The translations under genes were made by a program, and so were the position numbers. A stretch of DNA of 64,000 bases from positions 124,001 to 188,000 of the forward strand of contig CP136061.1 of assembly GCA_032622095.1 (NCBI GenBank), read 5' to 3'. The notes under the pieces are model-generated. The model did no database searches. It was not told the origin of the DNA and worked only from the letters and a program-made list of their open reading frames with translations. Below, in pieces: positions 1 to 64,000 of this stretch. The number at the start of each line of letters is the position of its first letter. Positions within the stretch are counted from its first letter, which is position 1. Source of the DNA: Siphonodentalium dalli. Its lineage: Eukaryota; Mollusca; Scaphopoda; Gadilida; Siphonodentaliidae.

Positions 1-365
1 AAGAAAATCTAGAGCTTTCGTACCTCTGAAACATTTATGGTACTTCATAATTTTGATGATTAAAACAAAGAGAAAGCAGTGCGTGAAGTTTGTATACTTT
101 AATGTTAAGATAACGCAATATACCGGTACCTTTTACAGAATTCCGATAAATACAAATGGATGTGTTTATATTGGGATCCGATCATCGTACTCAATGTTTT
201 ATTTTTGTATGACTTCAATGCATCTTTCTGGGATATTTAATGCTCGTAGAAAATTAGTTCATAGTATTTATTGACCTATTTCGATATGGGGAAAAATTAA
301 AAAGTGATTGATAATTAGGTGCATTTTGGAGCAAAATGGACATGTGCCTTTAATTCAAGGTTAAC

Positions 366-617
366 AAAACTGAATAGACATGTACAGGTTGAAACTTATG
401 TTATATCCAGCCCTCGAATTAGCCACAGGAAATTTAATCATGTGGCATGTTAGATTTCACATGTTGCCATGGCATTTCCCCCCCCACCCCAAGGCAAAAC
501 TGAATATATATGTACAGATAGAAACTTATGTTATATCCAACCCTCGAATTAGCCACAGGAAATTTAATCATGTGGCTTGTTAGATTTCACTTGTTGCCAT
601 GGCATTTCCCCAAGGCA
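366..617. repeat. Tandem duplication, two copies, ~131-bp period
   Basis: Two near-identical blocks start at about 366 and 497. Both run from AAAACTGAATA through CCCTCGAATTAGCCACAGG to GTTGCCATGGCATTTCCCC. The second differs by a few substitutions and is preceded by a C/A-rich stretch. It lies in the 3' flank of the PAK1IP1-like gene. No coding signal was seen. Confidence 0.85.
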
Positions 618-1859
618 TTGCTTATTGGGCCAATTTCGACGACATCATATCCTACCCATCTATTCTGATTATATAACATAGTATGACTCACATAATATGA
701 GAGCATAAATTAAAAAATGCTGCTGGAGGCAATATTGATATCAGCAGAGACATCAGAATGTAAACCACAAATTTTTTGTTTGCCAATTCAAGTTTCAATC
801 ACTGAGTTTTGAAATATACCAAATGAAATGACGATTGCCGATCAAAATCCCTTGGAAGAACAATTTAACCCTCAGCAGACAAACAAAACACTAAAGCAAC
901 TTACAATGATGACCAGTAAATATTTGGTATATACACAATGCTAAATATTTGTATGGATGAAAGAACAAAGTTATTTTGTAAGTCCAAGAAGGTACATCAC
1001 ATTAAGGAAAATCCCACTGTATCCTTTCTCCAATATTGACCTGTCACATTTCCAAAAGATATTCAAATCCCAACTGTTGGTAGTATCTTGGTACTTAAGT
1101 AAGAATTCTAAATGTGATACACATATGGAAACTCTTGCCACAGGGCAATAAATCTGACGAAGAGGCATGGACAAAAACTGTCAGTATCATTCGAACAATC
1201 CTAGTGTATTAGTATTCAACATAAAATTCAAATCTAACCATTGCTACTGGAGTTACAATGCGAAATGTCCGCAGACTGAAAATTCCATCAAATTCTAACA
1301 CCCGGTTTATACGTCATGCAAACGACGTGTCACGCAAGATTTTTTGGATAAAATACTAAGTTGATGATTGCGCACATGTGAAGCACATCAGATAAAACCA
1401 TTTTGCACACCAAATTTTTGCTATCTCCTGTCGATGTGTTGCACTTCGCTGTTTTACACGATGTGCAAGCAATGAGTAGCACACACAAATCTTGCACAAC
1501 ATGTCTTTTGCACCATGCATTTGTAAATTTGAATGGTGAGAATCAAGGCATTTCTTCAGAGTCTGATTCCGCATATAATTTAATTTTGGAACTATTAAAT
1601 GTTGTAAGTAAATGGCAGATGTTATCCTTAAATTGTTTATTATTCCTTATCTGCATTGGTTTATGTGCCAAATCCTCACAAATATATAATCACACGGAAT
1701 GGGGATTTAGGATGAGGTGTTGACACAAAACCAAACTGATCTAAATATTACCATCCAAGGGCCCCTTCAAACCATGTCAGACATTATCATGTTATTTATC
1801 CACCAGTATTTGTTATTGTATAATGAGTTTGTTCCCTTTAAAATCGAGAGGGATATAGC
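618..1859. other. 3' flank with nothing recognised
   Basis: This is AT-rich sequence without a persuasive reading frame. The longest open stretches are about 60-106 codons, lack domain-like composition and overlap on both strands. No element boundary, long hairpin or RNA gene was recognised. Confidence 0.5.
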
Positions 1860-2340
1860 TCTATTGGTTGGTATACAGGAGCCAGTCACGTGTTACTTAA
1901 CACGACGTATAAATAAAATATCAGCAAAATCCAATGATCCACACCTGAGTTACAATGTGAAATGTTCGTATAGACACAAAATGAACAAATTGCTATGTCC
2001 AACAAGCCATAACTCTGGTAAGAATGAATGGGCAAACCCTGTAGTAGGTTGGTATCCTTTCCCAACATTGGGTTATCACCATACCGAAGCACAACCAAAT
2101 CCGATGATCCATGCTTGAGTTTCAAGCGGAAATGTTCGTACTGACACAAAATTCACAAAGTTCTGCAATGGCCATTAGATTACTCTGGTGAAAATGATTC
2201 GAGGTAGCTCGTAGTATGTGCGTATCCTTTCCCACAAGCTGTGCTATCACCATACCAAAGGACAATGAAATCTGATTGTTTGCACCCAAGTTATAAAGTG
2301 ACGTATAGATGGAACCTCGGCTATATGCACCGAACCACCT
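1860..2340. repeat. Imperfect duplication, ~180-bp period, element related to 54.5-56.3 kb
   Basis: Two diverged units share GATGATCCA, GAAATGTTCGTA, GGTATCCTTTCCCA and GCTATCACCATACC-like blocks in the same order. The same words appear in reverse orientation at 54.65-54.76 kb and 55.93-56.32 kb (for example GGCATGGCGATAGCAC), so this is a dispersed repeat family with internal units rather than a gene. No terminal repeats were found. Confidence 0.6.
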
Positions 2341-3565
2341 TCGGGGTTCCAGGCATAAGTGAGCAGCAATGCTAGCCAAATACCACAGGGCTTAAAATCT
2401 GACGACAATCAGATTCATGATTCTTAGTTTGATTCTCGTAAGAACAGCCAATTCGCTGTAGAAATGCAATATATTGATTCTCGCTAAATTTTATGGATCT
2501 TAAGATTAAAGCCTATACCAGGGTTTCCGCCAGGGGGAAATAAATGAGTCCGTATTGGAGAAACACATAACGCGACGGGACGACCATGGTTCGTCCTGTC
2601 AGGCGAAAATTTTGTTATTTGACACTTAAAAGTAGCCATTTCCAAAATTTTCCTTGCACCTGAGTGTCCCACAAAGCAATCCAAAGCTACATATATTATG
2701 CAAGTCGATCATTTCTGTGGGTGCATTAATTATGGTATACAAATAATTAATCATGTAATTACGTACGTATAAGACTGCCGTCTGATTGAATACTCTATAA
2801 ATAACGAGCTACGAGTTACAGTGTTTACACATTTATAACTTACAATAAGATATAATGAATATAAACACTAAAAGGCATCTACGCATTGACCAATAATACC
2901 ACGCAAGGAGAATTGAATAAATTATTTTTTAGAATTTCAGGTAGCATCCGTGGAAATTAAACTGACAGGATTATGTACATGTATTCTGTCAATCGTAAAA
3001 CTCTTTGTGCGCTGTGACGTCATACTGCAGGGTTTGTCTGGAGTATATTTTTATAGCGGCGAAATACGAATGGTAGCGAAGTCTTTCACTCGGAACGCGT
3101 AGCTTGTTCAATAGTCTGTATAGGCCAACAACTGACGATTGACCGCAGCTATAGAACAGAGTTTTAGCCAACGTTTTATCAAATATAATTGAGTTTCGGC
3201 TGGAAATGTGAACATGTGCGTCGTTGATTGTGCTTGGGGACCCAGGCGGGACAACGAAACTATTATTGACTGTACTTTGACTTTATCTCCATATTGGGGG
3301 GGGGAGGGTATGTGTTTGTGTTTATCCTCCATGCGTGTAATATGGCTCAAATGAATGGTGTTGTCACTATGAATTCGCGCAATAAAGACAGGACAGGTTC
3401 CGTATTATTGTGAAATAAATCACTTTGGGATTTTGTTGAGTATGCATGGCAATATACGCATAATAATCAACACACGTAGAGAATCACATGTTTTTTACAG
3501 GAACTTCACTGACATCGAACTCAAAACAAATGATAATACAGCAATAAGATAAATGATCAACATTG
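2341..3565. other. 3' flank with nothing recognised
   Basis: No supported gene or element. There is a short G run near 3296-3306. Short open frames on the minus strand at 2989-3350 overlap each other and show no domain. If the PAK1IP1-like gene has a further 3' exon (see 3968-4348), it would lie here or in 3566-3960, but no lysine-rich exon with an acceptor was seen. Confidence 0.4.
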
Positions 3566-3740
3566 AGTAGTTTCATCCACGAAAATCCCGTGCATAAAAA
3601 TGTCCCGACTCAGCAATTGGGTGTTCTTTCATCCAATTATGTAATTGTACGATAGAACGGGGTCTTCGAGTCTGAGTAGTTTCATCCATGGAATCCCGTG
3701 CACAAAAACATCCATACTCAACAGTCCGGCATTCTTTGAT
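3566..3740. repeat. Direct duplication, ~108-bp spacing
   Basis: GAGTAGTTTCATCCA, ATCCCGTGCA and a CTCA-CAGTC..ATTCTTT-like tail occur in order at about 3566-3630 and again at 3674-3740 with moderate divergence. It looks like an old local duplication. Confidence 0.6.
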
Positions 3741-3967
3741 GTTACAGCGACATGTATTACGCTGTATCTAATGTCGCTATTTGACCCGCTTTTTCACCAG
3801 TATTCTGTTTAACTCCCGTTGCAGCCAAAATTTTTTTACGACATATTGCTACTGACATTTGGTACATGCATGAATCAAACAGATCATCTGCGAGGGGAAT
3901 GGGTCCGTGTGACGGACCCGCAGCCGGCCTGGCGGAAACTCTGCCTATACCATATATTTCGACATCA

Positions 3968-4348
3968 TCACTCACCTTTTTTCGTACCTTTTGCAGTATC
4001 ACCGTTTTTCTTTCTCACTGCTTTAGAATCTTTGTGATTGCGATCTTTCACCTCTTTTATTGCCGTGGATGACTTAGAAGCAATAAAGTTTTTCTTCTTC
4101 ATTTTTATAGAAACTTTATGACTTTCATGCACAACATCACTAGGGTCTGAATGTTCAGAATCACTATCCTTTGAAATATAAACTTTCTCTTTTGTGCCGT
4201 CTAACTTTCTCTTCTTTCCAACACTTAGTAATGAAGATTCTTTTGTGTCTCTTTCCACTTTCACATTGCATGCAAAAGGAGTCACTGCTATACATGTTAT
4301 CCTCAGTTTGGTATCCTGTTTTGCCACTAGTTTTGACTGATACTTGTC
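3968..4348 (-). CDS. PAK1IP1: PAK1IP1-like exon 9, C-terminal tail
   Basis: Exon of 381 bp with acceptor ATTTGACAG|GAC. It encodes 126 residues plus stop: DKYQSKLVAKQDTKLRITCI, which matches the human segment ending NTNARLTCLGV, then a charged Lys/Ser/Asp tail with several basic clusters (GKKRKLDGTKEK, IKMKKKNFIASK, VRKKNGDTAKGTKKGE). Such a tail is usual for nucleolar PAK1IP1/Mak11. The stop TGA at 3968-3970 overlaps a near-perfect donor (AAAAAAG|GTGAGT at 3976/3975), so a further short exon is possible; none was seen downstream. No AATAAA close behind the stop was identified. Confidence 0.88.
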   Translation of the reverse strand, partial: DKYQSKLVAKQDTKLRITCIAVTPFACNVKVERDTKESSLLSVGKKRKLDGTKEKVYISKDSDSEHSDPSDVVHESHKVSIKMKKKNFIASKSSTAIKEVKDRNHKDSKAVRKKNGDTAKGTKKGE

Positions 4349-7300
4349 CTGTCAAATAGTAAAATTATTAGTTTGGGTTGTTCTACTGGCAAATACTCCT
4401 GATAATATACATTGAATAGAATTGAAGATCTGTTTATTACAGTGACATTGTTATATACATGTTGTATATATAAATGCGTATATAAAACAACAATAAACAA
4501 CAACATCATCCGGCCCATAGGGCCTATATGTCTCTCTATTTACAAATAAATATAATTATTAATTGTGCGGAATAGTAATTTAGCAGTCTGTTGTGGAAAC
4601 TTATCAAATAATTGTTTGGCCATATAAGTAAGAGAGTTCACACTGTTGATATGAAAATTGGCACTACGAAAAAAAGTATGTTCATAAACTGTTATGTGCG
4701 TTGCAGTCCTTCGATTTTGAGGCGCGCAATTGCGCTTGCGCGCCTTGGCGCACGCGGATCTAAAAACCAGCGAGTTATTAAATGCGCACGCCGAAAAATT
4801 TAAATGCGCGCGTCGGAATTTCAGCCAGTGAACGAGATTTTAACAAACAGCACATCAATGGTTAAACGCCGACAAGACTATTCACCGTGTATCTTTCTCA
4901 GTAGCGATGACGTTGATTACGAACATAATAACAAAGATCAAAGCGTCTTTCTCACTCAATGATTGGGGTACACCTCGTCACAACTGCTGCACGTGCGGAA
5001 GTGGACTCATTACCGTGATTAGATTCACCTGGATTGCCAGATAATCGGATTATTGTGGACTAGATATTGTACTACAATATAAACATATGTTTTTATTTCT
5101 GTTTTCACTTTAAGTTGCCAAAGGCACACTTGGAATTACACGTGTGTATCATTATAATTGTGTTTGTCTTTATTCAGTAATCATTTCATCCATGTTAATT
5201 TGAATTGTGCTCCCGCAAAAAAAGGCGCGCGCAAATTCCAAAAGCTCCGAGCGATATATCGCGCACCTACGTTTTCCAAATTCGAAGGACTGGCGTTGCG
5301 CTGAAGTAACAGATGGAATTCGTCCCCCACATACTCTGATAACACATTCGGTCGTCCAGATTCTTAATTGGGGCCTTTTGAGACTTGATATAATTTCGAA
5401 CAAGTATATGTTAACCCTTTCAGTGCCAAGTCCGATTTTTGTATCAACCCATATTTCCTTGATCATTTTTCAAATTTATTGATTATAATAATGTGATACA
5501 TTGATGGAAAGAGCTCTGACTTGGCACTGAAAGGGTTAATACTAGTTGGTATTGGGAATAGTTTTGATCTCATTCACTTTCTCCTGAATATATAATGGGG
5601 AGTTTACAACAACTTTGGTAAATGTTTTATAACTGAATCAATGGCAGTCTTAAATATTGGACCAAATCTAAGTTGATATTGTTCTGATGTTTTGACTTTC
5701 CAGCCAATATCTAGTGTAAAAATATATATCCCCCCCCCCCCCCCCAATTGTTTTGGAGAATATCTGACCAGTCGTTTTTTTTTAGAAATTCCAACTCAAG
5801 TTGGAGAAGGTCCAGTGTTGAAATTTACAAGTTCAACACCCCCCCCCCCCCCCACCAACAAGACCCCCCATTCTTAGTGTTCCACATAAAGATGCATGCA
5901 CCTATATTAATTAAATAAAATTTCAGCCTTGCACGTTGCTTATTTATTTGCTTCCTCCAATGAAAACTTGAGAGGGACGGATGTTTTGTTGACAAAAATC
6001 ACTGGGAGTCGTTTCTATTTCTCTGATGATAGTTGTATTGAAAGTATTGACTAGTATTAATACCAAATGTATGATGTAAAATATCCTGGGTCGATCATGA
6101 GATTTTACTTCTAACTCTGTCCAAGAAGTCATGTTTATGTTTCGACAATTGTGCGGATACCAGAACAGGCATCACAATAACCATCTCAGACTGGATAGGA
6201 CGCATCCTTGTGTAAATGCCGGAGTACTATGTTTATGCACATTCCAGGCAATTTTGCTCTCTCATAAATACAAATCAACATTTATAATAGTCTCAAGCTG
6301 TACTTCCCTGCACATTTATTGAATTTGATCAGGATTTCCACCCTGCATGTTTATTTGTGACTGCACATTTATTTTGAACACTAGAGTAGCCATGTACCAG
6401 AAATGTAACCTACAAATATTCTGAATATGCCTCAGTGAGAGCTTTACGATGAATGGCAACAAGCCATATTTCTGACTAAATCCTGAAAAATTACCCACAA
6501 TTCTGCTGTGGTTAAGGAGTCGATTATTTAGGGCATTATTGTAGGGTCATAGGCATTCAATACCTCTAGTAAAAGGATATAAATTTGTATCAACTAAAAA
6601 TATTGATTTAGAGATACCAAAGTAAACAAAGCCACCAAATAAACAGTCTTGTTGAATCAAGACCAAGATTTCAATTCAATCAACACTAGGTCTAGGGACT
6701 CCAATACTTAAATTTATTGTGATGAACGGGGAAACCCCAGCTCGCGACAGCTCATTAATATTCATGTTTCCAAACAAAGCACTGTTTTGATTGACCTGCG
6801 AGAATATCCACATGATTGTGTTGGTAACAATGACAATTCACTTTTAAAAGCCTCCATCAAGTCAGTTCCGTCAAAGAAAACGGAAACAAACTGAGCTACA
6901 CAATTTAGCCACACATTAATCATAACCTCAAAAGGCAATTGCGAGTAGTGACAAAGTGTATAACAAACAGGAAGGAAATGGTGATATCATATAATGGTAA
7001 ACAAGCTATCTGTTATTTGTAATGTTGTGTGATCACCTTATTAGACATGTGTGTGCAATTTACTATGATTTAGAATATAACTGTATGGTAAAAATCCTTA
7101 TTTGGTGTGCTGCGTGATCTCCTTTATATTTAGACATGCAAACACTGCGGGTGTGCTTGGCTTGTGTGAATAAGTGAAAACGTGTGAATAATAACTGACT
7201 TTTGCAGGAAGCTATTGATTGGTCGATGCATTGCATTCTTCGATGCGATGGCTCTCTGTGAGCAATTTCATTGGCACGATTCCTTCCATTTGAATATTCC

Positions 7301-10300
7301 AAGAAATTTATTCCATGGGAGACTGTAGACCCAATGTTGATTGAAATGAAATCTTGGTCTAGTTTCAACGAGACTGCCAAATGAGATGACTGTTTTAACA
7401 AAATGTTTTATAAGAGCTATTAAAATAAATATATTAAATTTATAACATCATCTTACCACATCTTTCTGGATTTTGTAGACTAATAATTGTCCACTACTGG
7501 AGCCAGTGAAGAGAAGAGGAACAGAATCATCATGTGCCATGTGATGCAGTGTCAATGCTTTAATTCTGCAGGAGAAACAAAACCCAATTGTTATTACATA
7601 CATTTCTCTATAGTATTTTTCTAAATTACTAATGTATTTAATCCTTTCATGACTGAGCTGCCTGGTACAGCTTTACAGATCCTGTACCAGTACATTCTCT
7701 TATATATGTGAGTCTCCCATAGGGAGCCTCACATATACAAGAGAATGCACTGGCTTACAAGGTCAGGCAGATATTGTTAGGTCAATGTATTCTCTTATAT
7801 ATGCGAGGTTCTCTTTGGGAGACTCGCATATATAAGAGAATGCATTGGCACAGGGTTTTTGCTAAATTTCAGGAAGCTACAGTCATGGAAGGGTTAAATA
7901 GGATAATTACATTAGGACTGAAGTGAAAGTAGAGTGTGTAGAAATTTTGTCATTTTGTCATTGACAAAGACTCCCCGAAGTCACTATAAAGTTCCAATCA
8001 ATTAACAAAATTTTCAACTCAAAATGAACAACCAGGTTGATATTTTTTCACCGAGATATTAATCTTGGTTTCCTTATATAATTACACAATATAAAGCCAT
8101 CATAACAATTTACAAGTTTGTGATTCGGTATGATGCTTTGAAACTGTTATTACATTCAGAAACCAGATTATTCCTCAATTATTCACCTAACTATGATCCT
8201 TGATATCTCAGTTTAAAGAGAAATTGATTATAGTAGACACTGTCAAACCAAAATCTAAGCCATGGAGACCAGAATCCAAAATAAACTTTAACTGTATTTG
8301 CTGGGGTTGTAGCCTGCACACCAAACTTTATTCAATTCCGGTCACATCAACTAAAGTTATCCCTGGGAAAACAAAACAAATTCCAACAACGAGCCACAAC
8401 TCTGGTAGAACCAAAATTGAGCTTGACCTGTATTTTGTAGTATTGAACCACAGCTGTTAAGTTTCACGGATTGTCTGTGAGACTCCCGGATAGCCACAAC
8501 AATTCCCCAAATACCGATAACCCCCCAATTCTTTAACAGACTTATTGTGTAGGTTTGGGGCCGATTAGATCGGCCCCTGGCACTCAAAGGGTTAAGCATA
8601 TAAAAATGTTGTAATCATCAGCAGTTAAGATAAAAATTGTATCTCTTCATAGCTGTGTCCACCAGTGTCTGGAATCAACACAGACACATATTGAATTTCA
8701 CTTCAGAATGATATACCTGTTAGTTTCTGTATCTACAGTGAGTTTGTGTTCATCATTCACTATATTGTGTAGCTCAATATTGCCACCATCTCCACCGTAT
8801 GCAATTGTTTCATCCTGTTAAAGAAAGAACAAAAATAAAGTCTGATGGTCTATCTATATAAAAGCCAAGTGTGTGTGTGTGTGTGTCTGTCTGTAACTCT
8901 CACACAATTTTCACGCGTCTAAAAATACATCACCCTCATGTCCGATTGCACCCAAATTTGACCATGTCATGTGGCACATCATAGAATATGACATGCAAAA
9001 TTTCAGGTGAATCAGTATAAGATGACCAGAGATATAACTTGATTCCCGAGCGTTATCAAGGCAATATTTTCACCGATATAATGCGCTTGTCCGATGATGA
9101 ATGTGGTTCCAGTGGCGTCCACTATTAGTTAACCCTTTACCCAACAAACCGGCCAAAACCGGCCAAATAAAGCTTCAACAGCCTAAAATATCTTGGGTCT
9201 GTCTCAATAAAACCATACAAATATGGATATCATTGGAACCGGCTCATTGACCACACTGTGATGGTTATAGTTATGCCCTGTGCCAATGCATTCTCTTATA
9301 TATGCGAGTCGACCATAGGTCGCCTCGCATATATAAGAGAATGCATTGGCCTAAAAAAAATCTTTTTTTTAACACTTTTTACCATTTTTTCTTACATTCT
9401 TTAACAATTTTATAATTTTTAATGTGTTAAGCCAATGCATTCTCTTATATATGCGAGGCGACCTATGGTCGACTCGCATATATAAGAGAATGCATTGGCA
9501 CAGTGCCCTTCTGTTGGGTAAAGGGTTAACACCAAAGCCAAATTACAGACAAACTCCAGGCACCGTTTGCAGGCTTTCTTTATATCGTTATCAGCAGTGA
9601 AAATATTTTCCTGTTTGTCACCCTGTCATATTTGTGGGCAATCTCCTAGAATGTGATATTATAGTTCTTGTGAGGTGTAAAGAATTGTAAGATGATCACT
9701 GAGACAATTGATTTTCGTACAGTAGCCAACCTTATGTTGGGTCTAGGGCTCTTCTGAAACATACGGCAGCTTCCTCAGTTTCAACTTATATATTGTTTGA
9801 TTATCACAATTGGGTATCCTGACTATCCTCATGTGCACATACAGTTGCGTTTATGTAATCACGTGATTTAACTTGGCATTTATTACACGATCCTACCATT
9901 ATTCCATTCAATAAACCCATTCTATAAATTGTGATACTAAACGTTCGTTTAATAACAGGAAATAGTGCCAGGTGACCTTTGACATCCGGTTTACCGTCTT
10001 TTAACATTCCGTACGCTACGTCTCAAAAATACTATGACTTCCACTATTTCTCCAACAAACTATCATGACTGAAGAATTTGAAAAGTTATGTTATTAAATA
10101 TACGCCATTAAAAGCGCCAAATAGTCTTTATTTATCTGGGACTATTTCTTTACGCGGGCAAACAACGAATAGTTACGTGAAACGTCATCGCATGTCTTAT
10201 AGAAGCCGATGTTAGTTTCTCGTTCCATTTGTTGATTTAAGTATGTTTTGTCGATGTTTTGGATCATGTAATAAATAGAATCTACAACTCGTTCCCAGTT

Positions 10301-13300
10301 TATAGCGGAAATTACAAAACTCGTCCAGTAAATTAGGTCTGGACCTCGCCAAATGCTCGGTCCAGACCAAATTTACTGGACTCGTTTTGTAAATTCCGCT
10401 ATAAACTGGGGACTCGTTGTAGATCCTCTATATCTAAAACATATCTAGGTTATCTTAGTTCTGAGGCAATAAATTCGCAAAATTTGAAGGACAATTATAT
10501 CATAATTTTAAGCAAACATTATTTCTTACGCTAAGAACTATTTTGCATGTGGTTCAGTTTTCAGAGTTTGATATAAAGGTCAAAGATTTTCTCAATCAAT
10601 GAAAAATACCATAAAACAAAATAGCATCTGGTCTTGAAATTGAGTTTCAATTAGGCCAAAAAAAAGGGTTTTTATTTTCAAGCATAGCTGCGTCGAAAAA
10701 TATGGCCCGCGTTGGACCATTTCATTTCAATTTTGGATTGGCCAACTCGTAACACGAAAATAGGTAACTGTCAAACAGAAATTAGTTATGTCTGAAATAT
10801 CGAATATGAGCTAAATACAATGGCGTATGTGTGGGTATTCAACAAAAGACCATAGGCAATGATAACTATCAGGTATATTGTCACCACAGGCTGTCCAAAA
10901 CCCCATGTTTATTAGTCAAATGTGAAGAATATTTTGATAAAAGCAGGAAGTTGGATATTGACCTTTGCACAGTAAGTAAGTAACCCTGCAAGATAGTTTT
11001 CCCCCTTGCTATGCTATTAGGTATGGAAGCTATACGCAATGAACCCGACCACAATACAGTTTGAAAGGGGATGTTATTATGATGGTTATTTGAAGTTTTA
11101 TAGTCTAGCATCCATTGGGGTACATATACAGTCTCTAATTAGTCAGCAGAATAAGTGAACCAAGATTTTCTATGATAGTTTGGAAGATCACTTTATCTTT
11201 TCATTTTGACTGTATTTACGTTCCGTATTTTTATATGAATCGGATATGTAGTTCTGAGCATGCATGTGCCGATATTAAAATCATATCAATACATATATCA
11301 TTCTAGGTAATCCCTATATGATGTACTGGTAGTATAATTCATATTTTGTCATTCTTTATATCAGATTAAATTAGTATAAATCCATTACAAAGTTTCCCCT
11401 ACATTTTCTGGACCTGGGAAGGCATAATAACCCATGCTTACTATGCCATTCGGTGGGCAGAAAAGCAAAATAATAAAAATAAAACCCTAGCGCCAACATT
11501 GATTTAAAAAAAAATTGCCTGAGAATCACATATCTATTGGCCTTGGCTAAGTATATAGAGAAAATTGTTTCTCGACAAGCCTGAATTTTGTGAGTCTGAC
11601 ATTTGCAGAATGAGGTCCCCAGAGGGTAAATGCAGTGATGCAGGCTAGCATCACCAAATTCACCCTTTGGGGACCTCATTCTGCTGAAGCCTTATCTGCT
11701 ATGGAAGACCTTTGATCAGATTGAATTTCCCAGTTGAAGTCGGTGATGTTCACCAGTTAGTCACCTCGATTATGAGTTTTATCTTCTGCAAATTGGGGGA
11801 TATAGAAACTGAACAGAAGGGGAAAAGTAACTAAAAACAATGTTAAATTGAGACTATAGATAATTCCCAAAAAATGAGGTCCAAGCAGAATGAGGTCCCC
11901 AGAGGGTGAATTTGGTGATGCTAAATTCACATTCTGGGGACCTCATTCTACAAATGCCAGACACACTAAATTCAGGATTGTTTCTAGGAAATATGCAAAT
12001 ATAAGAAATAAATGCTATGAATGGTGTCTCCATTCCCTGATTTTTTTTGTATATAATCGAGGGTATAAAAAAATAATTTGAGTCAGAAAATCCACTCAAC
12101 AGAAGCTTCTGTCTTCTGTAATTGGCCCCCGAAAAAAAAAATTCGGGGTACTATTAAAATAGCCGGTGTCCGTCCGTCGAGCCGTCGCTCCGTCCGTCCG
12201 GAAATGGTTTCCGAATGATAACTTTAGTTTCAGTTATTAGATCAAAAGCAAATTTCATAGGTCAGTTTATCAGACCAAAATACAGGTCAAGTTCGAATAT
12301 GGGTTTGCTCCGCCCATTTTTGCGAGAGTTATGGCCCTTTTTTTTAATACTTAGAATCTTGTAATTTTCTGGTTTCCGGATGATAACTTCAGTTTGTGTG
12401 ATAATATCTGAACCAAATTTGGTATGTGAGTTTATCAGCCCTATATGCAGGTCAAGTTCGGATATGGGTACAATCCACCCATTTTTGCTAGAGTTATGGC
12501 CCTTTTTCGACTTAGAATCCAGTCAATTTCTGGTTTCCGGATGATAACTTTCGTTTGCATGATCATATCTGAATCAAATTTAGTATGCTAGTTTATCAGC
12601 CCAAAATACAGGTCAGGTTCGAATATGGGTTGGTCTGCCCATTTTTGGGAGAGTTATGGCCCTTTTACGGCTTAGAATCCTGTCAATTTCTGGTTTCCGG
12701 ATGATAACTTTAGATTGTGTGATCATATATGAGTATATATGGTATATGAGTTTATCAGCTCGAAATAAAGATCAAGTTTGAATATGGGTACGATCCACCC
12801 ATTTTTGTCTGGTTGCTTCGGATTTAGGGTCCTTGTTATTTTTTTCAGAAAAGCTGATGCCCCCAATGAAGCCACTTTTTCGGGGGACACTGTGGCTGGA
12901 CGGCCTTTTATTCAAGTGTAACATGTGTCACTAAAACACGCATTCTAATTGGTCAAGAGTCAGGAGTCGTGTAATTTAGTCAACCACACAGATGTTTACT
13001 CAAGATGTTAACAGGAAGTTGTTTGGGCACAATTCTTAGAAATATGCGGGCTGCAGGGTGTGCCGTTTGATTTAAAAAAAAAAATTCAAAATGGCTGCTG
13101 GCAGCCATGTTTTTTAAAAAAAAATTTCAGAAATAATAAAAGGTCGGCCGACAACAGTGTCCCCTGACAATGTGGCAAGTCAATGCCGCTTTGTGTGTTA
13201 ATGAAATTTAAAAAATGTTGAAATGTTCTAAGTCGAAAGGGTTAATAATTCCTAAAAAAAAAAAAATTCCGTCATCTATATACATGTTGCACATCTGCAA

Positions 13301-16300
13301 TATGTGGGTAACAATACTCTGAAGTTTCAAAAATCTACGATCAAAACTGTAGGAGGAGTTGATTACACCATGAAGGTACCCTCATACAGAAAATTATAAA
13401 AAACAAAATTCAAAGTCGAAAGGCCCATAACTCTGGGAAAAATCATTTGATCAAACTCAAATTCGAGCTTGACCTGTATTTTGATATGAACGACCCACAA
13501 AAAACAGAATTTCCAATTAAACAATCCAAACTTGAGTTATCATCCGGAAACCAAAGAAAAAACAAGTAAAATGGAATTTTCTAAGTCGAAAAGCCCATAA
13601 CTCTGAGAAAAATCATCGGATCAAACTCAAATTCGAACTTGACCTGTATTTTGATATCATCCGGAAACCAAAGAAAAAGAGGAAACATTTAATTTTCTAA
13701 GTCGAAAAACGTCCATAACTCAAGGACAATTCATCGGATCAAACTCAAATTCGAACTCAACCTGTATCTTGATATGACTGATCCACATATTTGCAATTAA
13801 TGATTCCAAACTTGAGATATCATCCGGAAACCGAAAAAGTGAGAAATTTTCTAAGTAAAAAAAAAGTTGAAAAAAGGGATTTCAGAGCACCTGTGTTCTT
13901 GGTTGAGACACCTACATACCAAGTTTCAATCAAATCAGATGATCATTACTGGAGTTATAACTCCGGACGGACGGACGGACGGGACACACGGAGCTGATTA
14001 CAATAGTCCCCCGAAAATAATTTTTTCAGGGGACAATCAATGGCTCCCGTTTAGAGGTCAACCCAGAGATCCGTACGCAGTTTGATAATGATCGGATGAT
14101 GGATGTGGCCTGTAGAGTGTGCCAAAAGATTTAGTCACGCAAAGAGTAAAATCCAAGATGGCTGCTGGCGGCCATGTTTTTAACGAATTTCAGAAATAAT
14201 CGATGGCTCCCATCTAGAGGTCACCCCGAAAATCCATATGAAGATTGGGGGCGATTAGATGAGGAATGTGGTCTGTAGGATGTGCCAAAGGATTTAGTCA
14301 TGCATTCAAGATGGCTGCCAGCGGCCATGTTTTTCATCGAAAATCGCTAAAAGTTTACAACTCCCGCTTAGAGGTGATCCTAAACATGCCTGCAAATTTT
14401 CAAAACATTTATCCAATAAAAGTGGGCTGCAGGGTGTGCCAATGGATTCAAATTTGAAATCCGAAATGACAGCTGGTGGCAATATTTTTTAACGAATTTC
14501 GGAAAAAAATTGATGGCTCCCATCTAGGGGGTCACCCCGAAGATCCATATGAAGTTTACTAGTAGTGATGATCAGATGAAGGATGCGGCCTGTAGGGTGA
14601 GCCAAAGGAAAATGTTGATGGATACCAACCCACAGCAATAGCTCAAACTTTACAAGGTAAGGTTGAGCTAAAAGGGATATCTCACTTCATGACACGTAAT
14701 GCCGATAAAAAGCAAATTTCATGCAGTTTCATTCAATTTGTTTTTCTTCAAGAGTGTGGGTATAGCTAGTAATGAAAACTTATCACTCACATCAATGAAG
14801 ACAGCTGAATGAACTCTCTGTTGGCTTTTTATTGAGTGAAGTACACTGGCTGTCTGAAACAAAAATGTTTGTCATTAACCCTTTACCCAACAAACCGGCC
14901 AAATAAAGCTTCAACAGCCTAAAATATCTTCGGTCTGTCTCAATAGAACCATACAAATATGAATATCATTGGAACCGGCTCCTTGACCACATTGTGATAG
15001 TTACAGTTATGCCCTATGGTCGACTCGCATATATAAGAGAATGCATTGGCCTAAAAAAAAATCTTTTTTTAACACTTTTTACCATTTTTTCTTACATTCT
15101 TTAACAATTTTATAATTTTTAATGTGCTAAGCCAATGCATTCTCTTATATATGCGAGGCGACCTATGGTCGACTCGCATATATAAGAGAATGCATTGGCA
15201 CAGGGCCCTTCTGTTGGGTAAAGGGTTAAGTGATGTGCAGCCCTGTTAATTACCATTGACTAAGCCGAGTCAAATGCCTAGTCAAAAAGAAATATCATTG
15301 GGTATATTGTATCCGAAGAAAATTTCAGAACATGCCAACTGAACCTGCCGATGTTTTGTGCAAAATTGAAAAAATTGCTGGAGACATTGACTTATAATGT
15401 CAAACTGTGGAAGTCTTCAGACGTGCAAAAAAAATTTGTTGAATGCCAAGCACAATTGAGGATTATCTTGATAATCAGCAATTTTAAACCATACTGAAAT
15501 AATGTCTGCCATGATGATGGACCAAATTCCAATTGTAAACTGAAGTTATATGTGTAGAGCATGCAACTATGCAGATCCTAGGCATTTTAGCATGCCCTAG
15601 GAACATGTTCTGGCCTAGGGACTTTGCTGGAGACTTCAGGTACTTAACCCTTTCAGTGCCAAGTCCGATTTTTGTATCAACCCATAATTCCTTGATCATT
15701 TTTCAAGGAAATATGGGTTGATACAGAGCTCTTTCCATCAATGTATCACATTATTATAATCAATAAATTTGAAAAATTATCAAGGAAATATGGGTTGATA
15801 CAAAAATCAGACTTGGCACTGAAAGGGTTAAAGCGTGAATATTCTTGCCCAACATACTATGTTCAGATAGGCAAAATACATCAACATTCTTATCGGTATG
15901 TGTAATCTGTAGGACAGGTTATTGGAAAATCCGTTCCAAATGTTCATTATTGATTAATTCAGCCTACATATTTATATTTTTACCTATTTGGTGTTTTCTG
16001 ATATAACACAACCAATGCACAGCCCTCTTAATTCAGATTGTTTGGCTTCGGTAATCCGCTACGGCAACCCTTTGCCGTGGCTCAGTTTGCTTCAGCAAAT
16101 GACATTGCAGATTGCCATAGCCAATTATGAAGGTTGAATGCAGTTTGAGTATTCGACAATAGCAGTTGAATTTTACATTCTTCAAGCGGGCATACTGTCT
16201 CAGAATTGAACTATCACCTTGAAATTCACAAAATGAAATCAAAAGCATACACTGTACCTTTAATAATTAACTTACTAGTAATGAACAGTGCCTGGTTGTA

Positions 16301-19300
16301 TTAACAGTGAATTGCATATACTTGGAGGAAGTATTTCAACAGAAATGAGGCCAACTATTCCAGGTAAAAATTGGATTAAGTTTCTGCATTTTAGAATGGG
16401 TTATAAATGAAACAGTTTCAAGTCATAAGGCTGACCTAGCTGATTTCCTGGTGTAAATTGATGAAGATACAGTATGAGTATTCAATATCATTCAACTATA
16501 TAAACATGGTCAAGAGAGATATTTCTGATGAAGAAGTAGTTCTGAGTCATACAGGAATTAACTTACCTCGACATCATATGCATCAATCTTCATGTTATTT
16601 ATGATGAAGTAGTTCCGAGTCATACATGAATTAACTTACCTCGACATCATATGCATCAATCTTCATGTTATTTATGATGAAGTAGTTCCGAGTCATACAT
16701 GAATTAACTTACCTCGACATCATATGCATCAATCTTCATGTTATTTATGATGAAGTAGTTCCGAGTCATACAGGAATTAACTTACCTCGACATCATATGA
16801 ATCAATCTTCATGTTATTTATGATGAAGTAGTTCCGAGTCATACATGAATTAACTTACCTCGACATCATATGCATCAATCTTCATGTTATTTATGATGAA
16901 GTAGTTCCGAGTCATACATGAATTAACTTACCTCGACATCATATGCATCAATCTTCATGTTATTTATGATGAAGTAGTTCCGAGTCATACCGGAATTAAC
17001 TTACCTCGACATCATATACATCAATCTTCATGTTATTTATGATGATGTAGTTCCGAGTCATACATGAATTAACTTACCTCGACATCATATGCATCAATCT
17101 TCATGTTATTTATGATGATGTAGTTCCGAGTCATACATGAATTAACTTACCTCGACATCATATGCATCAATCTTCATGTTATTTATAATGATGTAGTTCC
17201 GAGTCATACATGAATTAACTTACCTCGACATCATATGCATCAATCTTCATGTTATTTATGACGATGTAGTTCCGAGTCATACATGAATTAACTTACCTCG
17301 ACATCATATACATCAATCTTCATGTTATTTATGATGATGTAGTTCCGAGTCATACATGAATTAACTTACCTCGACATCATATGCATCAATCTTCATGTTA
17401 TTTATGATGATGTAGTTCCGAGTCATACATGAATTAACTTACCTCAACATCATATACATCAATCTTCATGTTATTTATGATGATGTAGTTCCGAGTCATA
17501 CATGAATTAATTTACCTCGACATCATATACATCAATCTTCATGTTATTTATGATGATGTAGTTCCGAGTCATACATGAATTAACTTACCTCGACATCATA
17601 TGCATCAATCTTCATGTTATTTATAATGATGTAGTTCCGAGTCATACATGAATTAACTTACCTCGACATCATATACATCAATCTTCATGTTATTTATGAT
17701 GATGTAGTTCCGAGTCATACATGAATTAATTTACCTCGACATCATATACATCAATCTTCATGTTATTTATGATGATGTAGTTCCGAGTCATACATGAATT
17801 AACTTACCTCGACATCATATACATCAATCTTCATGTTATTTATGATGATGTAGTTCCGAGTCATACATGAATTAACTTACCTCGACATCATATACATCAA
17901 TCTTCATGTTATTTATGATGATGTAGTTCCGAGTCATACATGAATTAACTTACCTCGACATCATATACATCAATCTTCATGTTATCTATGATGATGTAGT
18001 TCCGAGTCATACATGAATTAACTTACCTCGACATCATATGCATCAATCTTCATGTTATTTATGATGATGTAGTTCCGAGACATACATGAATTAACTTACC
18101 TCGACATCATATGCATCAATCTTCATGTTATTTATAATGATGTAGTTCCGAGTCATACATGAATTAACTTACCTCGACATCATATACATCAATCTTCATG
18201 TTATTTATGATGATGTAGTTCCGAGTCATACACGAATTAACTTACCTCGACATCATATGCATCAATCTTCATGTTATTTATGATGATGTAGTTCCGAGTC
18301 ATACATGAATTAACTTACCTCGACATCATATGCATCAATCTTCATGTTATTTATGATGAAGTAGTTCCGAGTCATACAGGAATTAACTTACCTCGACATC
18401 ATATGCATCAATCTTCATGTTATTTATGATGAAGTAGTTCCGAGTCATACAGGAATTAACTTACCTCGACATCATATGCATCAATCTTCATGTTATTTAT
18501 GATGAAGTAGTTCCGAGTCATACATGAATTAACTTACCTCGACATCATATGCATCAATCTTCATGTTATTTATGATGAAGTAGTTCCGAGTCATACATGA
18601 ATTAACTTACCTCGACATCATATACATCAATCTTCATGTTATTTATGATGATGTAGTTCCGAGTCATACATGAATTAACTTACCTCGACATCATATGCAT
18701 CAATCTTCATGTTATTTATGATGATGTAGTTCCGAGACATACATGAATTAACTTACCTCGACATCATATGCATCAATCTTCATGTTATTTATGATGATGT
18801 AGTTCCGAGTCATACATGAATTAACTTACCTCGACATCATATACATCAATCTTCATGTTATTTATGATGATGTAGTTCCGAGTCATACATGAATTAACTT
18901 ACCTCGACATCATATACATCAATCTTCATGTTATTTATGATGATGTAGTTCCGAGACATACATGAATTAACTTACCTCGACATCATATGCATCAATCTTC
19001 ATGTTATTTATGATGATGTAGTTCCGAGTCATACATGAATTAACTTACCTCGACATCATATACATCAATCTTCATGTTATTTATGATGATGTAGTTCCGA
19101 GTCGTACATGAATTAACTTACCTCGACATCATATACATCAATCTTCATGTTATTTATGATGATGTAGTTCCGAGTCATACATGAATTAACTTACCTCGAC
19201 ATCATATGCATCAATCTTCATGTTATTTATGATGATGTAGTTCCGAGTCATACATGAATTAACTTACCTCGACATCATATGCATCAATCTTCATGTTATT

Positions 19301-22300
19301 ATTTATGATGAAGTAGTTCCGAGTCATACATGAATTAACTTACCTCGACATCATATACATCAATCTTCATGTTATTTATGATGATGTAGTTCCGAGTCAT
19401 ACATGAATTAACTTACCTCGACATCATATACATCAATCTTCATGTTATTTATGATGATGTAGTTCCGAGTCATACATGAATTAACTTACCTCGACATCAT
19501 ATACATCAATCTTCATGTTATTTATGATGATGTAGTTCCGAGTCATACATGAATTAACTTACCTCGACATCATATACATCAATCTTCATGTTATTTATGA
19601 TGATGTAGTTCCGAGTCATACATGAATTAACTTACCTCGACATCATATGCATCAATCTTCATGTTATTATTTATGATGAAGTAGTTCCGAGTCATACATG
19701 AATTAACTTACCTTGACATCATATACATCAATCTTCATGTTATTTATGATGATGTAGTTCCGAGTCATACAGGAATTAACTTACCTCGACATCATATGCA
19801 TCAATCTTCATGTTATTTATGATGATGTAGTTCCGAGTCATACATGAATTAACTTACCTCGACATCATATTAGAGGTGCCACGATTATTGATTTTGATAA
19901 TCGATAATCGGTCGTCAATAATCGACTATAATCGATTAATCGTACCTAATATTAATAACATCAGTGGAAGTATACCGTAATATGGCCTATTGCCTGGGTG
20001 CTCGTTAATTCAATAACTGCACTGTCGCTGGTCATTTGAGACATTGGCTGATGTAATTTTTACGTTAATAAAGTGCATCATAAACCACTGTTAATGACTA
20101 ATGAGCACAATGTATTGAATACCAGCACAGTTCTCAGTGATGTTATATGGTTATAATATTTGTGAGTTCATTAGAACGAACGTAGCGATTAATTTAAGTT
20201 TTAGGAATAGCCAAATACATAAACAAACGATACAAAAGTAGGATTGAACAATGGACCGCCGGTTGTTCCTACGGTACATAAAGGAATCAAATGTTATGGA
20301 AACAATAAGTTTCATCAAACTTCCAGAGCGTGGTTGACAATCACAAACGTGTGCCCCACCTGCAAATTGCATGACTCAGAACAATTTTAAGTATTTGATA
20401 AGTCTGTTTCATTCAGCATTCACCACACGATATGCAATAGCCTTTACTAGTAACTTCTAAGTATACATTTCTACTTATAATATCCAAACAAAGTTCACTT
20501 GCAATGCAATTGGGGAGAACATCACTGATTAAAATGCCATATATACATGTACATGTATATTGTTCCCTGGTTTTAGAGAGAATGTCAATCAACTTCCCAT
20601 TGGTCCAATCAGATTCAAGGGCGAGTGCATTCAGTTCATTGAACACGGTGACAGTCGGCACATTTCAAAGACATATTGCCACCTTTCAAGTATATTAAAA
20701 TATACAACGATGTCACAATGTGTTCAAATCTGCAGTGCGGCCAATTTGTAGAATATGCAACGACCCGACGAGAAACCATGTCGCATCGTCAAATGAATTG
20801 CCAACTGTTTGCAACATATATCAGTAGTACTCATGTTATTGGAATCTCTTTGGTACGCGATCAAAGGATGTTAACACCTCGGTTGTAGATAGAACTGTGT
20901 AAAATAAACACGGTATTCAATAATACCCGGCATCTTCTGACATCCGATATAAATAACACAGATTAATCGACGATGGAAATGGTAATCGATTATCGGCTTT
21001 ATCAACGGTTCATCGATTATACGATTAATCGTGGCACCCCTACATCATATGCATCAATCTTCATGTTATTTATGATGATGTAGTTCCGAGACATACATGA
21101 ATTAACTTACCTCGACATCATATGCATCAATCTTCATGTTATTTATGATGATGTAGTTCCGAGTCATACATGAATTAACTTACCTCGACATCATATACAT
21201 CAATCTTCATGTTATTTATGATGATGTAGTTCCGAGACATACATGAATTAACTTACCTCGACATCATATACATCAATCTTCATGTTATTTATGATGATGT
21301 AGTTCCGAGACATACATGAATTAACTTACCTCGACATCATATACATCAATCTTCATGTTATTTATGATGATGTAGTTCCGAGACATACATGAATTAACTT
21401 ACCTCGACATCATATACAGCAATCTTCATGTTATTTATGATGATGTAGTTCCGAGACATACATGAATTAACTTACCTCGACATCATATACATCAATCTTC
21501 ATGTTATTTATGATGATGTAGTTCCGAGTCATACATGAATTAACTTACCTCGACATCATATACATCAATCTTCATGTTATTTATGATGATGTAGTTCCGA
21601 GACATACATGAATTAACTTACCTCGACATCATATACATCAATCTTCATGTTATTTATGATGATGTAGTTCCGAGACATACATGAATTAACTTACCTCGAC
21701 ATCATATACATCAATCTTCATGTTATTTATGATGATGTAGTTCCGAGACATACATGAATTAACTTACCTCGACATCATATACATCAATCTTCATGTTATT
21801 TATGATGATGTAGTTCCGAGACATACAGGAATTAACTTACCTCGACATCATATACATCAATCTTCATGTTATTTATGATGATGTAGTTCCGAGACATACA
21901 TGAATTAACTTACCTCGACATCATATGCATCAATCTTCATGTTATTTATGATGATGTAGTTCCGAGACATACATGAATTAACTTACCTCGACATCATATA
22001 CATCAATCTTCATGTTATTTATGATGATGTAGTTCCGAGACATACATGAATTAACTTACCTCGACATCATATACATCAATCTTCATGTTATTTATGATGA
22101 TGTAGTTCCGAGACATACATGAATTAACTTACCTCGACATCATATACATCAATCTTCATGTTATTTATGATGATGTAGTTCCGAGTCATACATGAATTAA
22201 CTTACCTCGACATCATATACATCAATCTTCATGTTATTTATGATGATGTAGTTCCGAGTCATACAGGAATTAACTTACCTCGACATCATATACATCAATC

Positions 22301-25300
22301 TTCATGTTATTTATGATGATGTAGTTCCGAGTCATACATGAATTAACTTACCTCGACATCATATACATCAATCTTCATGTTATTTATGATGATGTAGTTC
22401 CGAGTCATACATGAATTAACTTACCTCGACATCATATGCATCAATCTTCATGTTATTTATGATGATGTAGTTCCGAGTCGTACATGAATTAACTTACCTC
22501 GACATCATATGCATCAATCTTCATGTTATTTATGATGATGTAGTTCCGAGTCATACATGAATTAACTTACCTCGACATCATATACATCAATCTTCATGTT
22601 ATTTATGATGATGTAGTTCCGAGTCATACATGAATTAACTTACCTCGACATCATATACATCAATCTTCATGTTATTTATGATGATGTAGTTCCGAGTCAT
22701 ACATGAATTAACTTACCTCGACATCATATACATCAATCTTCATGTTATTTATGATGATGTAGTTCCGAGTCATACATGAATTAACTTACCTCGACATCAT
22801 ATGCATCAATCTTCATGTTATTTATGATGATGTAGTTCCGAGTCATACATGAATTAACTTACCTCGACATCATATGCATCAATCTTCATGTTATTTATGA
22901 TGATGTAGTTCCGAGTCATACATGAATTAACTTACCTCGACATCATATACATCAATCTTCATGTTATTTATGATGATGTAGTTCCGAGTCATACAGGAAT
23001 TAACTTACCTCGACATCATATACATCAATCTTCATGTTATTTATAATGATGTAGTTCCGAGTCATACATGAATTAACTTACCTCGACATCATATACATCA
23101 ATCTTCATGTTATTTATGATGATGTAGTTCCGAGTCATACATGAATTAACTTACCTCGACATCATATGCATCAATCTTCATGTTATTTATGATGATGTAG
23201 TTCCGAGTCATACATGAATTAACTTACCTCGACATCATATACATCAATCTTCATGTTATTTATGATGATGTAGTTCCGAGTCATACATGAATTAACTTAC
23301 CTCGACATCATATGCATCAATCTTCATGTTATTTATGATGATGTAGTTCCGAGTCATACATGAATTAACTTACCTCGACATCATATGCATCAATCTTCAT
23401 GTTATTTATGATGATGTAGTTCCGAGTCATACATGAATTAACTTACCTCGACATCATATGCATCAATCTTCATGTTATTTATGATGATGTAGTTCCGAGT
23501 CATACATGAATTAACTTACCTCGACATCATATACATCAATCTTCATGTTATTTATGATGATGTAGTTCCGAGTCATACATGAATTAACTTACCTCGACAT
23601 CATATACATCAATCTTCATGTTATTTATGATGATGTAGTTCCGAGTCATACATGAATTAACTTACCTCGACATCATATACATCAATCTTCATGTTATTTA
23701 TGATGATGTAGTTCCGAGTCATACATGAATTAACTTACCTCGACATCATATACATCAATCTTCATGTTATTTATGAAGATGTAGTTCCGAGTCATACATG
23801 AATTAACTTACCTCGACATCATATACATCAATCTTCATGTTATTTATGATGATGTAGTTCCGAGTCATACATGAATTAACTTACCTCGACATCATATACA
23901 TCAATCTTCATGTTATTTATGATGATGTAGTTCCGAGTCATACATGAATTAACTTACCTCGACATCATATACATCAATCTTCATGTTATTTATGATGATG
24001 TAGTTCCGAGTCATACATGAATTAACTTACCTCGACATCATATACATCAATCTTCATGTTATTTATGAAGATGTAGTTCCGAGTCATACATGAATTAACT
24101 TACCTTGACATCATATACATCAATCTTCATGTTATTTATGATGATGTAGTTCCGAGTCATACATGAATTAACTTACCTCGACATCATATACATCAATCTT
24201 CATGTTATTTATGATGATGTAGTTCTGAGTCATACATGAATTAACTTACCTCGACATCATATGCATCAATCTTCATGTTATTTATGATGATGTAGTTCCG
24301 AGTCATACATGAATTAACTTACCTCGACATCATATGCATCAATCTTCATGTTATTTATGATGATGTAGTGATTCCCAGATGGCGACCACAGAATTATCTC
24401 TGCATCTGTAAGATAACACAGACATACATGATACTGACTGTTCTTAATGTTGGTTTACATCGATGATCTGTTCCATAACTCTACTATAGCAGAGTTTACA
24501 CCCAGATTCATCATTGAATTGGTTTTATCCTAAACATGAACACAGAAAGCTATATTTATTGGAAAGAGTGATATCTTGCAGTCACAATGACTGATTTACA
24601 TTTTATGATAAAATACATATATATTTAGTCCAAGTTACCGTTGATGTAAGCCAACTATTGAAACATGTAGTGATAATACTGGTTGATGTCAAGTATGGTT
24701 GCCTTACTCTTCTCTCATCAGACTTCAGGAGTAAGGTACCGCTCATCTAAAATCACCAAAATGACGGTAATAACATGTCACAATTGAGAAAATAACCCAG
24801 TTTATCCATAGACAAGACAGTCAATGACTGTGGGGTCGCTCACCAGACTGCAAAGACTGATAAGACTGGGACTCTGGAGACCACAACAGTCAGAACGTTT
24901 CATAATCACTTTAAAAGAAGTAGAACTAAACAGGATATGTGGCTAGAGAGACTTCACATATGTAGATTGGTGAAAATCCACCTTGAAATTACCAACTGTA
25001 CACTACTGATCACCCACCTCCTCCAGATCAACAAGACCCCTCCCGACTGGGCTCCAGACTCCCAAGTCTTGGGTTGGAATTTCACAACCGACACCTCAAA
25101 CTTTCTCAATTGTTGGAAATTTCCAATCTCACAAGCGCCTTTTTATAATATCATTTAGACATGTTTGAAGCCCAATTATCCATGGACCCAAAACACCATA
25201 CATGTATGTCAGATTAATCAGTCAGGTGGTTCCAAGGTAGATGTTTTAATGAATTTGGTATTTCAATGATTTTATTAGACACAAAAGTGTTAACTCCTCA

Positions 25301-28300
25301 TAACCCCACCATTTCTTGACAGGTTGACCACATTTTAACAAATCTGAATCTGTCACTAAAGGATCCTCCATACTATATGTAAGCTAAATAGTCCAACCCC
25401 TCTTGAGAAGACATTTTAAGAATAACTATAGAGACATATAGTTATGTCCCTGGTCCCACCCTATTTAACCTGGTGACCCCATCTGAATATATTTGAATCC
25501 CAGACACCAAAGAACCCTTCATACTAATACTAAATATCAGTAAAATAGACCTGATGGTCCTTGTGAAGGAAGCATATTAAGATGGAAACTGTCCTTCGCT
25601 TGGCCCCTATTTGACCAGGTGACTCCATTTAAAAAAATCTAAATTGCAGTCAAACAAGAACATTCCATGCTAAATAAGCCAACTAGTTCTTGCAAACATA
25701 TTTTAAGAATTACTATGTGGTGAAATAGTTATGTCTCTGGCTCTGCCCTTATTTGACTTTGTGATCCCATTTTCACAAATCTGTCACCCACGGTAATTTC
25801 ATACCAAATATAAGCAAAATAGGCCATTTGATTCTTGCATAGAAGACATATCATGAATTACTATGGAGAGAAAGAGTAATGTAGCTGGCCTTGCACCTAC
25901 TTGACCAGGTGACCCTAATTAAACAAATCTGAATCACAATCACCAAAGAAGCCTCAATATTAAATATGAGCTAAATAGAGCTGGTGGTTCTTTCAAAGAA
26001 CACTTTTGCCAAATATGTTCTAGTGAAGTGGAAGTGGGTGTGTTAAATGTCCTGTTGAAAGATTTGAACAATACATGATAGATTGTTGTTGTAATTGGGA
26101 ATTAATGACTTCTAGCAGATCTCCAGGGAATGTTTATAAAAATGTCAGATTTCACTTGACATGTGTAGGCATATCCCGCATACAGTTAGAGCCAAAGTAA
26201 ATGTTTCTTATTAATGATTCACTGTCAAGAATTTGAGTAAATTTTATTTTTGGGACCAGGGTGGTAGAAGCAGTAAACTTTTTTTTGGAGTTATGTCCCT
26301 GGCCACGCCCACATTTGACCCAGTGACCTCATTTGAACAAATCTGAACCCCAGTCACCCAAGAATCCTTCATACCAAATATGAACCTATTTGGCCTGCTG
26401 GTATTTGAGAAGATGTTTAAAAGAATTACTATGGAGGGAAAGAGTTATGGCCCAGGCTTCGCAACTATTTGACCCAGTGACCTCATTTGAACAATTCTGA
26501 AGTGAGTCACCTAGGGAACATCCACACCAAATATGAACCCATTTGGCCTGCTGGTATTTGAGAAGAAGATGTTTAAAAGAATTACTATGGAGGGAAAGAG
26601 TTATGGCCCTGGCTTCGCAACTATTTGACCAAGTAACCTCATTTGAACAAATCTGAATGTGAGTCACCTAGGGAACATCCACACCAAATCTGAACCCATT
26701 TGGTCTTATGGTTCCAGAGGAGATGTTCAAAGAATTGTTGACGGACGGACGTATGGACGGCTCGACGGATGGACGGACGAGGAGTGATGACTATAGTTCC
26801 ACCGGAGACTTTGTCTCAGGTGAGCTAAAAACAAATATCTGTTCTGGATTCCACAAGATTTTCCAACTGTGAAAGTAGTAAATTATAATGCGAATAGGTC
26901 GGTAGACCTCATGTCCGCCTCTAAGTGTCGGCTTGATACGACCGTTGTTTGCGCATAAAAACCTGTCTTTAGTGCTAGTAAACATACATACCAAACTTAT
27001 TTCATTCAGTACACATTTACTAAAGTTATCATCCGGAAACCTCAAATTGGCAAAAATTCTAAGTAAAAAAGGGACATAACTCTGGTGAAAATTGGCGGGC
27101 AGAACCCGAATTCGAACTTGACCTGTGTTTTGCTGGGAGAAAGACACATACCAACTTTGGTTCAGATCAAATAATCCAAACTGGAGTTATCGGTCGGAAA
27201 CCAAAAATGTTAACAGACGGTCAAATTATAAGTTGAAAAAGGGCCGTAACTCATGTAAAAATAATTGGACGGAACCCATATTCGAACTTGTCCTGTATCT
27301 TTAGCTGGGAAACACACATACCAACTTTGGTTCAGATCAAATAATCCAAACTGGAGTTATTGGTCGGAAACCAAAAATGTTAACAGACGGTCAAATTCTA
27401 AGTCGAAAAGGGGGCATAACTCTGGTGAAAATTGGCGGACGGAACCAGAATTCTAACTTGACCTGTCTTTTCTGCTAGTAAACCCACATACCAATTTAAT
27501 TTAATTTGGTTCACTCTAACTAAAGTTATCATCCGGAAACCTCGGACGCACGGACGGACGGACGCACAGGCTGATTATAATAGTCGTCCGAACCCGTTGT
27601 GTCGGCGGACAAAAATATATTTTATCACAATGTTTACATAATTTCAAAAGAAAACAAACTCATTTAACATCGCAACTTTGTAACAGTTCGGGTCATCTCC
27701 GAGCGTAAAGAAACCCAGATCAAACAGAAGTTATTCCTAATTACATGGCATATTCTGTGCGTAATTGAACATGAATGTTAGATTATAATACATCATTATG
27801 ACCGTAAGATATTACTCTTTCCGATAAACATAGCATTTTGTATTGATTTCAATGATAAAGTTGATTAAAATTGATGAAAAATCACAAACTGGATCTGGGC
27901 TTAAAACCATTTCAGTGCCAAGTCCGATTTTTGTATCAACCCATATTTTCTTGATCATTTTTCAAATTTATTTTAGAGCTCTTTCCATCAAAGTATCACA
28001 TTATTATAATCAATAAATTTGAAAAATGATCAAGGAAATATGGGTTGATACAAAAATCGGACTTGGCACTGAAAGGGTTAAAAAGTCTACTATAGAAGAG
28101 TAAGGCAACCATACTTTGTCCTATACCAGTATCATGCCTAACGATTTCACCGGAAGGTTTATGTCAATGGAAACTTGGATTATTGCTCATTCAGACACGC
28201 AAATTAGTTTGTGGTACAAAAAAAAACAGTTTGTGGTACAAACCTGCTTTAAGATTTGTGACGTACGCTGATCGACCTGTCACTAAATTCCATGTGTGGA

Positions 28301-31300
28301 GTTTTCGATCTGTACCAACTGACATGGCTAACTTCCCACTTGGATGAACTGCCACACAACGAACAGCATTTCTGAAAATAGTTTCCAAAAAGGAAGAATA
28401 AAATTGGTTGACCATTTAATTTAATTTAGTTAATGACACTTGACCGGAAAACAATCTGGTCAAAAACTTGAATAAAATTTCTACAAAAATTAAATCTTGA
28501 TTTTTAGACCGACCCTGCAGTATCACAAAAACTGAACATATTGTAAGAATAACTGTCTAAATAACACATAAGCAAGAACAAATTATATAGATAATTTAAA
28601 ACACAGATGGGTTTGAAGGAAACGGCTGTTTTTTTGTTCTTAGAAGAAAAAGACTATTTGTTTGTGTTATCAGACTTTTCTACATTGAAATTCTTGAAAT
28701 AACATCACAGAACAACTAGGATACATTTCTGCAGCTTTTTATTGACTTTATCCAAGGATTTTTATGTGGGAAAATTTTTCATGCAGACAACATTCTCACT
28801 CTCCGCTGTTCGGTGTCATGAACAGAAATAATTAAGATTCTTGGGAACAAGAACATGCATTTTCTTTAAACTCGCGACACGTAAAGGGTTGTTGCATTGG
28901 AATAACATCTGGATAGAGTTAATTTTGTTGTTATCTAGCGCGGATCTGTGTCTTTGACTGCAGCAGTTCGAGGCCTTGATGAGTAATCAATAATCAGGAG
29001 ATAAATCCAAATCGGAGATGTGTGATGATCTAATTTTAAGGCATCTCATGAAGATACTCAATGCATGTGCTCGCACAAGGATCCAACTTTATAAGTCGAA
29101 CTGTCAAAATTGTGTTAAATAAAATGTAATCAACAGTATATAGTTCTCAAACGAGCCTATGGAAAGATTGTTTCCGCAAATTTTTTTCTAAATTCGACAT
29201 CGACTGTATTTTGAATCAGCATAGCTATACATGGGGGACCATATGGACAACCACTATTTGATTATGACCCGATAGAAATATTAGACATTCTTTGGGATCA
29301 AGCTCTTGGATCAAGTTTGAAAGGCTGATGACTACCCTAGATTGCTGGAACTTGCTGTTCAATAACTAAGGAATCTCAATTTCTCAACACAATGTTTGCA
29401 GTTCTCAATGATTGTCCCAGAATTCTACGTCGAAGTGTCAAAACTATATTTTTAAATCACATGTAACCAATATATTAAAATTTATATAGGTATCATAGTA
29501 TCGTACGTCTGTATCAAACGAGCTGTCGAACCTATATGGAAAGACTATTTCTGTAAATTTGTAATTAATTCAACATCAACTGTGTTTCAAATTCTACAAA
29601 GGACATTCGGCTTCATGACTGACAATTCACATTAGTATTAATGTGTCAAATTTGTGTGTCCTGCCAACTATATTACTTATTCTTCAACCTGTGAGAGCAG
29701 GGTGCTCCAAAGACAAAGGAATTTATATACAACAACAACGATGGCCATGTTTTTTAACAAAATATGAACAAATTTAATTGCTCCCATCTAGTGGTCACCC
29801 AGAAGTATTTAGTGACAATCAGATGAGGGATATGACCTGTGGGGTAGTCTCACCTGACGAATAATAGTGCATGCATGATTATTTAATTTCAGTCATAAAT
29901 ACAACCCTGCACTATTATTAGGCAGTGAGACATATAGTGAAATTGCCTGCACTATTATTAATTTCAGCCTCAAATACATGTACAGCCATGTACTATTATT
30001 CGGTCTGCACTATTATTCGGCAGGTGAGAGTATGGAGAAGGATTTAGACATGCAAAGACGCCAAAGAGTAAAATCCAGGATGGCTGCCAGCGGCCATGTT
30101 TTTCATAAAAACATTCAAATTTAATCGCTTGAATTTCAACAAATTTTGGAAAAAATTTATGGCTCCCATCTAGAGCGAATATCTGTATGAAGTTTGGTGA
30201 CAATCCGATGAGAGATGTGACCTGTAGGGTGTGCTTAATGGAATATTTGAAGGACAGCCAACCTATGGCAATAGCTCAAAATTTACTTTGTCAAAGTGAG
30301 CTAAAAACAGGGCCCTGATTTTTCTTCAGCATGGAACAATAAAGAACATTCCTTGTTAGTCTATCCAATTTAAACTAGAGGTGCCACGATTATAGATTTT
30401 GACAATCGATAATCGGGAGTCAATAATCGACTATAATCAATTAATCGTACCTAATACTATCAGTGGAAGTATTCTGTAATATGGCCTATTGGCTGGGTGC
30501 TGGTTAACTGCACTGTCGCTGGTTGTTTGAGGCATCGGCTGATGTCTTTTTTACGTTAATAAAGTGATTCATAAACCACTGTCAATGACCAATGAACACA
30601 ATGTATTCAATACCAGCACAATTCTCGGCGATGTTAAGGTTATAATATTTGTGAGTAAATTAGAACGAACGTAGCTATTAATTTCAGTGTTATGAATAGC
30701 CAAACATACAAACAATATAAAAGTAGGAATGCACGAAGGATGGCCGACGGTTCCTAAAAACTATTAAGTTTCGTCAAGCTTCGAGAGCGTGGATAACAAT
30801 CACAAATGTGTGCCCCCACCTGCAAATTGCAGGACTCCCGTGGCACCCCTAATTTAAAATGCTGGAAAATTTCTATGACTGTGGATTAATATTTCATGTA
30901 TTTTACCCTTTCATAATGGGAGCTGCGCTGGCACAACATTCAAGACCCTGTGCCAATGCATTCTCTTATATATGCGAGTCGACCATAGGTCACCTCGCAT
31001 ATATAAGAGAATGCATTGGCTTACAAATTTTTTATCATTTTTTATCAATTTTTCTTACATTCCTTAACAATTTTTTATCATTTTTTCTTTCATTCTTTAA
31101 CAATTTTTATCATGTTTTATAATTTTTTGTTACATTCTGTAACTAATTTTATCATTTTTCTTATATTCTTTAACAATTCTATCATTTTTTATATCATTTT
31201 TTCTCACATTCTTTAACAATTTTATCATAATTTTTTCTTACATTCTTTAAAGATATATTATGGACTTTTTGAAACTGATAAGTTAGCTTTGAGGTGCTAT

Positions 31301-34300
31301 GTCAACTGGAGGAATGTAGCATTTTAGTAACATTGCCGAAAATTTCAAGCAAATTGACCGTACCACTCCATAGAAATCATCGTCTGAACAACCCTCAATT
31401 GTAAATATTTATTTCTCAATTCGGGATGCAACTCTCTGCGATAAACTAATGAAAACGATTTCACCTTCGAGAATCACTGCAATTAATTAATAAATAAGAA
31501 TGACGATGTGTGTTGCCAATTTGTATATAATATTTGTAAAAATAACTAAATTTGAGCAAGAGTATTCTCCATTTCTATTTTATCACCATACTTTAGTGTT
31601 TCACATCACTTTAACAATTTTTATCATTATTTCTTACATTCTTTAACAATTTCTTTCATTTTTTCTTACATTTTTAACAGTTATAAAAAATAATATAAAA
31701 ATTGTAAGGCCAATGCATTCTTCTATATATGCGAGGCTACCTATGGTCGACTCGCATATATAAGAGAATGCACTGGCACAGGATTTTCACAAAATTTCAG
31801 GAAGCTCCCATCACGAAAGGGTTAATATCGACTTAATTTATCGGTTCTTCCAAAATTACGTAAACATAACTTGAAGGTTCAAATGATAAATTCAAGTAAT
31901 ACAAACTTGTGTCCTTTGAATGATCTCAGGCATTCCCATTTATTGGATTTCCAAATGCACACAGTTCCGTCATCACTACAGCTGAACATATGAGATCCTT
32001 CATAGAATGCGAGCCAGTTAACTGTGCCTGTAACATTACAATTCAATTCAAAATTTATTGCCAATATCTGGATTAAAACCAGGAATGTGACATAAATGTG
32101 GACACACCACAACATAAGTGAACAGGTTTAGAAATAACAATGTATCAGAAACAAAGAACATAAAAAAAAGAAACTTATTAAATGCTAATATAGACGGTCT
32201 AGAAATTTTTAGTTTCTTATTTCAAACATCAAATGGTCCATATGGGGTATATTAGATAATAAATGGTGATAAATTATATGTTTTTATTGCTACATGTGTA
32301 GGCAAGGAAATTAGGAAGAAAACAGGTAGTCCAAATCAATCAATCAACTCAATTAATTTTATTTTTGAACAAAGCAAAACCATTCGGCTCTTAGTTCCCA
32401 TATTACATAATGGAAATTGACATTTTAAACATCACAATCAGTACTTTTTTGTATAGTTCACAAGTCAATGTAAAGTCCATTTATTGCTCCACTATTTCCA
32501 TATTATGTATTATTTTGTTAGATATTTTTCTCTTTGTTTTCTTAGTTCTATCCTAAGTTTTTTCGAGTCATTAAGTTCTTTTCTTGAGCATTCACTGTTG
32601 AAATAAACTTAGTTATGTCCATCGATTTTAGTTTCTCCACTGTTAAACTGAGTTGCCTTTTTTATCATTATATCCTGTAACATAGTTCAGTGAGCTAAAT
32701 GAATTGACACCCCCCCTAATTAATTCAATAGTTTTTTCTCACTGTGCTAACACATCATTGATAATAAAAAATACAGCTACTTTTTCCCTTCTGTTCAGTT
32801 TCTTTATCCCCTTATTTGTAGAATATAAAATGCATAATTGAGGTGACTAATGGGTGAACTTCAACTGGGGAACTTCAACCTGATCCTTGGTCTGCCATAG
32901 CAGTTGAGGCTGCAGCAGAATGAAGTTCCCAGAGGATGATATTGGTGACGCTAGCCCCCAGTGTGGGCTAATGTTACTAAATTCACACTCTGGAGACCTC
33001 ATTCTGCAAATGACAGACACACTATATGCAGTCTTGATTACTATTAATGCATATCAAGTTCATTATAAGAATTAAAGCACTTCTCTGGGGGTATACATAC
33101 CTGTATAACAAATAAACCTGCTCAATAAAGTTGTTTCAATAAATTTAGTATCAAAATAGGCACCCTACATTTTGTCATCCTTTTATATAAATTACATGTA
33201 TTGAATAACGTAGTCCAAGTCTTCTTGTACTAAAACCAGCTAAGATATTGGTATGGCGATTTGCTGGTGTTTAGTCCAAGCCCGCCTGCATAGGCTTCTT
33301 ATAACACGACTTTAGCGTTAGTGACCCGCTCAAATAAAACCACAATTATATGAAATAAAATATCACAATTGCAACAATAAACGGATATTTTCCGCAGAAG
33401 ACTTGCTATTTGATCTGAAACCCACATCAGTTGTGATTTGAACGCGGTAATTTAATGTGAAAAGAGACATTTAACGCAATGTTTACATAATTTTAAAAGT
33501 ATGCGAACTCAGTTGAAAATATTCCGTAGATTTTCGATCAACCACGCACGATGAATTCTCCATTGTAATCGTAATTGTACGTGTCAATAAATAAATAAAT
33601 GCATAGATTAAGTAAATATTGAAGATATAAATGTAATACATTAAATTAATTGCGGGAATTACAACCATCTCACAGTTTAAAACAGTGTAAACACAACGAG
33701 CATTAGAATAATATGGGGGCCGCCATTTTGTTTGTATAGCCAGACCAAACTCCAGACTGTGCCGGAGTTCTTCCGTACGACTTCGGCTTTCGGTTAAAAC
33801 GTAAACAAAATATACAGCGATGTCACAAAATGCGATGTCGGTGACAATCAACCGGAATATTCTATGCGTAATTTAACATGAAAGTTAGATTATTATACAC
33901 CATTATGACCATAAGATGTCACTCTTTCCGATGTATATAGCATCATGTATTGATTTTTTAGGTAAATCAAGTAAAATACACCACAAATTCCCGCCACAGA
34001 TCCTGGGCGCAAGTCGTGTTATAAGAAGCCTATGCAGGCGGGCTTGGACTAAACACCAGCAAATCGCCATACCAATATCTTAGCTGGTTTTAGTACAAGA
34101 CTTGGACTATGAATAACGTTGGCGGATCATTCCCATTTATCAGTGATTAATTCAAGACGAATGAAGGATTTTAAAGATATGGGTGGCGTTGGTGGTGGGT
34201 ATGCTGTTAAAATATTCACCTCCTTCAAAAACCGCCATAAACAGAAAGAATAGTAAAATATAGACAAATCTTGTTCTTATACCAATCAGAAATATGGCAT

Positions 34301-36136
34301 AAACAGTATGTTATTGTCAAATGTTCTTCCTTTGTTATGTAAACAAAAGCAAAAAATCATTACAGAACCTGGCTTTTGTTTAGATCCGGATATGGTAAAC
34401 ATAAAGAGCGTAGATTGTTACTGTTTTCCTGATATGGAAATAATAAAGCGCGTTTATATCATTTGTGTGTGATTAACCAGTAGAATATTGCGCTGTGTTA
34501 TGTAAACAGAAGCAAAACGTCTGTAACACAAGCAGGCTCTTGTTTACGTACACCATCGTACGTCTTGACAACAATATACTATTTACGAACTGATTATGTT
34601 TGGCATATGAACAAAACTATATATATTTTAATATTCCTTCTGTTGATGGCGATTTGAACAAATATGAATATTTCTGCAACAAACGCCGCCCGTGACTTTA
34701 AATAGTAACATATCTGCGTATTTCATATGTCATTTTTAATAAAAGGGTACATTATATGTTAAAGTATTAGCAATATTAGTTGAATCTTCAAACTTGTGTC
34801 ATGGCAGAAAAGTAAACTATTACTATTAGTAATGAAATAACTTTACGTACTCACTCTCTACTGGTGGTATGTGTGTTGGCAAAACAGAATAAATGACCAC
34901 TTGCACACAAGTCTCCCAAAAGTTGGCATTTTTTTTAGGACAATGGCATTATTTTGAATTATTAAATTCCATTATTCATTTGAAAACAAAAATAGTTAAG
35001 ATGCTTCCTCAAAATATGTTCAGACTGGAGACAATATACATGTACTTACCTCAGAGTAAAGCAAATTTGATAATGTGTGATGGACACACAAACAAGTCAT
35101 AGTCCCGTGAAAATGAATTTTTCGGGGGACAGCAAGCAAATAACTTTACACTACACACTCACTTACCGGTATGTGTGGCATAACAGACCTCTTGCATACA
35201 AGTCTCCCAAAAGGTGTTTTTTTTAAAAGGGGTGCTGTACAATAAATCCGGCCATTTATGGGACCATCTCCTATTATACTCAACAGAAAATATCTGATAA
35301 AAGAATTATCATGAGTCAAGAATGAGACTTAAATAAACTCACGTACACAAAGAAACACGTACAAGTATAACAACCTGATAATTATAACGAAAATTAATAA
35401 ATGGCTTTTAACTCATTTTTATTATAATTACTATATTGTTTACATTATTCATAGAGTACATGAGTGTATTTTGCACTCATCCATGACTCAAATTCATTCA
35501 TTTGTTCCATATATTCTGTTGAGTATTAATAGGAAATGGTCCCATAAATGGATGGAATTAGTGTACAGTACCGGCTACCCCATTAAGGATAATAGTATTA
35601 TTGAGAAATATTGAATTCCATTATCCCATTTTGTAAACAAAAATAGTTAAGATGCTTCCTTAAAATACTTTCAGACTTGTTGAGACCATATACTTACCTC
35701 AGAGTAAAGCACATCTGATACTATTAAGTCTTAAGTAATACATGTAATGAAAATTTAATTTCCCTTGAGGGAATAAATTCAAGTGAAATTTTCTGATCGT
35801 ACACAAGTGGGGTACAGCTCCCTTAGTTAAGTTAGTTTGAACTCAAACATGTTCTTTTAGTCATTCTGTTTTAATATGTACCTTGTAAGCCCCAATAAGA
35901 AGTAATTTTAGAGTGATATTCAGTGTTGGAAGAGTATAAAAGGGAAATAGTATGTGGGCAACTTCCGTACCTGAATGCTGCATCAAACATCCAAGTTCTT
36001 GCCTCTTGTCAAGATGGAAAAGACGAATGGTTTCGTCTGTACCACCTGATGCCAGTATGTTTTTACTTGATATGGCAACAGATTTAATTGAACCCAAGTG
36101 GGACTGGTCAGTGAAGCTTGGGTCCAGGCGCCGATT
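3968..36136 (-). CDS. PAK1IP1: PAK1IP1-like WD40 protein, exons 2-9 (exon 1 not found)
   Basis: Eight exons splice in phase into 382 codons plus stop; the human family member is about 390 residues, so only a short first exon is missing. The order of motifs follows PAK1IP1 throughout: ASGGTDETIRLFHLDK, DDGTVCIWKSNKWECLRS, VAVHPSGKLAMSVGTD, LHTWNLVTGRSAYV, IILWSPSGNHYIII, a weak blade, GSSSGQLLVYKI, then a Lys-rich tail. Family knowledge: PAK1IP1/Mak11 is a nucleolar WD40 propeller needed for 60S ribosomal subunit maturation and reported to bind and restrain PAK kinases; the basic tail fits nucleolar targeting. All introns begin GT and end AG on the minus strand. Introns total over 30 kb and are packed with transposons; intron 5 carries the 73-bp splice-donor array. 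Identification rests on reading conserved motifs by eye, without an alignment search. Confidence 0.93.
5415..5535. mobile_element. TTAA-flanked MITE, CCCTTTCAGTGCC family (copy 1)
   Basis: Terminal inverted repeat CCCTTTCAGTGCCAAGTC / GACTTGGCACTGAAAGGG, flanked on both sides by TTAA (5411-5414 and 5536-5539). A TTAA target site with CCC-starting ends is typical of piggyBac-like elements. At 121 bp it has no coding capacity. Related copies are at 15648-15827, 27907-28077 and 58505-58580 (truncated). Confidence 0.82.
5730..5853. repeat. Two C homopolymer runs
   Basis: Runs of about 16 C at 5730-5745 and about 15 C at 5839-5853, the second followed by an A/C-rich stretch. Lengths in the assembly may be unreliable. 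Confidence 0.9.
7457..7565 (-). CDS. PAK1IP1: PAK1IP1-like exon 8
   Basis: Exon of 109 bp. The acceptor is CTCCTGCAG|A and the donor is GTG|GTAAGA. It completes the Arg codon and encodes IKALTLHHMAHDDSVPLLF then TGSSSGQLLVYKIQKDV, matching the final blade (human ASSDGFIKMWKL). It ends in phase 0. Confidence 0.92.
7642..7893. mobile_element. TTAA-flanked MITE with double hairpin core
   Basis: Ends TCCTTTCATGACTG / CAGTCATGGAAGGG between TTAA at 7638-7641 and 7894-7897. Inside are two successive hairpins built from TTCTCTTATATATGYGAG and its complement, each with a short loop (about 7695-7760 and 7785-7850). The same core occurs in elements with different ends at 9133, 14879 and 30906. Confidence 0.78.
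8566..8596. repeat. Possible remnant end of a TTAA MITE
   Basis: CCCCTGGCACTCAAAGGGTTAAGC resembles the right end of the CCCTTTCAGTGCC family but has no matching left end nearby. It is either a solo decayed end or chance. Confidence 0.3.
8717..8814 (-). CDS. PAK1IP1: PAK1IP1-like exon 7
   Basis: Exon of 98 bp. The acceptor is TTTAACAG|GAT and the donor is ACAG|GTATAT. It encodes DETIAYGGDGGNIELHNIV and then NDEHKLTVDTETN, plus two bases of an Arg codon. This is the diverged fifth blade of the family (human AVAGDEEVIRFFDCDSL). Confidence 0.9.
9133..9525. mobile_element. TTAA-flanked MITE, CCCTTTACCCAACA family (copy 1)
   Basis: Ends CCCTTTACCCAACA / TGTTGGGTAAAGGG between TTAA at 9129-9132 and 9526-9529. 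It contains two hairpins of TGCATTCTCTTATATATGCG with GTCGACCATAGGTCGCC-type loops, separated by a T-rich CTTACATTCTTTAACAATTT spacer. Copy 2 at 14879-15225 shares the ends, spacer and right hairpin. Confidence 0.85.
10279..10424. mobile_element. Near-perfect palindromic foldback element
   Basis: Arms of about 65 bp run from TCTACAACTCGTTCCCAGTT to the centre near 10350 and back to AACTGGGGACTCGTTGTAGA. Inner arm words are GGTCTGGACC and GGTCCAGACC around a CTCGCCAAATGCTC loop. It could fold as an almost complete hairpin. No target duplication was identified. Confidence 0.8.
11606..11684. mobile_element. GGTCCCCAGAGGG foldback hairpin (copy 1)
   Basis: CAGAATGAGGTCCCCAGAGG and its complement, ending CTCATTCTG, enclose a short loop with GCTAGC. 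Other copies are at 11885-11950 and 32914-33007. Flanking sequence at 11740-11830 also matches 32800-32910 in reverse orientation, so the hairpins belong to a larger dispersed element. Confidence 0.75.
11885..11950. mobile_element. GGTCCCCAGAGGG foldback hairpin (copy 2)
   Basis: GCAGAATGAGGTCCCCAGAG pairs with TCTGGGGACCTCATTCTA around a TTTGGTGATGCTAAATT loop. It lies 200 bp from copy 1. Confidence 0.75.
12120..12895 (+). mobile_element. Element with four ~160-bp units and CCGTCCGTCC tract (forward)
   Basis: It begins with CCCCGAA..TTCGGGG and a GTCCGTCCGTCGAG tract, then four units starting GGTTTCCGGATGATAACTTT at about 12206, 12371, 12532 and 12692. Each unit carries GAGTTATGGCCCTTTT and ATATGGGT..CCACCCATTTTTG words. 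It ends near TTTTTCGGGGGACAC. The pattern (short unique ends, central ~160-bp tandem units) resembles non-autonomous tandem-repeat elements known from bivalves; exact superfamily unassigned. Confidence 0.65.
13395..14036 (-). mobile_element. Same ~160-bp-unit family in reverse orientation
   Basis: Units with ATCATCCGGAAACC at about 13541, 13658 and 13821 are the reverse complement of the 12.2-kb units, including GGCCCATAACTCTGGGAAAA and GAACTTGACCTGTATTTTG. It ends with GGACGGACGGACGGGAC (about 13968-13985) and CCCCCGAAAATAATTTTTTC. It forms a head-to-head pair with the 12120-12895 copy. The second unit is shortened by about 45 bp. Confidence 0.65.
14037..14680 (+). mobile_element. Second ~163-bp-unit element with terminal hairpin
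   Basis: ATGGCTCCCATCTAGAGGTC recurs at about 14038, 14201 and 14512. Each unit contains TGGCCTGTAGRGTGTGCCAA and AAGATGGCTGCTGGCGGCCA-like blocks. It ends with the hairpin GCTCAAACTT/AAGGTTGAGC at 14641-14669 followed by AAAA. A second copy is at 29742-30307 with the same terminal hairpin and AAAA. Confidence 0.65.
14791..14853 (-). CDS. PAK1IP1: PAK1IP1-like exon 6
   Basis: Small exon of 63 bp, 21 codons, phase 0 at both ends. The acceptor is TTTGTTTCAG|ACA and the donor is GAT|GTGAGT. It encodes TASVLHSIKSQQRVHSAVF-ID, matching human DTASISGTITNEKRISSVKF. It is separated from exon 5 by a 9.47-kb intron. Confidence 0.92.
14879..15225. mobile_element. TTAA-flanked MITE, CCCTTTACCCAACA family (copy 2)
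   Basis: Between TTAA at 14875-14878 and 15226-15229. It matches the 9133-9525 copy closely but lacks the left half of the first hairpin (internal deletion near 15015). It sits about 25 bp upstream, in transcription sense, of the exon 6 acceptor. Confidence 0.85.
15648..15827. mobile_element. TTAA-flanked MITE, CCCTTTCAGTGCC family (copy 2)
   Basis: Between TTAA at 15644-15647 and 15828-15831. The inverted arms extend from CCCTTTCAGTGCCAAGTCCG through TTGTATCAACCCATA..CCTTGAT, longer than in copy 1. Confidence 0.85.
16530..24369 (-). repeat. 73-bp tandem array: 91 copies of an exon 3' end plus 5' splice site
   Basis: On the minus strand each unit is CTACATCATCATAAATAACA followed by TGAAGATTGATGCATATGAT, GTCGAG, then GTAAGTTAATTCATGTATGA and CTCGGAA: 46 bp of exon 5 and 27 bp of intron. 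Donor spacing is exactly 73: from 16561 to 19852 there are 45 steps after removing two 3-bp insertions, and from 21105 to 24317 there are 44 steps. That gives 46 and 45 donors on the two sides of a hAT insertion. The GT was intact in every copy I read; rare variants include GTAAAT (near 17511 and 17729) and GTCAAG|GT (near 19711 and 24102). The last unit in coordinate order is the real exon 5 end. Confidence 0.95.
19871..21042. mobile_element. hAT-like non-autonomous element inside the array (copy 1)
   Basis: Terminal inverted repeats TAGAGGTGCCACGATTA and TAATCGTGGCACCCCTA, with 8-bp target duplication CATCATAT (19863-19870 and 21043-21050). An 8-bp duplication and TAGRGGTGCCA-type ends fit the hAT superfamily. 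Next to both ends are AATCGAT-rich palindromic words. At 1172 bp it has no transposase-like frame. A shorter relative is at 30376-30851. Confidence 0.88.
24323..24405 (-). CDS. PAK1IP1: PAK1IP1-like exon 5, parent of the 73-bp array
   Basis: Exon of 83 bp. The acceptor is TTATCTTACAG|AT and the donor is GTCGAG|GTAAGTT. With exon 4 it reads D-AEIILWSPSGNHYIIINNMK then IDAYDVE, matching the human stretch around VEWSPRG..VVIIQNKIDIYQL. This is the only copy joined to an acceptor: everything from CTACATCATC to the donor (46 bp) plus 27 bp of intron is repeated about 90 more times immediately downstream in transcription. Using any later donor would first read through GTA AGT TAA, an in-frame stop. 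Confidence 0.93.
24406..25180. other. Intron 4, unassigned part
   Basis: AT-rich sequence next to the exon 5 acceptor. Nothing coding or repetitive was recognised apart from short T/A-rich runs. Confidence 0.5.
25180..26830 (+). mobile_element. Element with ~150-160-bp units and GGACGGACG tail
   Basis: Units share GAGTTATGTCCCTGGC, ATTTGACCCAGTGACCTCAT, TTTGAACAAATCTGAA and CACCAAATATGAACC-like blocks. The GACC..GTGACC word falls near 25610, 25756, 25902, 26318, 26472 and 26631. The 3' end has GGACGGACG..GGCTCGACGGATGG (about 26742-26780) and then the short hairpin GGAGACTTTGTCTCAGGTGAGC. The leftmost units are more diverged. Confidence 0.65.
26990..27612 (-). mobile_element. ~165-bp-unit element with GGACGGACGGACG tract (copy 3 of the 12-kb family)
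   Basis: CCGGAAACC or GGTCGGAAACC words near 27029, 27190, 27361 and 27530 mark units of about 161-171 bp that share GGGCATAACTCTGGTGAAAA and GAACTTGACCTGT with 13395-14036. It ends in GGACGGACGGACGCACAGG and a GTCCG..CGGAC pair. Confidence 0.65.
27612..27860. repeat. Fragment related to the Mutator-like element interior
   Basis: CACAATGTTTACATAATTTC and ATTCTGTGCGTAATTGAACA, GAATGTTAGATTATAATACA and ATTATGACCGTAAGAT blocks match the 33480-33510 and 33855-33960 parts of the element at 33211-34109 in order, with the middle deleted. The long terminal repeats are absent. Confidence 0.65.
27907..28077. mobile_element. TTAA MITE, CCCTTTCAGTGCC family (copy 3)
   Basis: The right end GACTTGGCACTGAAAGGG is followed by TTAA at 28078-28081. 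The left end is mutated (AACCATTTCAGTGCCAAGTC). Long inverted arms around GAGCTCTTTCCATCA match copies 1 and 2. It lies 160 bp from the exon 4 donor. Confidence 0.8.
28244..28371 (-). CDS. PAK1IP1: PAK1IP1-like exon 4
   Basis: Exon of 128 bp. The acceptor is CTATTTTCAG|A and the donor is GCAG|GTTTGT. It encodes 42 full codons, NAVRCVAVHPSGKLAMSVGT then DRKLHTWNLVTGRSAYVTNL, the most conserved part of the family. It ends on the first base of an Asp codon that exon 5 completes. Confidence 0.95.
28372..29741. other. Intron 3, mostly unassigned, with an old duplication
   Basis: 29088-29218 and 29423-29605 share GTCGAA-TGTCAAAA, CAAACGAGC, ATGGAAAGA and TTCGACATCGACTGT-like blocks, a diverged duplication about 335 bp apart. 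The rest shows no gene or element. Confidence 0.5.
29742..30307 (+). mobile_element. Second copy of the ~163-bp-unit element with terminal hairpin
   Basis: It shares GCTCCCATCTAG, GATGAGGGATATGACCTGT and AGGATGGCTGCCAGCGGCCA with 14037-14680 and ends in the hairpin GCTCAAAATTTACTTTGTCA..GTGAGC followed by AAAA. It is interrupted by a small inverted-repeat insertion (29846-30030). Confidence 0.6.
29846..30030. mobile_element. Small nested hairpin MITEs around TGCACTATTATT
   Basis: GTCTCACCTGACGAATAATA pairs with TATTATTAGGCAGTGAGAC (29846-29932). A further CTGCACTATTATTCGGCAGGTGAGA follows to about 30030, so two or more copies appear nested. Confidence 0.6.
30376..30851. mobile_element. hAT-like non-autonomous element (copy 2)
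   Basis: Ends TAGAGGTGCCACGATTA and CGTGGCACCCCTA, with target duplication ATTTAAAC / ATTTAAAA (7 of 8). It matches the left 600 bp of 19871-21042 (GGAAGTAT..CTGTAATATGGCCTATTG, ATTAGAACGAACGTAGC) but has lost the right-hand internal part, leaving 476 bp. Confidence 0.85.
30906..31821. mobile_element. TTAA-type MITE with hairpin core and expanded T-rich spacer
   Basis: Ends CCCTTTCATAATGGGAGC / GCTCCCATCACGAAAGGG; right flank TTAA (31822-31825), left flank TTTA (30902-30905), a one-base change from TTAA. Hairpins of TGCATTCTCTTATATATGCG lie at each side (30948-31018 and 31710-31777). Between them are many TTTTTATCATTTTTTCTTAC-like repeats and about 370 bp of unrelated sequence (31245-31610), perhaps a second insertion. 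Its end lies about 85 bp from exon 3. Confidence 0.75.
31907..32027 (-). CDS. PAK1IP1: PAK1IP1-like exon 3
   Basis: Exon of 121 bp. The acceptor is GTTACAG|G and the donor is ACAA|GTTTGT, which is weaker than consensus. It completes the split Gly codon, then encodes TVNWLAFYEGSHMFSCSDDG and TVCIWKSNKWECLRSFKGH, matching the second blade of PAK1IP1. It ends with two bases of a Lys codon that exon 4 completes. A TTAA-flanked MITE ends only about 85 bp downstream of this donor. Confidence 0.94.
32028..32784. other. Intron 2, unassigned part
   Basis: AT-rich intron sequence after exon 2 and above the exon 3 acceptor side. No gene, hairpin or repeat family was recognised. Confidence 0.5.
32785..33140 (-). 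mobile_element. GGTCCCCAGAGGG foldback-bearing repeat (copy 3)
   Basis: The hairpin GCAGAATGAAGTTCCCAGAG / CTCTGGAGACCTCATTCTGC lies at 32914-33007. The left flank (CCCTTCTGTTCAGTTTCTTT, TGAGGTGACTAATGGGTGAA) is the reverse complement of 11740-11820. Confidence 0.65.
33211..34109. mobile_element. Mutator-like non-autonomous element with ~100-bp terminal repeats
   Basis: Ends TAGTCCAAGTCTT..ACGACTT and their complement are almost identical over about 100 bp (the left arm has 3 extra bases). They are flanked by a perfect 9-bp duplication TGAATAACG (33202-33210 and 34110-34118). Long terminal inverted repeats with a 9-bp duplication are typical of MULEs. Each arm also holds an internal repeat of the end (TTTAGTCCAAGCC). 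The 122-codon frame inside (33483-33851, minus) has no recognisable transposase. Confidence 0.85.
34169..34702 (+). mobile_element. TTTAAAGGTACG-family MITE (copy 1)
   Basis: About 530 bp. It starts near TTTTAAAGATATGGGTGGCG and ends GCCCGTGACTTTAAA. It shares GGTGGGTATGCTGTTAA, ACCGCCATAAACAGAAAGAA, ATAAAGAGCG, TTTGTGTGTGATTA and CAACAATATACTATTTACG-type blocks with copies at 52791, 60878 and 62806. Confidence 0.75.
34840..35725. repeat. Duplicated intron segment split by an inverted-repeat element
   Basis: CACAAGTCTCCCAAAAG, ATTGAATTCCATTAT, AAAATAGTTAAGATGCTTCC and TACTTACCTCAGAGTAAAGC occur in order at 34900-35070 and at 35200-35720. The second copy is interrupted at 35236-35568 by an inverted-repeat element. 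Confidence 0.75.
35236..35568. mobile_element. Inverted-repeat element inside the duplicated segment
   Basis: Arms run from TGTACAATAAATCC..CATTTATGGGACCATCTCCT and ACTCAACAGAAAATAT to their complements ATATTCTGTTGAGTATTAAT and AATGGTCCCATAAATGGATG..GTGTACA. Its absence from the first copy of the duplication gives the empty site. Confidence 0.75.
35971..36136 (-). CDS. PAK1IP1: PAK1IP1-like exon 2
   Basis: Exon of 166 bp. The acceptor is TTATTTCAG just above 36136 and the donor is CAG|GTACGG below 35971. It encodes 55 residues plus one base of a Gly codon, including LGSIKSVAISSKNILASGGT and DETIRLFHLDKRQELGCL, the first clear WD blade (human: SKDETIHIYDMKKKIEHG). It begins in phase 0, so exon 1 should end on a codon boundary. 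The open frame continues upstream to 36358, but that part has no family similarity and is taken as intron. Confidence 0.93.
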
Positions 36137-36400
36137 CTGAAATAATTGAGAAAACAAGGCCATAATTAAAAGATTGTTTGTTTCCCCTCGTGGCCTCGAA
36201 TACAACCAAACACAGCTCAAATAATGGGAAATATAACAAATAAAGTTCATAGGCATATTACTAAACAAAGTTAGGTGGATTTTGGGCCTCAATAATGAGT
36301 GTTTTATTAGATGTTTTGTACAACACGTTTGAGTACGGCATCGAAAAGCCAAACACAAACTTCTGCCATGGATTACTCTATATCTGCTTATTGGTGATAA
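36137..36400. other. Intron 1 or upstream sequence
   Basis: Sequence above the exon 2 acceptor. An open frame runs on from exon 2 to 36358 but has no similarity to the PAK1IP1 N-terminus. Exon 1 was sought as a GxYE-type motif on the minus strand up to 64000 and not found. Confidence 0.5.
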
Positions 36401-36876
36401 TTAAAGGTACTCAATCCGTAAAGAGGGTCCCCATCTCAATAGATTCCAACAACAACAATCCGATCAGAGGGTCTTATATTACTATTTCTTTGGCTTTGGG
36501 GGTAAAAAATATTTGATTCGAGTCGAATCAAACAAAGCTCAGAGTTATTAGATATTGATTTTTGAAATTTGTTATTAACTCGAGATGAGTACTATTAACT
36601 GCCGTAATCTGCTCTGGATGTGTACTCCAAATCTATTCAAACAGACAAGGATGGATAACTCTAAAATCAAGTGGTAATTTTAACGCAATTTTGACTGAGT
36701 TCTGGGCCAGATACATGTAGTATTCCCGATAATGAAAAATAATATATTTCTAAAATCGATATCTAACAAATCTGAGCTTTGATGGGTGACTTCCTCGACT
36801 CGAATCAAATATTTTTGACCCCCGAAGCCATTGAAATAGTAATTGAGAGGAGTTTTATCGGATTGAGTACCTTTAA
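36401..36876. mobile_element. TTAA-flanked inverted-repeat element, AGGTACTCAATCCG ends
   Basis: TTAA|AGGTACTCAATCCG at 36401 and CGGATTGAGTACCT|TTAA ending at 36876. The arms continue inward: TTTGGCTTTGGGGGT..AAATATTTGATTCGAGTCGA on the left and its complement on the right, about 170 bp each with divergence. A partial copy is at 45294-45420. Confidence 0.8.
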
Positions 36877-36914
36877 CATCTGCAATATTATATTGACGGC
36901 AGGGAGTTGAAGAA

Positions 36915-37310
36915 AAAACATATTTCCATAAGCATATCAGCATCTCTGTCCCTGGTGTCCCAGGAATTGGTGTCTCACGCCCAGAGCTCTAGTATATTTT
37001 ATTAAAGGGATATCTCCTGCACAGATATATACCATTTCTATGGCCATAAAAAGGGAATTAGGGGTTACCGGGGGGCTTGCTTCCTTCATATTGTGTACTT
37101 ATTGACTTGAAATAGGGGAAAAAACCCTATTTTCATATTATCAGCATCCCTGTCCCCAAGAATGTGTGTCCATCACAGAGATCAAGTATATTTTATAAAT
37201 GAGACATATCCTGCACAGATCTATACCATTTCCATGTCATAAAAGGGATCTAGGGTTACTGGGGGATTACTTCCCTCATATGGTGGGCCTACCGGTATAT
37301 AGACTTGAGT
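36915..37310. repeat. Tandem duplication, ~205-bp units
   Basis: CATATTTCCATAAG/CTATTTTCATATT..ATCAGCATC, CTGCACAGAT-TATACCATTT and GGGTTACYGGGGG..TTCC blocks occur twice in order, about 205 bp apart. No coding role seen. Confidence 0.7.
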
Positions 37311-37379
37311 GATGTGTTTAGGCCTGTGCCATTTAAAATTAATTCAGGGGGGAATCAATGAATATTAATTTTTATTTGG

Positions 37380-37545
37380 GCTTAAGCGCAAATCATTTGC
37401 GCTTAAGCGTAAATGATTTGCGCTTAAGCGCAAATGAATTGCGCTTAAAGCGCAAATGATTTACGCTTAAGCGCAAATATTTGCACTTAAGCGCAAATGA
37501 TAGAGGTATTAAGCGCAAATATTTGCGCTTCGCTTAAGCGTAAAT
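37380..37545. repeat. Array of GCGCTTAAGCGC palindromes
   Basis: Seven or more copies of GCGCTTAAGCGCAAAT, itself a palindrome, alternate with TGATTT/GAATT linkers at roughly 22-bp spacing over 165 bp, making overlapping self-complementary words. Some copies are mutated (GCACTTAAGCG, GCTTAAAGCGC). It lies about 130 bp outside the 6-kb palindrome. Confidence 0.85.
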
Positions 37546-37671
37546 AAATAATAAATGTGAAAAGGGCCTCCCATACATTTAGGCATTTACCATCTAACAT
37601 CAACATCTGCCTCCACAATTCACCAAACTCGTAAATATCTCCTGCATTGTATAGATTATAATTTACTTATA

Positions 37672-38447
37672 TAGTCTAGTCTGTGCTGGGGGGTGATCGT
37701 CGCACATCGGGGGAATTTATGCGACCATCATTTTCTTATGGGAAAATTACTCTAGTTTTCGAATTCAGAGGGCGCCGAGCCGAGATAGGTGGCAAAATAT
37801 AACTTTTCACTATGTTTCATAGAGTACCCTACCTAAAAAATGACATATTTTCAAAGGTTAACAGGCATTAGCCAACTGGTTAACAGGGCAGCAACATCGG
37901 AAAGATTGTAAACATATTTGCAAAATATGGAACGAATATAGACACTTAATCAGATTCAACATCGTTTTCCTGCTTTCGTTCTGATTTCGTGACGTCATGG
38001 TAAAATATGTAGCGTGACGCGTCAAAAATTCATGGCGATTCAGACAAAGTGTTGTGCGTCAACTCTGTGCAAAGATAGCATATCTGTCGAATTCTTCCAA
38101 TTTATATATTTTTGGAAATGGAAGGGTACCCCCTATATAATGATGTCCATACTTAAATTATATCTTTCCAAGTATTGACATAATAGACAAAAACTTAACC
38201 CTCCCCCCAATTTCACAAATAACCACATATATGTGTCCATGCAGTTTGTGTCCACCAAATAAATTGACAATGCACAGTTTACCTTTTCATATTGTGTAGA
38301 ATCGTACGGCGACACTGATAATGTAAAACATCGTTCAAATCCTAGATTAGGAAGGTAATAAAATCCAAGATGGCGTCCAAGATGGCCGCCAATTTTTATA
38401 TTGACACTCTATACACCAGATGTATGGTAACCGGACTAGATCATCAA
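37672..38447 (+). repeat. Left outer arm of the 6-kb palindrome
   Basis: About 775 bp, mirrored at 42928-43711 with only scattered differences. The right arm has an extra 12-bp GCGGCCATCTTG unit. The inner end of the arm carries ATCCAAGATGGCGTCCAAGA. Confidence 0.9.
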
Positions 38448-38815
38448 CTCTGTGCAAATATAGCATATCTGTCGAATTCTTCCAAGTTAAATATTTTTGC
38501 AAATGAAAGGGTATTGCCTACAAAATGATGTTCCTATCTTATTATATATCTCCAAATGGTAAACTAATCGAGAAAAGCTAACCCTCACCCCAATTTCACA
38601 AATATCCACTTAAATGCACCCATGCAGGTTGTTTCCAATTAAATATCGACAATGCACATTTTGTAGTGTCATATAGGGCAGAACCATCCGAGGACATGGA
38701 TAATCTAAGATTCCGTTCAAATCCTAGATTATGAAGGTAATAAAATCCAAGATGGCGTCCAAGATGGCTGCCAAGTTTAATATCGGCACTCTGTGCACAC
38801 TGAGTGTGCACTGTG
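38448..38815 (+). repeat. Diverged tandem copy of the arm's inner half
   Basis: ATCAACTCTGTGCAAATATA, AACCCTCACCCCAATTTCAC, GTTCAAATCCTAGATTATGA and ATCCAAGATGGCGTCCAAGA repeat the content of about 38056-38447 in the same orientation with clear divergence. It has no counterpart in the right arm, which explains the ~375-bp shift in arm alignment. Confidence 0.8.
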
Positions 38816-41800
38816 CACACTGAGTATGCACACCGGTTGTAACTGATCTTTATTTCATAGAGGCTGTATTGTAATATGTATAAGTCAACTAGTTACGTAA
38901 AACCAATGATGCAGACCAAAATGGCCGCCATAAAACTAAAAAATGTTCCGATAAAATTACCTGCTTCCGAGTTGCAATGTTATGTCATCTGCATGTTATG
39001 AGTTTTGTAGCTTATTCGTTCGTGCATATATGTCTGTTGATAATTTGAATGTTGAGAAATTAAATGCTCATTTTATTTCTCAAAATCGACATGCAATGCC
39101 AAATTGCCACAATGGGATAGTGTTTCAACCTGACATCCATTTTGTGGTATACAAGTCAACGTTCTGCTTGGTGATGAAACTGCTGACTTTTATATTAGTA
39201 CAATAAGAATTGAAGCTACAATGCCGACTAAATATATGCATTCAATCCTCAATAACCAATGTAGGTGTCCACGGTAATGACTCATTAGACCCGCTTACAC
39301 AAACCGTCAAGCAATAACAACCAATTTAGAATCCTGATAAGTGCGGGTATGCAAAGAATGGACAATTTATGTTATATATCTCATCAATGTTGTCAATGCG
39401 TACTGGGGTAATTGATTGTCACGTTCATTGGAGTGATGTTCTATTGAAATAACCGAAACAAATCTCAAACAAATCTGACAAAATACGTATCTGTGTCATT
39501 ATATTCTCGCTATGGTCCCATCAGACGTGGATTTATGCTTATTTACTTAAGCAGTTCATTTGAGTATTTGCTTATCTGTACTTAATTATATGCCGCTTGA
39601 TATGTGTGGTTGCAGGTGTATTAATTATTTTATTGAATACACATTGACGACCAATAGTATAATTATTGTCCTGCTAATGTACTATAGATCTTGTATGTCT
39701 GAGTAGTGGCTGATGCCTTCGGCGAGTTATATATATGCATTCGCTTCCATATTATTTTATATCTTCCCGGCTGTCCAGAATTCGCGTTGCTATCACAATA
39801 TATTTATACACATTATATGTATTCAGTATTTAACTTCATACAAGGCATTGGTCATTTTAAATAATATCAAGTTACTTGGAGCTTACCCCAAGAATGTTGC
39901 ACAGAACCAACTTTCAGGTTTGGTTGGAACAGGTAGAATATGATCAAAACTGACCCCTCATTTGTAAATACTAATGCTTTAAATGATAACGGTAAGTGTG
40001 AGGCCGTGGTATTGATTGTGCTAAGTCCCATGAAATTTGGATCCATGAAAGTTGGTCTCACACTGTAGGTATCACACGACTCTCCGTCACACGTACCCAA
40101 CTATGATAATCACGTACAGTACTCGAATGGGATAAAACTATATCATCCAATTTATATATCAGTATGGAGCAATCTCGGCAATTAACCAAAGATGAAAAGT
40201 ACAAGGATTAGAAAGCCACACAGTTAGAAGAAGTGCTCAAAATGTCATATACTCAGTTGCTCAGCATTAGAATGATGCTTGTCATACTACATGTGTCCCT
40301 TTCACTGATGCTGATCCATTTCAAGCAACGGGATGACAACTCGTTGGTCACATGTTATCAGCCATAGCCGCGAAATTAGTTTTTAATCAAAATAGAGTAT
40401 AACCGCTACAGGTAGGACATTCTCAAGAAATATAGTAGCCGTGGAGTACTTTTATCACAAACAATAATTAGCAGCTCCTTTGCACGATCGCCAATATTCT
40501 GCAATGGAACAACCTACGTATCTGATATATGTCAAATATTCATGATTGTGGTAATTGTCCCCAGGATACATTTTACGATATGCGTGAACCAGTTATATGT
40601 ATCTGACCGAAAGCATATATGCAAGCATGCGATTATCACAAATATCAGATAATGTACATAGTTGTGGTAGTTATTGCGTGCATTCATCTAAGTAGACGTC
40701 CCAGAAAACAATTGATTTAGATCCTTATTTTAGCTTAATATTGAGGAATTTGAAGCCGTAATGGGTCGGTATATTTTGAGTAAGTTTACCTTGTGAGCAC
40801 CATACAATCAAACCAGGTTCCATCGTTGCATGTGGCGACGGTCCTATATTCGACAATGACACACGTTCTTGTTTGAATGTTGGATTGAATGTATGACATA
40901 TATAGACAATCGCAGTCGGACATTTGATGGCTGTTGGACCTATTTGCTCATAATATGGACTCTTCTGCGACATGGGGCAAGGCATATAGTAAACTTACAC
41001 ATAGTATCCCACACATATGAAACTTCGAAAGTAGCAACACCCTTTGCTTCCAGCATATTAAATTAGTAATCTCTCTACTTTCTTATGTGTACACCTGGTA
41101 GGAATTTAGATCGCGATACTTCATGCTTTGAGTTATGGTAATGTACGTGTAAAATTGCACACAAATAATGCAAACATATTTGCCCTTTGAAAACCAGTTA
41201 AGTGTTACATTTAATAAATGGATCTAGTCTCGACTAAGGTTATGCGATTGAAGTTAAGATGTCTTCAAAATTGTCGATTCTAACTCGCCACCTTATTAAA
41301 TCGAAAAAAGAAATATTTCTTATAATTTGAATTTAGTCCCAATATTAATAAAATTCGTCCATTTTTCTATTATATATACCCATGCCATTCAGTGCCATTT
41401 ATGAATTACTTATGATAAACAATTACTTGTTGGGAACAATCACGTATCCAGCTGAAGAGTAATTGGATTGCGTCATATGATTGGTCAGGTCAATTTAATC
41501 CAACAATACTGTCACAGTGAATTAACTATTGCAACTTCTCGGCTTATCGTACTTGGCAGAAATGCCCGCGCACATGTGCCAACCAACTTTTTTTTATAGT
41601 GTTCCCCGAGTTGACAGCTAATGATTAAATTAGGTTCACATAAGACCAGAACATCAACTTAATTGTGTCACCGGCTGTGTAGATCCGATAGATGTATGTT
41701 ACTCATTGCTGATAAGTACCAGCATGATGAAGTCATGTTATCGGTGGTTAAATGTCTAACGAAATTGTCTACGAGTGGATAGGCCTTATCCAATATAAAA

Positions 41801-42927
41801 TATGGCAGAAACTTATTATTTCTTCGTCTCTTGACGAAATGGATGATCATCATAACAAAACGCTCAATAGATGTATTAATATATTGCGACAGCGACGTGA
41901 AACCTGAACTGCAGGTGTGAAATAAAATGATATGGAAGTGAGGGCATAAACCTGTGAATTAACTCGTCAACCACCCATGACTATAGTACGTTGGTGGGAA
42001 ATTGATTTAAACTATCGGTTGCAACTGCGAATAGTTCATAAAATGAGTATTTGCAACGAACATGTAACCGTTTATTGTTATCTAAATCTTCAGAGTTGAG
42101 TACTAAACAAATACGAATTAGAACTGCTTATGTAAACACCCATTTCCGTGCGGTGAGGCATCCCGAGGAAATGTAGAGAACACAGTTTTAGTTCGGTCTA
42201 AATTGCTGGTGATTATTGTCCGTTATTACATTGGAACATCGCTTCTTTGAACGTAGAAACCAACTACCATGGTAAGCAGTTGACGACATTAGCGGGGTAA
42301 TGTGAACACAGTTGGCCAACATTTTCGTATAAACAAAATATCCGCAATTATTGTAGGTCCGTTATCTCCAGACGGTTTACGATTGCGGGTCTAATGTGCT
42401 ACTAGCATGGAAAAACTCCTTTATTTATTGATAATTGAATATATAACTATTAGTGCATACACTGCATAGGCATGTTTTAATCGGCATTGTGGCTTCCATT
42501 ATTGCTATACTAATGTGGATGTTTGCAGTTGTAGCATCGTGTAGCAGAACATTGACACATATACCATAAAATGATTGGATGTCAGTTTGAAATTCGGTCC
42601 TATTTAGGCAATTTGACATTAAATGATGTCGTTATTTCGAGAAATTAATGAACAGTTACTATCTTAATGTCCCTAGTTTCTTCAGATACGGATCATGTTG
42701 GACAAAATGTTGGACAAAATGACATATATGTACGAACAAAAAAGCTACAACAGTCATACCATGTGATTTTATTGCAACTCAGAAGTTGGTCGTTTTATCG
42801 GAACAGTTCTGTTTATTTTGGCGGCCATTTTGGTCTTCATCATCGGTTTTACGTCGCCAATTGCCTTATACGTATTAAGATACAGACTCCATCCAAGACA
42901 AGGCCATATTACATAAAGCACTCGCGA

Positions 42928-43711
42928 TGATCTAGTCCGGTTTCCATACATCTGGTGTATAGAGTGTCAATATAAAAATTGGCGGCCATCTTGGCGGCCA
43001 TCTTGGACGCCATCTTGGATTTTATTACCTTCCTAATCTAGGATTTGAACGATGTTTTACATTATCAGTGTCGCCGTACGATTCTACACAACATGAAAAG
43101 GTAAACTGTGCATTGTCAATTTATTTGGTGGACACAAACTGCATGGGCACATATATGTGGTTATTTGTGAAATTGGGGGGAGGGTTAAGTTTTTGTCTAT
43201 TATGTCAATACTTGGAAAGATATAATTTAAGTATGGACATCATTATATAGGGGGTACCCTTCCATTTCCAAAAATATATAAATTGGAAGAATTCGACAGA
43301 TATGCTATCTTTGCACAGAGTTGACGCACAACACTTTGTCTGAATCGCCATGAATTTTTGACGCGTCACGCTACATATTTTACCATGACGTCACGAAATC
43401 AGAACGAAAGCAGGAAAACGATGTTGAATCTGATTAAGTGTCTATATTCGTTCCATATTTTGCAAATATGTTTACAATCTTTCCGATGTTGCTGCCCTGT
43501 TAACCAGTTGGCTAATGCCTGTTAACCTTTGAAAATATGTCATTTTTTAGGTAGGGTACCCTATGAAACATAGTGAAAAGTTATATTTTGCCACCTATCT
43601 CGGCTCGGCGCCCTCTGAATTCGAAAACTAGAGTAATTTTCCCATAAGAAAATGATGGTCGCATAAATTCCCCCGATGTGCGACGATCACCCCCCAGCAC
43701 AGCCTAGACTA
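42928..43711 (-). repeat. Right outer arm of the 6-kb palindrome
   Basis: Reverse complement of 37672-38447. The outermost word is CCCCCCAGCACAGCCTAGACTA. Confidence 0.9.
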
Positions 43712-44469
43712 ATAGATAGGCCTACCTATATCACACTGTGGCCAGTGGGGCACACTGGAGGCGATGTGGTGTAGGTAGTCGCGAAAATAGGTGAACATTT
43801 TCAAACACGTTTAATGGTTATGTTCAATATATTTATGATATATCTATGTATGAGAGTTATCAATGTACACTATTAATAATACCTCCCCATCCTTCACCAA
43901 TCTGTAACCAAGTAAAGTGTGTTCGTATGTGCCAACTACAACCTCCATATTTGAGTGGCCATGTGCTTTTATGTGACGTCGTCAATTTGTGTGTAGAATA
44001 AATAATCAGCACGTGGCGGTGAAATAAAAAAAAAGTGTTAAAATAGAAGGTAGAACATTCAAGGATTTTGTCGAGTTAGCGATATGATCAAACTAAACTT
44101 AGTGTTGTGAATATGCTTTCAGATATTGCAACGCTCACCAGCCTACAATGCTTGTTCACTCAGAAATACTATATCCGGATTACAAGAATCATCCGGGCGG
44201 CTATGCGGTTTTTAGTCAGACAGATTCCGGAGTCCAATCCGTGTTTTAGTCAGACTCAAAATACGAAACTTTCACATCCGAAAAGAGCTGGCCTCCCATA
44301 AACTAGAAATTTCAAATTTTTCAAAGAATAGTTTTAAAACAGGATAAGACACATACCGACAGAATGAGTTCTGCACAGGTTGGCACATTAAGATTGTCAT
44401 AACTTAACCATCATAAATGACATAATATGAAAAAACCAGATTGGGATCTGGGACGTTTTTTACTAAATA
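43712..44469. other. Unassigned AT-rich sequence
   Basis: No supported gene or element. Confidence 0.5.
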
Positions 44470-44985
44470 ACGGGAATACTAGAGTTATATTTCTTTGAAA
44501 AACTCAAAACATTGGGCGACGACGGGGAAGTCGTATGAATGATATTGCCAGCAACTTCCCCTTCATCGCCCAATATTTTGAGTTTTTCAAAGACAACTCT
44601 AGTATGCCTTATATTTTAATAGTCAAAAATCACCTTTATAATAAGCTTAATATGATTACGTCAGTACGTATGGACAACCCAAAACACGTACGTCCATCGG
44701 CAATCTCACACGACTTCCCCGTCAAGAACATTTTGGGCTGAAGTTTGTTAGATAGTGCCGTCCACCTCCCCCAAGCCCACCCACCCTACAAGTGATTTTT
44801 CCTATAGTGTTTTTGAAACGTGTCTCTTTGTGGTGTCATTCTTTTGGTATGCCCGTTATTTCGTAAAGGTGATTTTTTACGAAATAACGGGTATGTTAGA
44901 GTTACATTTCTTTGCAAAACTCAAAACATTGGGCGAGAAATTATCTCGACGGGGAAGTCGTATGATATTGCCCGTCCATCTATAA
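44470..44985. mobile_element. Hairpin MITE with ACTCAAAACATTGGGCGA arms and a second half-copy
   Basis: At 44470-44607, CTAGAGTTATATTTCTTTGA and ACTCAAAACATTGGGCGACG pair with CGCCCAATATTTTGAGTTTT and ACAACTCTAGTATGCC. At 44880-44985 the left arm recurs (TACGAAATAACGGGTATGTT, ACTCAAAACATTGGGCGAGA, GACGGGGAAGTCGTATGA). Confidence 0.7.
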
Positions 44986-45293
44986 AATGATAAATGTATG
45001 TTTCATAGGAGTGCCTGTATTTCTCAGAAATTTTCTGGCCAACTTGGGATAAACGATCACGCCAGTGCGTATTGGACCGTAGGACGGCGACATGTCACTC
45101 TATGTCCAAAGGTTCGCTATTCCCAAGGTTCATTATACCGAAGTTTCGCTATTCCCAAGGTTCTCTATATTCCTCAATATTCAGAAGGTTTTTATGACTC
45201 GTTATTTTGAAGTTTCATTCTATTATCTATATTCTAAAGTATTGAGAGGGTTCTTTATCATATTAAAGACTCTTTTTATGAAGGAAATAACTT

Positions 45294-45420
45294 AAAGGTA
45301 CTCAATCCGATAAGACGCTGCTAAATTACTCTTTCTTTGGCTTCGGTGGGGAAAAAATATTTGATTAGTGTCGAACCCACCCATCAAAGCTCAGAGTAAT
45401 TAGATACAGTCGTTCAGGTA
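45294..45420. mobile_element. Partial copy of the AGGTACTCAATCCG element
   Basis: TTAAAGGTACTCAATCCGAT, CTTTGGCTTCGGTGGGG, ATATTTGATTAGTGTCGAAC and AAAGCTCAGAGTAATTAGAT match the left arm of 36401-36876. No right arm follows. Confidence 0.7.
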
Positions 45421-46015
45421 GTAACGGGTCACAGGCAGTAATGGGTCAGTTGCTGTTTATCGTCGTGGCAAAAGTCACAGATACACTTGATCTCCCAAAA
45501 TCCTTTTGATTCTTGAGAATGAATATGTGTTGGAGATCATGTGCAATTTGTGGCGAGTTCTGACGGTAATTTCCGATTTAATTCAATTTTTCTGACGGAC
45601 AGTGGAAACGCATCGGAGGAAAGTAGGTCAACAAAATATGTCAAGTTGCAGATCGGCTGCTGCCAATAAAAAACAGAATAAAGTACACCCAAACTAAGCA
45701 CTGTAAAATATTAACAAATTATTTATTTTTCAACTCCCAGACCCCCACAAAAGTTAAATTTGTCTTATTGTGTAAACATTTAATTTGTTTCGACCTACTT
45801 CCGTTGTCAATAGCGGGTCACATGCGGGTCGCACGTGCTATCACGGAATGGATAAAAACATGTCAATTGAATTCTAATGATTAGCATACATTGGAAATAA
45901 TAAAACATAGTAACATTTCATGCCTTCATTGGCAATTTAAGACATAATATAGGTTGAAATTGTTCTCATAGTTTAATTTTCCAACCAGAATTGAATGAAG
46001 AGTGAATGTTTTTTT
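45421..46015. other. Unassigned sequence before the gap
   Basis: Nothing recognised. Confidence 0.5.
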
Positions 46016-46115
46016 NNNNNNNNNNNNNNNNNNNNNNNNNNNNNNNNNNNNNNNNNNNNNNNNNNNNNNNNNNNNNNNNNNNNNNNNNNNNNNNNNNNNN
46101 NNNNNNNNNNNNNNN
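46016..46115. other. Assembly gap (100 N)
   Basis: A run of 100 undetermined bases, the usual placeholder for a scaffold gap of unknown length. Confidence 0.99.
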
Positions 46116-46224
46116 CCTCAGTACTCAGGCCTAATATCCTATATATTCATAAACCATGATTCTATATTCCCGGTATGAGAACATTCAGATTTAACCTGAA
46201 AAATTGCGCATAAATCCTAAAATC

Positions 46225-47040
46225 TAGTGGTCTAATTCCAGTCAAATGCACACGGCTACGGGCAAGAAACCAGGACACACCGGGCTGACCATGGTTGTTC
46301 GCCCCGGTGTGAGAAAATTTTGAAAACTATACAAGAAAATCGCAAAATCCTACCATCTCGACTGGCTTCAACTGAACCTTTCCTAGTGTTGGAAATTTCA
46401 AACCTCATACTCCCCCTCAGGTTGGAAAATTATCCAACTGATGACCATTTCAGTCCACATGTTTGACCAAATGTAGTAAAATATTGTTTTGTTAAATTAA
46501 TTAGCCGTTTTGTATTGGCCACGGGGGGTGGACAATGACACACCCGGGCCGACCATGGTTCGGCCCGGTGTGCGAAAATTTTGAAATCTGGCCAAGAAAG
46601 TCGCAAAATCCTAGCATCTAGACTAGCCTCAAGCCTTCATATAGTTGGAAATTTCAAACCTGACACCTCCACTTAGGTTGGAAATTTTCCAACTGATGAT
46701 AATTCCAATGACAATGTTGACCAAATGTATGACAATATTGTTTTCTTAAATTAACTAGCAGTTTCGACTGCCCACGGGGAAGGGACCGGGACACAAGCTT
46801 TCCAAGTGTTGGAAATTTCCAACCTGTCACCCTCCCTAAGGTTGGAAAAATTTCCAACTATTGGATGACCATTTCAGTCCAGAAAAAACTAGAAAAATAT
46901 GCAAATATTGGTTCGAAAACAATTAATTCCCCAAGAACATTTTCAACCTATTGTTGGTGTGAAATTTCCAACTAATGTTTTGGCAGGTATGAAATTTCCA
47001 ACTGTTGAAAAATTTGACCAAAGTTGGGGGTGATACACCC
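46225..47040. repeat. 264-bp-period duplication rich in TTGGAAATTTCCAA words
   Basis: CTGACCATGGTTG near 46287 and CCGACCATGGTTC near 46551 mark two copies sharing CGGTGTG..GAAAATTTTGAAA, TCGCAAAATCCTA and GTTGGAAATTTCAAACCT. A third, truncated copy starts near 46770. The self-complementary GTTGGAAATTTCCAAC-type word occurs about ten times. Confidence 0.75.
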
Positions 47041-47043
47041 CAA

Positions 47044-47203
47044 CCCCCCCCCCCCCCCCCTGTCGCCACGTCTCTGATAATGACACTGATCAGTGTGCAT
47101 TAATTAGTTTGTCTCGTAATTAAGAGCTATGAGATAAAGGGATTAAGGTGTCTGGGCATTGTATAAACACATTTTAACAAACACTGAGTCCGCTTGCATC
47201 ATG

Positions 47204-47271
<68 letters not shown>
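47044..47271. repeat. C homopolymer and (CT)n microsatellite
   Basis: About 17 C at 47044-47060 and about 33 CT units at 47205-47271. Open frames read from the CT tract (Arg-Glu repeats) are artefacts. Confidence 0.95.
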
Positions 47272-47273
<2 letters not shown>

Positions 47274-47459
47274 GCAAAACACCCCGGAGCCACACCCGGA
47301 AGAATTGATGTATAAGGAGTTGTGCAAGCCGCAGGGATGAATATAAGTGTGCCCCCATTGCGGTATACACTGCCCCAAATCATTCAGTGTTCCGGGGTAC
47401 TCGGGCTGGACTAACAAACCAGATTCCACAAAACTGTTGATGCATTCGTATATACATAT

Positions 47460-47576
47460 ATGGCGGATGGACCTTCAATCATAACAGTAGAGAATGTGAC
47501 AAATGTTACCGTGGGACATATCAATCCTGACATGCGTTATCCGACCATCGACACCACAGTGAATAAATATAGATAA
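47460..47576 (+). CDS. Possible 38-residue small ORF
   Basis: ATG..TAA encoding MADGPSIITVENVTNVTVGH then INPDMRYPTIDTTVNKYR. The composition is protein-like and it could be the first exon or a remnant of a larger gene. The VTNVTVGHIN segment loosely resembles the V/I-x-V/I-G core of RHIM-type motifs, but that is weak. It lies between the CT microsatellite and the LINE tail. No splice partner was identified. Confidence 0.25.
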   Translation: MADGPSIITVENVTNVTVGHINPDMRYPTIDTTVNKYR

Positions 47577-47589
47577 TAAAAAAGCGCAC

Positions 47590-50075
47590 ATATTAAAGCT
47601 TGTCTTCCACGAATGGTTCTAATATGGGAGCCATATAACCCAAAAACACATGAATAATTTGCTCCGTGCTCATGTTATCTAGTACATGATCAAATGAAAT
47701 TCCGAATACATTTATGATATCATACCATATATGGTTTCGTATAGATATGAGAAATCTGCACGATTCCACAAGATGCTCCGCTAGATCTGATATGATAACT
47801 TCACGTGTATTGCATTGAGTAAGTCTGTTATTTGATAAACATGTAAGTTGCGCAACAAGCACATATGTATGTTATCGCGTGGATGCTTATGATAAATGCG
47901 TCATAGATTAGAGAAAACAGGTGCTGGATGGATCGCAAAAAAAACGCAAAATTCGGTGTCCGATGATACTCTATTCTCCCAGTCGCGTTGATTGGATACT
48001 TCTGAAACTTTTATAAGTTATTTCCACATTGACGTATTCATAAAGGATGACGTGGCTATAAAAGACACAATATGTTCTGTCAAGTTACGCTGATTCGAAA
48101 CATGCAAAGCATTATTGCAAAATGATTGCGAACAAGTAAGACCAGACAATGCATCCATTATAGACAACATATGAATACTTCTTTCACTCTCTAATAAGGA
48201 GAAACATGACATAATGTACATAATAGTGATAAAACTCTACGTTCAAAGTAAATACGCAGTTATGGTATTCCTATGAAACCCAATACCATATCAGTTCTGG
48301 TTCTTTTCAAGGCGATTGTTGAATTTAGACCGGCGAGTATTTCTGAACCGTACAACCCTTGATTCATAAATTTTCTTAAGAGCTAATAGGTGTCAAACCA
48401 CCTGAGTACACACCACAATTGAACAACATAAAGTCAACTGATCTGATTTTATCAACAATGGTTTCTACGAAAAAGCTCATCAAACGGGACTTATTCAGAG
48501 GTATCCCCAAATGTGTTACTTCATCTGTTTCCATTATTTGGCTTTTTCCAATGTACCAAGATCGTTTTGCTTTAGCGGTTTCATTTCTGTTTCATTAAAG
48601 ACGACAATTTCATTGGGTTAAAGCGATATCTCCACTTATTACGGTATTGTACACACATATCACACATCGATTGAAGACCTTAACTGCGTTAAGGAGAATA
48701 ATGCCATAGCATCAGCATGGGTTACAAAAGAGCAGTTAATGTCGTACACGTGTAGACCAAATCCAGACTCATCTAGTATATTTAATAATTCGTCAATGAA
48801 TAAATTATAGAGAAAAGGTGATATTGTGCCTCCCTACCTGGTTCCATGGCAAATATCTATCCATTTGGAAGTTGAATTCTTGAATAAAGTGATGCATTTG
48901 ATTCCCGTAAGTAAGATGTTGAAAAGTCTTATATAGTGTTTTACCTCGAATGTCGCGTTGGTGCAATTTGAGAAGAAGGCCATTAATCCAAAACATGTAT
49001 ACAGTTTACTTCTCTTTCTGTCGTGTAAGAGATGCAATCAGAAACCAGGTAGGAAGACATCAAACAACTCACCCCCTTTTGAAATCCGTTTTGTAACGGA
49101 TGAGTTTCAAGATTTTTGGGGGCATTATCTTGAAATCGAGTTAAGATAACTCTTTCAAGGAGCTTGTATAATGTCGGCAAAAGGGCAATGGCTCTGTAGC
49201 TATCAAAGTCGTCCTTCGGCTTCCGTCCACCTTTATGCAGGGAAAATATCACTCCTCGTTTAGTATTTATGGGAATGTATTCATGAATCAATATCTGGTT
49301 ATATAGATAGGCGATATGTCCTGACAGGACTTCGACACCAATTGCTGATATTATCCCAACCAGCAGCTTTATTTAGAGAGAGGAGTCCAAAAAGTTAGTT
49401 AATCTCTTGAGATGTGACGGTGTTCATGACTAATATTGTCTATTGGGCTGACGACCGACTTTGATAACTGTTGTGTGATGAAGGAATTTGTTTCATTATA
49501 GTCTAAATCGTTGAATTCTGAGCTCTCAATTGGAAATGAAAAGATAGACTCATAATATGAGGCCCATGCACCGACAATTTCGGATGGATTCCTCAGTATG
49601 TTACCATCATGCTTAAAAAATAGAGCTAGAATTTTACGATTTGAGTTAAAGAGACGAAAAAACGTTTGTTGGTCTACCTCTGCCGAATTATCGACTTCAG
49701 CATTGAATGCATCCATGTATTATCTAGTATATTTTCTATGAGCTTTGCGAAAAGAATTTTTTTATCTTTATAGTTACGGTAATTGACATGTTGGCAGTCA
49801 CGTGGTCGTCCTGCTGATATCCAAATTAATCTAAAATAGTTCATAGAATTGTGATGACTGATTGTTGCAATACGGTTTTGCGTCGAGGAATATCGTTATC
49901 TGATGTAGTTATACATTCAATTAAAGGTGTCATAATAGTTGTCTAGATCTCGACGACTATTGACATTCTTATCTGGAAGCCTCAGTACTATATCGGATTG
50001 GTATTGAACCTGATATGTTACAATAGAGTAAAATACTTTCCAATTACATCTTTGGTTACGGTCAGACATTTGGAA
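47590..50075 (-). pseudogene. 5'-truncated, decayed LINE (non-LTR reverse transcriptase)
   Basis: Successive minus-strand frames spell a non-LTR retrotransposon from the linker before the reverse transcriptase to the C-terminus. 49716-49399 carries EVDQQTFFRLFNSNRK and SEIVGAWASYYESIF. 49291-48983 carries GVIFSLHKGGRKPKDDFDSY, RAIALLPTLYKLLERVI and HPLQNGFQKGVSC. Near 48835-48780 is GTISPFLYNLFIDELLNIL, and near 48735-48690 THADAMALFSL stands where an active element has YADD. 48530-48430 carries VTHLGIPLN. 47862-47593 holds a Cys/His C-terminal segment (CNTREVIISDLAEHLVESC). Frameshifts, a stop at 49725 and the lost catalytic Asp show it is dead. No endonuclease domain was found, so the 5' end is missing. 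CR1/L2-like is a guess. Confidence 0.82.
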
Positions 50076-50296
50076 AATAGCCAACCCAAATGAATGGCAG
50101 AATCCATACAGTAAGGAGTATTGTTAATTACAGTAGACTAACATATTTATTGTGACGTAAATATACAATTAATTGGTACAATACATGATGAAATTATAAA
50201 TGTAATCATATGTCATCAGGGAATTTGGAGTACAAGTTATGCAACTTATTGATGATCCTCACTCTGTGTTGACTTGCTTTCATGAAAAATAGCAAA

Positions 50297-50392
50297 GAGA
50301 TGGTATGGTAGTATACTGATCAGAAAAGAGATGGTATGGTAGTATACTGATCAGAAAAGAGATGGTATGGTAGTATACTGATCAGAAAAGGA
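50297..50392. repeat. 31-bp tandem repeat, three copies
   Basis: GAGATGGTATGGTAGTATAC followed by TGATCAGAAAA occurs three times without change, then breaks at GGATACGATG. Confidence 0.95.
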
Positions 50393-50614
50393 TACGATGT
50401 TTGAGTGGTTAAAGATATATTCATGAAAATGTAAGATCCAGTTTAATGCGATGTTGCGTTGTTCACTGGGAAATTTTATCAGCTAAACATGCGACTTGTG
50501 AATATTTTACGTGTCTTACTCTAGACACAAATTGTGAGCATGGTAGATTTCCCCAAAATTGCTTCGGGGCCATGTATACACCTTCAAGTACAGTACAAAT
50601 CAAAAGAAGTGGTA

Positions 50615-51060
50615 TTTAAGCGGGCTATTTTCGCACCCAATATCGCAATAATATTGCAACTGGGAACGCTTATAAGTGCGCCGCTTGCGATATTATTGCA
50701 ATATTTTGCGCTTAATATCGCAATATTTCACGCTTAATATTGCTACATCTTGCGCTCAAAATTGTCACATGTAAAGCAAATTATTGCTTCTTCTATATTG
50801 TTTATTTCATAAATAGAGACAATGTTTTAGATTTGTATATAATTGAAGTTGTAAATGCTATATGTACAATATATGTACACTACATGCACAGTATTTATCT
50901 AATATAAATATAACACTATCGGTCTGTGTGAAGTTTTGCGTGCTTAATATCGCAATATTTTGCGCACAATATCGCAATAATAAGTGCGATAGATTTTTGT
51001 TATTGCGCTATAATCGCGCCTTTTTCGAAATTAAGCGCGCTCAATATCGCAATAAAGGAC
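50615..51060. repeat. Cluster of TATCGCAATATT / GCGCTTAATATCGC words
   Basis: GCGCTTAATATCGCAATATT and variants (CACGCTTAATATTGC, GTGCTTAATATCGCAATATT, GCGCTCAATATCGCAATAA) recur about nine times on either side of a plain AT-rich spacer (50760-50925). It echoes the GCGCTTAAGCGC array at 37.4 kb. Confidence 0.7.
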
Positions 51061-52790
51061 CCCCTCAATATACTTCTTTTTCTGACTGGTACTTTACATA
51101 CTCGTTGTGTATTGCTGCAATGGTATCCAGAACAGGAATCGTTCGTAATATAGATAAATATAGTTATAAATTTTTTAAAGCGCTCGTATAGTAGGCGTCA
51201 GATGAAACGACTTGACGAGATAGCTCAACAGAAGTGGATATCTGCTTGCTGCTACATGATCATCCCCATTTTCTATTCTACTCATGTTTTCATCAACAAA
51301 ATGTTGTTCATCATAATTGTAATATTAATTGGGGCAAATAAATATTGTTTAAATCAAACGACCTTATGTCGAGATGTAGGATTGCCACGATTTCAAATAA
51401 ACGAATATTCAATGTATTGCTCATCATCGGTAAACCGAATAACAGGTCGATTACAGAAGTAACCTGAATATTGGAGCTGGTAATTATTCCCAACATGAAT
51501 TCCATGCATTGATTGTGTAAAGAACACTGAAATCAATCATGTTAAGGGTCAAACTCACGTTTTGCCAAAATGTCCTGGTATTACAAAATGGGTTTTCTCA
51601 AAATCTGCCAGGAATTCCTTTGTAAAATTTGGTACAAGCGATCATTGTAACACAGTATTTAAGAACCATCGATATTATTGGATATTATAACTTCATTTAC
51701 TTTACTTTTATGGCATGAACAATTTTTAAAATTTCAGTTTTCAGGTACCAAGAACTTCTGTAAAATATGTTTTTAAAGTGAAGTTCATATATCCATGATA
51801 TCATATCTCAAGATCATGAGAGGAGACTTAACTTTTCTTGACTCGTGAAATTTAATGACTATTTTCATTTAGAAAGGCAACTATCCATAAATAATTTTTA
51901 TATATTTGAGAATTTTCATGTCATGCCTCAATGGAAAATGGGCTGAGATTAATTGTGGGTCATGGGTTCATAACCAAGTGAAAGCTGATCACCATATATG
52001 TTAACACTGTGGCCTAATTCAAGTTGATTACTCCGCTTGAGTAGACCGCACTGCATGTGTTTTCATTGGGCTGGAATATTTGTGACTGCTTTATTCTTCA
52101 TTATAATATATGGGGATATAATGCTATATTATGCAATTAAAAATCTAACTCAACGTTATGATACAAATAAAGCCTCTTCTCATAGAGCAAAGACAATAAG
52201 CTATTTGGTGATTGGAGATTTGTGAGAAATTATTAATTATTCTAGCAGTTCTTGGTACCGAAAGGGACAAAAAATTAAATATTTTCAACCTCTCAAATGT
52301 ATTAAAATCCATTGTTTTTGTTGTTTCTTCATAATTGCTCAGATTCGATATACAATGAAGATGATGATATGAGAAACTCAAGCTGTTTTGCCTGATATAT
52401 GCAGAGAAATTCTTTGTTGAAAATATCTTGCCATTTTGGCTGGATTTATGCAAAACTTGCGTCACTCCCATAAAGGCGAAATGTTAACTAGTGATGAAGA
52501 ATGGCATTATCAGTAGTTGCTGCGTTCAATATAAACTCGCCAATGAGACGCAAGGCCTTCGCGGCGTGTTCATTCCAAATGAAATTTATAATATTGAACA
52601 CTGTAAAACAACTATCATCAACAAATGGATATGAAAATAGATTGACTTTGTTCTAGTACCATTTATAAGTCTGCATTAACGTGATTTCGCATATCGAAAC
52701 CATTGTTAAATAAAAATTACTGTTACAATGTAATTGACGATACAAGCAAAAGTCATTGATGTCCAATATCATATCAAAGTTTAATCAAAA
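51061..52790. other. Unassigned AT-rich sequence
   Basis: 1.7 kb without a supported gene. Short frames of 60-108 codons overlap on both strands and look random. Confidence 0.5.
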
Positions 52791-53310
52791 CTTAAATATA
52801 CGGGCGGCGTTGGCAGTGGGTATGCTGTTAATATATTCAGCTCTGTCAAAAACCGCCATAAACAGAAAGAATAGTAAAATGTGGACCGACTTTGTTTTTA
52901 TACCAATATGGCATAAACAGTATGTTATTGTCAAATGTTTTTCCTTTGTTATGTAAACAAATGCAAAAAACGTTACAGAACCTGGCTTTTGTTTAGATCC
53001 GGATATGGTAAACATAAAGAGCGTTATTTGTTACTGTTTTCCTGATATGGTAATAATAAAGAGCGTTTATATAATTTGTGTGTGATTATCCAATAGAATT
53101 GCGCTGTGTTATTTAAAAGCAAAACTTCTGTAACACGAGCAGGTTCTTGTTTACGTACACCGTCGTACGCCTTGACGACAATATACTATTTACGCGCTGA
53201 TTATGTTTGGCATATGAACAAAACTATATATATTTTGGTGTTCCTTCTGTTGATGGCGATTTGAACAAATATGAATATTTATGCAACGAACACCACCCGT
53301 GCCTTTAGCG
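52791..53310 (+). mobile_element. TTTAAAGGTACG-family MITE (copy 2)
   Basis: Starts near CTTAAATATACGGGCGGCG and ends CACCCGTGCCTTTAG. It is the copy closest in sequence to 34169-34702, sharing TTTAGATCCGGATATGGTAA and CATATGAACAAAACTATATA. Confidence 0.75.
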
Positions 53311-54289
53311 GTAAAAACAATTGTAAGTTCAAAGCATTGAAAACGATTAGCGATGTTTGACAAATCACTGTAATAAAGGATTTGGTTGCATAACAATGGT
53401 TTCAACACGTGAAATCTCGTTATTGGGGAACTATCTATCTCGATTACCACCAAGTCAAATTGTCTCCTAGGTATAATATAATTATGTCGCAGAAGCGAAC
53501 ATGTCGTCTTAAAAGAATATTAAACGTTTATTGCTAAATTATATTAGACACTTGTCGTGTGACCGATGTCTATTCAGACATATAAGTAGCTCAACTTCCT
53601 CTACAGTATCGAAAATGATGAAAATCGTTCGCAATTCGAAGTATATATACAGCTATCCACGGAATTGCTAATTGAATAATAGCTCTGTGGAATAAATTGT
53701 CTGACTCGTGTGTTTGTGTTCGAACGCGAACTCGAGAGATCGTTTTATGTTGCGTATATCAGGGGAGGCACCGGTGAGGTTGGGCGGCCCACTATCGGGG
53801 AACTGTTAAGAAGCAACAATTAAGGACATTGGATCCAATCCTATATGGAGAGAAAATGAGCACGTTTATGATTTAAGACATTTCTGAACTAAATATTATT
53901 ATTGCAGTTAACTTTACGACAGTTTGGTTATCTTTACGACTTATTACCAATGAATTGTTTGTTGATTGTTGGAAATCATCAGTTTACACCACACTTTGTG
54001 TGGCTGACGAGAACTGCTACCTACACTTATATTATATCATGTTGTCCCAGTATTGGTTGTTGTTATTCCGGATAGCAAGAAGTGACTATGCAAGCTTCGC
54101 AAATTGGTTTTCAACACATGCGCACGAGTCAACAACCTGTAGTAGGCTGTACATAGAATTCCTATAGTTATGCAGCCTGACCCAACGCACTTGGTTGCAT
54201 AATTATATAGCACAATGCAGGATCACGAGCAGTCCAATTCACTGAAGCTGTTTAACTTGTATCATATATCAGATAGTGTCTGGTTAGTG
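53311..54289. other. Unassigned sequence
   Basis: No supported gene or repeat. Confidence 0.5.
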
Positions 54290-54765
54290 ATCACCGAGGT
54301 GGTCTGCGACAATTCAAATAGACAGCAAGTGCGACTGTTTCCGGAAAACCATGCATTTGAGCGACCCCATTTCTTTTCACACATGCACGTTGATATTCAA
54401 CTTTGACTTTGGTTTTAACAACCAACGAGGTATCGGGTTGTTTTATTGTGCCCCTGACACTCCGAATGAGATTCTGGGTATATAGAGGAGACCTCCGTGA
54501 TTCCTCCCGTCCGTTCGTAACAAACATTTCACAAAACAGCTCAAGTATCGATAGTCCAATTTGGATGTCCTTTAGAATGCCGGCAGACCAGCATTGTGGA
54601 AATGATATCCACATAGTGCAGGTTTTGTACGCACTTTTTTCCAGAGGTATGGCCCTTTGTTGGACTTAGTGTAAAACGCGTCCATAACAAACAGTCCTTA
54701 TTATTGCATTTCGTTGTCCTTTGGAATGGTGATAGCACAGGTTGCGGGAAAGGATATATAGAATA
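54290..54765. repeat. Dispersed repeat related to 1.86-2.34 kb and 55.92-56.33 kb
   Basis: TTATTGCATTTCGTTGTCCT, TTGGAATGGTGATAGCAC and TTTTCCAGAGGTATGGCCCTT blocks match 56.0 kb in the same sense and 2.1-2.3 kb in reverse. Open frames here on both strands are explained by this repeat. Confidence 0.6.
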
Positions 54766-54782
54766 CACACGTAGTATTTCTT

Positions 54783-54890
54783 AATACCAAATTTACACCA
54801 CGAGAGGCATTGATGATATACCGCACGAGCTTTAGCGACTGTGGTGCAACATCAATCCCACGAGTGGTGTAAATGTGGTATTCGGGAACA
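54783..54890. mobile_element. Small hairpin MITE
   Basis: ATACCAAATTTACACCACGA pairs with CACGAGTGGTGTAAATGTGGTAT around a CGCACGAGCTTTAGCGAC centre. Confidence 0.65.
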
Positions 54891-54948
54891 CGTCCTTTCT
54901 TCTCACACTGAGAATGTAATTTGCAATTACCGGATCAAGCAGCATTCA

Positions 54949-55370
54949 AGCTCACTGACTGGAATGTCACGAATTCCGCTGGTTTCAGAATTTTTGGCCT
55001 GGAATATGATTTGAACAGTTTGATATCCACAAGCGACATTTTCAACGTTTGTTCACTTTGTTGCTCGCTGCTTAATTCTTCAACATTTTCGGATGAGATA
55101 TCAGCAAATCTAACTGGAAGAGCGTCAACATAAGGCTCAATATTCTCAAATATTTCTCGTTGGGTTGTGGCTTAGTAGTGTTCCCACCTGAAAATGTCAC
55201 ATTCTCACTTGGCCCTGCGTGGGTTCATCATTACATCAGTTTGCATATTCTGTGTAGGCATAGCGGAAATTGGAGTGAATTGGGTTTCATTATCTTGACC
55301 AAATTCTGATGCGAAGTGTCTCATAATCGCCTCATCAACAAACATGCCAAATTATTTGCCATGGTGAAAC
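54949..55370 (-). pseudogene. Frame-broken coding fragment, possibly Crypton-type recombinase N-terminus
   Basis: The minus strand first reads MFVDEAIMRHFASEFGQDNE (from about 55345), stops at PRRAK near 55200, then another frame reads TTQREIFENIEPYVDALPVR, FADISSENVEELSSEQQSEQ and TLKMSLVDIKLFKSY before a stop near 54949. The FADIS..ENVEEL..K..L..K.FKSY pattern resembles the segment before the catalytic domain in Crypton-derived tyrosine recombinases (KCTD1/ZMYM/QRICH1-type), but no catalytic part is present. The composition is more protein-like than its surroundings. The family call is weak. Confidence 0.35.
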
Positions 55371-55919
55371 CATCAAACAACGCTAGGCTATTAAAGTATG
55401 TTCAATGTTGACAAATTGCATTCCAACGCAGACGTACAGGCATGGGTTTTTGTTTACAAATCGCCGGCACTTTAATTCCGCATTCGAAACGAAAAACGTA
55501 CCTGGATTAACTCAAATTATATGCATTGTTTTGCGACATGAACCTTTAATCAATTATCAATAACAACCAACTTCTTAATTTACTTGCTAATCTTGTTCAT
55601 TTCTATCGCATTAGTGAGTTTAATATTCAATTGAATCGAAAGTATCCAAAAGTTTTCATCGCGAGGCGCTACGTTTTAAAAAGAGTCATTTTGAGCGAGG
55701 TCAGGGAAGGTTATTGAAAGGTCAACTCGGATGTATTCCACTATGGGTATAAGCTTTAACCATTGAAATGCCATTGAAACGTGTTACCCACAGTATAAAC
55801 GTGTTACCCATGCACGGTCAGACTCCTGTTCACACCTAGTTGGGTGTAATGCACCAATATATTATATTACATGTTGCACACAGTAGCATAAGAAGTAATG
55901 ATATAAATCTACATAGTAA

Positions 55920-56330
55920 GGGTTTCGTCCATTTATTTGTACCATAGTTACGGCCCTTGTTTGACTTGGAAATTTGTGAACTTTGTGTCCGAAAGACCAT
56001 TTCCGCTTGTAACTCGGGTGTTAATTATCGGATTTCGTTATCCTTGGGCATGGCGATAGCACATGTTGGTGGAAATGATACCCACATACTTCGAGTTTTC
56101 GTCCATTAATTTTTACCAGAGTTACGGCCCTTGTTTGACTTGGAAAGTTGTGAATTGAGGATTCGGGGGTATATAATGGAGACCTTCGTCCGTTCGCCCT
56201 TCATATTGCAGTTGTTGTGCACATTTTTCCAACGTTATGACCCTTTGCCAGAGATATGACCCGGAGTTTTTTTTGTCCGCACTTTTTTTCCAGAGTTAAG
56301 GCCCTTTGCCAGAGTTATGATGCGGGTTAA
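55920..56330 (+). repeat. Two ~160-bp units of the 1.9/54.7-kb repeat
   Basis: AGTTACGGCCCTTGTTTGAC, TTGGAAA-TTGTGAA and TTTCGTCCATTWATTT occur near 55950 and again near 56110. A TATGACCC/TTTGCCAGAG triplet series follows to 56330. Confidence 0.65.
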
Positions 56331-56458
56331 ACTGAGAGAAATTCCCACTATTACTTAATTTTCTCTCTAAATATAGCCAATATTGAGCGTACAGTCGGGG
56401 CATTGGCCCACGCTTGGCGTTGCACTTGTACTATCTGAACCATTCGAAGTAAGAGTAA

Positions 56459-56705
56459 CTGGTTTTATGTGACCCTTACTAATGCGTACATTTACACAAA
56501 CAATAATGTTATTCAATGGACATGCAGCCTTATGTCATTCAAGTTCGTGTTTGGAATATGAACGCTTGATCATGATTAACTGGTTTTATGTGACCCTTAC
56601 TAATACGTATATTTATATAAACAATAATGTTATTTAAAGAACATGCAGCCTTATACGATTCAATTTCGTGGTTTGGAATATGACCGTTTGATCATGATTA
56701 ACTTT
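56459..56705. repeat. Tandem duplication, ~120-bp period
   Basis: AACTGGTTTTATGTGACCCT, TACTAATRCGTAYATTTAYA, AACAATAATGTTATT, ACATGCAGCCTTAT and TTGATCATGATTAAC occur twice in order. Confidence 0.85.
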
Positions 56706-57690
56706 CAGTCTATCATAATACAGCGATTTACATGCCAGCTCGATAAAAACAAAAGTATAGTCTTACTACAGATAAAGAGTGTCGTAATTTCGTTTCAAGG
56801 TCACTGATCACTGTGCTGAGACTAAAACTAATAGCATCCTAAAGTTGACGTCACACATGATACCAATCCCAGAAGCATTTAATGTGCTGTTGCAATTATT
56901 TAGACCAAGCTTTAAGAGGTAATGGTGTGTCTGACACCGTCCTAACTTCGTCTGGACTCGTCGATCTATTCAGCGCTTTTTAATTAGCTTTCCGGCTCCA
57001 TGCTTTTCGTCTCCATTTGGGGTAAAAAAATATTTAGCCAAATGAAATTTGTATTAGCCAAATTCGAAAAAGATTGGCCATTGGCCAATTTGGCCACCGA
57101 CAGTGCGAACACTGGCGTGTCATCGCCAAATAAGACCACCACTTAAATATCCCCAGTGCTTTTGTGTCCCAGTTGCCTGTACATGCTTAGCCACAACATA
57201 ATTCACAACAACAACTGTGTCATTCAAAGCTGTTCCACGTGGATTATTTTAGCGCCAACCACATAGGTGTTGAGTCTGGAGTTCTTCACTATGGAAGAAG
57301 ATGAAGACTACTTTCTACCTGTAATCATAGTTAACCATTTCCGCCTTTAACTGGAGCTGAATTATTGGCCAAAATCTTCTGTGTGGGCTATCCTGAATTC
57401 ACACCTACCATTCGAACTTATGCTTCTCAGCTTGTCGGCACATATGTCTCATGGCTATTACACACCCGCCTATATTGCTAAAACTTTTTTTTTTTCGACG
57501 AGCTGTAATCCCTGACAATCACCGTGGAAGATAATTATCTCAGAAACACACTTTCATGCTTAAGCAAATATCGTTGTAATAAGTGAAAACTATTCAGCAA
57601 AACTGTAAAAATAAAAAAAAATAGTAGCCACATAGCACCGATGGCGATGCCACATAGGCATAGTTGGCATTTTTGCTGCACCACCATTAA
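56706..57690. other. Unassigned sequence
   Basis: No supported gene or repeat. Confidence 0.45.
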
Positions 57691-58174
57691 CTACAACCAT
57701 TTTTGTGTTGGTGTTGTGTTTTTGGGGCGCCCATCTTCCGTTATTATCGTCAGGAACTTGGTACCGGTATATGTTGGTGGAATAAGAGGAACGTGGCTTT
57801 CAAAGTGCGCAGTAGACATAAAAAAGTCGCACCCACTCGCTTTGTGATTCTTATATTTAGGAATTAAAGGTCGTTCTGTTGTCATTTGTGCGGTAAGACA
57901 ATAATCACAATACATGGTGGATGCATCATTTGGCATAAGTCCATATTTATTCTCGAGATATAAATACGTTTTATACATAGCCGGCCGTTCATGCCATGAG
58001 AAGGCTAGAGAAGCATAAGTTCAAATAGCAGGTGGGGAAATCCACACTACAAAAAAATAGATTTTCTTCATGTGACACGGTCCTAGTCGTTGTGAGCCAT
58101 TCATGAAAACAACGGTAAATGTTGACGTGCACTTTTGTTAATGAAGATGTGAGATGTTTGTTCGTGGCCAACAT
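57691..58174 (-). pseudogene. Unrecognised coding-looking fragment, frame-broken
   Basis: From 58174 the minus strand reads MLATNKHLTSSLTKVHVNIY, RCFHEWLTTTRTVSHEENLF then FCSVDFPTCYL. After a frame change near 58020 it reads TYASLAFSWHERPAMYKTYL, YLENKYGLMPNDASTMYCDY, CLTAQMTTERPLIPKYKNHK and TGTKFLTIITEDGRPKNTTP to a stop at 57691. It is rich in W, Y, F, C and P with no low complexity, which is unusual for random frames here. I cannot name the family. It may be a remnant of a transposon or other mobile gene. Confidence 0.35.
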
Positions 58175-58500
58175 CAGACAAATGTCTCACCATTGCTACT
58201 AATTATTATATTCTTCTAGAGAAAATGGGTTTGGTTTCCGAAATTATTTCCTGAATCCTATGGTTTCCGTCGTGACTGGGACCAAAATAACAGTTATATT
58301 CGGCTACGGTCGTAGTAATCTCCAGACAAGCTGTCACCCGCAGGTGATCAGATTCGCAATTTGATAGGATATGTGCTTCGGAAACTCTTATTTCACATCA
58401 CTGGTTGGACTATTTCATCAGATGGGTTTACTGTACGTCTAAACGATCTGTGCCATGGCAGTGCATACAAGTCACGTGATTTCGCAATTCTATATATAAC

Positions 58501-58590
58501 TTAACCCTTTCAGTGCCAAGTCCGATTTTTGTATCAACCCATATTTCCTTGATAATTTTTCAAATTTATTGATTATAATAATAATGCTGC
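58501..58590. mobile_element. Truncated TTAA MITE, CCCTTTCAGTGCC family (copy 4)
   Basis: TTAACCCTTTCAGTGCCAAG and the inner arm TTTTTGTATCAACCCATATT are present. Homology ends near 58585 and no right end follows. Confidence 0.8.
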
Positions 58591-59629
58591 CACCATTTGG
58601 AACGGAAAGTATTGAAATGGGGATTGATGATATAGTATAATTTCAATTTCAAATAGTTTTATTGCCTTCGTCAAGAAATGACATTAAGACAAAATACAAG
58701 GAACACAACATAATATACATCACGCATGTGCCACGCATCCTGACTTTCCAAAATGATATGGGCCCAAACTGACTATCCCTTCCAGTGTCGGTTTGCGACA
58801 CAATGCAGCAGATAATCAGGTATGGCCCAGTACCATAACATGCATACTTAAAGCCACACACCACCACTAGCAATTCATTTATGTAGTATATAACTGAATA
58901 TGGATTACAAGTATTGCTCTATAGATGCATACATATATACATATCTGATTTGGGGCTTCGTGTGTGTCTACGTTGTTTACAATTATATTAAGAAATTGTG
59001 ATCTGTTACTGGGGTGGTGAAGCTCGGAGATACATGCAGGATCCAGACATATATCAAGTTACAACTTCAACATACAAGCTATAATGCAGCATATCTACAA
59101 ATAAAACGTATTTAGACTCAATGAAACAAAAGATTGTAACTGTTTAAGGAATTATTTAATGCTAGATTACAAGTGCCCCCAAAATGAGACAATGTTTCAG
59201 GTTGAGTTATTAAGATATGCCACTTTAAACTTTAGTAAGATAAATAAAAGTGCTCCGGTTGCAAATTAAATATATATATATATATATATCTGCTTATTGA
59301 CCTATATGTGTTATGGTATAGAAAGTAGAACGAATTATCACATCGCAAGACACCCCATAAGTATGGTACGTGTAGTTAATACAATATATGAAATAAAGAA
59401 TGAGAATAATAATATGAAAAATTAATGTCCCTATTTATGGGCTATTATTATATCAGCATAATGCGCCAAGTAAACATGTATACGTCCTGTCACTGAGTCA
59501 CGGCCACTGTTATCTATTTATTATATGCCAGGCATGGTTGATTGTGGATCGGACGACTTCTGCAGTGCTATAATCATTCCCATTATTGTATTTGCTTCCA
59601 AATCATGTTGTGGAGAATCCATTTTAAAA
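58591..59629. other. Unassigned sequence with a short (TA)n
   Basis: Contains a (TA)n tract at about 59268-59288. No supported gene. Confidence 0.5.
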
Positions 59630-60044
59630 ATGAACAAGAGGTGTGCACTCGCGTGCTAGCATACCCCACCGTGGCAAATTCAACCCGCATTATCCGTAAA
59701 CCCAACAAAAAAGATTTTAACTTTAAAGAAAAATTTGGATTAATAATATCGATATGGTGTCGCAAGAAGCTTGTACAGAAAAAAATCCCAAAAAGAAAAT
59801 CCCAAAATTTTCTAAGTCAAAATAAGTCGAAAATGAAGTGTAATGTTAGGAAAAACAGTCCGAGCCAACCCTGAGCCGCATCATGTAGAGAGGGTGATGT
59901 GATAAGCATGTATACCAAAAATTATTGAAATCGGTTCATATTTGTTAAAGTTATTAAGTCGGACAGAATTTTCTAAGTCAAAGTAAGTCGAAAAGTAAGG
60001 CGTATCTTAAAAAAAGAAAGTCGGACCGCACCGCAATTAGCATC

Positions 60045-60650
60045 ATGCGGAGAGGCGGTCTTAAGGAGATTGCATACAAAAAGTTATTGAAATCGGTTCA
60101 TAGTTACGTGCGCTCGCGCAACAGTATGGCGATCAGACAGATTCGTAGGTTGGTGTCACTCTACTCCGTTTCACTCCATGACGTCACCAAAAACGACGTA
60201 AAACCTCGTGGCGTTCTGACATTTTTACTGTGCCGCGTTTTTGCTATGTTTATTTTATGTGTTGTTTTCGATTATTTGTTGGTCGCCGATATCGCCATTT
60301 GTCGGGATTCCCTGTTTCTATATTTAAAACTGGCATTGAGCCTCGATTTCGATTTTTTCTCCCAGGTCAAAATACGTCAGAGTTATGACAAAAATAGATC
60401 GACCTATATTTTCTCCATCAGAACTCTACATCAAAGAGTCTATAGACTCCTTTGGGACCCACATAGACTCCTTCAATTAGGTATTTTTACTTATAATTGG
60501 GAAGTTTTATCATTTTTGGTTCGTGCGAAGACCTCTTTTTATCGTGCGGGAAAAGAGAGACATTCAAAACGCGATTTCGTAATTCGACGCAATAGGCTGA
60601 TTAGCCTAACCTTCAGCCGAGTTCTGGGTCAAATACGACGAATGACGTAA
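60045..60650 (+). other. 201-codon open frame inside a repeat, doubtful gene
   Basis: This is the longest ATG-started frame outside the known exons. It begins MRRGGLKEIAYKKLLKSV, has a hydrophobic middle (GVLTFLLCRVFAMFILCVVF) and a basic end. Its first part is translated from the ~163-bp repeat units, and no domain was recognised. It is probably a chance frame in repeat sequence. Confidence 0.2.
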
Positions 60651-60877
60651 CACAAAACAAAACGCATTTGTTGACACAAACACCGTTTGAAGAGTTTATT
60701 ATTACATAAAATGATCGTTATTGATTAATTATTGATTAATTATTGATATTTATTGTTGCATATTGGCTGCTATCAACATTTACACAGATTGTATTAATTA
60801 TTTCTTATAATTGCTCCTTTGGTCAACTTTGACTATCGGAAAATGAAAATATGCCTTTAAAAAAAATGTAATCGATA

Positions 60878-61348
60878 TTAAAGGTACGGTTGGCCTTGGC
60901 GGTGGGTATCCTGTGAAAATATTTCCAACCGTCAAAAACCGCCACAAACGGGAGGAACATCAAGGTGTAGACAGACTTTGTCCGTATACAAATAGGAAAT
61001 GTCGCGTACACGGCATGTTATTGTCATATGGTTGACCATTGTTATGTAAACAGAAGCATGGGGGTTGCTTTTCTGATGTTTGTTTATATTCTGATGGTAA
61101 ACATAGGGGGCGTTTTTTTGTGGGTGAATTCCTGATATGGAACAAATAAAGAGCGTTTATGCCATTTGTGTGTGATTAGCCAGTAGCATTGTGCTGTCTT
61201 CTGTAACACAATCAGGCTCTTGCTTAGGTACAATATAGTATGTCTTTATGATAACATGCTGTTTACGTGTATATGGACGAGACTGTATGCGTTTTGCTGT
61301 TTTTTCTGTTTACGGTGATTGGACAACTAAGGCCTCACGTGCCTTTAG
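60878..61348 (+). mobile_element. TTTAAAGGTACG-family MITE (copy 3)
   Basis: Starts ATTAAAGGTACGGTTGGCC and ends GGCCTCACGTGCCTTTAG. It is closest to the 62806 copy. It is inserted within the 59630-61720 composite repeat. Confidence 0.8.
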
Positions 61349-61720
61349 AGTCTCATCCTTTCGGCAACATGGAATTGGTTTTAATTACTTAAATGATTAA
61401 TATAGTAATTTGCCTTTTTTCTGTGATGAAATGAGAGATGGTAATTGTCTTTTCTTTTCTTTTTTTAACATTAAATTAAATTAAATAAATTAAGTAAAAT
61501 ACAGTGAAAGTATTGTTTTAATTAATTTTTATTACATTTTGGCGCACGTTGGCATCTCTCTGAGTGCATTCTAGTTGTTCGAGTTATGAGGTCGGACGGA
61601 CGGACGGACTGCCGCACGGAGGGAGAAAGTGTGACGGACATACGCAGTCAAAAAGTGTGACGGACAGACGCAGTCAATCCAGTATACCCCCCATTTTCTT
61701 CGAAAGTGGGGGTATAATTA

Positions 61721-62805
61721 ATAGCTATAGATATGTGCATCAGTACATGCTATATTATATTTTGGGTGAAAGATGGGGGCACTCAATTATATGCCTATTT
61801 CCACCAATTTGCTATATGGTTATCTTCATAATAAGTATAATTGTGCGGTTTAAAGATGTCAAAAGTTGCGCCGCTTGAGTCAGGGATAGACGGAGGATAT
61901 GGTCACCAAAATTGATAAAAACAATATGTTTGGCGCCAATTTCCACCAAGTTCATACAGGTACAACGTTATTCTCCAATGATACGAGGAATCAAATACTG
62001 GGTTAAAGACGCCACATTTTGTGCCTATATTTTCGAATGTCTGTCTGTGTTCTATATAACTTCACGGGGGACCATCTAGATGGCACCATAACTGCATGAC
62101 TGGCAGTTTCACTACCATCAAAACTTTAAATCGAACCAGGGGCTCAATTTACCAGCACAATACCAATTTTCCCCATATCCTCTCAAAACTGGTGGTTATT
62201 GCCATAGAAACGGATGTTTATCGGTGAGTCATGACGTGACAAGTGAGGCTAATTAATAAAATTGCAAGTTTTATATCAAAACTTTTTTACATATCAGTCA
62301 TAGTAGAGTCGCTTATGTCAGATTTTGGGCTCCCGTGGGAAATGCATGAATAAATATAGAGACCATGTTCATGAGCCAGTATATGGTCTCTACTTCAGAA
62401 AAAAAAATTGTTAGACCCCCTGGGGTCGCGACTGGGTGGTCTGATGACGTCACAAAGATGGCCGCCATGCTCATTTTTTTAAGTTCGCCATTGTTAGATT
62501 TCATGATAAAAATATAATTTTGATATAAAATAAATGACAATCCTTTTGTACCGTGTATGGTGTGACGCCATGTTATATTTTTATATAAAAATTTGTCCTC
62601 TCGATCAAAGATGGCCGCCAAAATGGCGATCGGAAGTGGGCAATTTATGATTTTCCATACATGTCGCCTACATCATTTCCGATTGTATCGAACTGGTGAC
62701 GATTAGGGAATATACTTCTCTTCAATCTTGATAACAACTCACTTAGGCATCATATTAGTTGATTTCTTGAATCATAACCTTGATTGTCTTCTCAAAATGC
62801 GATGA
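61721..62805. other. Unassigned sequence with GATGGCCGCC motifs
   Basis: No gene recognised. AAGATGGCCGCC occurs near 62456 and 62610. Confidence 0.5.
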
Positions 62806-63310
62806 TTTAAAGGTACGGTTGGCCTTGGCGGTGGGTATCCTGTGAAAATATTTCCACCCGTCAAAAGCCGCCACAAACAGAAAGAACAACAAAATGTAGA
62901 CAGACTTTGTCCGTATACCAATAAGAAATATCGCATAGACAGTATGTTATTGTCATATCTTTGACCATTGTTATGTAAACAAAAGCATAAAAAGTAACTT
63001 TTCTGGTGTTTGTTTATATTATGATGGTAAACATAAAGAGCGTTCTTTGTTGGTGAATACCTGATATGGAACGAATAAAGAGCGTTTATGCCATTTGTGT
63101 GTGATTAGCCAGCAGCATTGTGCTGTCTTCTGTAACACAATCAGGCTCTTGCTTAGGTAAAATATAGTAAATCTTTATGATAACATGCTGTTTACGCGAT
63201 GGTCATGGTATATATGAACGAAACTGTATGCGTTTTAATGTTCTTCCCGTTTACGGTGATTGGAACAAATATGAATATTTTCGACAACTAAGGCCTCACG
63301 TGCCTTTAAA
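62806..63310 (+). mobile_element. TTTAAAGGTACG-family MITE (copy 4)
   Basis: TTTAAAGGTACGGTTGGCCT at the start and CCTCACGTGCCTTTAAA at the end give short inverted ends (AAAGGYACG) inside a TTTAAA on each side. This is the best-preserved copy of the family. Confidence 0.82.
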
Positions 63311-64000
63311 GGAATTGGTATGAATTTCGCTAAAATATACTTTTTTATTTTCTAACTATATCCTTATAGAAATTTAGAAATAATCGATGATGGAAATGGG
63401 TATGATCATTACATAAGGTATTTTCTTCTAACTAGATCCAGAAACTGTCAACTTAATCCAAGATGGCTTCCAAGATGGCGGCCAATATACGATAATACTC
63501 AAATTTTACCCTTTTTCATCCAATTACGTTTCTGTCATGTAGAAGGTGAATGTAGTATACTAATTTGCTTCTTCCAATTAAATATTCGCCATGTTACGGC
63601 ACATTCATAGTAGTTGTCTTTCCGCAATGACTCAATATGCGAGTTCATATGACAATTATTTTCCAAATGAGCATCGTGAAAATTCGCCAAACATTATATT
63701 TGCACACGTCAACTAACATGTCCACAACAGGAGAACGATATCTCGTTGTTAGATATATGAATGAATGTACTCCGATTTAGTTTATCCGGAGTTATTAATA
63801 TCTCATTGTAATCGAGATGGCCGCCAATGTGGCGGAAATGGCGAAATTTGACATTAAAATAGATATATTTCCGAAATATATCACAGCGTGCAAGAAAGGT
63901 ACATACGCATATCATTATCATACATGGGCTTTCGGTGAGAAATATATCAAACTGAAATATATGTTCAAGCAAGTTAAATATATGAACTTGTGCCAAACTC
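63311..64000. other. Unassigned sequence to window end
   Basis: ATCCAAGATGGCTTCCAAGA followed by TGGCGGCCAA near 63456 and GATGGCCGCCAATGTGGCGG near 63815 echo the motif at the inner arms of the 6-kb palindrome. No gene recognised. Confidence 0.5.

Follow-up and report, generated by a model that had tools for sequence, protein, structure and literature searches.

An exon-end minisatellite carrying 91 copies of a 5' splice site in a PAK1IP1-like gene of the scaphopod Siphonodentalium dalli

Background

Tandem repeats that carry an exon-intron boundary have been described in amphioxus as "mirages", where they are known from Adh3, the globin genes BflGb6 and BflGb9, TnC and PGBD5, and where regular splicing was reported to be undisturbed (PMC3087553, PMC3902484). 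In human CBS, a 31-bp VNTR, c.1444_1467+7(16_21), joins 24 bp of exon end to 7 bp of intron (PMC2630376), while human genes in segmental duplications contain variable internal tandem repeats at exon-intron boundaries (PMC2812944). It has long been asked how the spliceosome picks one of several equal 5' splice sites, for which the rules of intron definition and exon definition predict opposite outcomes.

The sequence analysed here (hereafter the window) is the whole stretch of 64,000 nucleotides of S. dalli DNA, in which the original prediction placed a tandem amplification of a gene's own exon end and 5' splice site inside the adjoining intron.

Results and discussion

Structure of the array

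Tandem Repeats Finder and a junction search both bear out this observation. In the window, the former returned a period of 73 in two arrays (16528-19870 with 45.7 copies and 21042-24369 with 45.6 copies, 97-98% matches). The 73-bp unit, which is of minisatellite size and repeated head-to-tail, belongs to a molluscan PAK1IP1 gene on the minus strand, in which it joins the final 46 bp of exon 5 to the initial 27 bp of intron 5 (Table 1). Allowing three mismatches, 91 junctions were found on that strand from 24323 down to 16567, which is exactly the number of donors (46 + 45) that had been predicted for a single acceptor, i.e. that of exon 6 at 14853 in the gene model. Donors are spaced 73 bp apart throughout, except for two intervals of 76 bp and one of 1253 bp (73 + 1180), the latter at a hAT-like element of 1172 bp that splits the units into 45 and 46. 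The element has an 8-bp target site duplication (ATATGATG) and terminal inverted repeats of which 17/20 positions are equal. Neither this element nor the array-free gene copy on C3 (see below) was mentioned in the original prediction.

Table 1 Features of the window and their coordinates (slash in donor motifs: exon-intron boundary)
Feature	Position	Strand	Remarks
Segment colinear with the unexpanded copy	1..45406	-	C3:206579255-206613304, opposite orientation
Exon 9 and stop codon	3968..4348	-	
Exon 8	7457..7565	-	
Exon 7	8717..8814	-	
Exon 6	14791..14853	-	Acceptor TTTCAG, common to all 91 donors in the gene model
Array, intron-proximal half	16540..19870	-	46 junctions (donors 19858 to 16567), the last merging into unique intron
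hAT-like nonautonomous element	19871..21042	.	1172 bp, within unit 46
Array, exon-proximal half	21043..24369	-	45 complete junctions (donors 24323 to 21111) and the 5' part of unit 46
Exon 5	24323..24405	-	Final 46 bp form the exonic part of unit 1; true donor GAG/GTAAGT after 24323; 24 homologues aligned
Exon 4	28244..28371	-	
Exon 3	31907..32027	-	
Exon 2	35971..36136	-	
Exon 1	43883..43948	-	Start codon at 43948; reading frame and homology
Scaffold gap of 100 N	46016..46115	.	Right end of the array contig

The statement that every copy keeps GAG/GTAAGT holds for the GT, which is present in 91/91 junctions, but not for the full motif, which occurs in 87/91 (2/91 have AAG/GTAAGT and 2/91 GAG/GTAAAT). 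There are 28 distinct 73-base units, which are homogenised in such a way that adjacent units resemble each other more than units lying far apart. A higher-order repeat was considered and rejected, as differences between units climb slowly with distance and show no marked period; nor does the array contain two separate runs of at least five consecutive identical units. Variable positions make up 2/9 of the donor letters versus 13/64 of the rest of the unit, so that the donor letters are not detectably better conserved than the remaining unit, as neutrality would predict.

Tandem arrays are frequently misassembled and the copy number could therefore be off. That the array is much shorter in the animal, or absent from it, is nevertheless most improbable, given the diversity of its units, two 3-bp length variants, an inserted element with its own target site duplication and the location of the window's only gap outside the array.

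The gene model around the array

The PAK1IP1-like gene is intact, with nine exons, conventional splice sites and a product of 404 aa. Exon 5, which has TTACAG on its acceptor side, joins exon 6 at 14853 in frame, and the exon boundary at the array is set by the frame, the exon 6 acceptor and the homologues; unit 1 is thus the real exon end, as had been proposed. The gene is named PAK1IP1-like because molluscan proteins of that name are the best named protein matches of its product. A PDB search with the exon 5-6 peptide gave no match, and with the whole protein it gave generic WD40 proteins only among the best 60 of 567 matches, which does not identify the gene.

An unexpanded copy on C3

A second intact PAK1IP1-like copy is present on C3, where the junction occurs once and the array is lacking, so that one assembly contains 1 junction unit on C3 versus 91 on C1. 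Substitution divergence between the two copies is 1.09% over the aligned segment. The C3 junction, which is the likely starting state of the array, is flanked by an 11/13-bp direct repeat whose members lie exactly 73 bp apart; a repeat of 11/13 across the junction was reached in 17/300 shuffles of the region and is thus only mildly unusual. Since the C3 copy is intact and unexpanded, the animal need not depend on the copy with the array, irrespective of whether the two are alleles or duplicates.

The window copy itself could be non-functional (a null allele or an early pseudogene), the array having grown since nothing depends on that copy. Its coding sequence differs from that of the C3 copy by six nonsynonymous and three synonymous substitutions, which is near what would be seen under no constraint, and residue 184 is Ala, a position taken by V, I or L in the C3 copy and in 24/24 aligned homologues. 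On the other hand, all nine exons and their splice sites are intact, nine differences are too few for a decision, and at residue 83 it is the C3 copy, and not the window copy, that differs from most homologues. Loss of function is therefore considered rather unlikely. Purifying selection on the window copy was likewise not supported (9 coding substitutions, where the rate of the aligned segment would give 13.2; P = 0.15).

Allele or duplicate

The two copies are more likely alleles than duplicates, because the contig with the array has a gap at either end and can be matched to C3 over nearly its whole length. This contig runs from C1:100708 to C1:170015, preceded on the left, beyond the window, by the 100 N of C1:100608-100707, and homology to C3 spans C1:101091 to 169406. 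Its first 383 bases are a 100% repeat of another part of the same contig, which leaves only its last 609 bases without a match in the C3 stretch compared. It is therefore fairly likely that the window copy and the C3 gene are two alleles, i.e. that a 69-kb haplotig was misscaffolded near the start of C1 and that the animal is heterozygous for 1 versus 91 units. The divergence would fit, as heterozygosity was reported to range from almost 1% to 4.12% in chitons (PMC12005716). In addition, C1 does not begin with a telomere, TTAGGG occurring once and CCCTAA never in its first 3 kb. However, the structure is far from that of C3 (a 13.8-kb tandem duplication, several kilobase-size indels and the array), and a haplotig would be expected to be scaffolded beside its allele.

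A recent interchromosomal duplication, which would give the species two PAK1IP1 genes, is possible but not the favoured explanation. The assembly does place the window copy on C1, and adjacent parts of C1 show matches of 97.8-100% to C2, as in a patchwork of duplications. Yet the switch from C2-like to C3-like sequence falls at a scaffold gap and not within a contig; of the five pieces of C1 that were compared, L026 (C1:90001-91500) lacks a counterpart in the part of C2 where colinearity would place it, and L024 gives weak repeat matches only. The idea that a single contig combines duplications from C2 with others from C3, which would have argued against a misplaced allele, was rejected because the switch sits at the 100-N gap.

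Which donor would be used

As the sequence from -46 to +27 is nearly identical at every donor, only position would decide among them. The predicted product is 404 aa with donor 1 and, via a premature stop, 190 aa with each of donors 2 to 91, while exon 5 would measure 83, 156, 229 and 302 nt with donors 1-4. The original prediction had the RNA offer the spliceosome about 90 competing strong 5' splice sites, but if exons are defined as units, an exon of usual size would result from no more than the first few donors. Donor 1 would be favoured because it yields the smallest exon and is made first. Smaller exons were indeed reported to be favoured, as a tendency, in 5' splice site choice (PMC9225289), but the same study has the downstream donor preferred under intron definition, and the footnotes to its Table 1 put the preference for the upstream donor at only 29%, 42% and 44% within size classes. 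These parts of the study do not settle donor choice and count against the use of donor 1.

The units could only act as exons, or lead to intron gain, if they contained an acceptor, and a test of sequence signals found no usable one. The three AG dinucleotides of the unit read AAG, GAG and AAG, whereas CAG closes each of the gene's eight acceptors, and the pyrimidine content before them is 0.40-0.45 versus 0.45-0.80 for the real acceptors (exon 3 being the lowest, at which the ranges overlap). Internal micro-exons were rejected since the unit has no CAG or TAG acceptor.

Recurrence elsewhere in the genome

Six of the eight other donor arrays that were fetched begin at an exon end, which homology proves for two (USP47 and MYPT1). 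For the remaining arrays searched, the exon peptide of L032 had no Pfam match at E up to 1 and no PDB match, that of L037 had no homology match, and that of L036 had a weak match to DegQ below the cut-off, probably by chance. The L032 exon may resemble DOCK.

The arrays at unrelated exons have many unit lengths and sequences, which bears on whether the PAK1IP1 array has a function, be it as a sponge for U1 snRNP, as a block to premature polyadenylation or as a poison switch lowering PAK1IP1 output. With 91 strong U1 sites per transcript and a premature stop behind every donor except the first, such roles can be envisaged; they are very unlikely, however, considering this variety, the C3 copy without array and the lack of excess conservation of the donor letters.

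There seems to be an even chance that exon-end minisatellites, amplified from strong 5' splice sites of unrelated genes, occur genome-wide here (PAK1IP1, USP47, MYPT1 and more) and are tolerated, with position as the spliceosome's only guide in a choice between 3 to 91 near-identical donors. Conversion could then carry array mutations into the protein, as a coding exon end is part of the array (Ala184 being a candidate), and if the twin is an allele, 1 and 91 donors would be present in one animal. If true, these donor arrays are a set of natural experiments on donor choice. The 91 near-identical donors come with a control, the unexpanded copy of the same assembly, and with shorter series elsewhere in the genome, and a single RNA data set from the animal could measure donor use by position.

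Proposed origin

Taken together, the array is probably a mirage-type neutral minisatellite with its unit across an exon-intron boundary, tolerated because donor 1 would be used; this explanation is compatible with the two copies being alleles. The imperfect direct repeat ACTACATCATCAT (exon 5) / ACTACTTCTTCAT (intron 5) may have allowed a first duplication of the junction, via slippage or unequal exchange, after which unequal crossing-over and conversion would have led to growth and homogenisation to 91 copies on one chromosome copy. The hAT-like element would have been inserted into unit 46 later. The array would be selectively neutral or mildly harmful, with the spliceosome using mostly donor 1 and transcripts from later donors, which would stop after 190 codons, being degraded. 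Its expansion may have been tolerated because the first donor is intact and an unexpanded copy is present.

Comparison with known systems

The original prediction considered such an array unusual, an interpretation that is partly supported: its kind is already known from amphioxus mirages and the human CBS VNTR, and more arrays occur in the same genome, while copy number, unexpanded twin and recurrence in the genome are new. A search of open-licence literature, at the level of listings, found no mirage in a mollusc. The array extends mirages past the amphioxus and human cases found, and may show a raw stage of intron evolution.

The repeats of human segmental-duplication genes are boundary minisatellites as well, described in recently duplicated genes, where they can alter splicing and form introns; with units of on average 30 bp and 4 copies they are far shorter than the mollusc array, for which a gene duplication is putative. 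The CBS VNTR, as described, likewise has a 5' splice site in each unit and is polymorphic in copy number, to which the 1 versus 91 units would correspond if the two copies are alleles, but it has a 31-bp unit in 16-21 copies, compared to 73 bp (46 + 27) in 91 copies split by a transposon. With the amphioxus mirages, in the cited accounts, the array shares an exon-intron boundary duplicated in tandem in the manner of a minisatellite, the retention of splice signals in many units and homogenisation. Their copy number varies among haplotypes (6 and 3 in BflGb6, a duplicate in BflGb9), as it does here, in a mollusc, between the C3 and C1 copies, at 1 versus 91. In contrast to those mirages, the mollusc array is accompanied by an unexpanded copy that shows its likely starting state.

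Structure of the array and its host gene

The PAK1IP1-like gene lies on the minus strand of the window and is modelled with nine exons, whose borders were placed by hand from reading frame, splice signals and tblastn with the human protein. The predicted protein has 404 aa, and its closest resemblance is to molluscan PAK1IP1-like proteins, with 43-50% identity to the named ones from Pecten, Gigantopelta, Argopecten, Patella and Haliotis. Part of intron 5 is filled by two blocks of a tandem repeat with a unit of 73 bp, in which the final 46 bases of exon 5 are followed by the first 27 bases of the intron; the blocks hold 91 exon-intron junctions in all. Counted from exon 5 (donor 1 being its true end), these donors read GAG/GTAAGT (87), AAG/GTAAGT (2) or GAG/GTAAAT (2), and there are 28 distinct 73-base unit strings when the interrupted unit is included. 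AG occurs three times per unit, as AAG, GAG and AAG. The array is real, with no obvious sign of an artefact.

The element that parts the two blocks has terminal inverted repeats that are equal at 17 of 20 positions and is flanked by an 8-bp target site duplication, ATATGATG; by these hallmarks we take it to be a nonautonomous, hAT-like element. The donor spacing across it is 1253 (i.e. 73 + 1180), and since the neighbouring donors are 73 apart once the element is left out, it must have been inserted into unit 46 when the array already existed.

Coordinates of features in the window and elsewhere in the assembly (L031-L038, other donor-array loci)
Feature	Location	Strand	Details
Exon 5 end (donor 1)	window 24323	minus	GAG/GTAAGT
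Exon 6 start	window 14853	minus	after TTTCAG
Array, two blocks	window 24369-21042 and 19870-16528	minus	
Element	window 21042-19871		1172 bp
Further tandem repeats in the gene's introns	window 12205-12807, 13538-13775, 26288-26703, 27054-27494		118-170 bp; relatives in the C3 region
Open frames	window 49719-48663	minus	presumably akin to non-LTR retrotransposon reverse transcriptase
Array-bearing contig	C1:100708-170015		
100-N gaps flanking this contig	C1:100608-100707 and window 46016-46115		
Unexpanded junction	C3:206598022-206598121		
L031	C1:22878001-22883000		46 exact donors, units 64 and 78 bp; acceptor weak, AAG
L032	C1:17160501-17163500		unit 78 bp, 5.6 copies
L035	C1:65904901-65907400		unit 41 bp, 11 copies
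L036	C1:123798601-123801100		unit 43 bp, 7.6 copies
L037	C1:250967401-250969900		unit 68 bp, 3.6 copies
L038	C1:267847001-267849500		9 exact donors, units 34 and 46 bp
Tandem repeats similar to L033 and L034	C1:257632637-257639710 and C2:19745375-19746188		
Tandem repeat (among the matches listed)	C1:231979724-232058789		~80 kb, unit 26 bp, CAGGTAAGT in many units

An unexpanded copy in the same assembly

In the assembly (2.23 Gb, nine contigs) the window occupies C1:124001-188000. A search with a 100-base query spanning the junction gave a single other site, on C3, where the junction is present once. Window 1-45406 is colinear with this region in opposite orientation, at an identity of 97.1% with gaps counted (12 blocks of at least 300 bp, 28.3 kb, one 401-bp block being off the diagonal), or with a divergence of 1.09% for substitutions only (293/26,998; 10 blocks of at least 700 bp). 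Both carry the full nine-exon gene, and their coding sequences differ in nine codons, six of them with an amino acid change. Versions with 1 and 91 units thus coexist in one assembly, whether as alleles or as duplicates, and the C3 copy is an unusually good internal control for the array. In C3, exon ACTACATCATCAT and intron ACTACTTCTTCAT are found exactly 73 bp apart at the unit limits, equal at 11 of 13 positions. This direct repeat is plausible as the seed of the array, yet unproven, since 17 of 300 shuffles also reached this level at some position spanning the junction.

The array-bearing contig matches C3 over C1:101091-169406 (in the stretches fetched). Beside the gene it holds a tandem duplication of ~13.8 kb (C1:101091-114620 and C1:114903 onwards share their start, C3:206625067), which the C3 copy lacks as far as fetched. 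The first 383 bases of the contig equal C1:114520-114902 at 100%, and the contig therefore begins within a further copy of the duplication. For the 609 bases at its other end (window 45407-46015), the fetched loci gave no match. Left of the contig's left gap, stretches of C1 match C2 instead (C1:72001-73500 at 100%, C1:80001-82000 at 98% and C1:100001-100494 at 97.8%), with no match for C1:90001-91500 to the C2 stretch where one was expected. C1:72001-170015 is a series of contigs parted by 100-N gaps, matching C2:187.37-187.40 Mb and C3:206.58-206.63 Mb. These contigs at the start of C1 are small, and each resembles a chromosome other than C1; they could be duplications, but misplaced haplotigs fit somewhat better. 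Further towards the start lies a dispersed repeat, C1:40001-42000, of which many copies with 97-100% identity occur on several chromosomes; its internal tandem period is 1746 bp (C1:18932, 20678, 22424), and it resembles a mobile element of very recent origin.

Donor choice

Use of donor 1 gives a predicted product of 404 aa; with any of donors 2-91 it would be 190 aa, since translation continues into the intron as GTA AGT TAA. The predicted length of exon 5 rises from 83 through 156, 229, 302, 375 and so on to 7839 nt. As the donors lie in nearly identical immediate contexts, only position can decide between them, and the cues open to the spliceosome would be how far a donor is from the 3' splice site of exon 5, the order of transcription or the distance to exon 6. 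One study reports evidence in both directions: a tendency towards smaller exons on the one hand and, on the other, that intron definition favours the downstream donor and that the upstream donor is preferred in 29-44% within size classes (PMC9225289). We infer that most functional transcripts use donor 1. The value of the array lies in its being a natural experiment on splice-site choice.

Variation within the array

Per-position counts were made on 88 units, three of the 91 being excluded for a distance to the previous donor other than 73. Variable sites number 2 of 9 at donor positions and 13 of 64 elsewhere, and variant cells 4 of 792 versus 87 of 5632, the latter mostly a few common variants. 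Across these 88 units the donors as such show no sign of being better preserved than the rest of the unit, and a function of the array is not supported. The variation of the array extends to the exon itself. At base -14, 35 of the 88 units have C and 53 have T; the real exon has C (Ala184) and C3 has T (Val), and V, I or L stands at residue 184 in all 24 aligned homologues. Either conversion between array and exon or an exon mutation that spread into the array would account for this shared variation.

Other exon-end arrays

A genome scan for three occurrences of AGGTAAGT separated by 50-80 bases yielded 2733 matches versus 1257 for the reversed pattern, and the CAGGTAAGT scan 1484 versus 490, counts that are dominated by large arrays and are not numbers of loci. 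The matches listed (about the first hundred per scan, from C1 and the start of C2) form at least 12 clusters, i.e. the window array and 11 others. Eight of the 11 were fetched; the other three are satellite-like among the matches listed. Six of the eight (L031, L032 and L035-L038) start with an open frame, its acceptor picked by eye; this frame runs exactly to the first donor, and its end is what is repeated. In all six, reading past donor 1 in the presumed coding frame meets a stop after 1 to 39 nt; in L037 and L038 there is a second open frame, where the stop comes after 74 and 1 nt, respectively. L033 and L034 had no exon edge on inspection, only similar 33-44-bp repeats; with the two related repeats in the table, they form a set of similar tandem repeats of 32-44 bp, many of whose units contain a donor-like AGGTAAGT.

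Homology of the whole predicted exon peptide shows two of the six loci to be coding, L035 (USP47; PF19718, E = 1.6e-12, above the cut-off) and L038 (PPP1R12A/MYPT1; PDB 2kjy, E = 1e-5). The L031 peptide has a weak zf-met match below the cut-off, and homology searches with those of L032, L036 and L037 gave no match of weight. This shows that such arrays arise at exon ends and persist. Exon ends as preferred targets are not demonstrated, because a considerable fraction of these motifs are probably true donors in any case.

Relation to known systems

Tandem repeats spanning an exon-intron boundary have been termed mirages in amphioxus, and one paper adds PGBD5 to such cases and names Adh and TnC (PMC3902484). 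Two others describe the human CBS VNTR c.1444_1467+7, with 16-21 units (PMC2630376), and repeats that lie at exon-intron boundaries of duplicated human genes (PMC2812944). Among the open-licence papers listed there was no example from a mollusc, nor one of about 90 units. Compared with the mirage and CBS VNTR kind, the window array has those features that could be tested; it belongs to a known kind, and its copy number is extreme.
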